Positions 1-55,330 of a stretch of DNA of 55,330 bases are shown here, one piece after another. The notes below the pieces were generated by a model. The model was not told where the DNA came from. It saw only the letters and a program-made list of their open reading frames with translations, and ran no database searches. The stretch lies in contig JACPSE010000148.1 of NCBI GenBank assembly GCA_016193465.1, forward strand, positions 1 to 55,330, given 5' to 3'. The translations under genes and the position numbers were made by a program. This DNA is from Deltaproteobacteria bacterium. GTDB taxonomy: Bacteria > Desulfobacterota > Binatia > UBA9968. Numbering within the stretch: position 1 is the stretch's first letter; every line of letters begins with the position of its first letter.

Positions 1-111
1 CCGCCACCCAAGATCACCGCCGCCGGAGAACTGATGCACTAGCGCCAGCAAGCCCGATGTAGTGGAGACCTTTTGACTAGGAGGCCTGTTTTTATTCGCT
101 TTTCTGCTCCT

Positions 112-294
112 CTACCCCTCCGGTTGAGAAAGTCGGGCTAGAAAATCCAACGCGTGTCTCGATGCCGATTGAGATAGCAAGCTGAGGTATTCTTGTCGGT
201 CTTCAGCGGAGAAGAAAACATCCATCCTGCGCGCGCCCCTCTGCACGACGTGATGCGGGAAGTCTGGAACGACCACTCGGGAGATTCTTGCCAT
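112..294 (-). pseudogene. REP-associated (Y1) transposase, N-terminal fragment
   Basis: The first ~42 residues, starting MARISRVVVPDFPHHVVQRG, match the N-terminus of REP-associated tyrosine transposases of the IS200-like Y1 family. The family continues for well over 150 residues with an HUH motif and a catalytic tyrosine; here it runs into unrelated sequence and stops at 60 residues, so it cannot be active. No good ribosome site precedes it. It lies directly beside an IS110 fragment, so this edge of the window is a scrap heap of mobile DNA. Fragment assignment is fairly firm; its exact 3' boundary (about 165-175) is not. Confidence 0.65.
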
Positions 295-359
295 GGCGGC
301 AGATTCTGCATCCGTCTCATACTACTTGTCAATTGCTGTATACTGTCCCCGGAATTCCC

Positions 360-422
360 TCCATCGATCAGAGTCACCACGCTGTTGGTGGAATGCAAGT
401 CGATGGCACCGTAAAGTTTCAT
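360..422 (-). pseudogene. IS110-family transposase, N-terminal stub
   Basis: The first ~20 residues (MKLYGAIDLHSTNSVVTLID) match the N-terminus of DEDD transposases of the IS110 family, including the first catalytic aspartate (D8). A good ribosome site (GGAGGAG about 7 nt before the ATG at 422) is kept. After residue 20 the reading frame continues to 138 but no longer resembles the family and lies antisense-frame to the neighbouring REP-transposase fragment, so the element is truncated near 360. It is a relic, not an active insertion sequence. Confidence 0.6.
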
Positions 423-605
423 CTCGGTCTCCTCCTTTGAGTTGTGGGGTTGGCTCTATGTCCAACTTTACAGCCTCATGGAGAAGCCTTCTAGATGATT
501 ATCAGGTCTTGCAATCACACATTGGCGTAATGCAAGACCCCGGAGCCCGTGCTGGCGTTCGTGGCGAGTTTGCCGACGCGTTCCACAAACACGATCAAGC
601 GTATG
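423..605. other. Intergenic stretch between IS110 stub and binding-protein gene
   Basis: No gene is recognisable in these ~180 bases (with the stub before it, the gene-free stretch is ~310). In IS110-group elements the noncoding segment upstream of the transposase carries the left end and the bridge RNA, so part of this stretch could be an IS110 end; no clear hairpin was found by eye. The plus strand has a short open frame without family resemblance. Confidence 0.3.
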
Positions 606-1628
606 CTACTTCCCGAAAATCTCTCTTGCTTGCCTCGCGTAGAATTCCACGTTTTCACCCAGAGATGGATCGAGCGGGATTACCTTGACAGCTTTCATGG
701 CTCCTTGTTCCTCGGAAAGGTCTGAGCGGGCAACGTTGCGATCAAAAGTCAGCACCAGCTTTTGTCCTTCCTTGGACAGCATAAAATCAATAAACAGTTT
801 CGCCGCATTCGGATGGGGCGCGCGAGCGGCAATACCGTGCCCGACCGGAACGACGAGCGCAGAACCGAGCGTGGTCCAGTTAACGGGCGCGCCATGTCTG
901 ATCAGAGGGCTCAGGACACTATAAGTCGAATCAATGTCGAGGTCCGACTCTCCGGCGGAAAGGAGCTGGGCCCTCATAGCCGTGGATTCGTGGCGGATCG
1001 TCAGCCCCTGGCGGGAAAGCCCGTGCATGAAATTGAGCCCTTTCTCGTTGCCCATAATCTGAAGGATCCAGGCGAACCACTGTTCCCTCGGATTGAGCAT
1101 CATTTTTCCCTTCCAGGCGGAGCTCAGAAGATCTTCCCAACCCTTCGGGAGGCTGTCGCGCGAGACCGCTTTGGTGTTATAGCCGATGACGTGGACATTC
1201 ATGCTGGTGGTTGTCCAGTATCCCGGGTCCTTAAATTCTTTGGCATAGAACCGATCCTCGGGTGGAACGTAATGCGCCAGAAGTCTTTCCTTCTTCAAAA
1301 AGTACATGCCCAGCGTCGTGTTCTGCAAAATATCCGCCAGAAATTTTCCGGATCGAGCCTCTGTGAGGACTCGTGGGTAAAGGGCGTCGGCGCTCGACCG
1401 GTTCAATTTGACGTCGATAAACGGGTATTTTTCACGGAATTTCGTATTAATGAGACTGGCTTGTCTCAGATCCGTGGTCCCATAGATCACCAGTTCTCCT
1501 TCCTTTTTTGCGCCTTCGATGAGCTTTGCTATGTCAGCTGATTGGGACCAAACCTGGCCAGGCCCTAGAAGCAATAGTCCAATAAGCAAGATCCATGATA
1601 ATAGGAAAGGGCGCCAAGAATTATTCAT
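606..1628 (-). CDS. ABC transporter solute-binding protein (AfuA/FbpA-like, group C)
   Basis: Periplasmic binding protein of the COG1840 / SBP type 1 class, which delivers ferric iron or small organic ligands to FbpBC-type importers. Seen: a Sec signal (hydrophobic residues ~9-25, cleavage probably after ...VWSQS), then the typical start ADIAKLIEGAKKEGELVIYG, and the late motif PHPNAAKLFIDF that marks this class. Length 340 is normal. ATG at 1628 has AGGAGG 6 nt upstream. It follows the RdhA-like gene by 125 nt on the same strand, with no permease or ATPase nearby, so it probably relies on a transporter encoded elsewhere. Sequence is clearly different from the two large paralog groups further along. 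Ligand unknown. Confidence 0.85.
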   Translation of the reverse strand: MNNSWRPFLLSWILLIGLLLLGPGQVWSQSADIAKLIEGAKKEGELVIYGTTDLRQASLINTKFREKYPFIDVKLNRSSADALYPRVLTEARSGKFLADILQNTTLGMYFLKKERLLAHYVPPEDRFYAKEFKDPGYWTTTSMNVHVIGYNTKAVSRDSLPKGWEDLLSSAWKGKMMLNPREQWFAWILQIMGNEKGLNFMHGLSRQGLTIRHESTAMRAQLLSAGESDLDIDSTYSVLSPLIRHGAPVNWTTLGSALVVPVGHGIAARAPHPNAAKLFIDFMLSKEGQKLVLTFDRNVARSDLSEEQGAMKAVKVIPLDPSLGENVEFYARQAREIFGK

Positions 1629-1753
1629 GTTCTCCTCCTAAAGTCTGGATGGGAATAAATCCGGTCTTTTGGCTTAGCGCACGCAGCCTTCGTCCTTCAC
1701 GCCGATGCACGGCTCTACGATCACGTAGGTCATAGCGGAAAGCCCCCTGGCCC

Positions 1754-2971
1754 TCAGCCCACCGTACTCCCCACAACCGGCTTGGGATGTAGCCGCTTGT
1801 GCTGCAGGTTTTTGTGCTGCGCCTGGCAGCCGGGGATATTGCAGGTCACGGGCTGTGGGGCATTGTCGTAGTCCAGCCACTTCATATGACGCCACGGCCT
1901 CTTCCCCCAGAAAAGATCGTCGATCCAGAGCAACGGCTTGATAAGGAGCGGGCGCAACGGGATCGGGGTCTTCTTGATCGACCACAAAGCCAGTGTGTGC
2001 CACCACGCCTTGGGCTTGTTGTAGCAGCACGAGGAAACACAAATAACACAACTGTACCATTGGCCTCTCGATGCCAGCTTGTGCTTGTAGCAAGTCTCCA
2101 CGTTAATGCGGTACTTCTCGACGCCGTTGTAGACCTCCTTGCCTCCGAAGGGGATGCTGTGCGACGGACAAGTGCGCGCACACTTCATACAGTATTTGCA
2201 GAAGTCTTCAACCCCAATATCCACAGGCTCATCCACTGCCAGTGGGAGATCCGTCGTAACTACAGATAGGTGCAGACGGGAGCCGTACTCCTCATGGATG
2301 AGCATTCCGTGTCGGCCTAGCTCTCCCAGCCCGGCGTTCACCGCCAGTGGTATGGGATTTATCTCGTATGTCCCGTAATGGTGAGCACGCGCGGGGTAAC
2401 CCATCTCGCGGATGTAGCTCGCCAGCATGAAGGTGGTTGGAATCGTGTGGTTATTGCCTAGCCCGTACTCGGTGTCAGAGATGCGACTGTTATTACTCAG
2501 CAACTTGTAATAATCACTCGCAAACCCCATACAGATCGCATAACAATGAGGCAGGTGGATGGGATCTCCAGGCTTTTCCCCCGCAGCGGCGTTGCCACTG
2601 GCGCGGTGGGAATAGACATAAGCCTGGTCGAGGTGCGTGATCCCCACCACATCGGCGCCGAGAAAGCGGGCGATCTCTTTGATGTTGCGCGCCATATGGG
2701 CGGGGTCGGAGACGGGTATCTTATTAGGATTCACTTTCCCTTCCGGTATGCGTCTCATGATATTAGAGAGGGTGTTGTTCGAATCTCCACCGCCGCCCCC
2801 GCTCAAGATGCGTCTGAGAGGATCCTCGCCGATGGTCTTCCGCCAGGTGCGAAGCCGGTCCCCCAGTTCCCCACGGTCGACCCGGGGGTGAGGCGTGTCA
2901 CGCTCGTCGATCTGTCGCTGAGGGCCTACAATTCGGTAACTTCGCGGATTGCGGTCTTTTGATATAAGCAT
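1754..2971 (-). CDS. Reductive dehalogenase-like (RdhA-like) 2x[4Fe-4S] protein
   Basis: Member of the RdhA/QueG-like family of cobalamin-dependent iron-sulfur enzymes. Seen: the region around residues 211-241 (VNAGLGELGRHGMLI ... VTTDLPL) typical of RdhA, a first cluster motif C258-x2-C261-x2-C264-x3-C268-P and a second C294-x13-C308-x2-C311-x3-C315. There is no twin-arginine signal and no adjacent RdhB membrane anchor, so a soluble cytoplasmic enzyme is likely rather than a respiratory dehalogenase. Residues 1-75 are poorly conserved and contain five glycines in a row (58-62). ATG at 2971 is preceded by AAGGAGG. Epoxyqueuosine reductase is less likely because the N-terminal layout and long C-terminus differ. 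True substrate not deducible; reductive dehalogenation is family-based inference. Confidence 0.75.
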   Translation of the reverse strand: MLISKDRNPRSYRIVGPQRQIDERDTPHPRVDRGELGDRLRTWRKTIGEDPLRRILSGGGGGDSNNTLSNIMRRIPEGKVNPNKIPVSDPAHMARNIKEIARFLGADVVGITHLDQAYVYSHRASGNAAAGEKPGDPIHLPHCYAICMGFASDYYKLLSNNSRISDTEYGLGNNHTIPTTFMLASYIREMGYPARAHHYGTYEINPIPLAVNAGLGELGRHGMLIHEEYGSRLHLSVVTTDLPLAVDEPVDIGVEDFCKYCMKCARTCPSHSIPFGGKEVYNGVEKYRINVETCYKHKLASRGQWYSCVICVSSCCYNKPKAWWHTLALWSIKKTPIPLRPLLIKPLLWIDDLFWGKRPWRHMKWLDYDNAPQPVTCNIPGCQAQHKNLQHKRLHPKPVVGSTVG

Positions 2972-3080
2972 GAGAAAGCCTCCTTCCCCGCAGACCTCAA
3001 GCCAGCAAATTACGGATGCAACTTCCGCGCCACACGTCTTATTTACCTGTTGCCCCGAATTTCCGATTTGAGCCTCTCCG

Positions 3081-3109
3081 TATGTACAGTGGCCACTCTG
3101 TTAAGTCAA
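3081..3109 (-). promoter_or_regulatory. Candidate sigma-70 promoter for the RdhA-like gene
   Basis: On the minus strand TTGACT (3109-3104, 5/6 match to -35) is followed after exactly 17 nt by TACATA (3086-3081, weak -10). It sits ~110 nt before the ATG at 2971, at the start of a new minus-strand unit. The -10 match is poor, so this is tentative. Confidence 0.35.
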
Positions 3110-3139
3110 ACGGGAAAAGGGATCACCCATTAGAAGGCC

Positions 3140-3442
3140 GTGGATGCACCGGGTACCCTGCACCACGTGATCGTGCGCGGCATTGAGTGGAAAACCGCTT
3201 TTCAGCGTGGTTGGAGCACCTTAAGCAACGGCGAGCTGCTGGCAACGGCAGAACAAGAGGGCTTTGAGGTTTTTGTCACAACTGACAGGAACCTCCGCGA
3301 CCAGCAAAACCTCACAGGGAAAATCGCTATCGTCGTACTGTCATCCACGAGCTGGCCCCGGATTCAAAAGGCTGCTACGGCAGTCAAACAAACCATCGAT
3401 ACCGCTCTGCCAGGAAGCTTCAAGGAAGTGGATATCCCATAA
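3140..3442 (+). pseudogene. Chimeric remnant: REP-transposase N-terminus joined to DUF5615 PIN-like toxin
   Basis: Residues ~1-16 (DAPGTLHHVIVRGIE) are the N-terminal segment of a second type of REP-associated transposase; from residue ~19 the protein becomes a DUF5615 PIN-like toxin (ST-LSNGELL, the FVTTDRNLRDQQNL motif, SWPRI, then PGSF-EV-IP to the end). The DUF5615 part lacks its first ~20-25 residues, which normally carry an initial acidic motif, so the protein is a fusion across a deletion. This is the only clear plus-strand coding remnant of note. DUF5615 proteins usually pair with DUF433 antitoxins; a DUF433 gene lies at the other end of the window (54181-54915). Confidence 0.6.
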
Positions 3443-3528
3443 GAGCAGCTGACAAATCGCTGGAACCCACCAGGGAGCAGCTTGTCGTAGATGCACTAGC
3501 CGCTTCTAGAATCGGGGGAGCGACAGGG

Positions 3529-4539
3529 CTACCCGCCCAGGGTGATCATCTCGATCTTCTTGCGGTTTTTTGGATCGTAGCTGGATGATTGCAGCGCCTC
3601 GAGCCGCTCGGCGGAATAACGATCTTGCCTTTTTTTCCAGACTCCCGCAATAAACTCAAAGATCTCCTCATCTCTTGGCTCACCTCTTAGGAGGGCCTTC
3701 AAATCGTGCCCTACTGAGGAGAAAAGACAAGTAACCAGCTTGCCGTCAGCGGTAAGCCTTGCCCGATTACAAGCTGAGCAAAAAGGCTCGGTGACCGATG
3801 CGACAATCCCGACCTCCCCGCGGCCATCGGTGAATTCGTAATCCACTGACGGTGCGCTCCCGTTCTCTCTACCAACTTCTCTCAGCGCAAAGCGCGCGCT
3901 GATCCTCTCTAATATCTCCTTTTTGGAGACCAGCTTCTCCGAGGTCCAGCTGTTGGTGTTGCCGACATCCATGTATTCAATGAAGCGCATGGAAAAGCCA
4001 TTTTCCCTGGAGAATTCCACAAGGTCGAGAATATCATCATCGTTGACGCCGCGCTCAATGACCGCATTGATTTTGATGGGATGGAGACCGCGACTCTTGG
4101 CGGCAAACAGACCTTCGAGAACTTTGGTCAGATCGCCCCGCTTGGTAATTTGCCTAAACTTCTCAGGGCTAAGCGTATCGATGCTCACATTGATTCGCTT
4201 CAGCCCCGCCGTCTTGAGGGCCTCAACTTTATCGGCCAGGAGCGCCCCGTTGGTAGTAAGGCAGAGGTCTTTTATCCCTTCAATCGATGAGAGTTGTGCA
4301 ATTAAGAGTTCGAGGTTCCGCCGCACCAGAGGCTCCCCGCCGGTGAGTCTGATCTTATTAACGCCTAATTGAACAAAGAGCTTTGCCAGCCTGGTAATCT
4401 CTTCGAAAGTGAGAATTTCCTTTTTGTCAATCCACTCGTACTCATCGTGGGGCATGCAGTAGATACAGCGGAAGTTGCACCTATCTGTCACGGAGATCCT
4501 GAGGTCTTTTATTGGGCGGTTATAGGCGTCCCACAGCAT
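3529..4539 (-). CDS. moaA: GTP 3',8-cyclase MoaA (molybdenum cofactor synthesis)
   Basis: Radical-SAM enzyme that, with MoaC, converts GTP to cyclic pyranopterin monophosphate, the first step of molybdopterin synthesis. Seen: C21-x3-C25-x2-C28 near the N-terminus for the SAM cluster, LTGGEPLVR, a second cysteine set near the C-terminus (CSACNRARL, then C 14 residues on) for the substrate-binding cluster, and the terminal Gly-Gly tail. An upstream TTG at 4575 would add 12 residues, but MLWDAYNRPIKDLRIS at 4539 is where the family begins, so ATG 4539 was chosen although no strong ribosome site is visible. Last gene of the long minus-strand series; it fits the two molybdenum hydroxylases in this locus. 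Other moa/moe genes are absent here. Confidence 0.93.
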   Translation of the reverse strand: MLWDAYNRPIKDLRISVTDRCNFRCIYCMPHDEYEWIDKKEILTFEEITRLAKLFVQLGVNKIRLTGGEPLVRRNLELLIAQLSSIEGIKDLCLTTNGALLADKVEALKTAGLKRINVSIDTLSPEKFRQITKRGDLTKVLEGLFAAKSRGLHPIKINAVIERGVNDDDILDLVEFSRENGFSMRFIEYMDVGNTNSWTSEKLVSKKEILERISARFALREVGRENGSAPSVDYEFTDGRGEVGIVASVTEPFCSACNRARLTADGKLVTCLFSSVGHDLKALLRGEPRDEEIFEFIAGVWKKRQDRYSAERLEALQSSSYDPKNRKKIEMITLGG

Positions 4540-4703
4540 CGCTTTTACTATGCACAAAAGCTGCCGGACGCGCAAGAGTCAGACAGCGGATTGACATAAC
4601 CTTCTATACGAACAATCTCGGGGCCGCTGGGATCCCATGGGGCCAAAAAAGATGAAGAGGTGGCCACCGTCCAGGGAGGCTTTGCGACGGTCTCCTGCCA
4701 GTT

Positions 4704-5258
4704 TTAATGCGGCTGTTCTTCGATCTTCCACAGGTAAATCGTGTGGTCGTGCAGCCATCCACCAGGGAGCCTTTCAGTCCTGATCGGCGTCCACCCCTCT
4801 ATGGGGAAATCATGGGAGACCACACGGGCGCCCGGCCTTAGCTGCCGCTGGAGGACCGGCCTTAACTTTTCGTTGAACCCTGGCAGCATGTATAGGGTCA
4901 CCACCGTGGCCGGCGACACATCCACCTTCAAGGCATCCTGCTCTCGAAACTCAACCAAATGGTCTATGCCCTCACGTCTGGCGGCGGCTTGAGAGCGACG
5001 AACCAAATCGGGGTCTATCTCAATCCCTACACCCCTGGCACCGTACTTCTTTGCCGCCCTGATGATGATCCTTCCGTCGCCGCTCCCCAGATCATAAATC
5101 ACGTCTCCCTTTCTGACCTCCGCAAGATCCAGCATGCGCTCCACCACATCCATCGGCGTGGGGATAAAAGGGACTTCGCCGGCAGTCCAGACCGTCGTGC
5201 AACCAGACAAGAGCGCAAGGGCAAGATGTAAGATTAGAAACCGCTGCCGAGTCTTCAT
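4704..5258 (-). CDS. Class I SAM-dependent methyltransferase with lipoprotein signal
   Basis: Rossmann-fold methyltransferase: DLGSGDGR at residues 56-63 is SAM motif I, followed by GIEIDPDLV (motif II acidic residue). The N-terminus from ATG 5258 is a hydrophobic segment ending in the lipobox LLSGC, cysteine 20, so the enzyme is predicted to be lipid-anchored outside the cytoplasm, unusual for a SAM enzyme but known in similar small proteins of this family. A TTG at 5318 would add 20 arginine-rich residues from an upstream remnant and is unlikely. The ATG overlaps the stop of a degenerate hydroxylase FAD-subunit fragment (ATGA), which suggests it inherited translational coupling from that gene. 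Substrate unknown. Confidence 0.8.
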   Translation of the reverse strand: MKTRQRFLILHLALALLSGCTTVWTAGEVPFIPTPMDVVERMLDLAEVRKGDVIYDLGSGDGRIIIRAAKKYGARGVGIEIDPDLVRRSQAAARREGIDHLVEFREQDALKVDVSPATVVTLYMLPGFNEKLRPVLQRQLRPGARVVSHDFPIEGWTPIRTERLPGGWLHDHTIYLWKIEEQPH

Positions 5259-5398
5259 TGAAAATAGCTTAGGGGAGTTACACCGGCTCCTCCGAGCCCG
5301 ATCCCAATACCGCGGCAAACGTTATTGCGATCAAGAATGATCTGCAGGACCACGCTGGCAATGGCGAAATCCCCAGCAACTCTCTCCAGTTTCAGACG
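5255..5398 (-). pseudogene. Remnant of molybdenum hydroxylase FAD subunit (CoxM-like)
   Basis: Too short for ordinary gene finding. The minus-strand translation reads RLKLERVAGDFAIASVV and on to GIGIGLGGAGVTPLS, closely matching the middle-to-late part of the intact FAD subunits at 25904-26791 (KLERVSGDFAIVSVA ... GIGLGGADDRPI) and 50315-51190. It begins just after a TAG codon and ends in TGA overlapping the methyltransferase start. The N-terminal FAD-binding half and the C-terminus are missing. It shows that a third hydroxylase gene set once existed here or that a copy was carried in by recombination. Confidence 0.75.
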
Positions 5399-5458
5399 CT
5401 AGCCGCCACGGTTGCCCATATCTTCTATTGCACCCATCATCGACTCCTTACTCGCCCC

Positions 5459-5605
5459 CTATTCTACACTAAACTCAAGGCGGGTAAGTGTCTCACTCAT
5501 ATTGGCAGAGAGGGCATCGGCACCTCCATACTGAATTGAACCGCCTACAATGTACTCCAGAAAGGCCACCCCGAGGGCAACCCTGGTAAACAACGCCATC
5601 ACCAT
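5459..5605 (-). CDS. Small membrane protein, 48 residues, possibly truncated DoxX-like
   Basis: ATG at 5605 opens a 48-residue frame beginning MVMALFTRVALGVAFLEY and ending with TRLEFSVE. Residues ~3-24 form one hydrophobic helix. The pattern RVALGVAFLEY resembles the first helix of DoxX-family membrane proteins, which normally have four helices and ~130-150 residues, so this may be a truncated copy. It follows the OsmC gene by 12 nt; GGAGG lies 16 nt upstream, which is far. It is flanked by the CoxM remnant, so decay is plausible. Function unknown. Confidence 0.35.
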   Translation of the reverse strand: MVMALFTRVALGVAFLEYIVGGSIQYGGADALSANMSETLTRLEFSVE

Positions 5606-5617
5606 TAAGAGCTAGAG

Positions 5618-6157
5618 CTAACCTCCGTAGATCCGCTCGTGGATCTTTTTCCCGTTGTGTATGAGAGTCAGCTCTATGCGGGCGCCGCGCTCCAGAGTTA
5701 CAAAGGCTGTGCACCGTTGACTCGCCTGATCTACTACCTTTTGCACTTCGGCAGCCGAGTTCGGACTATCGACAGTGACCGTGAAGGTAACGCGCTCAAA
5801 TCCGCCTCGAGAGTGCGCCCCGTCTCCGCTCGCCACATAACCCGAGATCTCGCCCTCGAGCCGGTCCAGTCGAACATCGACAAGCACCGCGCTCTTTACG
5901 CACCACACCTGATGACACATCATCACGCCCGCCAGGAAATAGCGCAGCGGCGCCGGCCCGGCGTCACTGCCGCCAGACGACTCCCGCTCGTCCGAGATGA
6001 AGCTATGCCCCTCCACGGTGGCGCGGAACTGTAGGTCGTGGAGCGCCTTGGACTTTACGGTAGTAACAGGCCGAGGGGGCTTTTCAGGCGACCTCGCTCC
6101 CCGTTCTTCGAGTTGACGCTGCACAATCTGCTTTAGATTAGGATTAATCGATAACAT
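5618..6157 (-). CDS. OsmC-family protein
   Basis: OsmC/Ohr-like fold; members reduce organic peroxides with two cysteines, others have unclear roles. Seen: SSGGSDAGPAPLRYFLAGVM followed by cysteine (MMCHQVW), and the second family cysteine in DQASQRCTAF. The start was set at ATG 6157 because AGGAGG lies 8 nt upstream; the longer frame (GTG at 6271) would overlap the hydrolase gene by 52 nt and add a non-conserved extension. Product about 179 residues, somewhat longer than minimal OsmC due to an N-terminal ~35-residue extension. It follows the hydrolase by 62 nt on the same strand. Both cysteines are kept, so redox activity is possible. Confidence 0.8.
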   Translation of the reverse strand: MLSINPNLKQIVQRQLEERGARSPEKPPRPVTTVKSKALHDLQFRATVEGHSFISDERESSGGSDAGPAPLRYFLAGVMMCHQVWCVKSAVLVDVRLDRLEGEISGYVASGDGAHSRGGFERVTFTVTVDSPNSAAEVQKVVDQASQRCTAFVTLERGARIELTLIHNGKKIHERIYGG

Positions 6158-6219
6158 CTCTTCAACCTCCTGCGCTGTTATTTTTTCATTGATCACGGAC
6201 AAAACGGCCAAGATCCCAA

Positions 6220-7482
6220 TCAGAGTCGAAAATAGTCTTTGAGCCCGGTTACCATAAGCCGAGCCAAACACTCGTTATAGCCTTCGATGTGACCATAATG
6301 CGTTAGGCAAGGAATCACTACAAGCCGAACCTCATTAGCATACCTCGCAAGCCTCTGAAGACCAAAAACCTCGAACCGGCCTTCAACACCGTGCTCTGCT
6401 CCACCAATCCAGTGACCTCTGTCTAGCTCACCGACGAAGAATAGAAGTTTCTTTCCTTGGAGTCTATTGAGGTCCGCCTTGTAGGTAATGAACAACTCAT
6501 CTTCAGGTAGTCCCGATCGCCTTCTGACTTCTTCATAGAGCATATCATAGGCCTGATGCTCAATTGTCTGCAAAAAAGGCTTAAACATCGGGCGCCGTTT
6601 TTCCACCAAACGGAACCAGTCTTCGGTGCTCCCCCAAGGCTGGTTTGGGCCAACGTGTCCCATTCCTTCATAAATTTTCGGTGTTCTCCGACTCAGGCCG
6701 GAGATGACAGAGAGTCTTTCCACTGCCTTTCCGAACGTGTCCGACTTATAGAGCAGGCACCATTCCTTCCGTATGTTGGCCGGGGTGCCCGTGCCGAAAC
6801 CAATTGCCCCCAAAACATTATTCCTTAAGCCATACTGTTCCATGAGAAAGAGAAACTCCCCGCCCGTTGAATGGCCCCAGATGTAAATACCATAACCAGG
6901 GAGCGCGCGCTCGATTAGAACCTTAACGGCTTCGACACACATACGAAAGGTGTAGACGGCAAGACGATGGGAAATTTCCGCTAAGCTCAAAGTCTCGCCG
7001 ATAATAAACTCTGGCTGGCGAGTCTCCATGGGTGGCCATGCTTCCCGCCGGTAATGTCCCGGAAGGGAGATAACAAGAACAGGGACACCCAAAGAGGCAA
7101 TATGCTGCACGATACCGACCCTGACAGCAGTGGGAGATATCGTCGTGAAGTCAGCGAAATCCTCCGGCCCGTCAGGCGTAAAGAGAAACTCGTCTTCGTT
7201 GGCTGCGCCTCCGTGTATGACAACGACGGCGACGTCCGGGATGGATATCGTTTCAGGAATTAGCAGCCTCCCGTGAATGTCCCAGGCAAATAGCTCCCCA
7301 GGCCTTTCTGGATTCGGATACCGCAGGATCCTTTCCTGCACTTCCTGGACCGTGAAACGGGTGCGGGGGAATGGTTCCGGGAAAAAGGTGTAGTCCTCCC
7401 AGGACAGGCGGTAAATGAAGCCGCTCTCCAAGTCAACCGCCCGATTGAGAGCGGAAAGGAGCCGCTCCTTTCGATCAATCAT
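6220..7482 (-). CDS. Alpha/beta hydrolase
   Basis: Large alpha/beta-hydrolase (420 residues). Seen: oxyanion-hole type HGGAA at ~90-94, nucleophile elbow GHSTGG with Ser205, a candidate acid in VGELDRGHW (~residue 347) and a candidate histidine in LTHYGHIEGY near the C-terminus. No signal peptide, so cytoplasmic. The C-terminal end runs up to the OsmC gene and the start (ATG 7482) lies 18 nt after the permease stop, indicating co-transcription with the transporter. The ~75-residue N-terminal extension before the core sheet recalls C-C or ester hydrolases that act after ring cleavage, but specific function is not deducible. No strong ribosome site is visible. Confidence 0.78.
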   Translation of the reverse strand: MIDRKERLLSALNRAVDLESGFIYRLSWEDYTFFPEPFPRTRFTVQEVQERILRYPNPERPGELFAWDIHGRLLIPETISIPDVAVVVIHGGAANEDEFLFTPDGPEDFADFTTISPTAVRVGIVQHIASLGVPVLVISLPGHYRREAWPPMETRQPEFIIGETLSLAEISHRLAVYTFRMCVEAVKVLIERALPGYGIYIWGHSTGGEFLFLMEQYGLRNNVLGAIGFGTGTPANIRKEWCLLYKSDTFGKAVERLSVISGLSRRTPKIYEGMGHVGPNQPWGSTEDWFRLVEKRRPMFKPFLQTIEHQAYDMLYEEVRRRSGLPEDELFITYKADLNRLQGKKLLFFVGELDRGHWIGGAEHGVEGRFEVFGLQRLARYANEVRLVVIPCLTHYGHIEGYNECLARLMVTGLKDYFRL

Positions 7483-7500
7483 AAAAATTCGCTGTAGTTC

Positions 7501-9222
7501 TCAACGATTGACAGACCCGCTAAAACCTATACGACGCCACACAAGAGTCAGAGCAGCACAGGTGACAAGGTAGAAAAGGCCGATAACAGAGACGGTCTCT
7601 ACCATGTCGCTCTCCCAATAGGTCCAGACAAGCACGGCTAGAACCTCGTTACCGTGAGTGCTTAAGAACATCGGCACGGTTAAGGAGCGCATAGCATGGA
7701 TTGCAACCCACAACCCTGCAGAGGCCAGCGCTGGCATTACAAGAGGAAGCAGTATTTTGCGGAAGGCTGATAACCAGCTCGCTCCACTGATATAAGCGGC
7801 CTGCTCAAGCTCCTTATGAACCTGGATAAAAGCAGCATTGAGGGTCCGGACTGTAAAGGGCATGTAATTAATCGCGAGCCCTAAAATAATAGGCCACAGG
7901 GTGCCCCAAACTGGCGGAAAATCCACCATGATAAAAAACCAAAGAAGAGCAACCCCCAGCACAATCCCAGGATAGGCGTGGGGCCAAAATGTCAGGGCAT
8001 CTAATGCAGTCTTAGCTTTCGGGCCGAGGTTTGAGCGGACAATAAGCCAGGAGGCCACGCTCATCAAGCCGACTGTCACTAACGGCGTTGCTACAGTTAT
8101 AATTGCGGTATTTTTTAGACTGTCACGGAAGACAACATTACCAAACGCCTCTCGGAAGCTGTCCAGGTTTGGCTGGGATAAAGCTTTAAGACCAAGCGTC
8201 CGCCACTCCGGGAAAAAGCTGGACGCGACAAAAATGAGGAACGGTAACCCGGCGGTCGCCACAAAGACAAGGACTATAAGGGCAAAGGCAGGGCACTTCC
8301 ACAGGCCGATTGCCATTAGTTTGGGCCGATATCCCTTCCCGGAAATTGTTGTGTAACGGTACATCTGACTGGTGGCTCGCTGGTATAGATATACGAGCGC
8401 AAGAAGCATAACGAGGAAAATAATTGAATAAGTGCTAGCCAGAGTGTGATTTCCCCACACCCGTATAGCCAAATACACCTGGGATGAAAAGACGTGGAAG
8501 CCTATTGGGACCCCAATAAGAGCAGGTAGCTCAAAGGTCTCCGCAGCACTCATCCCCGTGTAAATGCTCGCTGCCAAGATGGCAGGAAGCATCATGGGAA
8601 AAGTCACCCGGCGGACGGTACCCATCCGGCTAGCCCCGGAGACGGATGCCGCCTCTTCAAGCGCCGGATCCATGCTTCTTAACGCTCCTAAAAGAATCAG
8701 GAAAGTCGTAGGCACACTGTTCAACCCATTCAGGATAAATAGCCAGGGCAGGGAGAAGATGTTTATGGGTTTTATTCCGAATAACTCATAAAATAGAAGA
8801 TTGAGGAGACCGGCCTCAGGTCCTCCCAAAATAATGTAGGCCATGGCCATCAGCATAGAAGGAACAGCCGCCGGGAGGAGAATCAACATGACGAGCGTAC
8901 CTTTGGCAGGTATGTCGGTGCGCTCGATCAGCCAAGCAAAACTAAAAGCTACCAGGACTGCTATCGATGTGGAGGCTATTACAAAGAGGGCCGTGTTAAG
9001 AAAAAGTTGATAGGTCTCCGGGCTGGTGTAAGCGAAGACGTAATTTCCAAATGTGAAATAACCTGGATCGGCTGGAGTAGGCAAGGCGGACCGAAAGCTG
9101 CTCAAGAGAAGAAATATCGTAGGGCCAATAACTAAATATGCGATTATCGCGACAGCCCCGGCAAAAATTAGATTGGTAATATTAAGATTAGAAAAATTTA
9201 TTTTTGCATACCAGGTTGGCAT
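7501..9222 (-). CDS. ABC transporter permease, two fused domains (FbpB-like)
   Basis: Inner-membrane permease of the ferric-iron type class, 573 residues, with two BPD_transp_1 halves in one chain. About 12 hydrophobic helices are visible. Each half has an EAA loop that docks the ATPase: EEAASVSGAS (first half, ~residue 190) and EQAAYISGAS (second half, ~residue 480). It is the third-last gene of the run and directly follows four binding proteins of group A (9386-15874), whose products it most likely serves together with the ATPase at 16044. ATG at 9222 with AGAGG upstream. Confidence 0.9.
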   Translation of the reverse strand: MPTWYAKINFSNLNITNLIFAGAVAIIAYLVIGPTIFLLLSSFRSALPTPADPGYFTFGNYVFAYTSPETYQLFLNTALFVIASTSIAVLVAFSFAWLIERTDIPAKGTLVMLILLPAAVPSMLMAMAYIILGGPEAGLLNLLFYELFGIKPINIFSLPWLFILNGLNSVPTTFLILLGALRSMDPALEEAASVSGASRMGTVRRVTFPMMLPAILAASIYTGMSAAETFELPALIGVPIGFHVFSSQVYLAIRVWGNHTLASTYSIIFLVMLLALVYLYQRATSQMYRYTTISGKGYRPKLMAIGLWKCPAFALIVLVFVATAGLPFLIFVASSFFPEWRTLGLKALSQPNLDSFREAFGNVVFRDSLKNTAIITVATPLVTVGLMSVASWLIVRSNLGPKAKTALDALTFWPHAYPGIVLGVALLWFFIMVDFPPVWGTLWPIILGLAINYMPFTVRTLNAAFIQVHKELEQAAYISGASWLSAFRKILLPLVMPALASAGLWVAIHAMRSLTVPMFLSTHGNEVLAVLVWTYWESDMVETVSVIGLFYLVTCAALTLVWRRIGFSGSVNR

Positions 9223-9354
9223 TGTTAGCCTCTGAGTTTTTGGACACTCGAGTCAGGGTATTGACGACTCCTTTAAGGCAAGCCATTCGCGTCGAACCCG
9301 TGCCCGTGAAACGTTCTTACCCAAAGCCGTTGCTCCTCGACCCCTCGACGCAAG

Positions 9355-9372
9355 CCACGGCCTTGGCCGTGG
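9355..9372. repeat. Near-perfect palindrome between binding-protein and permease genes
   Basis: CCACGGCC-TT-GGCCGTGG, an 8-bp inverted repeat with a 2-nt centre (as RNA, 7 pairs and a 4-nt loop), 14 nt beyond the stop codon of the binding-protein gene. It lacks a T-run on the minus strand, so a classic terminator is unlikely; it could be an mRNA-stabilising hairpin that raises binding-protein over permease levels, as in maltose-type operons. Confidence 0.4.
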
Positions 9373-9385
9373 GCCCTTGCTCGGT

Positions 9386-10453
9386 CTATTTTTTAGGTAC
9401 CGGCAGACCAAACATCCGAAGGACCATTGCCCCTAACTCTCTACTTCTTGCTTCTCGCTCAGAATCTGGATGGTTAAACAGTTTTGCGCCGTGCTTCTGC
9501 ATCCACTCGCCGATAATGTTATTGGCATCATAAGGATCTGCCCGGCCTCGTAATTGGAGATAGATCGCTTGTACTTCCTCCGTTGCCAGCCAATAGAGAA
9601 ATACCTTGGCGGCGTTGGGATTGGGCGCATCCTTGAGAAAAAGCATGGGTTTCCCTTCGTCCACCGGGGCGACGTCGGAACCCATGGCTATGTTAACTAT
9701 CCCCTTAGGCAAATATCGACTGAAATACTGGTGGCTTTGTAGCGCCGGTATCGCCCAGGTCTCTCCCCGCACCAACATCTCCCAACAAGCCGCGCCACCG
9801 TTGCAGATCTTCGGTTTCTGTGGCACGAGAACTTCCCTGGCGTAACGGATGATCTCCTCATCGCTCCACTTCGGATACAGATGGGCATAGTGCTCATACT
9901 GGCGGATATTGAAAGCTATCTTGCCACCTGAAAGGCGGGGGTCTGATAGTTTGGCATAGGTCAGAGGCTGGAGATCCCGAGGCACCAGGTCAGTGCGGTA
10001 CATAAGGCCTTTTACCGCAGGAGGCTCCAAGGCCCCAGATAAAGACGGGTGCACAGCTCTTTTTTTCGTGTCTGGAAAGATTTCAAACCAATCCTTCCAG
10101 GGCTGAAGCATGCCGGCAATCTCCAAATCATAAAATGACGAACTAATAAGATCGGTCCCTCTTCGTCCCGAGGCAAATTCAGCCCTTAACCTTTCCAATC
10201 CCTCGCGCCCAGACATCATGGTTTGCCTTACCTTTATGGGTGGATAGGCCCTTCCGAAGGCCCCAAAGATAGCCTTTGTTTCCTTGGGCGGCCAACCAGC
10301 AATGATGTTCACTACCCCCTCTTTTTTAGCCGCTTCGATCAGCGCTTGTTGATTGGCCTCATGGGTAGCAGCATACGCAGGCATCGAAATGGCCAGCCCG
10401 GCTAGAATGGCGTCCACCAGAATAGCCGCGATCACCATTATCTTTTTCTTCAT
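9386..10453 (-). CDS. ABC solute-binding protein, group A copy 1
   Basis: Secreted COG1840-like binding protein, 355 residues: Sec signal MKKKIMVIAAILV..., cleavage probably after PAYA, then THEANQQALIEAAKKEGV. Group A hallmarks: AGMLQPWKDWFEIFPDT near residue 125, SDPRLSGGKIAFN, WSDEEIIRYA, APNPNAAKVFLYW, terminal LPVPKK. The ligand-facing region around residue 225 (NGGAACWEMLVRGETWA) differs between copies. ATG 10453 has GGAGG 7 nt upstream. It is the copy nearest the permease (9222). Four very close paralogs are at 10534, 13657, 14807 and 38691. Known relatives bind Fe3+ or organic acids; ligand here is unknown. Confidence 0.9.
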   Translation of the reverse strand: MKKKIMVIAAILVDAILAGLAISMPAYAATHEANQQALIEAAKKEGVVNIIAGWPPKETKAIFGAFGRAYPPIKVRQTMMSGREGLERLRAEFASGRRGTDLISSSFYDLEIAGMLQPWKDWFEIFPDTKKRAVHPSLSGALEPPAVKGLMYRTDLVPRDLQPLTYAKLSDPRLSGGKIAFNIRQYEHYAHLYPKWSDEEIIRYAREVLVPQKPKICNGGAACWEMLVRGETWAIPALQSHQYFSRYLPKGIVNIAMGSDVAPVDEGKPMLFLKDAPNPNAAKVFLYWLATEEVQAIYLQLRGRADPYDANNIIGEWMQKHGAKLFNHPDSEREARSRELGAMVLRMFGLPVPKK

Positions 10454-10530
10454 TGCCGGCCTCCTTGGTCTCTGGCAATCTGAATTTTTTACTCTATTTG
10501 AAGGAAGATTATCCGCACCATGAACCGGCT
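10454..10530 (-). repeat. Conserved leader of group A binding-protein genes, copy 1
   Basis: The ~77 nt between the two binding-protein genes (ribosome site, ACTCTATTTGAAGGAAGATT, then CACCATGAACC on the plus strand) are almost identical to 14725-14803, and a diverged version lies at 11602-11680. Conservation outside the coding regions shows gene plus leader duplicated as one unit. Confidence 0.7.
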
Positions 10531-10533
10531 CGC

Positions 10534-11601
10534 CTATATTTTAGGTACTGGCAGACCAAACATCCGAAGGACCATTGCCCCTAACTCTCTACTTCTTGCT
10601 GCTCGCTCAGAATCTGGATGGTCAAACAGTTTTGCGCCGTGTCTCTTCATCCACTCGCCGACAATGTTATTGGCATCATAAGGATTTGCCCGGCCGCGAA
10701 ATTTGTAATATATCTCTTGTACATCACCCGTTGTCGCCCAATGGAGAAACAGCTTGGCAGCGTTGGAATTGGGCGCATCCTTGAGAAAAAGGATGGGCTT
10801 TCCCTCGTCCACCGGCGCATAGTCCGAACCTATGGCTATATTAACTATCCCCTTAGGCAGAAATCGACTGAAATACTGGTGGGTTTGATTTATGGCTATA
10901 GCCCACATTTCTCCTTGCACCAACTTCTCCATACAAACCCCGCTACCATTGCAGAGCCTCGGTTTCTGTGGCACGAGAACTTCCTTGGCGTAACGGATGA
11001 TCTCCTCATCGCTCCACTTCGGATACAGATGGGCATAGTGGTCAAACTGGCGGATATTGAAAGCTATCTTGCCACCTGAAAGGCGGGGATCCGATAGTTT
11101 GGCATAGGTCAGAGGCTGGAGATCCCGAGGCACCAGGTCAGTACGGTACACAAGACCTTTTACTGAGGGAGGTTCCAAGGCTCCAGTTAAAGATGGATGG
11201 ACAGCCGTTTTTCTCGTGTCCGGAAAGATCTCGAACCAGTCCTTCCAGGGCTGAAGCATGCCTGCAACATGCAAATCATAAAATGACGTGCTGATAACGT
11301 CGGTTGCTCTTCGGCCAGAGGCGAATTCAGCCCTTAACCTTTCGAACCCCTCGCGCCCGGACATGTTGGTTTGCCTTATCTTTATAAACGGGTAGGCCCT
11401 TTTGAAGGCCTCAAATATGGCAGCTACTTCCACGGGCCGCCAACTAGCAATAATGTTCACTACACCCTCTTTTTTAGCCGCTTCGATCAGCCTTTGTTGC
11501 TTGATCTCATGGGTAGCAGCATAGGCTGGTATCGAAGTGGCCAGGCGGGCTAAAATAGCACCAACCAGAATAGCCGCGATCACAATTATCTTCTTCTTCA
11601 T
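10534..11601 (-). CDS. ABC solute-binding protein, group A copy 2
   Basis: Same family and layout as the copy at 9386 (355 residues from ATG 11601, which has GGAGGTG upstream; an upstream in-frame codon at 11637 belongs to a PrpD-derived leader). Signal peptide to about PAYA, then THEIKQQRLIEAAKKEGV. In the variable ligand region it reads CNGSGVCMEKLVQGEMWA and INQTHQYFSRFLPK, where copies 1, 4 and 5 have GGAACWEMLVRGE and LQSHQYF; this points to a changed ligand rather than redundancy. Its stop is 80 nt before the start of copy 1. Likely co-transcribed with the permease at 7501. Confidence 0.9.
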   Translation of the reverse strand: MKKKIIVIAAILVGAILARLATSIPAYAATHEIKQQRLIEAAKKEGVVNIIASWRPVEVAAIFEAFKRAYPFIKIRQTNMSGREGFERLRAEFASGRRATDVISTSFYDLHVAGMLQPWKDWFEIFPDTRKTAVHPSLTGALEPPSVKGLVYRTDLVPRDLQPLTYAKLSDPRLSGGKIAFNIRQFDHYAHLYPKWSDEEIIRYAKEVLVPQKPRLCNGSGVCMEKLVQGEMWAIAINQTHQYFSRFLPKGIVNIAIGSDYAPVDEGKPILFLKDAPNSNAAKLFLHWATTGDVQEIYYKFRGRANPYDANNIVGEWMKRHGAKLFDHPDSERAARSRELGAMVLRMFGLPVPKI

Positions 11602-11702
11602 TGCCCACCTCCTTGGTCTAAGCTTGGCGATCTGCATTTTTTTACCGCTACTTGAAGGAGGAATATGTGCATGAACCGGGCCAACTTCTCTGTGGCTCCC
11701 AT
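11598..11702 (-). pseudogene. PrpD gene 5' stub fused to binding-protein leader
   Basis: ATG at 11702 begins MGATEKLARFM, matching the N-terminus of the MmgE/PrpD protein at 37181-38545 (MGATEKLARFI), including the bases just before the ATG (TGATATGGGAGCC). After 11 codons it enters the group A leader sequence and the frame ends in TGA overlapping the binding-protein ATG (ATGA). It is a 34-residue relic, possibly still translated as a coupled leader peptide. It records an exchange between the 11.6-kb and 38.5-kb loci. Confidence 0.6.
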
Positions 11703-11733
11703 ATCAGGCTCTCGCTGTCGTATCGAAGATCAT

Positions 11734-11788
11734 TCAAAAACCGAACCGCTTGATGGAGAATACCTCGGCAGCGTTGGGGTGGTTCCGG
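11734..11788 (-). pseudogene. Possible binding-protein C-terminal scrap
   Basis: Right after the stop of the ThDP enzyme one frame reads RNHPNAAEVF and soon ends in TGA. HPNAA-VF is the late motif of COG1840-type binding proteins (compare APNPNAAKVF in group A). Only about ten residues match, so this is tentative. Confidence 0.3.
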
Positions 11789-13528
11789 TCATGTGAACTG
11801 GGTTACCGTGTCCACCAGCGCCAGTTTTCCCTCTTTCTTGACGAACTCGATGGCCCGCTTCAGGGCCGGACCCACCTGATTCCCGTTAAAGATCGGCCCC
11901 TCGCCGTGGCAGCCCAGGGAGCGTGCGACGCCGGCGAAGTCGGGCGGTGGGTTGTTGACCTCCATGCCGACGTAGGCGAGCTTCTCGTCGGTGCCTCGCT
12001 GCCGCGCTATGCGGATCTGGTGTTCCCAGTCGTTGTAGTAGGCGCGGTTGTTGTACATGACAATGAGCATGGGGATCTTGTCGTGCGCGCCGATCCAGAG
12101 CGCGCCCAGGTCGTACATAAGATCGCCGTCCGGCTGAATGTCCACCACTAGTCTCCCGGTCCCCCTGTGGGCAAGGGCCACGCCTGTGGAGATCCCGATC
12201 TGCGTTGCGGTCCCCCGGGATCCACCGGGGTGGCGATAAGGCCGGTCAAAATCCCACAGCCTGAGGGCCCACTTCTCCAGCGTATTGGCCGTCAAGACCC
12301 AGTCCTCGTCCTTGATGACCTGCCAGATCTCGTGCGCCAAGCGCGGGAGCGACATCGGCTCGCCGTCCCAGTTTTTCCTGACCTCCTCCTTCCAGGCCGC
12401 GCCCAGGGCCTCGTGCGTGCGCTTGTGCCCGGCGAAGCGGCCTTGGATCTCCTCTCTCTTCTTGCTGTTCCTCTTTAGGATTTCCTCGCAGAAAAGCTTC
12501 AGCTGCGGGATCGCCACCAGAGTGTCGGCTGCGATATGGAGGTCGATTTCCTGCAGTTGCATGTAGTCCTGCGACCATTTGCTGATATTGAGATCGGCGA
12601 AGCCGATATCGATGATCTTGCAGCCCTTGCGTATCTTATAGGTGGTCTTGCGTGTGACCCCGTCGAGCTTGACCAGCGGGCCGTAGAGATCGCTGACATC
12701 GAGCGACAGGATCAGATCGGCTTTCTCGATGATGTCCGAGCCCGTCAGGTTGAGCGGGTGGTCGGTCGGGAAGTTGAGCCGCTTGTTGAAGTCCACCACT
12801 GGAACCGCGAGAAGCTCGGCAAGCCTTGCGAGACTATCGAAGGACTCGGGGTTCCTCCCCGTGGAGCCGGTCAGGATCACTGGGGTTTCGGCGGCGACCA
12901 GCATCTCGGCCGCCTTTTCCAGGGCCCTCAGATCGCCCTGGATCGGTGACGGGGGCATGAGGCGGTCCACATTGGGAATGGGGATTTCTCGGTCGAGCTT
13001 GCCCTCCTGGATCGCGGCGTCCCAGCAAAGATAGACCGGCCCCTTTGGCTCGGTCATCATCACCCGGTAAGCGCGCGCGAAGGACTCCGGGACGCTCGCG
13101 ACATTGTAAGGCTGGTCGTCCCATTTCACATAGTCCCGTATCGCGTTGCCTTGGATGTTGGCCGTATGGGCCCAATCGACCTGCGGCCGCCTGCGCGTCG
13201 TATCCATCGGGCCGGTGGCGCCCATGATCATGACCGGAACTCGGTCGAGATAGGCATAGTAAATGGCCTGGTTACAGTGAAGGAGCCCGACCACATTGTG
13301 GACGATGGCGACCATAGGCTTGCCGCAGGCCTTGGCATAGCCGTGGGCGATCTGCACGGCGATTTCCTCGTGGCAGCAGGTGATCATCGGCATCTGGTTC
13401 TTGCCGTAGTTCACCAGCGAGTCGTGCAGGCCACGAAAGGTCGCGCCCGGATTCAAGCTGACATAGGGGATCTTGTACGCCCGCATCATATCCACGATGA
13501 CGTCCGACCCGTATTTTTCGTAAGCCAT
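11789..13528 (-). CDS. Thiamine-diphosphate-dependent enzyme (acetolactate synthase/benzoylformate decarboxylase-like)
   Basis: Three-domain ThDP enzyme of 579 residues. Seen: the N-terminal Pyr domain with CCHEE (Glu54/55, activating glutamate position), a central Rossmann-like domain, and the C-terminal PP domain with PDGDLMYDLGALW ... MYNNRAY (~465-495), a variant of the GDG-x25-30-NN cofactor motif. Family members decarboxylate 2-oxo acids or carboligate them. It sits inside the group A binding-protein array, between copies 2 and 3. Base composition is richer in GC than its neighbours (63% on one sampled line against 52% in the adjacent gene), suggesting separate acquisition. ATG 13528 with AAGGAAA upstream. 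Distantly related to the ThDP enzyme at 39752. Substrate unknown. Confidence 0.85.
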   Translation of the reverse strand: MAYEKYGSDVIVDMMRAYKIPYVSLNPGATFRGLHDSLVNYGKNQMPMITCCHEEIAVQIAHGYAKACGKPMVAIVHNVVGLLHCNQAIYYAYLDRVPVMIMGATGPMDTTRRRPQVDWAHTANIQGNAIRDYVKWDDQPYNVASVPESFARAYRVMMTEPKGPVYLCWDAAIQEGKLDREIPIPNVDRLMPPSPIQGDLRALEKAAEMLVAAETPVILTGSTGRNPESFDSLARLAELLAVPVVDFNKRLNFPTDHPLNLTGSDIIEKADLILSLDVSDLYGPLVKLDGVTRKTTYKIRKGCKIIDIGFADLNISKWSQDYMQLQEIDLHIAADTLVAIPQLKLFCEEILKRNSKKREEIQGRFAGHKRTHEALGAAWKEEVRKNWDGEPMSLPRLAHEIWQVIKDEDWVLTANTLEKWALRLWDFDRPYRHPGGSRGTATQIGISTGVALAHRGTGRLVVDIQPDGDLMYDLGALWIGAHDKIPMLIVMYNNRAYYNDWEHQIRIARQRGTDEKLAYVGMEVNNPPPDFAGVARSLGCHGEGPIFNGNQVGPALKRAIEFVKKEGKLALVDTVTQFT

Positions 13529-13543
13529 ACTGTTTCCTTTCCT

Positions 13544-13641
13544 TTATCCCTGGTGTGCCGCCTCCAAAGTTCGCTTACAAAATCGAGCAATGCCCGCGAG
13601 AATCTCATCGGCAGTTTTAGTCCAGATGAAAGGTTTCGGGA
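13544..13641 (-). pseudogene. IS630-family transposase, C-terminal remnant
   Basis: The minus-strand frame reads LPKPFIWTKTADEILAGIAR, then FCKRT and a stop at 13544. This is the C-terminal tail of IS630-family transposases (family pattern KPF-WTKTADEIL--IARFC-RT). Everything upstream is missing; the scrap abuts the binding-protein copy 3. It marks the insertion point between the ThDP gene and the array and a likely route for their rearrangement. Confidence 0.75.
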
Positions 13642-13656
13642 GACGAGTTGACTCGC

Positions 13657-14724
13657 CTACATTTTAGGTACCGGCAGGCCAAGCATCCGAAGGACCACTG
13701 CCCCTAACTCTCTACTTCTTGCTTCTCGTTCACTGTCTGGATGGTCAAACATTTTTGCTCCGTGTTTCTTCATCCACGCTCCGACAACGTTATTGGCATC
13801 ATAAGGATCTGCCCGGCCTCGCAATTTGCCAAAGATCTCTTGTGCTCCGCCCGATGTCTGCCAATAGAGAAATACCTTAGCAGCGTTGGAATTGGGTGCA
13901 TTCTTGAGTAAAATAATGGGTTTCCCTTCGTCCACCGGGGCATAGTCGGGGGCTATGGCTATGTTAACTATCCCCCTAGGTAGATGCCGACTGAAGTATT
14001 GATGGCTTTGTAAGATTACCAGAGCCCACATTTCTCCTCGCACCAACATGTCCATGCAGGCCGTGGTACCATTACAGAGCTTTGGTTTCTGTGGCACGAG
14101 AACTTCCTTGGCGTAACGGATAATCTCCTCATCGCTCCACTTCGGATACAGATGGGCATAGTGGTCATACTGGCGGAAATTGAAAGCTATTCTGCCACCT
14201 GAAAGGCGGGGATCCGAGAGTTTAGCATAGGTCAAAGGCTGTAGATCCCGAGGCACCAGGTCAGTACGGTACATAAGACCTTTTACGGAGGGAGGTTCCA
14301 GAGCTGCAGATAAAGATCGGTGCACAGCTCTTTTTCTCGTGTCTGGAAAGATCTCAAACCAGTCCTTCCAGGGCTGAAGCATGCCGGCAGCCTCCACCTC
14401 ATAAAATGACGTGTTGATAAGATCCGTCGCTCTTCGGCCCGAGGCAAATTCAGCCCTTATCCTTTCGAATCCCTCGCGCCCAGACTGGATGGTTTGCCTT
14501 ATCTTTATAAACGGATAGGCCCTTTCGAAGGCCTCAAATATGGCCTTTCCTTCCACGGGTGGCCAAGTAGCAATGATGTTCAATACACCTTCTTCTTTAG
14601 CCGCTTCGATCAGCTTTTGTTGCTTGATCTCATGGCTACTAGCATAGGAAAGTCTCGAAGTTGGCAGCCAGGCTAAAATAGCGCCAACCAGAACAGCCGC
14701 AATCGCCATTATCTTTTTCTTCAT
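13657..14724 (-). CDS. ABC solute-binding protein, group A copy 3
   Basis: Group A member, 355 residues from ATG 14724 (GGAGG 7 nt upstream). A longer frame from 14832 merely reads through the end of the preceding gene in another register and was rejected. Signal peptide ends near RLSYASS; mature part starts HEIKQQKLIEAAKEEGV. The variable region reads CNGTTACMDMLVRGEMWA and VILQSHQYFSRHLPRG, and KNAPNSNAAKVFLYW near the C-terminus. The same WKDWFEIFPDT and LSGGRIAFN blocks as the others. First gene after the IS630 scrap; together with copy 4 it forms a tandem pair like copies 1 and 2. Confidence 0.9.
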   Translation of the reverse strand: MKKKIMAIAAVLVGAILAWLPTSRLSYASSHEIKQQKLIEAAKEEGVLNIIATWPPVEGKAIFEAFERAYPFIKIRQTIQSGREGFERIRAEFASGRRATDLINTSFYEVEAAGMLQPWKDWFEIFPDTRKRAVHRSLSAALEPPSVKGLMYRTDLVPRDLQPLTYAKLSDPRLSGGRIAFNFRQYDHYAHLYPKWSDEEIIRYAKEVLVPQKPKLCNGTTACMDMLVRGEMWALVILQSHQYFSRHLPRGIVNIAIAPDYAPVDEGKPIILLKNAPNSNAAKVFLYWQTSGGAQEIFGKLRGRADPYDANNVVGAWMKKHGAKMFDHPDSEREARSRELGAVVLRMLGLPVPKM

Positions 14725-14803
14725 TGCCGGCCTCCTTTGTCTCTGGCAATCTGCATTTTTTACTCTATTTGAAGGAAGATTATGTGCACCATGAACCCCG
14801 GCT
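14725..14803 (-). repeat. Conserved leader of group A binding-protein genes, copy 2
   Basis: Near-identical to 10454-10530, with a few substitutions (for example TGTGCACC for TCCGCACC on the plus strand). It holds the ribosome site of the gene ending at 14724. Confidence 0.7.
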
Positions 14804-14806
14804 CGC

Positions 14807-15874
14807 CTATTTTTTAGGTACCGGCAGACCAAGCATCCGGAGGACCATTGCCCCTAATTCTCTGCTCCTTCCTTCTCGTTCCGACTCTGGATGGTCGAAT
14901 AGTTTAGCACCGTGTTTCTTCACCCACGCGCCGACAATGTTATTGGGATCATAAGGATCCGCCCGGCCACGGAATTTGTAAAAGATCTCTTGTACTTCAC
15001 CCGTTGTTGCCCAATGGAGAAATACCTTAGCAGCGTTGGAATTGGGCGCGTCCTTGAGGAAAAGGATAGGCTTCCCCTCGTCCACAGGCGCATCGTCGGC
15101 GCCCATGGCTATATTGACTATCCCCTTAGGCAAATATCGGCCGAAATACTGATGGCTTTGTAATGCCGGTATCGCCCAGACTTCTCCCCGCACCAACATC
15201 TCCCAACAAGCCGCGCCACCATTGCAGAGCTTTGGCTTTTGTGGCACGAGAACTTCCTTGGCGTAACGGATGATCTCTTCATCGCTCCACTTCGGATACA
15301 GATGGGCATAGTGGTAATACTGGCGGAAATTGAAAGCTATCCTGCCACCTGAAAGGCGGGGATCCGATAGTTTGGCATAGGTCAAAGGCTGTAGATCCCG
15401 AGGCGCCAGGTCAGTACGGTACATAAGGCCCTTTACCGCGGAAGGTTCCAGAGATCCAGTTAAAGATGGGTGCACACCTGTTTTTCTCGTGTCCGGAAAG
15501 ATCTCAAACCAGTCCTTCCAGGGCTGAAGCATGCCGGCAACCTCCAGATCATAAAAGGACGCGTTGATAAGGTCCGTCGCTCTTCGGCCCGAGGCAAATT
15601 CAGCTCTTATCCTTTCGAATCCCTCCCGCCCGGACAGGATGGTTTGCCTTATCTTTATAAACGGATAGGCCTTTTTAAAGGCCTCAAAAATGGCATTTGC
15701 TTCCTTGGGCGGCCAGGTAGCAAGGATGTTCACTACGCCCTCTTTTTTTGCCGCTTCGATCAGCGCTTGCTGCTTGGCCTCATGGGAAGTGGCGTAAGCA
15801 GGCATAGGAATCGCTTGCAGGGCCCAAATGGCGCCGATCAAAATCCCCGTGACAAGAAGTACACTTTTCAACAT
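14807..15874 (-). CDS. ABC solute-binding protein, group A copy 4
   Basis: Group A member of 355 residues. The signal peptide (MLKSVLLVTGILIGAIWAL...) differs from the MKKKI type of the other copies while the mature part is highly similar (WKDWFEIFPDT, LSGGRIAFN, APNSNAAKVFLHW, LPVPKK), so the 5' end has diverged or been exchanged. The variable region matches copies 1 and 5 (CNGGAACWEMLVRGEVWA). ATG 15874 has AAAGGAGG upstream. First member of the array behind the ATPase gene at 16044, from which it is separated by a 50-codon frame. Confidence 0.9.
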   Translation of the reverse strand: MLKSVLLVTGILIGAIWALQAIPMPAYATSHEAKQQALIEAAKKEGVVNILATWPPKEANAIFEAFKKAYPFIKIRQTILSGREGFERIRAEFASGRRATDLINASFYDLEVAGMLQPWKDWFEIFPDTRKTGVHPSLTGSLEPSAVKGLMYRTDLAPRDLQPLTYAKLSDPRLSGGRIAFNFRQYYHYAHLYPKWSDEEIIRYAKEVLVPQKPKLCNGGAACWEMLVRGEVWAIPALQSHQYFGRYLPKGIVNIAMGADDAPVDEGKPILFLKDAPNSNAAKVFLHWATTGEVQEIFYKFRGRADPYDPNNIVGAWVKKHGAKLFDHPESEREGRSRELGAMVLRMLGLPVPKK

Positions 15875-15891
15875 TGTTCGCCTCCTTTGCC

Positions 15892-16044
15892 CTAGATGGG
15901 CAGAGCGACGACGCAGAATCGGCGCCGCGCTCCTATCTTGCCCCCGCTTAACGAGCTACGCCGACCCATGATTTTTGCCACTATCGCAGATGATCCATCG
16001 CGCCTGTCGCTGGCATCGCCAAAGCCCATTAGCACCTCAGTCAT
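15892..16044 (-). CDS. Small unrecognised ORF coupled to the ATPase stop
   Basis: ATG at 16044 overlaps the ATPase stop as TGATG, and the 50-residue frame starts MTEVLMGFGDASDRRDG and ends RRRFCVVALPI. Such TGATG overlaps normally couple translation. I recognise no family; the C-terminal half is arginine-rich. It could be a real small protein or the decayed end of a lost gene. The next gene starts 18 nt downstream. Confidence 0.3.
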   Translation of the reverse strand: MTEVLMGFGDASDRRDGSSAIVAKIMGRRSSLSGGKIGARRRFCVVALPI

Positions 16045-17138
16045 CAGCCGCGAATACCATGACAGCGATCTGCAGGTAAGGAAAGAAAAACCTTGTCGCC
16101 GCGTGATAACCCTACCGCAGGATGGAATTTCGCTCTGATCAGCTGCTCCCCAGTTGCCACCTGGCAGTCCAGAGTATCCCCATTAAAGATAATAGACTCA
16201 ATGCGACCTTCAAATAGATTCTCCTCCGGCAGACGCTCCCCCCGGCATATAAACACATCCTCTGGTCGCACCATCACCACGACTGAATCCCCCACTCCAA
16301 CATCACTGGGCAGATGGCACCACACCATCCCAATGGGCGTGTCCACCTTGCCGAGACGCTGGCCGCTTTTCTCCAGGACGACCTTTCCCTCAAGAAAGTT
16401 AGAGAGCCCGATGAAATTCGCCACGAACCTCGTGCGCGGCGCCTGATAAATCTCCGACGGCGGTCCTTCCTGGACCATGACCCCCTCATTCATCACGGCA
16501 ACCACGTCAGACATAGTGAGCGCCTCCGCCTGATCGTGTGTCACATAAATAGCGGTGATGTTCAGGCGCTTCGCCAAGTCACGCACCTCTAGCCGGGTCT
16601 CTTCTCTTAGCTTGGCATCGAGATTGCTCAAAGGCTCATCCAGAAGTAGAACTCCTGGCTCTCGCACCAGCGCGCGCGCCAGCGCCACCCGCTGCTGTTG
16701 CCCTCCGCTCAGAAGGGGAGCGGGCCGATCTTCCAGCCCGTCCAGTTTTACGAGACTCAGCGCCCTGCGCACCTTTTCCTGGATCTCCGCCTTACCAAGC
16801 CGGCCCATCTCTCGCAACGGAAAGGCTACGTTTTCGAAAACATTCATATGCGGCCAGATCGCATAGGACTGAAATACCATACCAATGTTTCTCTTGTTGG
16901 GAGGCACCCATGTGCCTATGCTGGAAGAGGAAACAATCTCATTGTTTATGCTAATCTGGCCCCCATCAGGCTTTTCTAGTCCCGCTATGCACCGTAACGT
17001 ACTCGTCTTGCCGCAGCCGCTTGGACCCAGGAGGGTGTAGAATTGGCCCGCCTTAATCTCTAGACTGATGCCTTTGACGGCGTGGACCGTGCCCTGCTCG
17101 GTGCGATAGGTCATGTGGAGATTTTCTATGTGAATCAT
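16044..17138 (-). CDS. ABC transporter ATP-binding protein (FbpC/PotA-like)
   Basis: Energy-coupling ATPase of an AfuABC-type importer, 364 residues. Seen: Walker A GPSGCGKTS (38-46), Q-loop Gln90 in VFQSYAIWP, signature LSGGQQQRV (143-151), Walker B LLLDEP (164-169), switch His201 in THDQAEA, and a C-terminal regulatory extension (~240-364) of the TOBE type. It leads directly into the group A binding-protein array and the permease at 7501, its probable partner. The ATG at 17138 has no strong ribosome site. A second ATPase of the same architecture is at 26814. Confidence 0.92.
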   Translation of the reverse strand: MIHIENLHMTYRTEQGTVHAVKGISLEIKAGQFYTLLGPSGCGKTSTLRCIAGLEKPDGGQISINNEIVSSSSIGTWVPPNKRNIGMVFQSYAIWPHMNVFENVAFPLREMGRLGKAEIQEKVRRALSLVKLDGLEDRPAPLLSGGQQQRVALARALVREPGVLLLDEPLSNLDAKLREETRLEVRDLAKRLNITAIYVTHDQAEALTMSDVVAVMNEGVMVQEGPPSEIYQAPRTRFVANFIGLSNFLEGKVVLEKSGQRLGKVDTPIGMVWCHLPSDVGVGDSVVVMVRPEDVFICRGERLPEENLFEGRIESIIFNGDTLDCQVATGEQLIRAKFHPAVGLSRGDKVFLSLPADRCHGIRG

Positions 17139-17177
17139 GCTTTTCCGTCACACCTTAAACATTTCGCCGTTGTCTTT

Positions 17178-17240
17178 TTAGACCTTTATTTCCCCGTTCT
17201 CACAAACCACGATATTGTCGTCCGCAATTTGAATCCACCC
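17178..17240 (-). pseudogene. C-terminal stub of an M29/NicX-like gene (1)
   Basis: The minus strand reads ADDNIVVCENGEIKV and TAA (17178-17180), the exact tail motif of the M29/NicX-like proteins at 18432, 23393 and 34613 (VDDNIVVCENGEIKV in the first). Nothing further upstream matches well. It lies between the NMT1-type binding-protein gene and the ATPase, so a whole gene of this family once stood here. Confidence 0.75.
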
Positions 17241-17268
17241 TGCTGACCCTGAGAAGGGAGCCGGGAGG

Positions 17269-18291
17269 TCACCTCTTTTTGATATAGCGGTATTTCATTG
17301 GATCCCAACCCTGGGTGGCAAGTTCTTCGTAGGCGCGTTTGACGAAGGAGAAGTCATAGACCTGGCTTACGGTTATATCTCCCTTAATTTTGAGGACTGC
17401 GCCCGCTAAACGCATCTGTTCCTTCACCCGCTCTATATTCGTCACCATATCCTCCTCCGTGGCCCTCCCCATCTGGGCAATCTCTGAACCCCGCTTAGTA
17501 CGTTCCCGCCAAATCTCCCTGGCTAAGCCTTCATCGGACAGCGCCTGGACTTCCATCAAGAACTTCACCGTCTCCGGATTACGGTACCAGAAGAGTTGCC
17601 CCTTCAGTGTGGCCTTCACAACTCGGTATAGCTCCTCGGGAGATTCTTTGATCTTAGCATCGGTAGTGGACAGGCTGGAGCTCAGGGAGGAAATATAATC
17701 CCCACTGTAGGCGAGTATCCGATAACCTTTGGCCTGGGCCGGCTTTACCAATTCGTAGGAAAGCATGGTGGCGTCTACCAGATTGTTCATTAATGCATTG
17801 AGGCGGAGATTGGGCTCGCCAAAGACCCTCACTTTGACCTCACCGATAGGCACTCCATTCTTGGCAAAGAGCTCCTTCATGAGCAGAAACGCATTACCAG
17901 AGAAATCCGAGATAGCAACTGTTTTCCCAACAAGTTGATTGAGGCTCACAATCTTGGGCGCACTGACCAGATACTGCGCGGGTTTATCAGCGTCAACCAG
18001 CACGATCTTCAAACCCGCTCCATTAAGGATGGCTGGAAGGACTGCAGCATTAGTATAACCCACGCTACCCCCTATAAGCGCTTGGGTTGCTATCGTCCCA
18101 CGGGTTACAACCACTTCAATTTGAAAACCCTCTTCGCTATAAAAACCCAATCGTTGAGCAATAACATAAGGGAGCGTTGTTTCGCCAGCGCCTTTCGACG
18201 AGATCCACACCTTCTTCAACGGGTCAGCGCCAACGCTAGCCCCAAGTACCAGCAAAAGAAGCATCGTGATGAAGGGGATTTTTTTTATCAT
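17269..18291 (-). CDS. ABC solute-binding protein, NMT1/SsuA/THI5-like
   Basis: Periplasmic binding protein of the NMT1/THI5-like class (SBP type 2 of nitrate/taurine/pyrimidine systems), 340 residues from ATG 18291, which has GGAGGT 6 nt upstream; an earlier in-frame codon at 18321 precedes the ribosome site. Signal peptide MIKKIPFITMLLLLVLGASVGA, then KVWISSKGAGETTLPYVIAQRLGFYSEEG, the family start in which a ligand loop follows. This class normally works with an SsuBC-type ATPase and permease, none of which is encoded here, so it may use one elsewhere. It has a truncated twin at 34364-34522. Different class from all other binding proteins in the window. Confidence 0.85.
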   Translation of the reverse strand: MIKKIPFITMLLLLVLGASVGADPLKKVWISSKGAGETTLPYVIAQRLGFYSEEGFQIEVVVTRGTIATQALIGGSVGYTNAAVLPAILNGAGLKIVLVDADKPAQYLVSAPKIVSLNQLVGKTVAISDFSGNAFLLMKELFAKNGVPIGEVKVRVFGEPNLRLNALMNNLVDATMLSYELVKPAQAKGYRILAYSGDYISSLSSSLSTTDAKIKESPEELYRVVKATLKGQLFWYRNPETVKFLMEVQALSDEGLAREIWRERTKRGSEIAQMGRATEEDMVTNIERVKEQMRLAGAVLKIKGDITVSQVYDFSFVKRAYEELATQGWDPMKYRYIKKR

Positions 18292-18415
18292 GTTCCACCT
18301 CCCGTCTAACTCGAAGCGCAACTGGAACTTTCCTTGAATGACTTGCTTGCCAAACCAAGATCCTCCCCCAGATGAGAACGGTCAGGCTTTGATCTCACCC
18401 TTGTCGCAGACGGTT
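18137..18415 (-). repeat. 279-nt duplicated block, copy 1
   Basis: Covers the first ~50 codons of the NMT1-type gene, its leader, and the tail of an M29/NicX-like gene. It aligns without gaps to 34368-34646 (also 279 nt). Here the binding-protein gene is intact and the M29/NicX-like tail is a stub; at the other copy it is the reverse. Confidence 0.75.
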
Positions 18416-18428
18416 CTATTATCACGCC
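18382..18428 (-). pseudogene. C-terminal stub of an M29/NicX-like gene (2)
   Basis: Reads RDNRTVCDKGEIKA then TGA at 18382-18384, matching DDNITVCEKGEIKV of the gene at 34613. It lies immediately after the stop of the intact family member at 18432, so two tails of the same family stand in tandem. Best explained by recombination inside or next to the tail. Confidence 0.75.
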
Positions 18429-18431
18429 GCT

Positions 18432-19502
18432 TTAAACCTTTATTTCGCCATTTTCACAAACCACGATATTGTCGTCGACAATAACGGTCACCCTGGCAAT
18501 GATCCCTTCTAGCCTGAGAGTGCTGAAGACCGTTTTGCTCGGGTCTTCCGAAAAAAGGTAGCGATCCGGTCCTGTACCGATGCCGAAGTGCATTGAGCCG
18601 TACCTCTTTTTATCACTCCTCATGATCCCCGCACGGGGAGGGCACTTCTTGTTGGTACCCAAACCCATCTCACCGCCAACGGCATAGGTGTATTTATCCC
18701 CGTATCTCTCCAAGTACGCTTTTAGCTGCTGGGCTTCTATACCCCCGGTGATATCCACTACCCGACCGTCCTTAATGGTGACTTTGACCGGGTCCTTCCA
18801 GAGTCCAGAGGGATAATGCGCGGTCGTATCCCAGACTACCGTTCCATTGCCAGTGCCCGGGAGCGGCTCGACGTGAATCTCTCCGTAGGGCCAGGTTCCT
18901 CCACCTATACCGCCGGTCTTAGTATCCCGTTGAAATGGCATTTTGTTAGCCCTGTTGAAGTGGTAGTCTTTCGGGTAGCCCGATATATCGGCCGTATAAT
19001 CCGTCCCATACTCCGAACGCAGATGGATCTTCTTGCCTCGGTCGTAAATGGCCCCGATTCTCTTGTGCAGTTCCACCATTTCTTTGATGTCGTCCCACGA
19101 CACGGTGCCCCCGCCCTCGGTGAGAATCTCTACCGTGTTTTCGTCCATCAACCAAATCGGAATATGACCGGCCTTTCTGATCGAGCGCAAACCGGGCGTT
19201 CCACTATTGAGACAGGTCGTTGTCAAACCCGCCACCGCGTTGCAGGCCTTTGCCGCTTCTATGGCAGCGGGATGGGGATCGGCGCAGTGATAGGGGAGTT
19301 TGGGAAACATGCATAAGATCGGCGATCCCCCCTTCGAGTTAATGACCGCCATGAATGCCTGCCAAACAAGGGGATCCATGGCGTCATCGGTCATCACCAT
19401 TACCTTGTCCCCCGGCTGGATCTGCTGTAAAGGGACCTGCAGATACTTCACCAGGGGAATAATTTTCGTTGACGGCACACCGTATCTCTCAGCCATAACC
19501 AT
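18432..19502 (-). CDS. M29 aminopeptidase/NicX-like metalloenzyme, copy 1
   Basis: Protein of 356 residues in the fold family of M29 aminopeptidases and 2,5-dihydroxypyridine 5,6-dioxygenase NicX, which use a metal for peptide or ring cleavage. Seen: N-terminal domain (GDKVMVMTDD, residues 31-40); C-terminal candidates for metal ligands Glu208 (GEIHVEP), Glu278 (GGEMGLGTN) and His305 (MHFGIG). The final H-x-D pair expected near residue 330 is RLE (330-332), so the site is not canonical. ATG 19502 has GGAGGTG upstream; it starts 41 nt after the UbiD stop, the same arrangement as in two other pairs. No signal peptide. Function is inferred to be tied to the UbiD product. Confidence 0.8.
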   Translation of the reverse strand: MVMAERYGVPSTKIIPLVKYLQVPLQQIQPGDKVMVMTDDAMDPLVWQAFMAVINSKGGSPILCMFPKLPYHCADPHPAAIEAAKACNAVAGLTTTCLNSGTPGLRSIRKAGHIPIWLMDENTVEILTEGGGTVSWDDIKEMVELHKRIGAIYDRGKKIHLRSEYGTDYTADISGYPKDYHFNRANKMPFQRDTKTGGIGGGTWPYGEIHVEPLPGTGNGTVVWDTTAHYPSGLWKDPVKVTIKDGRVVDITGGIEAQQLKAYLERYGDKYTYAVGGEMGLGTNKKCPPRAGIMRSDKKRYGSMHFGIGTGPDRYLFSEDPSKTVFSTLRLEGIIARVTVIVDDNIVVCENGEIKV

Positions 19503-19543
19503 GCTACACCTCCTATACTAGTTTTAGTCCAACACGCCTTAAT

Positions 19544-20959
19544 CTAACCATGCTGCCTAAGAACTCTGCTCCATTTTTCCGCTGTCTTGCTCAAAAGATC
19601 CTCACTAATATCCGTGGTGCGAGGAAACTTGTCCATCCAGTGATAAGGCCTACACGCATCTATGATAGCCGTCGAACTTGTATAGTTACCAATGTCCTTT
19701 TTCTCCTTGACCCTATAGGGATCCAGCCCGTCGCCCGAGATCCTACGGACGATGTCTAACGCCTGCGCGGGTTCGTACCGCGTGGCGACAGCCCAAAACA
19801 CCTTTCCGAGACTATAAGGATCAATATCCTCATCCACGATGATAACGAACCTCATGCTGCTGCCTGCCGAGCTTCCTAACGCCGCATGAGAGACCCGCTT
19901 TACATGACCAGGGTAAGGCTGCTTAATGGAAATGATTGTGAGACCCCAGGCATAGTGGTTGACGGCAACGATATTGGGAATGCCCAGCCCTTCCAACTCT
20001 TTCCAAATAAATGCGGCTTTGGACGACAAGACGCCACAGTTCGCTTCTAAAAATGGCGGGTTGCCTAGAATGACGGGGTCATTTCTGAAAAGCATGCCTT
20101 TGACCTTAAGGCGCGGCATCGACCGTTTTCCCTCCAGGTAATAACCCGACGCCTCGCCAAACGGCCCCTCGCTCTCCTGGCCTTGGGCCGGCGGCAACAA
20201 GTCGCCTTCCAAAACTACCTCGGATGTTGCCGGGATAAGCAGATCCGTGCACTCGCCTTTGGTCACCTCAACAGGCTCATTTCGTAACCAGCCCGCAAAA
20301 GCATACCCGGAAATTGGCCGGCGCAAATCCATCCCGGCGGCCACAAACAAAACCGGATCCTGGCCAAGAGAGATCGCCACCGGGCAAGGTCTTCCGCCGT
20401 CCCAGTATTTCTTCCAGATGCCATCCATCTCTAAGCCGGCATGAGGGGCCACGGTATTGTGATTGACCCATGTAAAAGGGAAGGAAGCCGCATGACAGTC
20501 CTTCGACTCCGGATCTCTCGTGATAACAAAAGTGCCGCACATGTAGGGACCCCCGTCCTGCTCATGCCACTTGGGCCAAGGAATTTTACCTAGATCAACC
20601 TCATCACCGAGCAGTATGTTCTCCTTTACCGGCGCGGCCTTCACCTCTTTGGGAGCAACGGGTTTGCACCCTTTTAGTCTTTCCTTCCAATATTTAACGG
20701 CATCTCTCTCACTGAGATCTTGGGCCACGCCAAAGACATGCCGTTCCCGAACCCTGTTAGAGAGCGCATTTGTCAAGATCCGATGGCCCTTCGGGAAGCC
20801 TTTGATCGAATCAAACAGCAACGCAGGACACTTTTCCCCTCGAGCCGCTATTTCCGTAACCGCGCCGATTTCCAGATCACAGCTAGCCCCCTCTATCACC
20901 TTGAGCTCGCCCATCTGTCGCAGGTTGTGAATAAACTCTCGCAGGTCTTTGAACGGCAT
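19544..20959 (-). CDS. UbiD-family decarboxylase paralog 1 (altered active site)
   Basis: UbiD enzymes (de)carboxylate aromatic or unsaturated acids with prenylated FMN. This 471-residue copy keeps EGPFGE (Glu264, Glu269, the family's catalytic glutamates) and Glu231 in EPVEV, but where the other three copies read N-x-G-S-Y-R it reads HAASFP (residues 156-161): the metal-ligand Asn is His156, the essential Arg is Pro161, and the SGHNG loop is LEMDG, so the His ligand is Met178. The residues are aligned without gaps to the copy at 35701. It may be a structural subunit, act on another chemistry, or be dying. ATG 20959 with AAGGA upstream. Pairs with the M29/NicX-like gene 41 nt downstream. Confidence 0.85.
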   Translation of the reverse strand: MPFKDLREFIHNLRQMGELKVIEGASCDLEIGAVTEIAARGEKCPALLFDSIKGFPKGHRILTNALSNRVRERHVFGVAQDLSERDAVKYWKERLKGCKPVAPKEVKAAPVKENILLGDEVDLGKIPWPKWHEQDGGPYMCGTFVITRDPESKDCHAASFPFTWVNHNTVAPHAGLEMDGIWKKYWDGGRPCPVAISLGQDPVLFVAAGMDLRRPISGYAFAGWLRNEPVEVTKGECTDLLIPATSEVVLEGDLLPPAQGQESEGPFGEASGYYLEGKRSMPRLKVKGMLFRNDPVILGNPPFLEANCGVLSSKAAFIWKELEGLGIPNIVAVNHYAWGLTIISIKQPYPGHVKRVSHAALGSSAGSSMRFVIIVDEDIDPYSLGKVFWAVATRYEPAQALDIVRRISGDGLDPYRVKEKKDIGNYTSSTAIIDACRPYHWMDKFPRTTDISEDLLSKTAEKWSRVLRQHG

Positions 20960-21000
20960 TTCTTATTCCTTTCACTCCTCTTCAAATCTTCCCAAACTGC

Positions 21001-21059
21001 CCGCATGCGGACATTGCCGTAGCGGCAGACAGCTTTCTCCAGGGATGAGCTCGCTCATC
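21001..21059. repeat. Three consecutive short dyads between binding-protein and UbiD genes
   Basis: Within 60 bases: CCGCATGCGG (21001-21010), TGCCG-TAG-CGGCA (21015-21027) and GATGAGC-TC-GCTCATC (21044-21059). No T-run follows on the minus strand. They may be mRNA-processing or attenuation hairpins or an operator; chance is possible. Confidence 0.35.
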
Positions 21060-21066
21060 AGCCTCG

Positions 21067-22116
21067 CTACTTTGTTACCGGAAGTCCTAATGCCTTCAGA
21101 TACTCTGCCGACATTTCGCCGCCCTTAAGCGCACATTCTGGACCGCAGAAAAGAACCTTATTGCCTTTGGCCAATTTAGCATTGGAGGTTCCCTCGATCC
21201 ACGGAAACCCGCGAAAGTCCACTTTGTCTATGAGATGCTGCCCCTCCTGGCTGGCAAACCAGCCAGCCAACAGTTGGGCCGCAAACTGACGGGGAGTGCC
21301 CTTGCGAATGAATACGGCGCCACCGGATTCGAGCAGCAGTTCTCCCGGCACGGCGATCTTCAAAGTCTCCCCAACCTGCGGGGCGTCTTTTAGCAATCTG
21401 TAATACGTATTAGGCTGTGCGCTGCAGGACAGGGCATAAGCCCCGGCTGATATCAGCTGCAGGGCCTCTACTTGCTCCCGGATCAGCTTCACATCATTGG
21501 CCAACATCCTCTTTACCCAGCCCAAGAACCACTCGCGCTTATGCCAGTGGAGGGCGTAGAGCTTATGACGGGGATCAAGAACCACTCTCCCCTTAAAGTC
21601 GGGGCGCGTACAGTCGTCCCAACTCTTCGGCACCAGCTCGGCAGCAACCAGCTTGGGATTGTACGCAATAGCACGCGAATTCCCCGTCACATTAAGGGCC
21701 CAATTGCTCGGATCGTATACCCTCTTATCGACATCCGGCCAAACATTCAGATAATCATAAGGGGGTTTTTGAAACACCCCAGCCTCCAAGAACTGCTGCT
21801 GCGCTTCACGACCCGGAGAGAGCAGATCGGCGCTCACCTCCCGGCCGGACTGCATCTCGATCAAGGTGCGCTGCTGAACCCCTGTGCCGCGCCAAAATCT
21901 ATATCTAGCCTTGATGCCGTATCTCTTAGTGAATCCCCTAAGAATCTCCTCAGCAGGCTCCTTATCCATAGAATCCCAAAACTCCACCTGCCCTTCGGCC
22001 TTTGCCTTTTTCACGAGTTCACCAAAAGAAGCCGTCTCCGCACCAGCGGCCTGCAGCGGGTAGACCAGAAAACTCAGTAGAAGGGTTCCGGCCAGCTCTG
22101 CAATAAAAGTCTTCAC
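21067..22116 (-). CDS. ABC solute-binding protein, group B copy 1
   Basis: COG1840-like periplasmic binding protein of the second paralog group, 349 residues, GTG start at 22116 with GGAGGG ~8 nt upstream. Signal peptide to about QAAGA. Group B hallmarks: KKAKAEGQVEFWDS, QQRTLIEMQSGREVSADLL, REAQQQFLEAGVFQKPP, SRAIAYNPKL, SWDDCTRPDFKGRV, LYALHWHKREWFLGWVKRM, and the end EYLKALGLPVTK. Two cysteines near the C-terminus (FCGPEC) are shared by the group and may form a disulfide. Sits between the metallo-hydrolase and UbiD 1 on the same strand. Ligand unknown. Confidence 0.9.
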   Translation of the reverse strand: MKTFIAELAGTLLLSFLVYPLQAAGAETASFGELVKKAKAEGQVEFWDSMDKEPAEEILRGFTKRYGIKARYRFWRGTGVQQRTLIEMQSGREVSADLLSPGREAQQQFLEAGVFQKPPYDYLNVWPDVDKRVYDPSNWALNVTGNSRAIAYNPKLVAAELVPKSWDDCTRPDFKGRVVLDPRHKLYALHWHKREWFLGWVKRMLANDVKLIREQVEALQLISAGAYALSCSAQPNTYYRLLKDAPQVGETLKIAVPGELLLESGGAVFIRKGTPRQFAAQLLAGWFASQEGQHLIDKVDFRGFPWIEGTSNAKLAKGNKVLFCGPECALKGGEMSAEYLKALGLPVTK

Positions 22117-22172
22117 GTTAACACCCTCCCTATCAATAAATCTAAACGTTGCGGCGAACCCGAGGGAGCCCT

Positions 22173-22838
22173 TCAGTCCTCTCTAGGTCCTTCCACGATC
22201 CTGTGGAGTCTCCGCCCTCCATCCTTATAGACGTCGTCTCCATGACCGACTAACACCCTCTGGATATCCAGGTTCATATTGATGAGCTGCACTACGGTGT
22301 TTTGTGCCTGCTCCGGGTCGCTGCACAGATAATGGGGAGAAGGAATCAAGTGCTCTCCCGCACTGAGGATGGCGTCCCCCGCAATCAACGTCTTCGCCCT
22401 GGGCAGATAGAGGCTGATGCTGCCTGGGGTATGCCCGGGCGTATGCAAAATTCTAATCCCCCCGCAGTCCGGCAAAACCTCGCCGCCCTTTACCACCCGG
22501 TCCACATCCGAACCAGAGACCTTCTTCACCCCTGCCACATCCAACTCGTGGGCCATGAGATCGAACTTCAATATTTTCTTCAGCTTCGGCAGACCTCCCG
22601 CGTGGTCGCCGTGCCGGTGGGTTAAAATGCACAGCTTCAAATCATTGTGCTTTTTTCCCGCCTTCTCCAAACGGTCAACGATGAGATCCGCGTCCGCGTC
22701 GGAAAAGCCCGTGTCGACCAGGATCGTCCGCTCCTCCGCCAGCAGGAGAAAAGACTTGACGATGCCGCGAGGGCCGTTGACGCGACATGGAATGATCTCA
22801 ATCCCATCAATCTGCTCATCCTTCAGTATGCTAACCAT
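22173..22838 (-). CDS. Metallo-beta-lactamase-fold hydrolase
   Basis: Zinc-dependent hydrolase of the MBL/glyoxalase II superfamily, 221 residues. Seen: HRHGDH motif (His74, His76, Asp78, His79), His136 in TPGHTPG, Asp155 in AGDA and a late GHGDD. No signal peptide. ATG 22838 overlaps the end of the small hydroxylase subunit gene by 8 nt and has its ribosome site (GGAGGG) within it, so the two are co-translated. A thioester, lactone or lactam hydrolysis step in the same pathway would fit, but the substrate cannot be read from the sequence. Confidence 0.85.
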   Translation of the reverse strand: MVSILKDEQIDGIEIIPCRVNGPRGIVKSFLLLAEERTILVDTGFSDADADLIVDRLEKAGKKHNDLKLCILTHRHGDHAGGLPKLKKILKFDLMAHELDVAGVKKVSGSDVDRVVKGGEVLPDCGGIRILHTPGHTPGSISLYLPRAKTLIAGDAILSAGEHLIPSPHYLCSDPEQAQNTVVQLINMNLDIQRVLVGHGDDVYKDGGRRLHRIVEGPRED

Positions 22839-23316
22839 GGCTTTTCCCTCCCTGTAATTCTATTGCCGCCTTTTTTATCGCCTCGACAATATTGCGGTAG
22901 CCGGTGCAGCGGCAGAGATTGCCGGCGATCGCATGCTTGATCTCGTTTTCGGATGGGTGCGGGTTTCTCAGGAGAAATCCGTATGCCGCCATGATCATGC
23001 CAGGCGTGCAATACCCGCACTCGGCCGCGTCCGTGTCCCAAAACGCCTGCTGCAAGGGATGGAGATGGCCGTCCTCGGCGAGTCCTTCTATGGTTACGAT
23101 CTCTGTGCCGGCAGTCTGCGCAGCAAACACCATGCACGACTTCACTTGCCTTCCTTGCCAGAGCACGGTGCAGGCGCCGCACTTCCCAACCACGCAGCCG
23201 ATGTGCGCCCCCGTCAATCCCAAGGTGTCCCTCAACACGTGAATGAGAAGCGTTCTCGGCTCTACTTTCACTTGATAATCTTTCCCGTTCACCTTTACGT
23301 TAATTTCTCTCAACAC
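22831..23316 (-). CDS. Molybdenum hydroxylase small subunit, 2x[2Fe-2S] (CoxS-like), set 1
   Basis: Electron-transfer subunit of xanthine dehydrogenase/CO dehydrogenase-type hydroxylases. Seen: plant-type cluster motif GCVVGKCGACTV with the fourth Cys in VKSCMVF, and the second cluster with CGYCTPGM and CRCTGYRN. The start was placed at GTG 23316 (GGAGGG 9 nt upstream) because the longer frame begins with TTG at 23340 ahead of that ribosome site; product 161 residues, normal. Its partner subunits are not adjacent but at 25904 (FAD) and 27895 (Mo), separated by UbiD, M29/NicX-like and ATPase genes. Confidence 0.92.
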   Translation of the reverse strand: MLREINVKVNGKDYQVKVEPRTLLIHVLRDTLGLTGAHIGCVVGKCGACTVLWQGRQVKSCMVFAAQTAGTEIVTIEGLAEDGHLHPLQQAFWDTDAAECGYCTPGMIMAAYGFLLRNPHPSENEIKHAIAGNLCRCTGYRNIVEAIKKAAIELQGGKSHG

Positions 23317-23392
23317 CTGTTCTGCCCTCCCCGGCTTCAACTGCCCCTCTAACTGCGGTTACCCACTTAAGCGCGGAAACCCAAGAGTCTGT

Positions 23393-24457
23393 TCAAACTC
23401 TTATCTCTCCGTCTTCGCAAACAACAATATTGTCGTCGACCACAACTGTGACTCTATCGATAATGCCCTCGAGCCTCACGTTGCTAGCAACATACTTGCT
23501 TGGATCTTTTTCAAAGCGGAAGCGGTCGGCCCCATGGCCGATACCGAAGTGCATAGAGCCATACCTCTTTTTGTCGCTACGCATATTGCCGGTGCGAGGC
23601 GCGCATCTCGGGTTAGTACCCAGTCCCATTTCTCCACCCACTGCATAGCAGTTTTCATCGCCGTATCTCTTCAGGTAGTCCTTTATGAGCTTTGCCTCAC
23701 TGCCGCCGCTGATATCCACAACGCGCCCATCTTTGATGGCCAGCTTCACGGGATCCCTCCAGAGCCCAGGCGGATAGTGAGCTGTCGTATCCCAAACAAC
23801 GGTCCCATTTGCGGTGCCAGGGACTGGCTCCACGTGGACCTCTCCAAATGTCCAATTGCCTCCGCCAAGACGTCCGGTCTTTGGATCCCGGTCAAAAGGC
23901 ATCTTGCTCCGCCTCTGGACGTGATAATCCTTAGGGTAGCCCGATATGTCCGCTGTCAGGTCGGTCCCATAGTCGGAGAGGATGCGAATTTTCTTGGCCC
24001 GGTCGTAAATTTCACCGATCCTTGTTTGAACCGCCACCATTTCCTCAACATCTTTTAGTGTTGCCGAGCCGCCTCCCTCCGTGAGAATTTCCACCGTGTT
24101 TTCTTCCATGAGCCAAACAGGAGCCTGATTCTTTAGCGATCGAAGTCCTGGGGTTCCGCTGTTCAGGCACGTCGTTGTCAGCCCCGCCACGGCATCTGAA
24201 ACCTTGGCCGCTTCTATCGCGGCCGCAGGGGGATCCGCGTTATGGTGCTGAAGCTTAGGGAAGAGACATAAGGTGGGCTGTGCGCCCCTTTCGTTGATAG
24301 CGGCCATCACGCCCTGCCAAACCAGAGGGTCCATGGCATCATCTGTCCATACCACTATTTTGTCGCCAGGCTGGACATTCCGGAATGGTACCTGCAGGCT
24401 TTTCATCAGAGGGATGATTTTCGTGCTGGGTATTCCGTATCGTTCTATCATGACCAT
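23393..24457 (-). CDS. M29 aminopeptidase/NicX-like metalloenzyme, copy 2
   Basis: Second family member, 354 residues. Start set at ATG 24457 (MVMIERYG, as in the other copies; GGAGG 9 nt upstream) rather than the TTG/ATG a few codons earlier. Retains GEVHVEP, GGEMGLGTN and MHFGIG; the expected H-x-D near the C-terminus is RLE as in copy 1. It starts 26 nt after UbiD 2, in the same strand and order as the other pairs. Followed 53 nt on by the small hydroxylase subunit. No signal peptide; cytoplasmic. Confidence 0.8.
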   Translation of the reverse strand: MVMIERYGIPSTKIIPLMKSLQVPFRNVQPGDKIVVWTDDAMDPLVWQGVMAAINERGAQPTLCLFPKLQHHNADPPAAAIEAAKVSDAVAGLTTTCLNSGTPGLRSLKNQAPVWLMEENTVEILTEGGGSATLKDVEEMVAVQTRIGEIYDRAKKIRILSDYGTDLTADISGYPKDYHVQRRSKMPFDRDPKTGRLGGGNWTFGEVHVEPVPGTANGTVVWDTTAHYPPGLWRDPVKLAIKDGRVVDISGGSEAKLIKDYLKRYGDENCYAVGGEMGLGTNPRCAPRTGNMRSDKKRYGSMHFGIGHGADRFRFEKDPSKYVASNVRLEGIIDRVTVVVDDNIVVCEDGEIRV

Positions 24458-24482
24458 CAGCATCAACCTCCTCGTATGTGTT

Positions 24483-25907
24483 CTATGACTTTAGTATGTG
24501 CCCCCATTTGGCTTCGTAGATTTTCCTTGTCTCCTCGCTTATCCTCGTAGTACGGGGAAAGTCTTGTTTCCAATGAAAGGGCCTGCAGGCGTTGAAAACA
24601 GCAAGCGAGCTCGTGTAGTCACCGGTGGCCCGTTTCTCCGGAGGCAAGGCCGGATCAATGGCGTAGCTCCATGTCCCCTTGCAGACACTTATAGAGCTTT
24701 CCGGATCGCACCTTGTCGCCAGGGCCCAGAAGACCTCCTCGATGTTGTGTGGGTCAATGTCCTCATCGACAACGATCACCATCTTAACATGGTACCCACC
24801 CGATCCCCCCCCACAACTGCCCAGGGCCGCTCGCATCGCGTGGCCGGGATAGGATTGTTCCAAGGATATAATATTTCGCGAATATTGATGTTTCACTCCC
24901 TTAATTCCGGGAACCCCCAATCCCTCCAATTCTTCCCTAACATCAATACTCCTCGAATAAAGGACGTTCTGGCCGCTCCCCTCTACAATCAAGGGGGGAT
25001 CCCCTATGACAATAGGATCATTGCGGTAAAGAATCGCATGGATCTTGGTCACAGGGGACGGACGCGCCCCGCCCCCATAGTAGCCTGAGGCCTCTCCAAA
25101 GGGCCCTTCGATTTCTGAGCCCCCATCAGGCGGAAGCATCTCCCCCTCTAAGATAATTTCCGCGGTAGCCGGGATGGGAAGGTCCGTATAGAAACCCTTT
25201 GTAACCTCCACAGGAGCGCCTCTTAGCCACCCCATATAGTCATATTCGGCAGCACCCCATGGGAGACTCGTGCCTGCAATCATAAAGATGGCCGGCTCCT
25301 GCCCAAGAGAGATCGCCACCGGACAGCTCTTTCCCCTGCTCCAGTATCTCTTTCTTATGACATCACCGTTATGCCCGGACCCGATGTGAACTACTATGCG
25401 ATTCCGATCAATGAGCTTGAACCGATAGGATCCCAAATTAATATATCCTGATTCGGGTTCCCGCATGATCACTGAGGTCCCACACACATATCTTCCCCCG
25501 TCATGCTCATGCCACCGAACCCAGGGCATCTTGAACAAATCAACATCATCACCCGAAATAATATTCTCCTTGACCGGCCCCGTTGCCACCTCAACTGGAG
25601 GCACGGGCTCGTACTGCTTCATCCTTTCTCTCCATAGCAGGACAGCCTCATCGTCACTTAGATGTTCGTCCACCCCGTAGATCAGTCGACCCGCCATGCG
25701 GTTGTGGCGGACCGTAGTCAGGACGCGAAAACCCGGCGGATAGCCTTTAATGTGGTTAAACAGAAGACACGGAGGTTTCTTTGACGTCAAAGACGAAAGA
25801 TAGGTGATCGCGCCGATCTCGAGATCCCAGTCGGCCCCCTCAATGTCCACCAGCTCCCCGCGCTCTCTCATGCATACAATAAATTCCCTCAGGTCGTTGA
25901 ACTTCAT
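24483..25907 (-). CDS. UbiD-family decarboxylase paralog 2 (canonical site)
   Basis: 474 residues. Full set of family residues is visible: Asn157 and Arg162 in INLGSYR, His179 in GSGHNG, Glu234 in APVEV, Glu267 and Glu272 in EGPFGE. Its ATG at 25907 overlaps the stop of the hydroxylase FAD subunit by four bases (ATGA), with GGAGGT 5 nt upstream inside that gene, so hydroxylase and decarboxylase are translated together. This is the most likely active decarboxylase of the set. It needs prenyl-FMN from UbiX, which is not encoded in the window. Contains a few more cysteines and a diverged N-terminus compared with copies 3 and 4. Confidence 0.92.
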   Translation of the reverse strand: MKFNDLREFIVCMRERGELVDIEGADWDLEIGAITYLSSLTSKKPPCLLFNHIKGYPPGFRVLTTVRHNRMAGRLIYGVDEHLSDDEAVLLWRERMKQYEPVPPVEVATGPVKENIISGDDVDLFKMPWVRWHEHDGGRYVCGTSVIMREPESGYINLGSYRFKLIDRNRIVVHIGSGHNGDVIRKRYWSRGKSCPVAISLGQEPAIFMIAGTSLPWGAAEYDYMGWLRGAPVEVTKGFYTDLPIPATAEIILEGEMLPPDGGSEIEGPFGEASGYYGGGARPSPVTKIHAILYRNDPIVIGDPPLIVEGSGQNVLYSRSIDVREELEGLGVPGIKGVKHQYSRNIISLEQSYPGHAMRAALGSCGGGSGGYHVKMVIVVDEDIDPHNIEEVFWALATRCDPESSISVCKGTWSYAIDPALPPEKRATGDYTSSLAVFNACRPFHWKQDFPRTTRISEETRKIYEAKWGHILKS

Positions 25908-26791
25908 CGACTACCTCCCGTTGTCGGTGACGCGCGCTCGATCACTCGTTCAAGAGCTCTGCGGAAAATAACCTTCAGGACTTCTTTCTTATACTCCTGC
26001 GATCCCCGCAGGTCGCTGATCGGGCTTGCAATCTCTTCAATCCTGCGCGCCGCGATATCTATAGCTTTAGGAGAGAGTTTTTGACCTCGCAGAAGCGCTT
26101 CTACCGGTACGGCCTTAATCGGTCTGTCGTCGGCTCCCCCTAAGCCGATTCCTATATCCCTGCAGATGCCGTCTTTGTCCCTATCTATCTGGACCGCCAC
26201 GCTGACTATGGCAAAATCTCCAGAAACGCGCTCAAGTTTGACGTACGTCCCTAACCTCGGGGCGCTTGGGGCCGGGATTGCTATTTCCGTGACCACTTCA
26301 TCGGGCTGAAGCGCGGTCGTGTAGGCGAACGTGAAAAAATCCATCGCCTCCATCTCCCTTCCCCCTTTTGGCCCAAGGCACTTAATGCGGGCATTCAAGG
26401 CCAGGATCACGGGCCCCCAGTCGCCGGCCGGGTCGGCCTGCGCGATGGCGCCGCCAATCGTTCCTAAGTTGCGGACCTGCCCGTCCGCCAAGACGCGCAC
26501 GGCCTCCTGCATGATCGGAATCTTCTCTCGAACCACGCTTGATTCTTCGATCTCTACGTGCCTGGTGAGAGCCCCGATATGGACACAACCGTCTTGCTCC
26601 CTGATATAGCTCAGTCCCGGGATACGGTTGAGGTCAATCAAATACCGGGGTCGCGCAATCCGCAGCTTCATCAGAGGAATCAAGCTCTGTCCCCCAGCTA
26701 GGATACTCGCGTTCTCACCCCATTTTTCAAGAAGCTCTACCGCTTCCTGCAAAGTTCTCGGCTCCAAATAATCGAATGCAACCGGATACAC
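25904..26791 (-). CDS. Molybdenum hydroxylase FAD subunit (CoxM-like), set 1
   Basis: FAD-binding medium subunit of a xanthine dehydrogenase/CO dehydrogenase-type enzyme, 295 residues. Seen: FAD-binding [13 protein letters not shown] near residues 32-44 and TIGGAIAQADPAGDW near 110-125, then the C-terminal domain (KLERVSGDFAIVSVA ... GIGLGGA). GTG start at 26791 with GGAGG 7 nt upstream. Lies between the ATPase gene (23 nt upstream) and UbiD 2 (4-nt overlap), not next to its own L and S subunits. A second complete set is at 47314-51190 and a decayed piece at 5255. Confidence 0.92.
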   Translation of the reverse strand: MYPVAFDYLEPRTLQEAVELLEKWGENASILAGGQSLIPLMKLRIARPRYLIDLNRIPGLSYIREQDGCVHIGALTRHVEIEESSVVREKIPIMQEAVRVLADGQVRNLGTIGGAIAQADPAGDWGPVILALNARIKCLGPKGGREMEAMDFFTFAYTTALQPDEVVTEIAIPAPSAPRLGTYVKLERVSGDFAIVSVAVQIDRDKDGICRDIGIGLGGADDRPIKAVPVEALLRGQKLSPKAIDIAARRIEEIASPISDLRGSQEYKKEVLKVIFRRALERVIERASPTTGGSR

Positions 26792-26813
26792 TGGAAACCT
26801 CCCTTGGCTTCAG

Positions 26814-27902
26814 CTAATAGGAGATGGCCAACGTCTTTTCAGCCGGAAGCTGAACATAGACCTCATCTCCTTCGTGAAATCCATCCCCCGCGCGAAGCTT
26901 GCAACGGATTTTTTGCGAATCCACAAGGATCCTGCAGTCAAGAGATTCACCCAAAAAAGAGACGGCGGCAATCTTCCCAACAAGGACATTTTTTCTCTCC
27001 TGCGGCGCGTGCCTTGAAACAGCGATCTCCTCTGGTCTCACCGTAACAAGAACCTTATCCCCTGATGAAAGTCCCCTGGATAGCACGCACGATAGGATGC
27101 CGTGCTTGGTATCAACATCCGCGAACTGGCCCGCAAGGGTCTGGACCTTTCCCTCAAGAAGGTTGGCAGCGCCGATGAAGCTTGCCACAAACTGATTCTG
27201 CGGTTGATGATAGATTTCCGAGGGCGTTCCTTCTTGCAGTACCCTCCCTTCCCGCATGACCAAGATGCGGTCAGACATGGCCAAGGCCTCAACCTGATCA
27301 TGAGTCACGTACAAAACAGTGATCTTCAGACCCTTGCACAGTTCCTTGATCTCGATTCGCATCTCTTCGCGCAGCAATGCGTCAAGATTGCTCAAAGGCT
27401 CGTCCAAAAGGAGAAGCTTGGGGCCCTTGACCAACGCCCGCGCAAGCGCCACCCGCTGTTGTTGACCGCCGCTCAACTGCGGCGCAGGCCGAAAGATCAG
27501 CTCTTCCATCCGGACCCGGCGCAGGGCCTCTCGAACTCTCTCCTGTATCTCCCGCGCCGAGAGCCCGCCGCGCGATCTCAGAGGGAAGGCCACGTTCTCG
27601 AAGACGTTCATGTGAGGCCAGATGGCATAGGACTGAAAAACGATTCCAATGTCACGCTTCTCTACGGGGATGTTTATTCGCCTTCGCTCGGAAAATACGG
27701 TCTGCCCTCCTATGGAGATCTCACCCTTAGCCGGCACCTCCAAGCCCCCGACGCACCGCAGGGTCGTTGTCTTGCCACATCCGCTCGGCCCCAGGAGAGT
27801 AACAAAATCCCTTTCCTTGACTTGAAGACTGAGCGAGTCCACCGCAAGGACTTGATCCCTGGCGGTCTTATAAGTCTTGCTGAGCCCGATGACCTCAAGC
27901 AC
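26814..27902 (-). CDS. ABC transporter ATP-binding protein 2 (FbpC/PotA-like)
   Basis: 362 residues, same architecture as the ATPase at 16044: Walker A GPSGCGKTT (38-46), Gln90, signature LSGGQQQRV (143-151), LLLDEP (164-169), His201 in THDQVEA, C-terminal TOBE-type region. GTG start at 27902 overlaps the end of the large hydroxylase subunit gene by 8 nt, and AGGAGGG precedes it. Serves the permease at 30418 and group B binding proteins at 32205 and 33283, from which it is separated by the hydroxylase gene. The transporter and hydroxylase genes are therefore interlocked by translation coupling. Confidence 0.92.
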   Translation of the reverse strand: MLEVIGLSKTYKTARDQVLAVDSLSLQVKERDFVTLLGPSGCGKTTTLRCVGGLEVPAKGEISIGGQTVFSERRRINIPVEKRDIGIVFQSYAIWPHMNVFENVAFPLRSRGGLSAREIQERVREALRRVRMEELIFRPAPQLSGGQQQRVALARALVKGPKLLLLDEPLSNLDALLREEMRIEIKELCKGLKITVLYVTHDQVEALAMSDRILVMREGRVLQEGTPSEIYHQPQNQFVASFIGAANLLEGKVQTLAGQFADVDTKHGILSCVLSRGLSSGDKVLVTVRPEEIAVSRHAPQERKNVLVGKIAAVSFLGESLDCRILVDSQKIRCKLRAGDGFHEGDEVYVQLPAEKTLAISY

Positions 27903-30318
27903 CTTGCACCCTCCTTGTTTGTGGAGCTTTCCTACGGTCGCCGCTCGCTTGGCCGACTTCCCCTCGTTTCTTGGCCTCTCGTATCAAGGCAAGTATTTTC
28001 TCCGGCGTGTACGGTGTGCTCCGAACTTCCACCCCAAAATCCGAGAGGGCATCCTCAATGGCGCTCGCTAGAGCCGGCGGAGGACCGAGCATCCCTGTCT
28101 CCCCAGCCCCCTTGGCCCCAAGGGGCGTGAACGGGCTCGGAGTAACAAGATGGCCTAACTGGATATCCGGGACCTCTTCCGCCGTGGGCAGCTTGTAGTC
28201 CATCAGGCTTGAGGTTAGAAGTTGTCCCTCCTCGTCGTAGAGAATCTGTTCATACATCGCGCCACCGATACCCTGGACCACGGACCCATAGTGTTGCGTC
28301 TCGACAATCTGGGGATTGATTACGGTGCCGCAGTCGTGCACGGTGCAGTACTTTACGATCTTGATGAACCCCGTTTCGATATCTACCTCCACTACGGCTA
28401 CAATGGCGGCATAGGGATAAGCAGAGAAAGTATTCATTCGGCCCATCTCATCGGCCACATAGTCGATGTTCGGGTTGATAAAATAGCCGGTAACCTCCAA
28501 TCCCGGCTCCTCGTCCTCAGGAACGAGGTAAATGGCGCCGTAGGCCATCCTGACAATATCGCGGAGTTCCACGCTCTTATTGGGATTATCCCGGTCTAAA
28601 ATTTTCCCGTTTTCGATCGTAAGCCGATCATAAGGTATCCGAAGGTTGCGCGACGCGATCTTTAGCAACCGCTGCCTCAACTTATTCGCGGCCACCAAGG
28701 CAGCATTCATCAGGACGATCGAAGAACGGCTGCTCCCCGTCCCAAAACCAAAAGGCGTTACTAGCGTATCTCCTCTGATCTCGTAGATTTTGTCCAGGGG
28801 AAAGCCGATGCGACTCGCCACGATCTGGCTGAGGCAGGTCCCGTGCCCCTGCCCTTGGTCCCCCATGCTGGAAAAAATACTAACCGTGCCCGAAGGTTCG
28901 ATCCTGACGCGGCAGGTCGCGTAGCCTCCGGTCGTGTAGAGCCTGCTGGAGCTGGTCGGTTCCATGACCAGCACCGCCCCTATCCCCCTATAGACTCCCT
29001 TTTCTTTCAGTCGCTTTTTCTCCTCCTTTTCTTTCTCGTAATTGGCCAACTCAAGCGCCCGCGTCAGACAAAGATCGTACCGCCCGCTGTCATAAAGGGC
29101 TCCGGTAACATTCCGGTAAGGAAATGCCTCCGGCGGGATAAAGTTTTTCCTCCTGATTTCAATGGGGTTCATGGACAGGTCGCGCGCAATGATGTCTACC
29201 ATTCGTTCAATAATGAATGAGGCATCCGCTTTGCCAATGCCCCTTAACGAACCGTGGACTGCCTTATTGGTGGCAATACCATACGCATCTACCTGATAAT
29301 GTTGAATCTGGTAGACCCCCGGCACATAAAGCGCCGATGAGGTGATGGAGTTGTCGACGCCGTAGCTGCATCCCAAATCGGCGAGGATCTTGTCTTTGAT
29401 TGCGACAATAGTTCCATCATTCTTGACCGCGGCTTGAATGTCGTGAATTTGATCGCGACCTTGACGTGCCGTACGGAGATGTTCAATTCTCGTTTCAGCC
29501 CATTTCACAGGCGTGCCAAGCTTGAGGGCAATAAAGGCAGTTACCACCTCTTCCTGATAGCCGCTGTTCTTAACTCCGAACGACCCGCCTATGTCGGGCG
29601 CGATCACCCTCACTTTGCTCTCAGCCACTCCCAACATCTGCGCAAGCCGGGTCCTTAAGCCATGGGCGCCTGCGGTAGTGCCCCAAAAGGTGAGAAACCC
29701 GCTCACCGGGTCAAACTGCGCACAGTAGGCGCGCGGCTCGATGGGGCAGGCGGTAAAACGATGGCTGCTCAACCTGGCGCTAACAACATGATCTGCCTGT
29801 TTGAAGACCTTATCTATGTCGGGGGTCGAGAAGTGGAGCTCGTATACGATGTTACCATCCAGCTCCTCGAAGAGTCTGGGTGATGACGCCTCCATGGCCT
29901 TTTCCGGATCTATAACTGGAGGCAGGGGATCGAAATCGACGATTACAGCCTCCGCGGCATCTTCCGCCTGGTAGCGAGTCTCCGCCACGACAGCCGCCAA
30001 CGGCTCTCCCACATGGCGAACTTTATCGATTGCCAGAGGGTAAATCTTGATGCCCGGCTTCGGCCCGCCCCTGACGCTTGTCAAATGAGGCGCCAAATCC
30101 TTTCCGGTCAACGCGGCACGGACGCCTGGCAAGGAGAGAGCAGGCTGAACTTCAATCCCCTGAATGCGCGCATGCGCGTAGGGACTGCGGACAAAGGCAA
30201 CATATAAGCTGCCTGGAAGGCGAACATCATCAACAAACGTACCCGTCCCGGTAATAAACCTTTGCGTCTCTCTTCGTCTTACCTTATCTCCTATCTCAAC
30301 GGTTTTCCGGTCCTCCAC
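27895..30318 (-). CDS. Molybdenum hydroxylase large subunit (CoxL-like), set 1
   Basis: Molybdopterin-cytosine-dinucleotide subunit, 807 residues, of the xanthine oxidase family. Seen: N-terminal a/b hammerhead region, DIGGSFGVKNSGYQEEV, GDQGQGHGT, and GAKGAGE near residue 740 with the catalytic glutamate. The CoxL active-site loop with AYRCSFR of true CO dehydrogenase is replaced by VHGSLRG, so CO oxidation is not expected; hydroxylation of an organic ring is. GTG 30318 has GGAGG just upstream. C-terminal ~20 residues are basic and unstructured. It begins the L-ATPase-M-UbiD-M29-S gene order. Confidence 0.92.
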   Translation of the reverse strand: MEDRKTVEIGDKVRRRETQRFITGTGTFVDDVRLPGSLYVAFVRSPYAHARIQGIEVQPALSLPGVRAALTGKDLAPHLTSVRGGPKPGIKIYPLAIDKVRHVGEPLAAVVAETRYQAEDAAEAVIVDFDPLPPVIDPEKAMEASSPRLFEELDGNIVYELHFSTPDIDKVFKQADHVVSARLSSHRFTACPIEPRAYCAQFDPVSGFLTFWGTTAGAHGLRTRLAQMLGVAESKVRVIAPDIGGSFGVKNSGYQEEVVTAFIALKLGTPVKWAETRIEHLRTARQGRDQIHDIQAAVKNDGTIVAIKDKILADLGCSYGVDNSITSSALYVPGVYQIQHYQVDAYGIATNKAVHGSLRGIGKADASFIIERMVDIIARDLSMNPIEIRRKNFIPPEAFPYRNVTGALYDSGRYDLCLTRALELANYEKEKEEKKRLKEKGVYRGIGAVLVMEPTSSSRLYTTGGYATCRVRIEPSGTVSIFSSMGDQGQGHGTCLSQIVASRIGFPLDKIYEIRGDTLVTPFGFGTGSSRSSIVLMNAALVAANKLRQRLLKIASRNLRIPYDRLTIENGKILDRDNPNKSVELRDIVRMAYGAIYLVPEDEEPGLEVTGYFINPNIDYVADEMGRMNTFSAYPYAAIVAVVEVDIETGFIKIVKYCTVHDCGTVINPQIVETQHYGSVVQGIGGAMYEQILYDEEGQLLTSSLMDYKLPTAEEVPDIQLGHLVTPSPFTPLGAKGAGETGMLGPPPALASAIEDALSDFGVEVRSTPYTPEKILALIREAKKRGEVGQASGDRRKAPQTRRVQGA

Positions 30319-30417
30319 AGCTTCCTCCCTTCAAGGATAAGTCCGCGCAGACATAACTTGCTCCGCAATCGTCGCTGGGCCATTTGCTGACGACCTTCTT
30401 AACACAAGTCCCGTCCC

Positions 30418-32187
30418 CTAATCTTGAGGAGTGATCCGCACTACGGCCCACCGGCTCACGCCCGTCAAGAACCCCAGGGCGACAATGAGGATGATACCCA
30501 GGGCCGCAACAGAAGTTGCGGCTCCCCTTTCCCACATGATCCACAGTCGCACCGAGATCAATTCCGTATCGCTCGAGGCCAGAATGAGCGGTATCGAAAA
30601 GGCGCGCATGGCATGAGCCAAAACCCAAATCCACGCGCTGACGAAGGCGGGAAGGATTAGTGGAAGCGTAATGCGAAAAAGCATCCTGGTTCTGCCGGCC
30701 CCGCTCGCGCGCGCCGCCTCCTCCAGCTCCTTGGAAACCTGAATGACCGCCCCGTTCATGGCTCGAGTGCCGAAGGCCAGATAATTAGTCGTCAGTCCCA
30801 AAACAACAATCCAAAGCGTGCCGTATATGGGAAGGACGTTCAAAGGGGGTCGGGCGTAGAGGATGATCATAGCTAGAGCAAGGATGATAGATGGAACCAC
30901 CTGGGGCAAGAAAGCGATCCCATCGAGGATTGCCCGTCCTCGAATCTGAAGGCGGACCACTGCCCAAGATATGGCAAAGGCCAACAGCAATACCACGGTG
31001 GCCGTGGCCACGCCAACCACTAATGTATTGATGACGGCGCCAAGGACCAGATCCTCACTTAGAACAGCCATATAATTCTTGAGCGACGCCATCTGCCATG
31101 CCCTGTACGAAGGAATCTGATAAATGGGCAAAAGGGAGACCCAAAGGAGAACAGCAAAAGGCGCAACAACAGTAAGGAACACGTATAGGGATACCGTGCC
31201 AAGCGCCAGAAACCGCCATTTCCCCAGCCGAACAAGGCGAGGGCGGTATCCCTTCCCCGTCACAATTGCGTATCGCTCTGGGTTCCTAATCGCAAGACGA
31301 TTCAGACCAACTAAAAGGAGGCCAAAGATGAGAAAGGTCGTTCCAAAAGCGCTGGCGAGCCCATAGTTCGGCGGGTACAACCCTTGGGCCGAGAAGTAGA
31401 TAAGCGTCGTAAAGACAAAAATTCTTCCCGGAAGCCCCACAATCAGAGGCAGCTCGAAGGAATCCATCGAGACCATCAGAGAGTACATGCCCGCAGCGAG
31501 AATGGCGGGTGTCAGCAGAGGGAGAGTAATCCGCCGCATGACGAGGTGGCCTGACGCGCCCGAGGCCAATGCAGACTCTTCTAAGGCCGGGTCCATCCTG
31601 CGGAAGGCGCCCGCAATAATAAGAAATATCGTGGTAACGCCCCGTATCCCGTCGAGAAAGATGAGTCCCCATAGGGTGTGGATATTAAAAGGTCCCTCAG
31701 TCAGGTTCAATCCAAAAAGAGACAAGAACGCTCTCAGGTAAACATTCACCAGCCCTATGCGTGGCTCCAGCAGAAAGGTCCAACCCATGGCGAAGAGCAT
31801 CCCGGGCATCGCCATCGGCAGCAGGATTAATGTCCAGATGACATTGCGCCCTGGCAGATCGGTCCTTTCGGTGAACCAAGCAAACAGGACGGCAATTGTT
31901 AAGGAGAGAAAGGTGCCCGTGATGGCATAGGCCAAGGTATTGACCACAGCTTCATAAGTGACCTTAGCACTGTAGGCTTCAACGTAGTGATTAAGTGTCC
32001 ATCCTTCAGGTTTGACAATGGTTCCCGCCTGAAAACTGGCAGCAACAAGCTGCAATAACGGGACGATTACAAGCCAAACAGCGAAAGCGATCAATAAAAA
32101 AACAAAGAGGTTCTGCCTGAGGCTCGGCAAAACTGGAGCGCAGTACCAACGAAGATTCTCCGCGACTGCACCTAGTTGAGCTTTCAT
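30418..32187 (-). CDS. ABC transporter permease 2, two fused domains (FbpB-like)
   Basis: 589 residues, about 12 transmembrane helices, two BPD_transp_1 halves. EAA loops for ATPase docking: EESALASGAS (first half) and EEAARASGAG (second half). Follows two group B binding proteins by 18 nt and precedes the large hydroxylase subunit gene by 99 nt. ATG 32187 with GGAGGG upstream. Clearly a paralog of the permeases at 7501 and 45491, all with fused halves where many systems have two separate proteins or a homodimer. Confidence 0.9.
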   Translation of the reverse strand: MKAQLGAVAENLRWYCAPVLPSLRQNLFVFLLIAFAVWLVIVPLLQLVAASFQAGTIVKPEGWTLNHYVEAYSAKVTYEAVVNTLAYAITGTFLSLTIAVLFAWFTERTDLPGRNVIWTLILLPMAMPGMLFAMGWTFLLEPRIGLVNVYLRAFLSLFGLNLTEGPFNIHTLWGLIFLDGIRGVTTIFLIIAGAFRRMDPALEESALASGASGHLVMRRITLPLLTPAILAAGMYSLMVSMDSFELPLIVGLPGRIFVFTTLIYFSAQGLYPPNYGLASAFGTTFLIFGLLLVGLNRLAIRNPERYAIVTGKGYRPRLVRLGKWRFLALGTVSLYVFLTVVAPFAVLLWVSLLPIYQIPSYRAWQMASLKNYMAVLSEDLVLGAVINTLVVGVATATVVLLLAFAISWAVVRLQIRGRAILDGIAFLPQVVPSIILALAMIILYARPPLNVLPIYGTLWIVVLGLTTNYLAFGTRAMNGAVIQVSKELEEAARASGAGRTRMLFRITLPLILPAFVSAWIWVLAHAMRAFSIPLILASSDTELISVRLWIMWERGAATSVAALGIILIVALGFLTGVSRWAVVRITPQD

Positions 32188-32204
32188 GATCCACCGCCCT
32201 CCCG

Positions 32205-33239
32205 TTACTTTGTCACCGGCAGGCCCAGTGCGCGAACATACTCCCTCGACATTTCGTCAGCCTTGAGTGTGCATTCCGGATCACAAAGCAGGACCTTATG
32301 CCCCTCTGCCAATTTGGCATTGAATGTCCCCTTCACCCAGGGGAACCCGCGCAGCTCCTCCTTGTCTAAATAAGGCTGTCCTTCGGTTGCCAACCACCCA
32401 ACCAGCAGTTGGCCTGCATGGGGATGGGGAGAGCCCTTACGAACAAAATCAGCATCAGCGATTTCGACCAGCAACTCTCCGGGGACAGCAATCTTCAGCT
32501 CCTTTGCGCCCTGATCTATGAGATCCTGCACCGTGTAAGGCTGAGCACCGCAAAGCATCACATAAGCTCCGCCCACCACGAACTGTAACATCTCAGTTTG
32601 CCCGCGGAACACTTTCACACCATTGGCTACCATCCTCTTTACCCAGTCCAAGAACCACTCCCTCCTATGCCAGTGAAGGGGATAGAGCTTATGGCGCGCA
32701 TCAAGAGTCACCTTCCCCTTAAACTCAGGGCGAGTACAGTCGTCCCAGCTCTTCGGCACAAGCTCTGGCGGGACCGTCCTCGAATTGTAGGCAATGGCAC
32801 GTGAACTCCCGTTCACATTTAACGCCCAGCCACTTGGATCGTTCAACACTTTAGGGATGTCCGGCCAGACCTTATAATAGTCAAAGGGCGGCTTCTCAAA
32901 AACGCCAGCCTCCAAGAACTGCTGCCGGGACTCCCGCCCCGGATCCATCACGTCCGCGCTCACCTTTCGACCGGACTGAATTTCGATCAAAGTCCGCTGA
33001 TGGATTGCCGGGCCACGCCAAAGCTTCGCTTTGCTCTTGATGCCGAATTTCCTGGAAAACTCCTTAAGGATCTTATTCGCAGAGCCCTCATCCATAGAGG
33101 TCCAATACTCCACCTCCCCCTCGGCCTGGGCCTTCTTTACGAGCTCCTTATAAAGAGGGGTCTCTGCCGCTGCAACTTTTAACGGGCAAGCAACAACCAA
33201 TAGGGACACGATTCCCGCAAGTCGCCCCGCTGTCCTCAT
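32205..33239 (-). CDS. ABC solute-binding protein, group B copy 2
   Basis: 344 residues. Signal peptide MRTAGRLAGIVSLLVVACP... to about VAAAE. Group B marks: KKAQAEGEVEYWTS, SWDDCTRPEFKGKV, LYPLHWHRREWFLDWVKRM, LRGFPWVKGTFNAKLAEGHK, CDPEC and YVRALGLPVTK. It reads IHQRTLIEIQSGRKVSADVMD where copies 1 and 3 read VQQRTLIEMQSGREVSADLLS, and in the pocket region ADADFVRKGSPHP. ATG 33239 with AAGGAGG upstream. 18 nt before the permease gene, so it is the most likely direct partner of that transporter. Ligand unknown. Confidence 0.9.
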   Translation of the reverse strand: MRTAGRLAGIVSLLVVACPLKVAAAETPLYKELVKKAQAEGEVEYWTSMDEGSANKILKEFSRKFGIKSKAKLWRGPAIHQRTLIEIQSGRKVSADVMDPGRESRQQFLEAGVFEKPPFDYYKVWPDIPKVLNDPSGWALNVNGSSRAIAYNSRTVPPELVPKSWDDCTRPEFKGKVTLDARHKLYPLHWHRREWFLDWVKRMVANGVKVFRGQTEMLQFVVGGAYVMLCGAQPYTVQDLIDQGAKELKIAVPGELLVEIADADFVRKGSPHPHAGQLLVGWLATEGQPYLDKEELRGFPWVKGTFNAKLAEGHKVLLCDPECTLKADEMSREYVRALGLPVTK

Positions 33240-33282
33240 CTTTGCCTCCTTCTCGCCTTGACTCCTGCCTTTGTCATAACTC

Positions 33283-34329
33283 CTACTTCGTCACCGGGAG
33301 ACCTAAGGCCCGAAGATACTCTGCCGACATCTCCCCTGCCTTTGCCACACATTCCAAACCGCAGAAAAGAAGCTTGTTCCCTTCGGCCAATCTGGCATTA
33401 AAGGTCCCCTTAACCCAGGGGAAGCTCTCATAAAATTCTTTATCAACAAGACGCTGTCCTTCCTCGCTGGCAAACCAGCCGGCCAACAGTTGAGCCGCAT
33501 GGGGACGGGGAGTGCCCTTGCGAATATACACGGCGCCGCCTGATTCCATCAACAATTCTCCCGGCACGGCGATCTTCACCCCTTCCGCAATCTGTGGAGC
33601 CTCTTTTATCCTTCTTTGCAAGGTGCTGGGCTGCGCGCTACAAGACAGCGCATAGGCTCCCGCCGCAAGAAGCTGCAGCGTTTCTGTTTGCTCCCGGATC
33701 AGTTTCACATCATTGGCCAACATCCTCTTTACCCAGCCCAAGAACCACTCACGCTTATGCCAGTGGAGGGCGTAGAGCTTATGACGGGGATCAAGAACCA
33801 CTCTCCCCTTAAAGTCGGGGCGAGTACAGTCGTCCCAGCTCTTCGGCACCAGCTCGGGAGGAACCAGCCTGGGATTGTACGCAATAGCACGCGAATTCCC
33901 GGTCACGCTCAGTGACCAGCCGTTTGCATCATAGACCCTCTTGTCCATGTCCGGCCAGACACTTTGATAGTCGAAGGGCGGCTTCTGAAACACCCCGGCC
34001 TCCAAGAACTGCTGCTGCGCTTCACGGCCCGGAGAGAGCAGATCGGCGCTCACCTCCCGGCCGGACTGCATCTCGATCAAAGTACGCTGCTGAACTCCCG
34101 TGCCGCGCCAAAATCTATACTTAGTCTTGATGCCGTATCTCCTGGTAAATCCCCTTAGAATCTCCTCCGCAGCCTCTTTATCCGTCGAATCCCAAAACTC
34201 TACCTCTCTCTCGGCCTTAGCCTTTTTCACCAGCTCGCTATAAGGCGCAGTCTGCGCGCCCGCCATTGCCCACGGGAAAAAGAGAATTACCAGAAACGTG
34301 ATCACAATCGGTCGAACTTTTAGCTTCAT
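33283..34329 (-). CDS. ABC solute-binding protein, group B copy 3
   Basis: 348 residues from ATG 34329 (ribosome site GGAGGG upstream). The longer frame to 34398 is the remnant of an unrelated gene read in frame and was excluded. Signal peptide MKLKVRPIVITFLVILFFPWAMAGA. Very close to copy 1 at 21067 (YSELVKKAKAER, LYALHWHKREWFLGWVKRM), so a recent duplicate. Tandem with copy 2 (43 nt gap). FCGLEC here replaces CDPEC. In the same run as permease 2 and the M29/NicX-like copy 3. Confidence 0.9.
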   Translation of the reverse strand: MKLKVRPIVITFLVILFFPWAMAGAQTAPYSELVKKAKAEREVEFWDSTDKEAAEEILRGFTRRYGIKTKYRFWRGTGVQQRTLIEMQSGREVSADLLSPGREAQQQFLEAGVFQKPPFDYQSVWPDMDKRVYDANGWSLSVTGNSRAIAYNPRLVPPELVPKSWDDCTRPDFKGRVVLDPRHKLYALHWHKREWFLGWVKRMLANDVKLIREQTETLQLLAAGAYALSCSAQPSTLQRRIKEAPQIAEGVKIAVPGELLMESGGAVYIRKGTPRPHAAQLLAGWFASEEGQRLVDKEFYESFPWVKGTFNARLAEGNKLLFCGLECVAKAGEMSAEYLRALGLPVTK

Positions 34330-34363
34330 CTTTCCCTCCGCTTCAATGCTTAAAAACCTGCCC

Positions 34364-34522
34364 CTCACTATAAAAACCCAATCGCTGAGCAATAACATAG
34401 GGAAGCGTTGTTTCGCCGGCCCCTTTTGACGAGATCCATACTTTCTTCAACGGGTCAGCGCTAACGCTAGCGTCGAGCGCCAGAAAAAGAAGCATCGCAA
34501 TGAGGGGGATTTTTTTTATCAT
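34364..34522 (-). pseudogene. N-terminal stub of NMT1-type binding protein
   Basis: ATG 34522 begins MIKKIPLIAMLLFLALDAS and continues KVWISSKGAGETTLPYVIAQ to GFYSE, matching the first ~53 residues of the intact protein at 17269-18291, then is cut off at ~34364 and the sequence continues into the leader of the next binding-protein gene. Signal peptide, leader and ribosome site are all preserved. The ~290 missing C-terminal residues make it non-functional. See the duplicated block at 34368-34646. Confidence 0.8.
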
Positions 34523-34646
34523 GTTCCACCTCCCGTCTAACTCGAAACGCAACTGGAACCTGCCTTCACTGACTTGCTTGCCAAACCAGGATCCTCCCCC
34601 AGATGAGAACGGTCAGACCTTGATCTCACCCTTCTCGCAGACGGTT
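34368..34646 (-). repeat. 279-nt duplicated block, copy 2
   Basis: Gapless counterpart of 18137-18415. It runs from the NMT1-type stub through the leader into the intact tail of the M29/NicX-like gene (34613). Substitutions are scattered (about 10% by eye), so the duplication is not the most recent event. Confidence 0.75.
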
Positions 34647-35671
34647 ATATTGTCATCAACAACCACTGTCACTCGGGCAATGATTCCTTCCAATCGCAGT
34701 GTGCTATTGACTTCACCGCGGTCGGCTCCATGGCCGATGCCAAAGTGCATTGCTCCGTAACGTTTCTTGTCGTTGCGCATCATCCCCATGGCTGGCCAGC
34801 ATTTTCTGTTAGTGCCGACCGCAATTTCTCCGCCCACCCGCCATGAATTCTCGTCACCGTAGGTTTCCAGGTACCAGCGCACCTGCTCGGCCTCCGCGCC
34901 GCCCTGGATAGCCACGACGCGGCCGTCCTTAATGGTTAGTGCGACTGGCTCCCGCCAAAGACCGGAAGGGAAATGGGCTGTGGTATCCCAGACAAGCGTC
35001 CCATTGGCGCTGCCAGGGAGCGGCTCTACGTGTACCTCTCCGAACGGCCAAGTACCGCCACCCAGTTTGCCGGTTTTCGGATCGCGCTCGAACGGAAGCT
35101 TCCCCCAGCGCGTGGCCTGGTGGCCGGGAGGCATACCCGTAATATCGGCGAAGAGATCGCTCCCGGACTCTGAGAGAACCCGGACTCTCTTTCCCCGGTC
35201 ATAGATCTCGCCGATCCGCCTTTGCAGCTCGCAGATCTCCTTAAGATCTTCGAGCGTAGCTCTACCCCCGCCGTCCGTGAGGATATCCACGGTCAACTCC
35301 TCCATTAACCAAACAGGCGTTTGCCCCTTTCCACCGCCTTCTGATCTGATAGACCGAAATCCAGGCGTGCCGCTGTTCAATGCCGTTGTCGTCAATGCGA
35401 CGACCACGTCAGCTCGCTTGGCAGCCTCAATGGCAAGGGGCGGAGGATCTGAGCAGTGGTAAGCGAGCCTGGGAAACAGGCACAGCACTGGCTCACCATC
35501 CCTCTCGTTGATGGCAGCCATGGCGGATTGCCAAACCATAGGATCCATGGCGTCGTCAGTCAGCACCAGCAGCCGATCCCCTTTCTGTATGTTTCGAAAC
35601 GGAACCTGCCAGCTCTTCATCAACCCAATAATTTTCGTCGACGGCACGCCATATCTCTCAATCATGACCAC
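34613..35671 (-). CDS. M29 aminopeptidase/NicX-like metalloenzyme, copy 3
   Basis: 352 residues; GTG start at 35671 (GGAGG 6-7 nt upstream; the ATG two codons on is possible). Keeps GEVHVEP and MHFGIG, but the GGEMGLGTN motif is GGEIAVGTN here, and RLE replaces H-x-D as in the others. Slightly shorter after MHFGIGHGADR (a deletion of about ten residues against copies 1 and 2). Starts 30 nt after UbiD 3. Its tail belongs to the block duplicated at 18137-18415. Same cautions on function as for copy 1. Confidence 0.8.
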   Translation of the reverse strand: MVMIERYGVPSTKIIGLMKSWQVPFRNIQKGDRLLVLTDDAMDPMVWQSAMAAINERDGEPVLCLFPRLAYHCSDPPPLAIEAAKRADVVVALTTTALNSGTPGFRSIRSEGGGKGQTPVWLMEELTVDILTDGGGRATLEDLKEICELQRRIGEIYDRGKRVRVLSESGSDLFADITGMPPGHQATRWGKLPFERDPKTGKLGGGTWPFGEVHVEPLPGSANGTLVWDTTAHFPSGLWREPVALTIKDGRVVAIQGGAEAEQVRWYLETYGDENSWRVGGEIAVGTNRKCWPAMGMMRNDKKRYGAMHFGIGHGADRGEVNSTLRLEGIIARVTVVVDDNITVCEKGEIKV

Positions 35672-35700
35672 AGAATACCTCCTAATGAAAAGCGCTCACT

Positions 35701-37116
35701 CTATCCGCGTCTAAGAACCTCTCCCCATTTCTCTTCCGTCTTCTTAAGGAGCTCTTCGCTGATTTTTGTTGTAGGGGGAAATTTATCCATCCAGTGATAG
35801 GGACGACACGCATCAATGATCGCCACCGAACTCGTATAGTTCCCTACGCTCTTCTTTTCCTCCGGCAACCTGGGGTCAATCTTGTAGCTCCAGGTCCGAC
35901 GGCTAATGTCCAGCGAGGTCTCCGGGTCGCACCTTGTCGCCACCGCCCAAAACACCTCGTCCAGGTTATACGGATCGATGTCTTCATCAACGACAATGAT
36001 GAATCTGGCGTGATAGCCCGCTGTTCCGCCCAGGGCCGCGTGCGCAACCCGCATTGCGTGGCCAGGATAGGCTTGCTTAATGGAAATGATGGTGCGGCAC
36101 CCCGAATAGTTGACCCCCATGATATTTTCCAGTCCCAAGGTCTCAAGCTCATTCCAAACCAAGAGCGCCCTGGAATATAGGATCGTCCTGTCGCCTCCCA
36201 GGAAAGGGGGATTGCCCAAGATAATCGGCTTGTTTCTGAAAAGCATGCTCCTGATCTTCGTCACGGGCGCGGGCCGCGCGCCGCCGCCGTAATAACCAGA
36301 AGCCTCCCCAAAAGGTCCTTCAATCTCTTCCCCTTGGTCAGGCGGCAACATGTCACCCTCCAACACGACTTCGGCGGTCGCAGGAATGGGCAGATCCGTA
36401 TATTCGCCCCTGGCCACCTCCACCGGCTCCCCGCGTAGCCACCCTGCGAACCCGTATTCCGAACTGCCCCAAGGCAAATTCGTACCCGCTGCCAGGAGCA
36501 GGGCCGGATCCTGGCCTAAAGAGATCGCCACCGGACAGGACTTTCCCTTCTCCCAATATTTCTTGCGGATGACGTCCCCGTTATGTCCCGAGCCGATGTG
36601 GGCCACGATGGTATTCTTGTTGATGAACATGAAGCGGTAAGAACCAATGTTAATGTATCCTGAGTCTGGTTCTCTGGTGACGACGGACGTCGCGCACATG
36701 TATCGGCCGCCATCTCGCTCATGCCACTTGGGCCAAGGAATCCTGCCTAAATCAACTTCATCACCGCGCAAGACGTTTTCCTTCACCGGAGCCAGACCGA
36801 CCTCTTTTGGATCCACCGGCTCATACTGTTTCAACCTGTTCTTAAAAAAGATGACTGCCTCGCGATCGCTTAGCTCCTGGGCAACGCCGAAGATGAGCCG
36901 TTCCCTGACTGTATCCGAGATAATGTTAGTCAAAACCCTATTGCCCTCGGGAAATCCCTTAATCGAATCAAACAGCACCGCAGGGTGACCCTCCAGATCC
37001 GTGGCCAGTTCTGTTATGGCGCCAATCTCCAAATCGCAGCTTGCCCCTTCGACCACCTTGATCTGACCCAGTTTTTGCAAAGTCGCAATAAACTCTCTTA
37101 GGTCATAGAACTTCAT
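35701..37116 (-). CDS. UbiD-family decarboxylase paralog 3 (canonical site)
   Basis: 471 residues. Asn156 and Arg161 in INIGSYR, His178 in GSGHNG, Glu233 in EPVEV, Glu266 and Glu271 in EGPFGE are all present; these correspond to the metal, prenyl-FMN and catalytic residues of the family. Closest in the window to copy 4. ATG 37116 with GGAG upstream. Followed by an M29/NicX-like gene 30 nt on and preceded by MmgE/PrpD 64 nt upstream. Likely active once supplied with prenyl-FMN. Substrate unknown. Confidence 0.92.
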   Translation of the reverse strand: MKFYDLREFIATLQKLGQIKVVEGASCDLEIGAITELATDLEGHPAVLFDSIKGFPEGNRVLTNIISDTVRERLIFGVAQELSDREAVIFFKNRLKQYEPVDPKEVGLAPVKENVLRGDEVDLGRIPWPKWHERDGGRYMCATSVVTREPDSGYINIGSYRFMFINKNTIVAHIGSGHNGDVIRKKYWEKGKSCPVAISLGQDPALLLAAGTNLPWGSSEYGFAGWLRGEPVEVARGEYTDLPIPATAEVVLEGDMLPPDQGEEIEGPFGEASGYYGGGARPAPVTKIRSMLFRNKPIILGNPPFLGGDRTILYSRALLVWNELETLGLENIMGVNYSGCRTIISIKQAYPGHAMRVAHAALGGTAGYHARFIIVVDEDIDPYNLDEVFWAVATRCDPETSLDISRRTWSYKIDPRLPEEKKSVGNYTSSVAIIDACRPYHWMDKFPPTTKISEELLKKTEEKWGEVLRRG

Positions 37117-37180
37117 TCTCTACTCCTCGCCATGCCTGGGCCGCAGCGGATGTCGCACGCCTCGCCCCGCACTGTCGCAG

Positions 37181-38545
37181 TCATGGCTGGCTTGTTTCCG
37201 CGCGGCCGCTCCTCACCAGCGTCGTCACGCTTCGCATGTCCGCAATCTTATCCAATGCCCACAACTGTCCGACCAGTCTCTCCACGCGATTCTTGGACAG
37301 AGCCTCCCGGGCCAGGTTGCGAAACTTGGCCTCGACCTGAGCATCGCCCATGGGGCGCTCAGGAGAGCCTGTGGGGTGGTCTATCGTCTCTTTGTATGAG
37401 CGGCCATCCTTCAGTACCATTGTCACCGCCGCCGCATGGCCCTGAAGGGACGGGTCAGCAGTGACGCTGATGCGGTCGCGCAGCGATACAATGCGCGGGT
37501 CCATGACTTTTTCATCAGTGTACTGATCCGGAAAAGCCGCGCCGTCCACCAGGACTGACGCCATAGAGTGGTGATAGGAGAATTTCCCCTCGAGGCCCGT
37601 TGTCGGATGGCGACGAGTGGCGAGAGCCGGCGCCAGGGCACGCACCGACCCGCTGATGCTCTCCACGTTCTCAGGCGTGACTCCCTCTTTCGACCTGAGG
37701 GCGAACATGGCGTCGACGAGCGCATGGTTCGCCAGCCCACAGGCATAAGGTTTCAGCCCGACCTGCGGCAGCTCCCAGCGCTCACCCAAGTCAGCCATAG
37801 CCTTGTCCAGATCATAGCCCGCGGCCATAACCGCAACAAACCCCCGCTTCCCCTCCAGGATCGCATCCGTAGAGGTAAAGCCGCGTTGGGCAAGGAGGGC
37901 TGCCAGGACGCCTCTCTGTGCAGCGTGTCCGGCATGGAAGGGCTTGCACATAGATCCGAAAACCTCTCGAAGTCCACAGGCCTGTGTGCCGGCGATGCCC
38001 AGGCCGTGCACCATCCTATCCCTATTCAACCGCAAGAGCCGTCCTGCTGCGGCCGCCGAGCCGAACACTCCGCAGGTCCCCGTAATGTGCCAGAAAGAAG
38101 CCGCCTCACGGAAGGCCGGTGCGATGACGCAGCCAATGCGGCAGGCCGCCTCGATCCCCAGAACCGAGGCGACCAAAAAGTCTCGGCCGCTCACGCCGAG
38201 GTGCTCAGCCACCGCCAAAGCCCCGGGGAAAATCGGAGAGGAGGGATGTATGATGGTTGAGAAATGGGTGTCATCGTAGTCCTGATGATGACCGAGGTAG
38301 CCGTTGGCCAGAGAGGCGTTCTGGAGGGTAGTGCGGAAACTTCTGCCCACCACCGAGGCCAGTCGCTTGCCGCCTTCCTCGCGCATTAAATCCAGCAGAA
38401 TGTCGACCGAGGGGTCCCGGCTCGCGTAAAGAGCCACGGCAAGAAAATTCATGAAACACCTCTTGCCCTGGTGAAAAATAGATTCTGGTATCTGCTCGCC
38501 AGGAAACTCGACAATGAACCGCGCCAACTTTTCGGTGGCTCCCAT
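37181..38545 (-). CDS. MmgE/PrpD-family protein
   Basis: 2-methylcitrate dehydratase-like fold; the family includes 2-methylcitrate and cis-aconitate dehydratases/isomerases but also many uncharacterised proteins. Start set at ATG 38545 (MGATEKLARFIVEFPGEQIP): the longer frame to 38716 covers intergenic DNA and the end of the preceding gene in another register. Seen: GYLGHHQDYDDTH (~residue 80), HPSSPIFPGALAVAE, the glycine-rich core (GTCGVFGSAAAAGRLL), GMKPYACG-like LKPYACGLANHA. About 455 residues, normal. GC-rich (62% on one sampled line) compared with its neighbours. Its first 11 codons recur at 11670-11702. Substrate unknown. Confidence 0.88.
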   Translation of the reverse strand: MGATEKLARFIVEFPGEQIPESIFHQGKRCFMNFLAVALYASRDPSVDILLDLMREEGGKRLASVVGRSFRTTLQNASLANGYLGHHQDYDDTHFSTIIHPSSPIFPGALAVAEHLGVSGRDFLVASVLGIEAACRIGCVIAPAFREAASFWHITGTCGVFGSAAAAGRLLRLNRDRMVHGLGIAGTQACGLREVFGSMCKPFHAGHAAQRGVLAALLAQRGFTSTDAILEGKRGFVAVMAAGYDLDKAMADLGERWELPQVGLKPYACGLANHALVDAMFALRSKEGVTPENVESISGSVRALAPALATRRHPTTGLEGKFSYHHSMASVLVDGAAFPDQYTDEKVMDPRIVSLRDRISVTADPSLQGHAAAVTMVLKDGRSYKETIDHPTGSPERPMGDAQVEAKFRNLAREALSKNRVERLVGQLWALDKIADMRSVTTLVRSGRAETSQP

Positions 38546-38690
38546 ATCACACGCTTCCCTTGTAAGGCCTTCACAACCTCTCCCAGATCTCATCCAGCTC
38601 CTCGGGCGTGACGTTACCTCCCCTGGCCCTCCGTTAAAATGTCGACGGTCTTTCAAAAAAACCGCAGGGCGGGGAGGGGCGTTGCCTCGC

Positions 38691-39755
38691 CTATTTTTTA
38701 GGTACCGGCAGGCCAAGCATCCGGAGAACGATTGCTCCTAACTCTCTACTCCTTGCTTCTCGTTCACTGTCTGGATGGTCAAATAGTTTTGCGCCGTGTC
38801 TCTTCATCCACGCGCCGACAACATTATTGGCGTCATAAGGATCTGCCCGGCCTCGTAATTTGGCAAAGATCTCCTGTGCTCCGTCCGTTGTCGCCCAATG
38901 GAGATATACCTTAGCAGCGTTGGGATTGGGCGCATCCTTAAGAAAAAGGATGGGTCTTCCTTCGTCCACCGGCGCATCGTCGGAACCTATGGCTATATTG
39001 ACTATCCCCTTAGGAAAATATCGACCGAAATACTGGTGGCTTTGTAGTGACGGTATAGCCCAGACTTCTCCCCGCACCAACATCTCCCAACAAGCCGCGC
39101 CACCACTGCAGAGCTTCGGTTTCTGGGGCACGAGAACTTCCTTGGCGTAACGGATGATCTCCTCATCGCTCCACCTCGGATACAGATGGGCATAGTGGTC
39201 ATACTGGCGGAAATTGAAAGCTATCCTGCCACCTGAAAGGCGGGGATCCGATAGTTTAGCATACGTTAAAGGTTGGAGATCCTGAGGGACCAGGTCAGTG
39301 CGGTACATAAGACCTTGTACTGAGGGAGGTTCCATAGATCCAGATAAAGATGGGTGCACACCTCTTTTTCTCGTGTCTGGAAAGATCTCGAACCAGTCCT
39401 TCCAGGGCTGAAGCATGCCTGCAGCCTCCACCTCATAAAATGACGTATTGATAAGATCCGTCGCTCTTCGTCCCGAGGCAAATTCAGCCCTTATCCTTTC
39501 GAATCCCTCGCGCCCAGACAGGCGGGTATGCCTCATCTTTATAAAAGGATAGGCCCTTTCGAAGGCCCCAAATACGGCCTTTGCTTCCGCGGGCTGGTAA
39601 CTAGCATTGATGTTCACTACACCCTCTTTTTTAGCCGCTTCGATCAGCTTCTGTTGCTTGATCTCATGGGTACTAGCATAGGAAGGTCTCGAAGTTGCCA
39701 GCCAGGCTGAAATAGCGCCAACCAGAATACCAACGATCACAATTATCTTCTTCAT
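38691..39755 (-). CDS. ABC solute-binding protein, group A copy 5
   Basis: 354 residues, group A, but located 23 kb from the main array. MKKIIVIVGILVGAISAW signal, THEIKQQKLIEAAKKEGV, WKDWFEIFPDT, LSGGRIAFN, APNPNAAKVYLHW, LPVPKK. Variable region CSGGAACWEMLVRGEVWA as in copies 1 and 4. ATG 39755 overlaps the ThDP gene stop by 4 nt, so it is translation-coupled to that enzyme. Followed by MmgE/PrpD. This gene order (ThDP enzyme, binding protein, PrpD) mirrors the 11-13 kb area, where a PrpD stub and a ThDP enzyme flank a group A gene. Confidence 0.9.
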   Translation of the reverse strand: MKKIIVIVGILVGAISAWLATSRPSYASTHEIKQQKLIEAAKKEGVVNINASYQPAEAKAVFGAFERAYPFIKMRHTRLSGREGFERIRAEFASGRRATDLINTSFYEVEAAGMLQPWKDWFEIFPDTRKRGVHPSLSGSMEPPSVQGLMYRTDLVPQDLQPLTYAKLSDPRLSGGRIAFNFRQYDHYAHLYPRWSDEEIIRYAKEVLVPQKPKLCSGGAACWEMLVRGEVWAIPSLQSHQYFGRYFPKGIVNIAIGSDDAPVDEGRPILFLKDAPNPNAAKVYLHWATTDGAQEIFAKLRGRADPYDANNVVGAWMKRHGAKLFDHPDSEREARSRELGAIVLRMLGLPVPKK

Positions 39756-41485
39756 TGCTCACCTCTGGAGCTGAGAGCTTTTTCTTCCTTCCCCCGGTGG
39801 CCTGCCTGGGTTAAGCTGCTCGGAATAGCCAGATTTTCAGGGGAAGTATCGAGTATAACATCCAGCAGGGCGGGCTTGCCTGAGTCCAGGGCGTCGCGCA
39901 CTGCCGGAATAATCTGGGTCGGCTCTTCCACCCGCACTCCAAAGGCACCGAACTCTCTTGCGACATTGGCCAGGTTTGGTACGGATATCTCGGTCCCAAT
40001 AAAACGCCCACCGAAGCGCCGCATCTGGCTATAGTACATGTTACCGAAAATGTTGTTGTGGCTTACCACGCAAATCACAGGAATATTGTAAGTCACTGCC
40101 GTAGCCAACTCCTGTAAGCTCATCATGATGGAGCCATCGCCGGTGATGCAGACTATCCTCTTTTCGGGTAGGGCTAGCTGGGCTCCCAGGGCTTCGCAGT
40201 ACTCTGAACCCATGGGGTGCCAGCCGCCAATTTGGGTAGTGTGCACCGTAGCAGGGAAGGCATATTCAAACCACTGGTGCGTGCTCCCCGATTCCCCTGT
40301 CACCAGAACATCCCGGGGCAGGGCCTGGCGCAGGTCGTGCATCAAGCGAAATCTCTGGATGGGAACCTTGCTGGAGTTCCTCATGGGGCGCACCTTCGCT
40401 TCCCACTCACTCTTTCTTTGCAGGAGTTCTCTCACGCGGGGCTCTTCCATCCAGGCCTTTTGCCCAGGCCTTCTTCGTTTTAGCTCCTGTAGAAGCTCTT
40501 GGAGCGTACTGCGAGCATCGCCTTGTATCCCCACCTCTACGGGGTAGATTTTCCCTATTTCAGCCGGGTCCAGGTCAATCTGGATAATCTTTGCCCTGCG
40601 GGGTATCACCTCATAGCTGAAGCGGGCGGTCGTGAACTCGTCGAAGGCGGTGCCTACTGCCAGAAGGAGATCGGCCTTCTGGAAAGTCTCAACGGAATAA
40701 GGGATGGCATTAATGCCCACAATCCCCAGGGCCAGGGGATGGTCCTCCGGGACAATCCCCTTATTGCCCCGGCTGGCAGCCACAGGCATTGCCAGGAACT
40801 CAGCAATTTGGAGAAGGACCTCCTGTGCCCCCGCCCATACCAGTCCTCCCCCTGCAAGCGCTACGGGGTATTTTGCCGCTAACAGCAACTCTGCCGCCCT
40901 TTCGATGTCCTCGGGGTTGCCTCTCGGAGGTCTCTGTATCCTCGAGTGCTCTGGCGGGATAAAGTCTGCCTCCGTTTTCTCCAGCATCACATTGCGGGGG
41001 ATAGCCAAGAACACGGGACCTCTTCTTCCCGTGGAGGTAAGACGAAAAGCGGTCTGAAGGCTTTCAGGGATGCGGTCGGCTCTTTCAATGCGTCGGGCCA
41101 GTTTCGTTACAGGCCTGAAGAGAATGGAGCCTTCTATATTATGATGGAGCGATGTCTCCAATCCATAGTATTTATCTCCTTCCTCGGCGGCGATGAGAAG
41201 GCTCGGGGTGGCGGTGTAAAAGGCCTGCGCGATTCCTGTCATGCAGTTCGTAGCCCCAGGGCCCCGCGTTACCATGCAGACCCCCGTTCGCCTCGCCGCG
41301 CGGGAATAGCCATTGGTCGTAAACATGGCGAATTGCTCGTTTTGCGACTGAACGTAGCGGATTTGCGGCGTACGGTATACAACATCCAGGATTGGCATTA
41401 TGGGGCTACCGGAGACGCCAAACAGGTGGCTTACCCCTTCGACCAGCAACCCTTCAACAAGAAGATCTGACCCGCTTTTTTCCAT
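39752..41485 (-). CDS. ThDP-dependent enzyme, acetolactate synthase-like
   Basis: 577 residues, three-domain ThDP enzyme. Glu50 (SQNEQFA) in the activating position, TGDGSIMMSLQEL followed ~25 residues on by HNNIFGN for the Mg-ThDP site. Only distant to the enzyme at 11789. Typical acetolactate synthase has a similar length, but no small regulatory subunit gene is here and the context is catabolic, so it is more likely a 2-oxo acid decarboxylase or carboligase of a degradation route. ATG 41485 with GGGAGG upstream. Precedes the group A copy 5 with a 4-nt overlap. Confidence 0.86.
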   Translation of the reverse strand: MEKSGSDLLVEGLLVEGVSHLFGVSGSPIMPILDVVYRTPQIRYVQSQNEQFAMFTTNGYSRAARRTGVCMVTRGPGATNCMTGIAQAFYTATPSLLIAAEEGDKYYGLETSLHHNIEGSILFRPVTKLARRIERADRIPESLQTAFRLTSTGRRGPVFLAIPRNVMLEKTEADFIPPEHSRIQRPPRGNPEDIERAAELLLAAKYPVALAGGGLVWAGAQEVLLQIAEFLAMPVAASRGNKGIVPEDHPLALGIVGINAIPYSVETFQKADLLLAVGTAFDEFTTARFSYEVIPRRAKIIQIDLDPAEIGKIYPVEVGIQGDARSTLQELLQELKRRRPGQKAWMEEPRVRELLQRKSEWEAKVRPMRNSSKVPIQRFRLMHDLRQALPRDVLVTGESGSTHQWFEYAFPATVHTTQIGGWHPMGSEYCEALGAQLALPEKRIVCITGDGSIMMSLQELATAVTYNIPVICVVSHNNIFGNMYYSQMRRFGGRFIGTEISVPNLANVAREFGAFGVRVEEPTQIIPAVRDALDSGKPALLDVILDTSPENLAIPSSLTQAGHRGKEEKALSSRGEQ

Positions 41486-41562
41486 GCCTTCCTCCCTTTC
41501 TCCTTGAAGGTGATCTCCTCAACCGCGCATCGGAAAATCTAACAGCTCTTCCGTTAAACTAT

Positions 41563-41770
41563 TTATTTAGTCACCGGCAGACCTAATGCTTTAGTATACT
41601 CCCGCTGCATCGCACCGGCCTTTGCCGCACATTCTGGATCGCAAAAAAGAACCTTATTGCCTTCGGCCAACTTGGCATTAAAGGTTCCCTTCACCCAGGG
41701 GAAACCCCGATAATCTTCCTTGTCCAACAATGGCTGTCCTTCAGTTGCCAACCACCCAACCAGCAGTTCC
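41563..41770 (-). pseudogene. C-terminal stub of group B binding protein
   Basis: ELLVGWLATEGQPLLDKEDY to ALGLPVTK is the last ~67 residues of a group B protein (compare 32205: QLLVGWLATEGQPYLDKEEL). The open frame begins with five unrelated codons (from 41784), and the N-terminal ~280 residues including the signal are missing, so it is not functional. It lies between the IclR regulator and the ThDP gene, replacing a complete binding protein. Confidence 0.8.
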
Positions 41771-41804
41771 TCTTTGCTTTTCATAAGGCTTAGTCGCTCC
41801 AGGT

Positions 41805-42635
41805 CTAACTGTCCGAACCGTTCTTGAAAGCGCTTAACTCCGCCTGGGAACCGCGCTCCATTTTTTTCCGTTTACTGCTCGATTTGGCACCCCTCCAACC
41901 TAGCTGCCCTGAAATCTCTCTGGCTGCGCCGACAACCATCCTTGCCAGCTTTTTCAGATCGGAGTTCGGGAAGACAACGGCAGGAAAGGTAATCCCAACT
42001 CCTCCGAGCACCTCGCCAGTGCTGTCGCAGATCGGAGCAGCGACTCCCTTTGCCCCCTCGATACCCTCACCGCTAGTACAAGCCCATCCCCGTAGTCTTA
42101 TCTGGACGAACTGTCTCCTCAGCACCGCAGGATCCAGGACTGTCTTTTCTGTGAGCTTCTTAATTTTATTTCTTGCGACGAGATCTCTGAACCTCTCCTC
42201 AGGCAAATGCGCCATAATAACTTTACCTACGGAGCCAAAATTAATCGGCACCCGCGTCCCCACACGGTAGTGGACCCTCAAGAATACCCGGCTCTCCGCC
42301 GTCGCGATATGCAAAAGCTCATCGCCATCCAGGATTCGCAATACAGAAGTCCCCTTCGTTATCTCCGTTAGCCGATACAGGATTGGGTTGGCAATTCTCA
42401 CGAGCGTGACCGGCTTGTACAACCTGCCGCAAAGCTCAAAAAGACCCATCCCCAGCTCATACTTTTGCGTCTCGGAGTCCTTACGCACAATCCTATTTCT
42501 TTCTAGATTCCTAAGATACCAGTGAACAAGGCTGGCTTTCATACCAGTCGTCTTTGCCAGACTACGCACGCCCCATTGAGGGTTTTCCAAGTTGAACTGA
42601 TCTAGGATGGTGAAGAGTTTGTCGATGGAATTCAT
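41805..42635 (-). CDS. IclR-family transcriptional regulator
   Basis: 276 residues. N-terminal winged helix-turn-helix (residues ~18-48: WGVRSLAKTTGMKASLVHWY) followed by the ligand-sensing IclR effector domain (~75-250: GTRVPINFGSVGKVIMAHLP, the GEGIEGAKGVAAP segment). The C-terminal ~25 residues are lysine-rich and extra. IclR regulators usually control aromatic or acid catabolic operons and respond to an intermediate. It is the only transcription factor gene in the window, positioned in the middle of the run, with its own promoter candidate. ATG 42635 has no strong ribosome site. It likely controls the downstream block and may sense a pathway product. Confidence 0.9.
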   Translation of the reverse strand: MNSIDKLFTILDQFNLENPQWGVRSLAKTTGMKASLVHWYLRNLERNRIVRKDSETQKYELGMGLFELCGRLYKPVTLVRIANPILYRLTEITKGTSVLRILDGDELLHIATAESRVFLRVHYRVGTRVPINFGSVGKVIMAHLPEERFRDLVARNKIKKLTEKTVLDPAVLRRQFVQIRLRGWACTSGEGIEGAKGVAAPICDSTGEVLGGVGITFPAVVFPNSDLKKLARMVVGAAREISGQLGWRGAKSSSKRKKMERGSQAELSAFKNGSDS

Positions 42636-42680
42636 CGTTCAATCTAATCAAACACTGTCCAAACTGAGGGAGGCAGAATT

Positions 42681-42709
42681 CTTCTATTGCTTCCGCTTTC
42701 CCTTGTCAA
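42681..42709 (-). promoter_or_regulatory. Candidate sigma-70 promoter for the IclR gene
   Basis: Minus-strand TTGACA (42709-42704, perfect -35), exactly 17 nt, then TAGAAG (42686-42681, 4/6 match to -10), giving a transcript start near 42674 and a leader of ~40 nt before ATG 42635. This is the best promoter match seen in the window. Confidence 0.55.
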
Positions 42710-42856
42710 GAGGAGAACAGCCCTCCCTCCGTTAGAGAGCGTGGTTCAAGGTTTCTCTGCGGCCTCGCTGCGCGCTGGGGAAGGAGCGGTTGGGCGGGAA
42801 GATTACAAGCCGGACGGCAAAACCTGGTTGGACTGCCTTTCCTCCATCTCCAACTA

Positions 42857-43894
42857 TTATTTGGTCACTGGAAGGCCCAATGCGCGAATATATTCGGCTG
42901 ACATCTCACCGGCCTTTGCCGCGCATTCAGGATCGCAAAAAAGAACCTTATTGCCCGCTGCCAACTTGGCATTAAAGGTCCCCTTGACCCAGGGAAAACC
43001 TTTATACTCCACTTTATCCAAAAGACGCTGGCCTTCCTCGCTGGCAAACCACCCGACTAATAGCTGAGCGGCATGCGACCGAGGCGAGCCCTTGCGTATA
43101 AATGCAGCCCACGCGGCTTCCATCAGCAACTCTCCCGGGACAACAACCTTAAGATTTTCCGTGCCCTTGTCGATAAGATCTTGGGCGCTATAAGGCTGCA
43201 CGCTACAGTACAGCGAATAAGCTCCAGCCGCTAAAAGCTGCATCGTTTCCGTTTGCCCCCGGATCAATTTCACATCGTTGGCTACCATCTTCTTCACCCA
43301 GCCTAAAAACCACTCCCTCTTATGCCAGTGAAGAGCCAGCAGCTTATGGCGCGGATCAAGAACTACTTTCCCTTTGAATTCCGGACGCGTACAATCATCC
43401 CACGTCTTCGGCACCAGATCAGGCGGGACCAGCTTCGGGTTATAGGCGATGGCGCGGGAATTCCCGGTCAAGTTGATCGCCCAACCACTGGGGTCGTATT
43501 GTCTCTTATCGATGTCCGGCCAAACCTTCAAATAGTCAAACGGCGGCTGCTGAAATACCCCGGCATCCAAAAACTGCTGCTGCGCTTCACGATTTGGGGC
43601 CAACACGTCTGCACCGATCGCTCGACCAGACTGCAACTCGATCAAAGTCCGCTGCTGCACTCCTGTATCCACCCAGCGCATGTATTTGGTCTTTATGCCA
43701 AATCTTTTGGAAAAAAAACCGAGGATCTCAGCGACGGACTTTTCATCGCTAGGCGCCCAAAATTCCACCTGCCCTTCGGATTGAGCTTTCTTCACTAGCT
43801 CTCTATAAAGAGCGATCTCTGCCGCCGCTGTCTCCAACGGGTAGAGGAGAATTATCAAAGATACCACGCCGATTGCTCGAACCTTCAGCTTCAT
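42857..43894 (-). CDS. ABC solute-binding protein, group B copy 4
   Basis: 345 residues. Signal peptide MKLKVRAIGVVSLIILLYPLE... to about TAAAE. Marks of group B: KKAQSEGQVEFWAP, QQRTLIELQSGRAIGADVL, SWDDCTRP-type TWDDCTRPEFKGKV, LLALHWHKREWFLGWVKKM, CDPEC, YIRALGLPVTK. Pocket region reads EAAWAAFIRKGSPRS. ATG 43894 with AGGAGG 5-6 nt upstream. Follows UbiD 4 by 106 nt. Together with the permease at 45491 it may form a transporter, but no ATPase is in this section. Confidence 0.9.
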   Translation of the reverse strand: MKLKVRAIGVVSLIILLYPLETAAAEIALYRELVKKAQSEGQVEFWAPSDEKSVAEILGFFSKRFGIKTKYMRWVDTGVQQRTLIELQSGRAIGADVLAPNREAQQQFLDAGVFQQPPFDYLKVWPDIDKRQYDPSGWAINLTGNSRAIAYNPKLVPPDLVPKTWDDCTRPEFKGKVVLDPRHKLLALHWHKREWFLGWVKKMVANDVKLIRGQTETMQLLAAGAYSLYCSVQPYSAQDLIDKGTENLKVVVPGELLMEAAWAAFIRKGSPRSHAAQLLVGWFASEEGQRLLDKVEYKGFPWVKGTFNAKLAAGNKVLFCDPECAAKAGEMSAEYIRALGLPVTK

Positions 43895-44000
43895 GTCGTC
43901 CTCCTTAAAAACTAAGGATTGACCTTGCCATCTTTACTCTTTTTCTTTCCTTCTTTGCCCCTCTCCGCTTTTCCTCAGGCATAGCCGCTTGTTAAGACAC

Positions 44001-45416
44001 CTAACCACGCCTAAGCATTTCCCCCCATTCCTTTTCCGTCTTTTTAAAGAGCTCTTCACTGATTTTTGTCGTGGGAGGAAATTTATCCATCCAGTGATAA
44101 GGCCGGCAGGCATCAATAATCGCCACCGAGCCGGTTAGATTCCCCGCGTCCTTTTTATCCGGGGGCAACCTGGGATCGATCTTGTAGCTCCAGATTCTGC
44201 GACACACATCAAGAGAGGTCTCCGGATCACATCTTGTTGCCAACGCCCAAAAGACTTCTTCCAGATTGAAGGGATCGATGTCATCGTCAACCACAATGAC
44301 AAACCTCCCATGATATCCAGCAGTGCCCCCCAAGACCGCATGAGCCGCTCTCATGGCGTGACCCGGATAGGCTTGTTTTATGGAGATAATAGCCATTCCC
44401 CACGAATAGTTGACCCCCACAACATTGGGAATCCCCAAAGTGGCCAGCTCATTCCAAACTGAAATGCCCCGAGATGTTAAAACACCCCGGCTGGCTCCGA
44501 GAAAAGGCGGCACCCCCAAAACTATGGGGTCACTTCTCAAGAGCATGCTTTTGATAATCATCTTGGGAGCGGGCCTCGCCCCGCCACCGTAGTAGCCGGA
44601 AAACTCGCCGAAGGGACCTTCAATCTCCATGCCTTCTTCCGGGGGCAACATATCTCCCTCCAGCACCACCTCCGCCGTCGCTGGGACAGGAAGACCCGTG
44701 TACTCCCCCTTGGTTACCTGCACCGGGCACTGGCGCACCCAGCCCGCGTATCCATACTCCGATATGCCCCAGGGCAAATTCGCGCTAGCGGCTACAAGAA
44801 CGGCAGGCTCTTGCCCCAGAGAAACCGCCGCAGGACAGGCTTCGCCTTTGGACCAATACCTTTTTCGAATAACGTCGCCGTGGTGCCCAGAGCCAATATG
44901 CACGACAACGGTGTTTTTGTTCACTAACATGAAACGATAAGATCCTACGTTGACATATCCCGTGTCAGGATCTTTCGTCACTACAGAGGTAGCGCACATG
45001 TACTTCCCACCGTCCCGCTCGTGCCAGCGGGGCCAGGGGATCCTGAAAAGATCCACCTCGCCATTTATCAGGACATTTGCCTTCACAGGAGCTGCGCCAG
45101 CCTCAACCGGCGCGATAGGATTAAACTCCTTCATCTTTTCCTTCCAATAGTACATCGCCTCACGGTCGCCAAGCTCCATGGGGACCCCAAAGATGAAGCG
45201 CTCCCTGACCCTATTGTTCATGAAGTTAGTAAGGACCCGGTAACCTTTCGGGAATCCTTTGATGGAGTCGAAAAGAACTGCCGGGCACTCCTTGAGGGAG
45301 GCGGCCAATTCAGTAATCGCCCCTATTTCCAGCTCGCAGTCTGCCCCCTCAATTCTCTTCAGCTCCCCTTTCTCTTCGATAACCCTAACGAACTCTCTCA
45401 AATCTTCGAACTTCAT
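44001..45416 (-). CDS. UbiD-family decarboxylase paralog 4 (one ligand changed)
   Basis: 471 residues from ATG 45416 (MKFEDLREF as in the other copies; an earlier in-frame codon at 45455 adds 13 unrelated residues). Asn156 and Arg161 in VNVGSYR and His178 in GSGHHG are kept, as are Glu266 and Glu271 in EGPFGE, but the position of Glu233 (EPVEV in the others) is Gln233 in CPVQV; that glutamate is a metal ligand in the family. Activity may therefore be altered. Unlike the other three it has no M29/NicX-like partner; a binding protein gene follows instead. Downstream of permease 3. Confidence 0.88.
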   Translation of the reverse strand: MKFEDLREFVRVIEEKGELKRIEGADCELEIGAITELAASLKECPAVLFDSIKGFPKGYRVLTNFMNNRVRERFIFGVPMELGDREAMYYWKEKMKEFNPIAPVEAGAAPVKANVLINGEVDLFRIPWPRWHERDGGKYMCATSVVTKDPDTGYVNVGSYRFMLVNKNTVVVHIGSGHHGDVIRKRYWSKGEACPAAVSLGQEPAVLVAASANLPWGISEYGYAGWVRQCPVQVTKGEYTGLPVPATAEVVLEGDMLPPEEGMEIEGPFGEFSGYYGGGARPAPKMIIKSMLLRSDPIVLGVPPFLGASRGVLTSRGISVWNELATLGIPNVVGVNYSWGMAIISIKQAYPGHAMRAAHAVLGGTAGYHGRFVIVVDDDIDPFNLEEVFWALATRCDPETSLDVCRRIWSYKIDPRLPPDKKDAGNLTGSVAIIDACRPYHWMDKFPPTTKISEELFKKTEKEWGEMLRRG

Positions 45417-45490
45417 CTCTCCCCCTTCTTCTGAATGTTGCGATAATTCCCCCATCCAATTGTTTGGCTTCTTTCTCCCGTATGCCGGCC

Positions 45491-47218
45491 TCAGAGCCCT
45501 CGGTGCTGGTGAATATAATAGTGGGCCGGGGAGACAAGTAATACCAATATGCCTATGAGCATCACCGACATTGCCGAGACCCGCTCAACCAATCCAAGCT
45601 GCCAGTATTGCCAGAGCAACTGCGCAATAACAAGACTGGCCGAAGTCCCCAGCATCAATGGGAAAGTAAAGTCCCGCACGCTGTGGGCTACAACCCAAAG
45701 CCAGCCATTCCAGAGGGCCGGCCTCGAAAGGGGAAACAAAATCCACCTCAAAGTGCGTAGCGAACCTGCGCCGCTGACCTGCGAGGCCTCCTCTAACTCC
45801 ACATGGATCTGCATGAGCGACGCATTCATAATCCGCACACCAAAGGGCAAAAAATTTATCATATGGCCAATAACGAGTATCCATATGGTGCCGTAGGCGG
45901 GAGTTCGGATTAACAACAACAGCACCGCTAGTGCAATCACAACGCCCGGTATCGCCCTTGGCAGGAACGCGACTGCATCCAACCACCTCACCCACCTTTT
46001 CTGGCTTCTCACGACAATCCAAGATACCAGGGTGGCCAGCATCATCGTCCCCGTCCCTGCTGCCAGCACCAAGGTGAGGGAGTTGCGACCCGCCTGGAGC
46101 AGCACGGGGTCTTCGAGGATGAGCCTATAGACACCTAACGTCATCGTACGCAGCGCCTCGATAGAGGGAAGAGTCCATCGCAAGAAGAGACTGGTCCAAA
46201 GGAGCGCCAAAAAAGGCAGGACAATCTTCACCAGCATATAGAAAAGGACGAAAAACAAGCCTAAGTATTTCCAGGACCCCAAATGCAAGAGGCGGCGGCG
46301 TGACCTTCGCCCTGTTATCGTGGCAAATCTGTAAGTGCTCCGGGTAAATTTTTCATAGAAGCTGGCCAGAATCGCACCGAGAATGACGGCGACAGAGCCG
46401 ATGGTGCCGGCCAATCCGTACAACGGAGTCGTATAGTCGCTGAACACCATAGTAAAGATATATGTGCTTAACACAGGAAACTTTGCATTCAGACCTATGA
46501 CCAGCGGAATCTCAAACATCTCGATTAAGATGATCGTATAGTAGATCCCTACTGAAACCAGCCCGGGCGCCATCAGCGGAAGGGTAATTCCGAATAGGAC
46601 ATTTCCACTGCTTCCGCCTGCTGTGGCACCGGCGTCTTCCAGCTCGGGATCCATATTGCGAAATAACCCGCTGAGCATTACGAACATTCCCGGCACAATG
46701 CCGACCCCGGTTAATATGACGAGTCCCCAGAAGGTATAAATGTTTAGCGGACCAATCTCTTCGATGCCCATGAGTGAACGAAGCAATAGGTTGACAAACC
46801 CCGTCCTGGGTGACAGCAGCAAAACCCAGCCAAAGGAGGTCAGCATCCCAGGGATAACAAGGGGAATGAACATCGCGATAGAGATCAGATTCTTAAACGG
46901 GATGTCGGTCCGCTCCACCAGCCACACGATAGGCACAACTATCGCAAATCCTATCAACAGGGAGCAGCCGGCATAGAGGAGCGTATTCAACGCGACCTCG
47001 TAAGTGAAAGAATCAGAAAACACCTCTACATAGTTCAGCAGCGTGAGAGGGACCTTATCGAAGGGCAAAGAGGCACGAGGCTTGAAAGAGGCAAGAAATA
47101 GAATAAGCAGCACGGGAAGCACCAAGGAACAGACAGCGAAGGCGAGGAGAATGTGAAGGGGAGAATGCCGGGATACGGCCGCGCGCAGGATACCTTTCCG
47201 CTCTATGGTGGTCTCCAT
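45491..47218 (-). CDS. ABC transporter permease 3, two fused domains (FbpB-like)
   Basis: 575 residues from ATG 47218 (METTIERKGIL; a TTG six codons earlier is less likely). About 12 helices; EAA loops EDAGATAGGS (first half) and EEASQVSGAG (second half). Sits between the large hydroxylase subunit (78 nt-plus gap upstream) and UbiD 4 (about 75 nt). No ATPase is encoded within 17 kb on this side, so it presumably shares the ATPase of set 1 or uses a distant one. Paralog of the permeases at 7501 and 30418. Confidence 0.88.
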   Translation of the reverse strand: METTIERKGILRAAVSRHSPLHILLAFAVCSLVLPVLLILFLASFKPRASLPFDKVPLTLLNYVEVFSDSFTYEVALNTLLYAGCSLLIGFAIVVPIVWLVERTDIPFKNLISIAMFIPLVIPGMLTSFGWVLLLSPRTGFVNLLLRSLMGIEEIGPLNIYTFWGLVILTGVGIVPGMFVMLSGLFRNMDPELEDAGATAGGSSGNVLFGITLPLMAPGLVSVGIYYTIILIEMFEIPLVIGLNAKFPVLSTYIFTMVFSDYTTPLYGLAGTIGSVAVILGAILASFYEKFTRSTYRFATITGRRSRRRLLHLGSWKYLGLFFVLFYMLVKIVLPFLALLWTSLFLRWTLPSIEALRTMTLGVYRLILEDPVLLQAGRNSLTLVLAAGTGTMMLATLVSWIVVRSQKRWVRWLDAVAFLPRAIPGVVIALAVLLLLIRTPAYGTIWILVIGHMINFLPFGVRIMNASLMQIHVELEEASQVSGAGSLRTLRWILFPLSRPALWNGWLWVVAHSVRDFTFPLMLGTSASLVIAQLLWQYWQLGLVERVSAMSVMLIGILVLLVSPAHYYIHQHRGL

Positions 47219-47313
47219 AGCAGGTTCAGACCCCAACCTTGGCCGAAGCCGCCCAGGGAAGATTCATCCACAACTTATCCCCCCGGTAGGGGTTAGACAG
47301 GCAACCGCCAGCC

Positions 47314-49728
47314 TCAACGATGACTGCTTCCCCGAATGCGTTTAAGGATATCCTCGGGCTCGATATAGCTGTTTTCCAGCTCGATACCTAAGGGAGACAA
47401 GGCATCCCGCACGGCATTGACCACCGCTACCAGCGGGGCCCCTCCACCCTCAGCCATCCCCCGGGTTCCTAGAGGGGTAAATAGAGCTGGCGTCTCCATG
47501 ATGGCTGTCTCCAGTTTAGGCAAATCAGCAGCCGTCGGGGCCAAGTAGTCCTTGAACGTCGAGGTGAGAAGACGCCCGTCTTCGTCATAAATGAGACGCT
47601 CGAACAACGCAGCAGACATCTGATGGCCTATCTGACCATGCACCTGGCCTTCGCAAACCATCGGGTTGATACATTTGCCCGGGTCCTCTAGGCATACAAA
47701 CTTCAGAAGACTTGTCATTCCGGTCTCACGATCTATCTCAACAACCGCCACAGCAGCGCCGTAGGAATAAGTCAGCGAGAAGTTTCCCCTTCCCAACTCG
47801 GGAGCCTCCAGCGGCTTCAACGGGGCGTTGTACACATGGTGAGCGACAAGCCCGGCCTCCAGATTCTTGGGAAGAACACCCGTGTTCATCCACGCATTAA
47901 AGCCAACTTCCTTAAGGCCTACGGACTTTTTTGTACCTTTCACCCGGACTCTCCCCTGGACTAAATCTACCTTCTTGACGGGGATTCCAAGCATAAACGC
48001 GCCATGCCTCAGGATTTTCTCCCGCATTTTCTGAGCGGCACCGAGAATCGCGCCATGGTGTACAATACCGAACCGGCTGCCATAAGACCCCGATCCTCTT
48101 TCTCCATAGGCAGTGATCCACGAATCAAAGCCAGGAAAGACATCGATGTCGTCAGGGCTTAGAGTCAGTATCTCCGCGATAATTTGCGCAGTGGTAGTTT
48201 CGTGACTGTGCCCCATAGACATGCTGTCTACGCTGGCGCTGACATGACCTTCCGCATCTATCTTTATCATCGCGCTTCCGGTATCTCCCGAGCTCTTAAG
48301 CCCCTTCCTCCAAAGGGCCATTTGGGATTTATTGCCTCCGTAGGCCTCCATGGCCACCGATATTCCAATACCTATCAACTTGCCTTCCTCCCGCAACTTT
48401 CGCTGTCGCTCCCTCCATGCTTCGTATCCGACCATTTTCAATGTGCGCTTCAGGCAAGTAGGGTAGTCGCCGCCATCATAGACGCCGCCTGTAGGATTTT
48501 TATAGGGCATCTCTTTCGGCAAGATGAAATTCTTGAAACGAATCTTCGCCGGGTCCATTGTCAATTGCCGGGCAGCCTTTTCGATAAGGCTTTCGATCAG
48601 GAAGCTGTGCTGCTGTTTTCCGTACGAGCGCATGGACGCCGTAGGACACTTGTTCGTCAGGACGCAGTTGATATCCATCTGGATGTTCCGAAAGCGATAC
48701 ACCGAAGTCAACTGCCTTATCCAGTTGGTCGCGCCTCTCGGCTCGCTTCTCAGCTCAGAGCCCTCATCCGCGATCATTCTCGCTTTCATCCCAAGGATGG
48801 TCCCGTCATTCTTGAATGCCATCTCTCCGTAGTAAATCATCTCATTTCCATGGCTGCTTGCAAGCAAGTGCTCGTTGCGCTCCATGATCCATTTGACCGG
48901 CCTGCCCGTCTTCATCGCCAAATAACCGACGAGCATGATGTACGGGTACATGTTATTTTTATTCCCGAACGACCCCCCATTGTCCTGGCATATCATCCGG
49001 ACCTTGTTCGGAGACATGTTCAGCGAGCGGGCAATAAGAAAAGCATCCCTGCCGGGATGGGATGAGTTGCTATTGATAGTCAGAATGCCACCGCCTTTAT
49101 CAAAGGATGCGATGACCGCATAAGGCTCCAGAGGGGCCGTCATGACGCGGTGGAAGTAAAGTCTGGATTTGACTACAAGGTCGGCTCCGGAAAAGGCCTT
49201 GTCCAAATCGCCATAACTAAAAATCCTATGCCAGACTACATTTGACGGGGTGCCATCTTGAACCCTCACGGCCTTATCATCCATAGATTCTTCAGGATCC
49301 AATACAGGATGCAACGGATCATAGTTGACCTCAACAAGGCCGATAGCATCCTTCGCTACGTACTTGTCCACAGCAACCACAGCGGCAACAGGTTCCCCGT
49401 GATAGATGGCCTTCTTGACAGCTATCCCATAGTCCTTGAGGCTTTCGGCGGCGCTGGTGTCCAAGAGGGAATGCGCCTCTAACGGTTTAATAAAACTTGC
49501 AAATTCCTCCCCCGTTACCACGCTTACCACCCCGGGTAGCTTCATGGCGCCACTGGCATCAATTCCTTTTATGCGCGCATGGGCGTACGGACTCCGCACA
49601 AAGGAAGCGAAAAGCATTTCCGGTAAAACAATGTCGTCAACGAAAATGCCTTTCCCGATGAGGAGCCGCTTGTCTTCCTTTCTCTTGACGGCTTGACCAA
49701 TCACACCTTTGCCAGTACCCGTGCTCAT
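47314..49728 (-). CDS. Molybdenum hydroxylase large subunit (CoxL-like), set 2
   Basis: 804 residues, Mo-binding subunit of the xanthine oxidase family. Seen: DNGGSFGNKNNMYP, MGHSHETTTAQ, GTRGMAEGG with the catalytic glutamate near residue 760. The substrate loop reads CPTASMRSYGKQQ and lacks the CO dehydrogenase AYRCSFR signature, so an organic substrate is expected. Only moderately similar to set 1, so the two hydroxylases probably have different substrates. ATG 49728 with AAGGA upstream. In this set the order is M-S-L, contiguous, typical for the family. Confidence 0.92.
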   Translation of the reverse strand: MSTGTGKGVIGQAVKRKEDKRLLIGKGIFVDDIVLPEMLFASFVRSPYAHARIKGIDASGAMKLPGVVSVVTGEEFASFIKPLEAHSLLDTSAAESLKDYGIAVKKAIYHGEPVAAVVAVDKYVAKDAIGLVEVNYDPLHPVLDPEESMDDKAVRVQDGTPSNVVWHRIFSYGDLDKAFSGADLVVKSRLYFHRVMTAPLEPYAVIASFDKGGGILTINSNSSHPGRDAFLIARSLNMSPNKVRMICQDNGGSFGNKNNMYPYIMLVGYLAMKTGRPVKWIMERNEHLLASSHGNEMIYYGEMAFKNDGTILGMKARMIADEGSELRSEPRGATNWIRQLTSVYRFRNIQMDINCVLTNKCPTASMRSYGKQQHSFLIESLIEKAARQLTMDPAKIRFKNFILPKEMPYKNPTGGVYDGGDYPTCLKRTLKMVGYEAWRERQRKLREEGKLIGIGISVAMEAYGGNKSQMALWRKGLKSSGDTGSAMIKIDAEGHVSASVDSMSMGHSHETTTAQIIAEILTLSPDDIDVFPGFDSWITAYGERGSGSYGSRFGIVHHGAILGAAQKMREKILRHGAFMLGIPVKKVDLVQGRVRVKGTKKSVGLKEVGFNAWMNTGVLPKNLEAGLVAHHVYNAPLKPLEAPELGRGNFSLTYSYGAAVAVVEIDRETGMTSLLKFVCLEDPGKCINPMVCEGQVHGQIGHQMSAALFERLIYDEDGRLLTSTFKDYLAPTAADLPKLETAIMETPALFTPLGTRGMAEGGGAPLVAVVNAVRDALSPLGIELENSYIEPEDILKRIRGSSHR

Positions 49729-49808
49729 ATTTCAATCCTTTCTATGTCTCGCGCTCGCGGCCTGCGCCAAAAAAAATCAGGGCAGCTACGCATCCCATCT
49801 CCTTAGAA

Positions 49809-50303
49809 TCAAGTTGGCCTTCTACCGACTTGACCGCCACGTTTAGCCGCAGCGAGTATCGCGTCGACTATGTTTTGATACCCCGTACACCGGCACAAGT
49901 TACCGGAAACTCCCAAACGAACCTCCCGCTCGGTCGGATTCGGCTTCTTTGAGAGGAGAAAGAGAGCGGAAAGGACCATGCCCGGCGTGCAGTAGCCGCA
50001 CTGGAGCGCGTGATGGTCCCGGAAGCTTTGTTGAATCGGGTGGAGATCTCCATCCTTGGCCACTCCCTCAATAGTAAGGATCTCTCGTCCATTTGCTTGA
50101 ACGGCAAATAGCGTACAGGACTTAACAGTAACGCCATCCATCATGACGGTACAAGCGCCACAATTACTGCTATCACACCCCACATGAGTGCCGGTCAGCC
50201 TGGCAATCCCCCTCAAAAAATCCACCAGCAGGAGACGGGGCTCCACTTCCGCTGAATAGGATTCGCCATTGATTTTTATCTCGACTCTCTTTCTATCGGG
50301 CAT
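49809..50303 (-). CDS. Molybdenum hydroxylase small subunit, 2x[2Fe-2S] (CoxS-like), set 2
   Basis: 164 residues, ATG 50303 with AAGGAGG upstream. Cluster motifs [12 protein letters not shown] with VKSCTLF, then CGYCTPGM and CRCTGYQN. It transfers electrons from the Mo site to the FAD subunit. Starts 12 nt after the FAD-subunit stop, so M and S are translated together; the L gene follows 80 nt on. Confidence 0.93.
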
Positions 50304-50314
50304 GATCTTCCTCC

Positions 50315-51190
50315 TTACCTACGTTCTTTGCAGCGGCTTGCGGCGATTTGCGCCGCCCTTTGGAGAAGCGCCTTCAATATCTCCCGTTTGTACTCCCCTG
50401 ACCCGCGCAGATCGGGGATTGGGTCCGCGGCCTGTGAAAGACGGCGGGCTGCCTCCTTTAAAACCGTTGCCGAGATCTTTTCGCCTCGTACGACGCCCTC
50501 TGCATCAGGCACCCTCAAGGGAGTCCGACCCGCAGCGCCGGCGCCGATCCCGATATGTTGACACACGCCGGCCTCGTCCAATGTGAGCTGTACAGCCACA
50601 CTGGCCATAGCAAAATCTCCCGTCCTACGCGCCAGTTTGAGATAGGCGCCCCCACTCTTCGCGCCGGGCACGGGCAAAACCACTTCGGTCAAAACCTCGT
50701 CAGGCTGCAACCTGGTTGAATAGGCATCCACGAAAAAGTCTTTGGCCTCTAATTCCCTCTCTCCATTGGCGCCAACGCATTTAAGACGCCCTTCCAACGC
50801 CAGCACCACCGGACCCCAGTCACCGGCAGGGTCGGCATGGCACAAGGCACCGCCAAGAGTCCCTAAGTTGCGCACCTGCGGGTCGCCGATCAATGGAGCT
50901 GCGTCGCGCATGATTGGCAGTTGCGACCGGATGAGATCAGACTCCTCAATTTCCCTATGGACGGTAAGGGCACCGATCCTTACACAACCATCCTTCTTAT
51001 CAATAAAGCTGAGACCGGGGATTCCCCTGATGTCGACCAGGTACTTTGGCAGCGCCAGCCTGTACTTCATAAAGGGGATGAGACTTTGACCCCCCGCGAT
51101 TACCCTCGCCTCTTCGCCATACTCTCTCAACAAACGAGACGCTTGCTCGACGTTTTCTGCTTGAAAATAGTCAAAACTGGCTGGATACAT
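50315..51190 (-). CDS. Molybdenum hydroxylase FAD subunit (CoxM-like), set 2
   Basis: 291 residues. FAD motifs [13 protein letters not shown] (~32-44) and [15 protein letters not shown] (~110-125), C-terminal domain with [18 protein letters not shown] 51190 with GGAGG 7 nt upstream, 16 nt after the binding-protein stop. Clearly related to set 1 (25904) and to the scrap at 5255, whose KLERVAGDFAIASVV is closer to set 1. Confidence 0.93.
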
Positions 51191-51205
51191 TATTAGCCTC
51201 CCCGA

Positions 51206-52294
51206 TCATTTTTGCCTTTGCATAATTCTTTGGACCTTGGCGAGCACTTGACCAGCGGCCTCCACCTCCTCCGGACCTGAGGCGAACAAGATCTTAACAG
51301 AGGTGTTTTCAAGTACTCTTGCCTGCGCGCCCCCCGAGCCAGGCCACGCACGGCTCGAGAAATCGGCCTTTTCCTCAATCGCCAACCCTTCGGTCGACAT
51401 CCATGCCGAAAATAACTTGGCGGCGTTCCGATTGGGCGAGCCTTCAATGGGCAGGAGCACCTGGGGCACTATCGCAACCACTTCCGGTAGCAGAACCTCT
51501 ACCGGCATCTTCTTGTGTTTTTGCTCGATGATATCCGACAGTACCGTGATCCCCAGAGGGGCTTCTCCCCTGGCCACAGCTCTGGAGATTGCCGGAGCGC
51601 CTTTTTCAAACAACGGATCTTGCTGCACTAGCCTGGAAGCAAACTCCAGGGTCCACGATTCACCGTACTCCAAAAACAAGAGATAGAGGCTCGTGCCCCG
51701 CGGATCGATAACGATCTTCCTGCCCTTCCATTTGGGATCCAGGAAATCGGTCCACCTCTTAGGAACATCCCCCTTGGAAACCAGATTCGTATTGTACATC
51801 GGGATGTAAACCAGGTGCTGGAAATCCAAGCCCTTGTTCTTGAGCACGGCAGGAACCTTTGTCGCTACCTCTCTTATTCCAGGCAGCCTCTCGGCAAAAA
51901 CACCAATCCAGTCAAAGTCGGAAAGGAGGCCTTCGCCCAACAAGCGGAAGGCTAATGAATAAGAGGGGTGAAGTATATCCATACTGATCCTCTTCGCGGC
52001 CTTTTCCTGTAACAACCTCGTCACCGCCTCTGAGGAGCTTAAAGGTAGCCCTTCTACTTTTATATTCACGCCAAATTTTTTGTTGAACTGCAGGTTCAGC
52101 TCTCTTAACACCTCAGGCGCTATCCCCGCAGAGATAAAGACAACCTTGCCTTCCTGGTTGGCCCTCTCCGCGAGCTGCTGTAACGCTTTTGCGCTCTCCG
52201 CCGCGAATATAGCCTGGGGCGCTATTATTCCGACCAGAGCCACCATGAGATTAAAGAGGGTCCTGTCAATAAGGATTCTCGTTAAGGAAAACAC
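51206..52294 (-). CDS. ABC solute-binding protein (COG1840-like, group D)
   Basis: About 362 residues. Start chosen at GTG 52294 (GGAGG 5 nt upstream); the GTG two codons earlier (52300) lies against the ribosome site. Signal region FNLMVALVGIIAPQAIFAA, cleavage near AAES. Mature part ALQQLAERANQEGKVVFISAG, later SPNRNAAKLFSAWMSTEG. Different from groups A and B. First gene of the transport/hydroxylase run, 16 nt before the FAD subunit, so import and hydroxylation by set 2 are likely linked. Ligand unknown. Confidence 0.87.
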   Translation of the reverse strand: MFSLTRILIDRTLFNLMVALVGIIAPQAIFAAESAKALQQLAERANQEGKVVFISAGIAPEVLRELNLQFNKKFGVNIKVEGLPLSSSEAVTRLLQEKAAKRISMDILHPSYSLAFRLLGEGLLSDFDWIGVFAERLPGIREVATKVPAVLKNKGLDFQHLVYIPMYNTNLVSKGDVPKRWTDFLDPKWKGRKIVIDPRGTSLYLLFLEYGESWTLEFASRLVQQDPLFEKGAPAISRAVARGEAPLGITVLSDIIEQKHKKMPVEVLLPEVVAIVPQVLLPIEGSPNRNAAKLFSAWMSTEGLAIEEKADFSSRAWPGSGGAQARVLENTSVKILFASGPEEVEAAGQVLAKVQRIMQRQK

Positions 52295-52346
52295 TCTCAC
52301 CTCCGGCGAAAGGCCAATCCCCGACAGCGCGTTTCTCCAGGATCCC

Positions 52347-53411
52347 CTAATACTCCTCCACCCTAGTGATCTTATCTATCTCTGATTCTGCCAACCAAAG
52401 TCTTCCTTGAGGATCCCATGCAACCTTGCGAACCAGAGCACGAGGTGATGGCATGAGCATTTCTGTAAACCTCTCTGTTTGCGGATCAAACTTGGCTAGT
52501 CTGTTGCTGCCATGCTCGGTGAACCAGACTATATCGCTCTTATCCACGGTTATTGCATAAGGAGTTGACGCGGGACTTGGCGTGTCGTACTCCGTGATCG
52601 CAAATGTCTTGGCGTCAATTCTGCCTATCTTATGAGCATAATATTGCGTGAACCAGATATTGTCTTTTGAATCTATCGCTATCCTTCTTCTTCCTCCCTG
52701 TTGGGTGGGCGGATCATAACGGGTGAACTTTCCAGTCTGAGGATCCAGTCTGCCAATTGTGTCAGAAGTATGAAAGTCAGTGAACCAAACCATGCCTTTG
52801 GAATCAAACACTAACCCATAGGGTCTGGACGGACTCCAAGGGACAGTATACTCGACAAATTTTTCCGTCTTGGTATCAAAGCGAACGACCTTCCCCATCA
52901 TCGTTATCCATAGAATCCCTTTTGCATCAAAAATCAGTGTGTGAGACCTGGCCTCAGGGGTCGGCATAGTATACTCAGTGATCATTCCGGTCTTGGGATC
53001 TAGCTTGGCGATTTTGTCCTTTATTTCCAAGGTGAACCATATGTTATCTTGTCTGTCCACTGTTATTCCGTGAGGGACTGAATCTGCCGTTGGCACGGGA
53101 TATCTGGTGAAGGTGGCAGTGCGAGGATCAAGCTTACCGATGGTATCGTCGTAGGATCCCGTGTGCCAAACATTTCCCTGGGAATCGACTATTGGATCAT
53201 GAGGATGAGTTTCTCGACCTGCCAAGGCAGGGATACTAAATTGCGTGAAGATAACACGAGCATCGGGATTATACGGCACCGCTTTAATTTTGCTCCAGTC
53301 AAGGGGCGGAGTGTTTGGTCCAAAGTGCTTGGCCAAATAGGCGGCCATGACCTCCTTTCCCTGGCGAATGGTTGCCGAGCTTCTGGTTGATCGCCAGGCT
53401 AACTTCAACAT
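52347..53411 (-). CDS. Vgb/streptogramin-lyase-like beta-propeller, 3' part of a frameshifted gene
   Basis: 354 residues of repeated ~42-residue blades (pattern PHGITVDRQDNIWFT, PYGLVFDSKGMVWFT, PYAITVDKSDIVWFT) forming a propeller as in virginiamycin B lyase. The true frame does not begin at ATG 53411 but runs back in-frame to ~53498 through a cytochrome c segment with CVGGCH (53492-53475), GRKTKEGWNTTIDRM and MAAYLAKHFGP. The 5' part of the gene lies in another frame at 53473-53832; a one-base change in a run of five C (53494-53498 plus strand) would join them. As one protein this would be secreted signal, CarboxypepD_reg, cytochrome c and propeller. Lyase activity is uncertain; many such proteins are dehydrogenase-like or sensing. 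Confidence 0.75.
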   Translation of the reverse strand: MLKLAWRSTRSSATIRQGKEVMAAYLAKHFGPNTPPLDWSKIKAVPYNPDARVIFTQFSIPALAGRETHPHDPIVDSQGNVWHTGSYDDTIGKLDPRTATFTRYPVPTADSVPHGITVDRQDNIWFTLEIKDKIAKLDPKTGMITEYTMPTPEARSHTLIFDAKGILWITMMGKVVRFDTKTEKFVEYTVPWSPSRPYGLVFDSKGMVWFTDFHTSDTIGRLDPQTGKFTRYDPPTQQGGRRRIAIDSKDNIWFTQYYAHKIGRIDAKTFAITEYDTPSPASTPYAITVDKSDIVWFTEHGSNRLAKFDPQTERFTEMLMPSPRALVRKVAWDPQGRLWLAESEIDKITRVEEY

Positions 53412-53472
53412 TCTATCGATGGTTGTATTCCACCCCTCTTTCGTCTTCCTGCCCGAGAGGACCTCCGTCAGG

Positions 53473-53832
53473 TCATGACAACCACCAACGCAGCCCCCTA
53501 TAATAATATTTGTTACCTCTCCCTTCGGCCTCTCTGCGAGTCACCACTTCATAGATTCCCGGCAACAATCCCGTTACTTCATACTTGCCACTGTTACCGG
53601 TCTTAGTTACAGCTATCCCTCTATTTAAATTCGTTACTCGCACTGCAACTGCGTTCACAGGTTCCCCGCTGGCGCTTTTCAAATCACCACTTATAGATGC
53701 AGTACTTGAGGTAGGAGACTGAGCCAGAAGATTCCAGCGCAAAATTGTTCCAACCGGGTTGGGCCCCGGAGCAACTGCCAAAATAATGTCCAATAAAAGA
53801 AGAACCATAGCTGCGAAAAGCTTCTTGTGCAT
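53473..53832 (-). CDS. Secreted carboxypeptidase-regulatory-like domain, 5' part of a frameshifted gene
   Basis: 120 residues from ATG 53832 (MHKKLFAAMVLLLLDIILAV; AGGAAGAG upstream); a longer frame to 53943 begins with a rare start ahead of this ribosome site. Signal peptide, then a CarboxypepD_reg beta-sandwich: SISGDLKSASGEPVNAVAV, GNSGKYEVTGLLPGIYEVVT. The last ~15 codons (after EGRGNKYYY) are out-of-frame translation ending at 53473, so the true protein continues in the frame of the cytochrome/propeller part. Either a sequencing error, a decayed gene, or a slip site. Confidence 0.7.
   Translation of the reverse strand: MHKKLFAAMVLLLLDIILAVAPGPNPVGTILRWNLLAQSPTSSTASISGDLKSASGEPVNAVAVRVTNLNRGIAVTKTGNSGKYEVTGLLPGIYEVVTRREAEGRGNKYYYRGLRWWLS
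53475..53492 (-). other. Heme-c attachment motif (CVGGCH)
   Basis: TGCGTTGGTGGTTGTCAT on the minus strand encodes Cys-Val-Gly-Gly-Cys-His, in frame with the propeller coding region but upstream of its first ATG. Flanking sequence (EVLSGRKTKEGWNT) fits class I cytochrome c of the kind fused to Vgb propellers. Confidence 0.75.
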
Positions 53833-54180
53833 TTTTCTCTTCCTAAGCGACTGAAAGCCCTCTTTCCCTAATCCCCGTCTCAACGGGAATAAACGCCTGA
53901 ATATCTCCTCGCCCTTAAGCTCTCTAATACGTCGCCATAGCACATGTCAAGTTGTTGTTAATATATGAACATGAAGTACGCGGATGTGATCTCGCTGCGC
54001 GAGGCGCAGGAATATATCAGAGGCCTGCCGGACAACCTCTACGCCCCGGGACTGTAAAAAGTTCTAAGTTGGGTCAAGACCAAACGAATCAAGGGAGAAT
54101 CGACACACTGCCGCTTCTGGAAATCCTGGCAAAGAAAGGAGCTGTTTTCGTGACGGCAAAGGTAGAGATTTTCGGGAGCG

Positions 54181-54915
54181 CTAGGCGGCTTCGAGCCAGA
54201 GCTCGCAGCGGATCGCCTCTTCGATATCGGACCTTGAGCGGCCATAGTCCTCCGCCAGCTCTTCTACCGATTCGCCTGCTTTATAACGCTGGGCGATGAT
54301 CGTGGTTGCAATACCAGTGCCTACCAACACCGGCCGCCCAAAAGAAATGGAAGGATCAATGACAATAATCTTCGGCTCGTCGGGCTTTCGTTCCCTGGTG
54401 AAGGGGTAAAGTCTTATCGCCGCGCCTACGGGGTCCCGCTCAATCCGCTGCAGGTATGCTTGGATAAAATCTCTAATGGCGAGTTGGCCTTCCTGAGAAA
54501 CATTCACCAAGCGGCCAAACGCCTCAATAAACAGGTCCACACCATCGGTAGCGAACTTTTGCTCGGCGAGAGGATGTTTAGAACCAAGCTGCTTCTTCAG
54601 ATACTCAACGGCTTTTCTGACTCGCCCGAAGGTAACGCCGTGCACACGCCGAATTGCGTCAAGCACGTGAGCCTCAACCAGATTTACAAACGACAGGAGC
54701 CGCTGATCCTTGTCCGGGAGCTCTATGATAGGCCTAAAAAATCGTTCTCCGGTTCGCGTCGAATAGGGCCGGCCTAACACCCACGACCTTAGCGTGGCCT
54801 TCGGAATTCCAAGGTAGTGCGCCGCTTCGTTGATCCCGTAAGCCGGCATCTCTCGTAAGTCACGCCTCTTGTCTTTGATATGAGCCCCCATTGCAGTCCA
54901 GAGAATATACCACAT
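54181..54915 (-). CDS. MerR-like HTH plus DUF433 protein (antitoxin-like)
   Basis: 244 residues. N-terminal helix-turn-helix (residues ~25-50: YGINEAAHYLGIPKATLRSW) and C-terminal DUF433 domain (~178-240: IVIDPSISFGRPVLVGTGI ... ELAEDYG-S-SDIEEAI). Such proteins usually repress a DUF5615 PIN-like toxin encoded immediately downstream. Here no toxin follows in 53944-54180; a broken DUF5615 gene lies far away at 3140-3442. ATG 54915 has AAGGTGG upstream; later ATGs at 54891 and 54849 are possible. So it is an orphan or a global regulator. Target unknown. Confidence 0.8.
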   Translation of the reverse strand: MWYILWTAMGAHIKDKRRDLREMPAYGINEAAHYLGIPKATLRSWVLGRPYSTRTGERFFRPIIELPDKDQRLLSFVNLVEAHVLDAIRRVHGVTFGRVRKAVEYLKKQLGSKHPLAEQKFATDGVDLFIEAFGRLVNVSQEGQLAIRDFIQAYLQRIERDPVGAAIRLYPFTRERKPDEPKIIVIDPSISFGRPVLVGTGIATTIIAQRYKAGESVEELAEDYGRSRSDIEEAIRCELWLEAA

Positions 54916-55011
54916 TACCAGCCACCTTCAGGAAGAACCCCCGCCGTTAATATAGGAGTAACCCGCCCAAAAAACTTGTTGGATGCAATTGAAGCGTCGT
55001 TGAAATCAAAT

Positions 55012-55299
55012 CTAGCTAATTTGATCTTCAGGAGAACTCGATGATACGGAACGGGACGGAAACTTTTGGTTGCGATAACAAGGAAGCTCGCTCAGTGATG
55101 GGGGTATTGTGCGAGATCCGTATACAACTTCTATAACTGATCGTGGCGGCCGTCTCTCGTACGTACCCCGGACATGCTTCATAAAAGACATCAGACGATC
55201 AACCGGATCAATAGCTTCGTCAAAAGGTCGGCAACACTCTTGGTATCTTCTCCCCGAGTCGCATCTGCCACAGAGCTCGTCAGGTCGATGTTCGTTCAA
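55012..55299 (-). CDS. Small SEC-C motif protein
   Basis: 95 residues. N-terminal cysteine-rich motif CGRCDSGRRYQECC matches the SEC-C zinc-binding motif found at the SecA C-terminus and in small stand-alone proteins (CPCGSG-KY-CC). The rest is basic and has no recognised domain. Start ATG 55299; the window edge is 31 nt upstream so the context is unseen. It could be a fragment. Function unknown. Confidence 0.55.
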   Translation of the reverse strand: MNEHRPDELCGRCDSGRRYQECCRPFDEAIDPVDRLMSFMKHVRGTYERRPPRSVIEVVYGSRTIPPSLSELPCYRNQKFPSRSVSSSSPEDQIS

Positions 55300-55330
55300 C
55301 CGTTCCCATGGAGTATGGAGAGTCTGATGC

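Follow-up and report, generated by a model that had tools for sequence, protein, structure and literature searches.

The prenyl-FMN (prFMN)-dependent (de)carboxylases of the UbiD family, among them Fdc1, UbiD and VdcC, are described through a small set of residues at the metal and cofactor site. In Fdc1, H191, E233, N168 and K391 are reported to be involved in Mn2+ binding, and R173, E277 and E282 are described as cofactor-associated (PMC4947166). For the R173A variant of Fdc1, very low activity and impaired cofactor maturation are reported, and for R173K no detectable activity (PMC5818171). The UbiD protein PA0254 is described as holding prFMN through Mn2+ and K+, with activity peaking when both are supplied, and as carrying a C-terminal dimerisation domain (PMC7976604). 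Accessory and multiple subunits are also on record: the small non-UbiD subunit VdcD is reported as an allosteric activator of VdcC (PMC8379154), and for the naphthalene carboxylase of N47 a complex of ~750 kDa is proposed, with four UbiD-like subunits encoded in its cluster (PMC12016498). The locus analysed here resembles such multi-UbiD enzymes, phenylphosphate carboxylase included, in that several UbiD paralogs are encoded side by side, which makes mixed complexes conceivable; it differs in that the present system is known solely from its genes, and in that the paralog of interest, U1, scores far below the cut-offs of the phenyl_P_alpha and phenyl_P_beta models.

The window, the whole analysed stretch of 55,330 nucleotides, is one contig (C97) of a 4.5-Mb draft genome in 238 contigs that is listed as 100% complete. 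The following genes bear on the argument:

19544..20959, minus strand: U1, a UbiD homolog of 471 amino acids (open reading frame; Pfam UbiD_N, UbiD and UbiD_C over cut-off; alignments)
24483..25907, minus strand: U2, a canonical UbiD paralog on a long branch, used as a control for U1
35701..37116, minus strand: U3, a canonical UbiD and the nearest relative of U1 (64%)
44001..45455, minus strand: U4, a canonical UbiD paralog without an adjacent M29-like gene
18432..19502, minus strand: M1, the M29/NicX-like partner gene of U1
23393..24466, minus strand: M2, the M29/NicX-like partner gene of U2
34613..35671, minus strand: M3, the M29/NicX-like partner gene of U3
39752-41485: thiamine-pyrophosphate enzyme (run against the family libraries)
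42857-43894: solute-binding protein (run against the family libraries)

The family libraries were run on the UbiD and M genes, on the last two genes listed and on 52347-53411; all other genes were named by eye from their translations. By this reading the cluster also encodes CoxL/CoxM/CoxS molybdenum-hydroxylase-like proteins, parts of an iron-type ABC transporter, solute-binding proteins, a metallo-beta-lactamase-like hydrolase, thiamine-pyrophosphate enzymes, an MmgE/PrpD-like protein and an IclR-like regulator. Five of the solute-binding protein genes (9386-10453, 10534-11637, 13657-14832, 14807-15874 and 38691-39755) look nearly alike by eye, and four of them lie close together. The product of 52347-53411 is a beta-propeller protein assigned to the virginiamycin B lyase family by PF24684 (191.5 bits; cut-off 50); with both the Vgb(A) and the Vgb(B) model its score stays below the cut-off.

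U1 shares 64% identity with U3, 58% with U4 and 49% with U2, and 7pda is the solved chain closest to it. The first-pass annotation had described it as full length, and the reading frame is indeed intact over 471 codons; its product scores above the Pfam cut-off in each of the three UbiD domains (PF20695, PF01977 and PF20696: 39.0, 156.3 and 81.6 bits against 24.3, 23.3 and 24.2). The prFMN-binding domain PF01977 scores lower in U1 than in U2, U3 and U4 (194.3, 204.4 and 194.9 bits), whereas the scores of UbiD_C (75.6, 80.3 and 83.5 bits in U2-U4) and UbiD_N (29.7, 34.8 and 43.7 bits in U2-U4) are not lower in U1. With 234.8 bits, U1 falls short of the NCBIfam TIGR00148 cut-off of 244.85 by only 10 bits; U2-U4 exceed it (245.4, 264.3 and 267.5 bits).

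A fragment spanning residues 166-286, identical to solved Fdc1 chains and numbered as they are, served to map U1 onto Aspergillus niger Fdc1; of the four metal ligands named above, N168, H191 and E233 are covered, and K391 lies outside the mapping. The sites concerned are:

20492..20494, minus strand: codon of His156, at the position of the Fdc1 metal ligand Asn168 (alignment)
20477..20479, minus strand: codon of Pro161, at the position of Fdc1 Arg173 (alignment)
20426..20434, minus strand: Leu176-Glu177-Met178, with a two-residue deletion at the metal-ligand His of U2-U4 (Fdc1 His191; alignments)
20306..20308, minus strand: codon of Gly218, at the position of the Fdc1 metal ligand Glu233 (alignment)
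20153..20170, minus strand: EGPFGE, with the triad acids Glu264 and Glu269 kept (Fdc1 Glu277 and Glu282; alignment)

U1 is thus like the described UbiD (de)carboxylases in its three-domain, full-length homology and in EGPFGE, and unlike them in that the counterparts of N168, H191, E233 and Arg173 are all replaced or deleted; both glutamates of the Glu-Arg-Glu/Asp network remain, but the network is incomplete, with Pro161 in place of the arginine. The first-pass annotation, which had placed U1 against U3 without gaps, was right in substance: His156 for Asn, Pro161 for the key Arg and the retained EGPFGE are borne out. The gapless alignment itself was mistaken, as U1 is two residues shorter exactly where the His stands, and the reported replacement of this His by Met178 is correct as a loss and not as a clean substitution; a six-base gap in the DNA alignment spans the His codon of U3, and depending on the alignment Leu176, Glu177, Met178 or the gap stands opposite, none of them a His. 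The fourth loss, Glu233 to Gly218, had gone unnoticed; this site is Glu in U2-U4 and in all 32 rows from relatives. As the third metal ligand, the Glu of a KGE motif was also considered and dropped, since the Fdc1 fragment leads to the Glu of the SSEYGF stretch. The missing motif is not encoded in either of the other two frames, so that a compensating pair of frameshifts is rejected as the cause. New histidines appear at positions 156 and 167, near the conserved His173 in the alignment.

Changes at these sites exceed what the general divergence of U1 would lead one to expect. U1 is changed at all four, compared with 31 of 147 otherwise invariant columns overall (hypergeometric P = 0.0017, a generous value because three of the four sites had been chosen by the first-pass annotation); when the two retained glutamates are added, four of six sites are changed (P = 0.018). 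A tree built from U1-U4 with seven relatives and five outgroups places U1 as the sister of U3 (support 96/94) on a branch 3.5-fold longer (0.52 vs. 0.15). U2 (0.48) and the relative R15a (0.63), which have branches of like length and served as controls, retain all six residues intact. Columns that are invariant in the rest of the clade are changed in 31 of 147 cases in U1, 15 of 131 in U2, 21 of 137 in R15a and 4 of 120 in U3. Within the prFMN-binding domain the counts are 17 of 74 for U1, 2 of 59 for U2 and 5 of 62 for R15a (U1 against both controls, 17/74 vs. 7/121, P = 0.0006); outside it they are 14 of 73, 13 of 72 and 16 of 75 (14/73 vs. 29/147, P = 1.0). The excess loss of constraint in U1 is confined to the prFMN-binding domain, as measured against these two control proteins. 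Along the chain, the changes are not significantly clustered (1346 of 20000 shuffles were as dense as the densest run of 20 invariant columns), and the contrast between domains therefore rests on the two controls; the densest run, 352-409, falls in the C-terminal domain, where 12 of 40 otherwise invariant columns are altered, so that the dimer surface of U1 may be altered as well.

The 471 codons of U1 contain no stops, against about 14 expected under neutrality along the whole branch, and between U1 and U3 the synonymous sites are saturated (pS 0.76) at a pN of 0.22; the same saturation made dN/dS incalculable for seven of nine pairs. The missing stops and the gap between pN and pS argue for constraint over most of the U1 branch, though not necessarily since the loss of the active site. 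The GC3 of U1 (0.60) is like that of U2 and U4. AlphaFold2 models built from a six-row alignment were poor (mean pLDDT 45 for U1 and 60 for U3).

The pairing of U1 with an M29/NicX-like gene, as previously described, is real: M1, M2 and M3 start 41, 16 and 29 nt 3' of U1, U2 and U3, respectively. For M1, neither Pfam nor NCBIfam gave a family match; the Pfam M29 scores of M2 and M3, 22.2 and 21.8 bits, lie below the cut-off of 27. The M family resembles NicX, the 2,5-dihydroxypyridine 5,6-dioxygenase (7cn3), by remote similarity, detected with M3 (E 1.8e-7) and with a profile of the M family (E 7.8e-8). It differs at the iron ligands of NicX, which we take to be His265, His318 and Asp320; the corresponding columns hold Glu282, Arg326 and Glu328 (M3 numbering), invariant in nine of nine rows including M1. 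M1 keeps all five family-invariant residues that were checked (Glu, Glu, His, Arg and Glu), and the chemistry of the family, as read from these residues, need not equal that of NicX. Since M1 lacks a family match, M2 and M3 remain below the cut-off and the NicX ligands are absent, the pairing says little about the chemistry of U1. Otherwise invariant columns are changed in 11 of 126 cases in M1, 6 of 121 in M2 and 5 of 120 in M3. In the M tree, M1 is the sister of M2 (100/99) and not of M3, whereas U1 joins U3, and the U/M pairs therefore do not stem from one simple block duplication.

Relatives of the same family carry a U3-like UbiD in a recurrent cluster (L092-L098) in the order OsmC-like protein, UbiD, M29-like protein, CoxL, CoxS, metallo-beta-lactamase-like hydrolase, NMT1-type solute-binding protein and CoxM; one or more parts are absent in several of these loci, and L094, L095 and L098 gave no M29-like match. 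The company of a molybdenum hydroxylase and a NicX-fold protein suggests that the UbiD may take part in breaking down a hydroxylated or N-heteroaromatic acid. One UbiD of the relative G015 (L092:11162-12567) seems frameshifted near residue 200 and retains its Asn, Arg and His.

The first-pass annotation had proposed a homolog search for a clade that conserves the changes of U1. None emerged: no ortholog of U1 was found among the best first-look candidates per genome in a sample of 57 other genomes of relatives, nor among those of the remaining 34 genomes of the order or the remaining 147 of the class (the searches overlap), and a pattern scan of the genome contig collection, from which records near the genome's own may be omitted, gave only two matches at 35%. 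The finding accordingly concerns one gene in one genome. The seven nearest relatives outside the genome (L022-L028, 45-60% identical) retain N, R and H, and further matches near 43% come from other families of the class (G090, G096). All 32 rows from relatives, three neighbouring UbiDs among them, have N168, R173, E233, E277 and E282 intact, although these rows are not a random sample, because most were fetched for their good match to U1.

The same sites were surveyed among the 61 UbiD (PF01977) matches of the genome itself. The six sites could be placed in 56 of 59 unique UbiDs (two short fragments, four duplicate rows and three incomplete rows were left out); the residue counts omit His191, since its column shifts between alignments and reads differently for U2 and U3. 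Arg173 is kept in 52 of the 56, Asn168 in 51, Glu233 in 49 and both acids (as E or D) in 53. Among these 56, U1 alone loses Arg, Asn168 and Glu233 without conservative replacement; a protein encoded on contig C141 has Lys, Asp and Asp at these positions.

Our preferred reading, to which we assign a probability of about 0.58, is that U1 is a retained UbiD pseudo-decarboxylase. U1 would be a duplicate of its neighbour U3, or of an ancestor of U3, in which the Mn/prFMN-phosphate site and the catalytic arginine have disappeared. Lacking three metal ligands and this arginine, U1 is not expected to bind or use prFMN in the standard manner, and both the usual cofactor binding and decarboxylation would be out of its reach; judging from the residue losses, decarboxylase activity should be absent. 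Outside the prFMN domain, the C-terminal dimerisation domain included, the divergence of U1 does not exceed that of active paralogs of equal age. It would persist as a full-length protein and may serve as the non-catalytic partner of U3, U4 or U2, a plausible fate for such a paralog in a dimeric family. Of the two options offered by the first-pass annotation, a pseudoenzyme or a subunit with different chemistry, the former is the better supported, by the loss of the mapped metal/prFMN-phosphate site and of the catalytic arginine, by the restriction of excess change to the cofactor domain and by the missing stops; nothing positive was found for the latter. UbiDs are commonly annotated as decarboxylases by homology, and U1 is a full-length, well-aligned member of the family that is nevertheless predicted to be unfit for the known chemistry. 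Should it function as a subunit, U1 would represent a UbiD pseudoenzyme whose role is regulatory or structural; no such protein was found in the titles and opening lines of the abstracts surveyed.

Two other readings rank below the retained pseudoenzyme. The stronger holds that U1 is a redundant copy in slow decay, whose catalysis is no longer needed and which has not yet acquired a stop; this is unlikely, though it retains some weight. U2-U4 in the same cluster would make U1 redundant, its branch is accelerated, M1 also evolves somewhat faster than M2 and M3, and the occurrence of U1 in a single genome agrees with a transient copy; decay fits poorly with a surplus loss of constraint that is limited to one domain, with zero stops where neutrality over the whole branch predicts about 14, with a GC3 that resembles those of U2 and U4, and with an M1 that still has every family-invariant residue checked. 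Less probable again is a re-tooled enzyme, in which the emptied pocket would accommodate another metal or cofactor for a different chemistry. The two new histidines (156 and 167) near His173 and the two retained triad glutamates could be read in this way, and the order contains further UbiD clades that are conserved and carry changes at catalytic or metal-site positions; a proline in the place of the catalytic arginine speaks against it, as does the result that the genomes of the order and class yielded no U1 clade conserving the new His set. Sequencing or assembly error in this metagenome-assembled contig, for which one might cite the draft state in 238 contigs and the frameshifted appearance of the UbiD in G015, is very improbable, given that the affected sites are separate, the six-base deletion is in frame, the other frames do not restore the motif and the 31 changed columns are spread along U1.

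The retained pseudoenzyme would belong to a lineage that is rich in UbiD proteins. All 35 genomes of the order have between 16 and at least 64 UbiD matches (in G010, the best 64 of 126 candidates were scored), and the genomes sampled from other orders of the class (23 genomes, G035-G057) have 0-8 first-look candidates, a rough comparison as U1 was the query. The genome under study has a single UbiX match over cut-off (C32:6880-7425, 239.7 bits) beside its 61 UbiD matches. Beyond U1, three of the 56 UbiDs lack Arg173, and each belongs to a conserved clade; a fourth protein, one of the three incomplete rows outside this count, lacks the metal ligands:

C141:1537-2910 (L102), minus strand: Asp-Lys-His-Asp clade (N168D, R173K, E233D, E277Q; 12 rows read)
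C132:3656-5257 (L101), plus strand: clade with Ser for Arg173 and Asp at Glu282 (12 rows read)
C132:6740-8245 (L101), plus strand: clade with Thr for Arg173, His for Glu277 and Asp for Glu282
L061:492-1910 (C38:14991-16409 of the genome), minus strand: HmfF-like UbiD without the three metal ligands

Clade residues were read in the stated rows and not in all matching genomes. The residues of the C141 clade occur in 12 of 12 rows, except for one Asn in place of Asp, and matches of at least 70% are present in 29 of 34 genomes, its own included. In the first C132 clade, all 12 rows carry Ser, and the position of Glu277 is taken by Gly, Ser or Glu (matches of at least 64% in 16 of 34 genomes, its own included); in the second, Thr is found in all six covering rows and His and Asp at Glu277/Glu282 in seven of seven (matches of at least 73% in 7 of 34 genomes, its own included). 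The second C132 gene lies 1.5 kb downstream of the first, with a gene for a cupin protein between them. All three clades keep Asn/Asp, His and Glu/Asp at the mapped metal sites, the reverse of the condition in U1; at their His position one row shows Asp and another Gly, which the alignment may have caused.

The HmfF-like protein L061 resembles U1 more closely in its losses. Aligned with solved HmfF chains (6h6x, E 3.2e-98), it shows Ser in place of Asn, no His and Lys in place of Glu, and it keeps the Arg and EGPFGE; its orthologs L140 and L141 (76% and 72% identity) occur in two of 34 other genomes of the order, and the pattern of Ser, no His and Lys is common to all three rows. L061 and its orthologs are thus like U1 in having lost all three metal ligands while retaining EGPFGE, and unlike U1 in keeping the catalytic Arg, in belonging to the HmfF side of the family and in having orthologs in two further genomes; by analogy, the persistence of a UbiD without a metal site across genera lends some support to U1 being kept. 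A more far-reaching version of the preferred reading, in which U1 would be a dedicated non-catalytic subunit that tunes or stabilises active U3/U4, as part of a repeated departure of the UbiD fold from standard decarboxylation in this order, is speculative and rather unlikely as a whole. New prFMN chemistry, or prFMN-free functions of UbiD proteins, could nonetheless reasonably be sought first in such a UbiD-rich lineage with altered clades. As a further observation within the genome, five other UbiDs (L071, L074, L075, L078 and L079) have a His at the metal-ligand position of Glu233.
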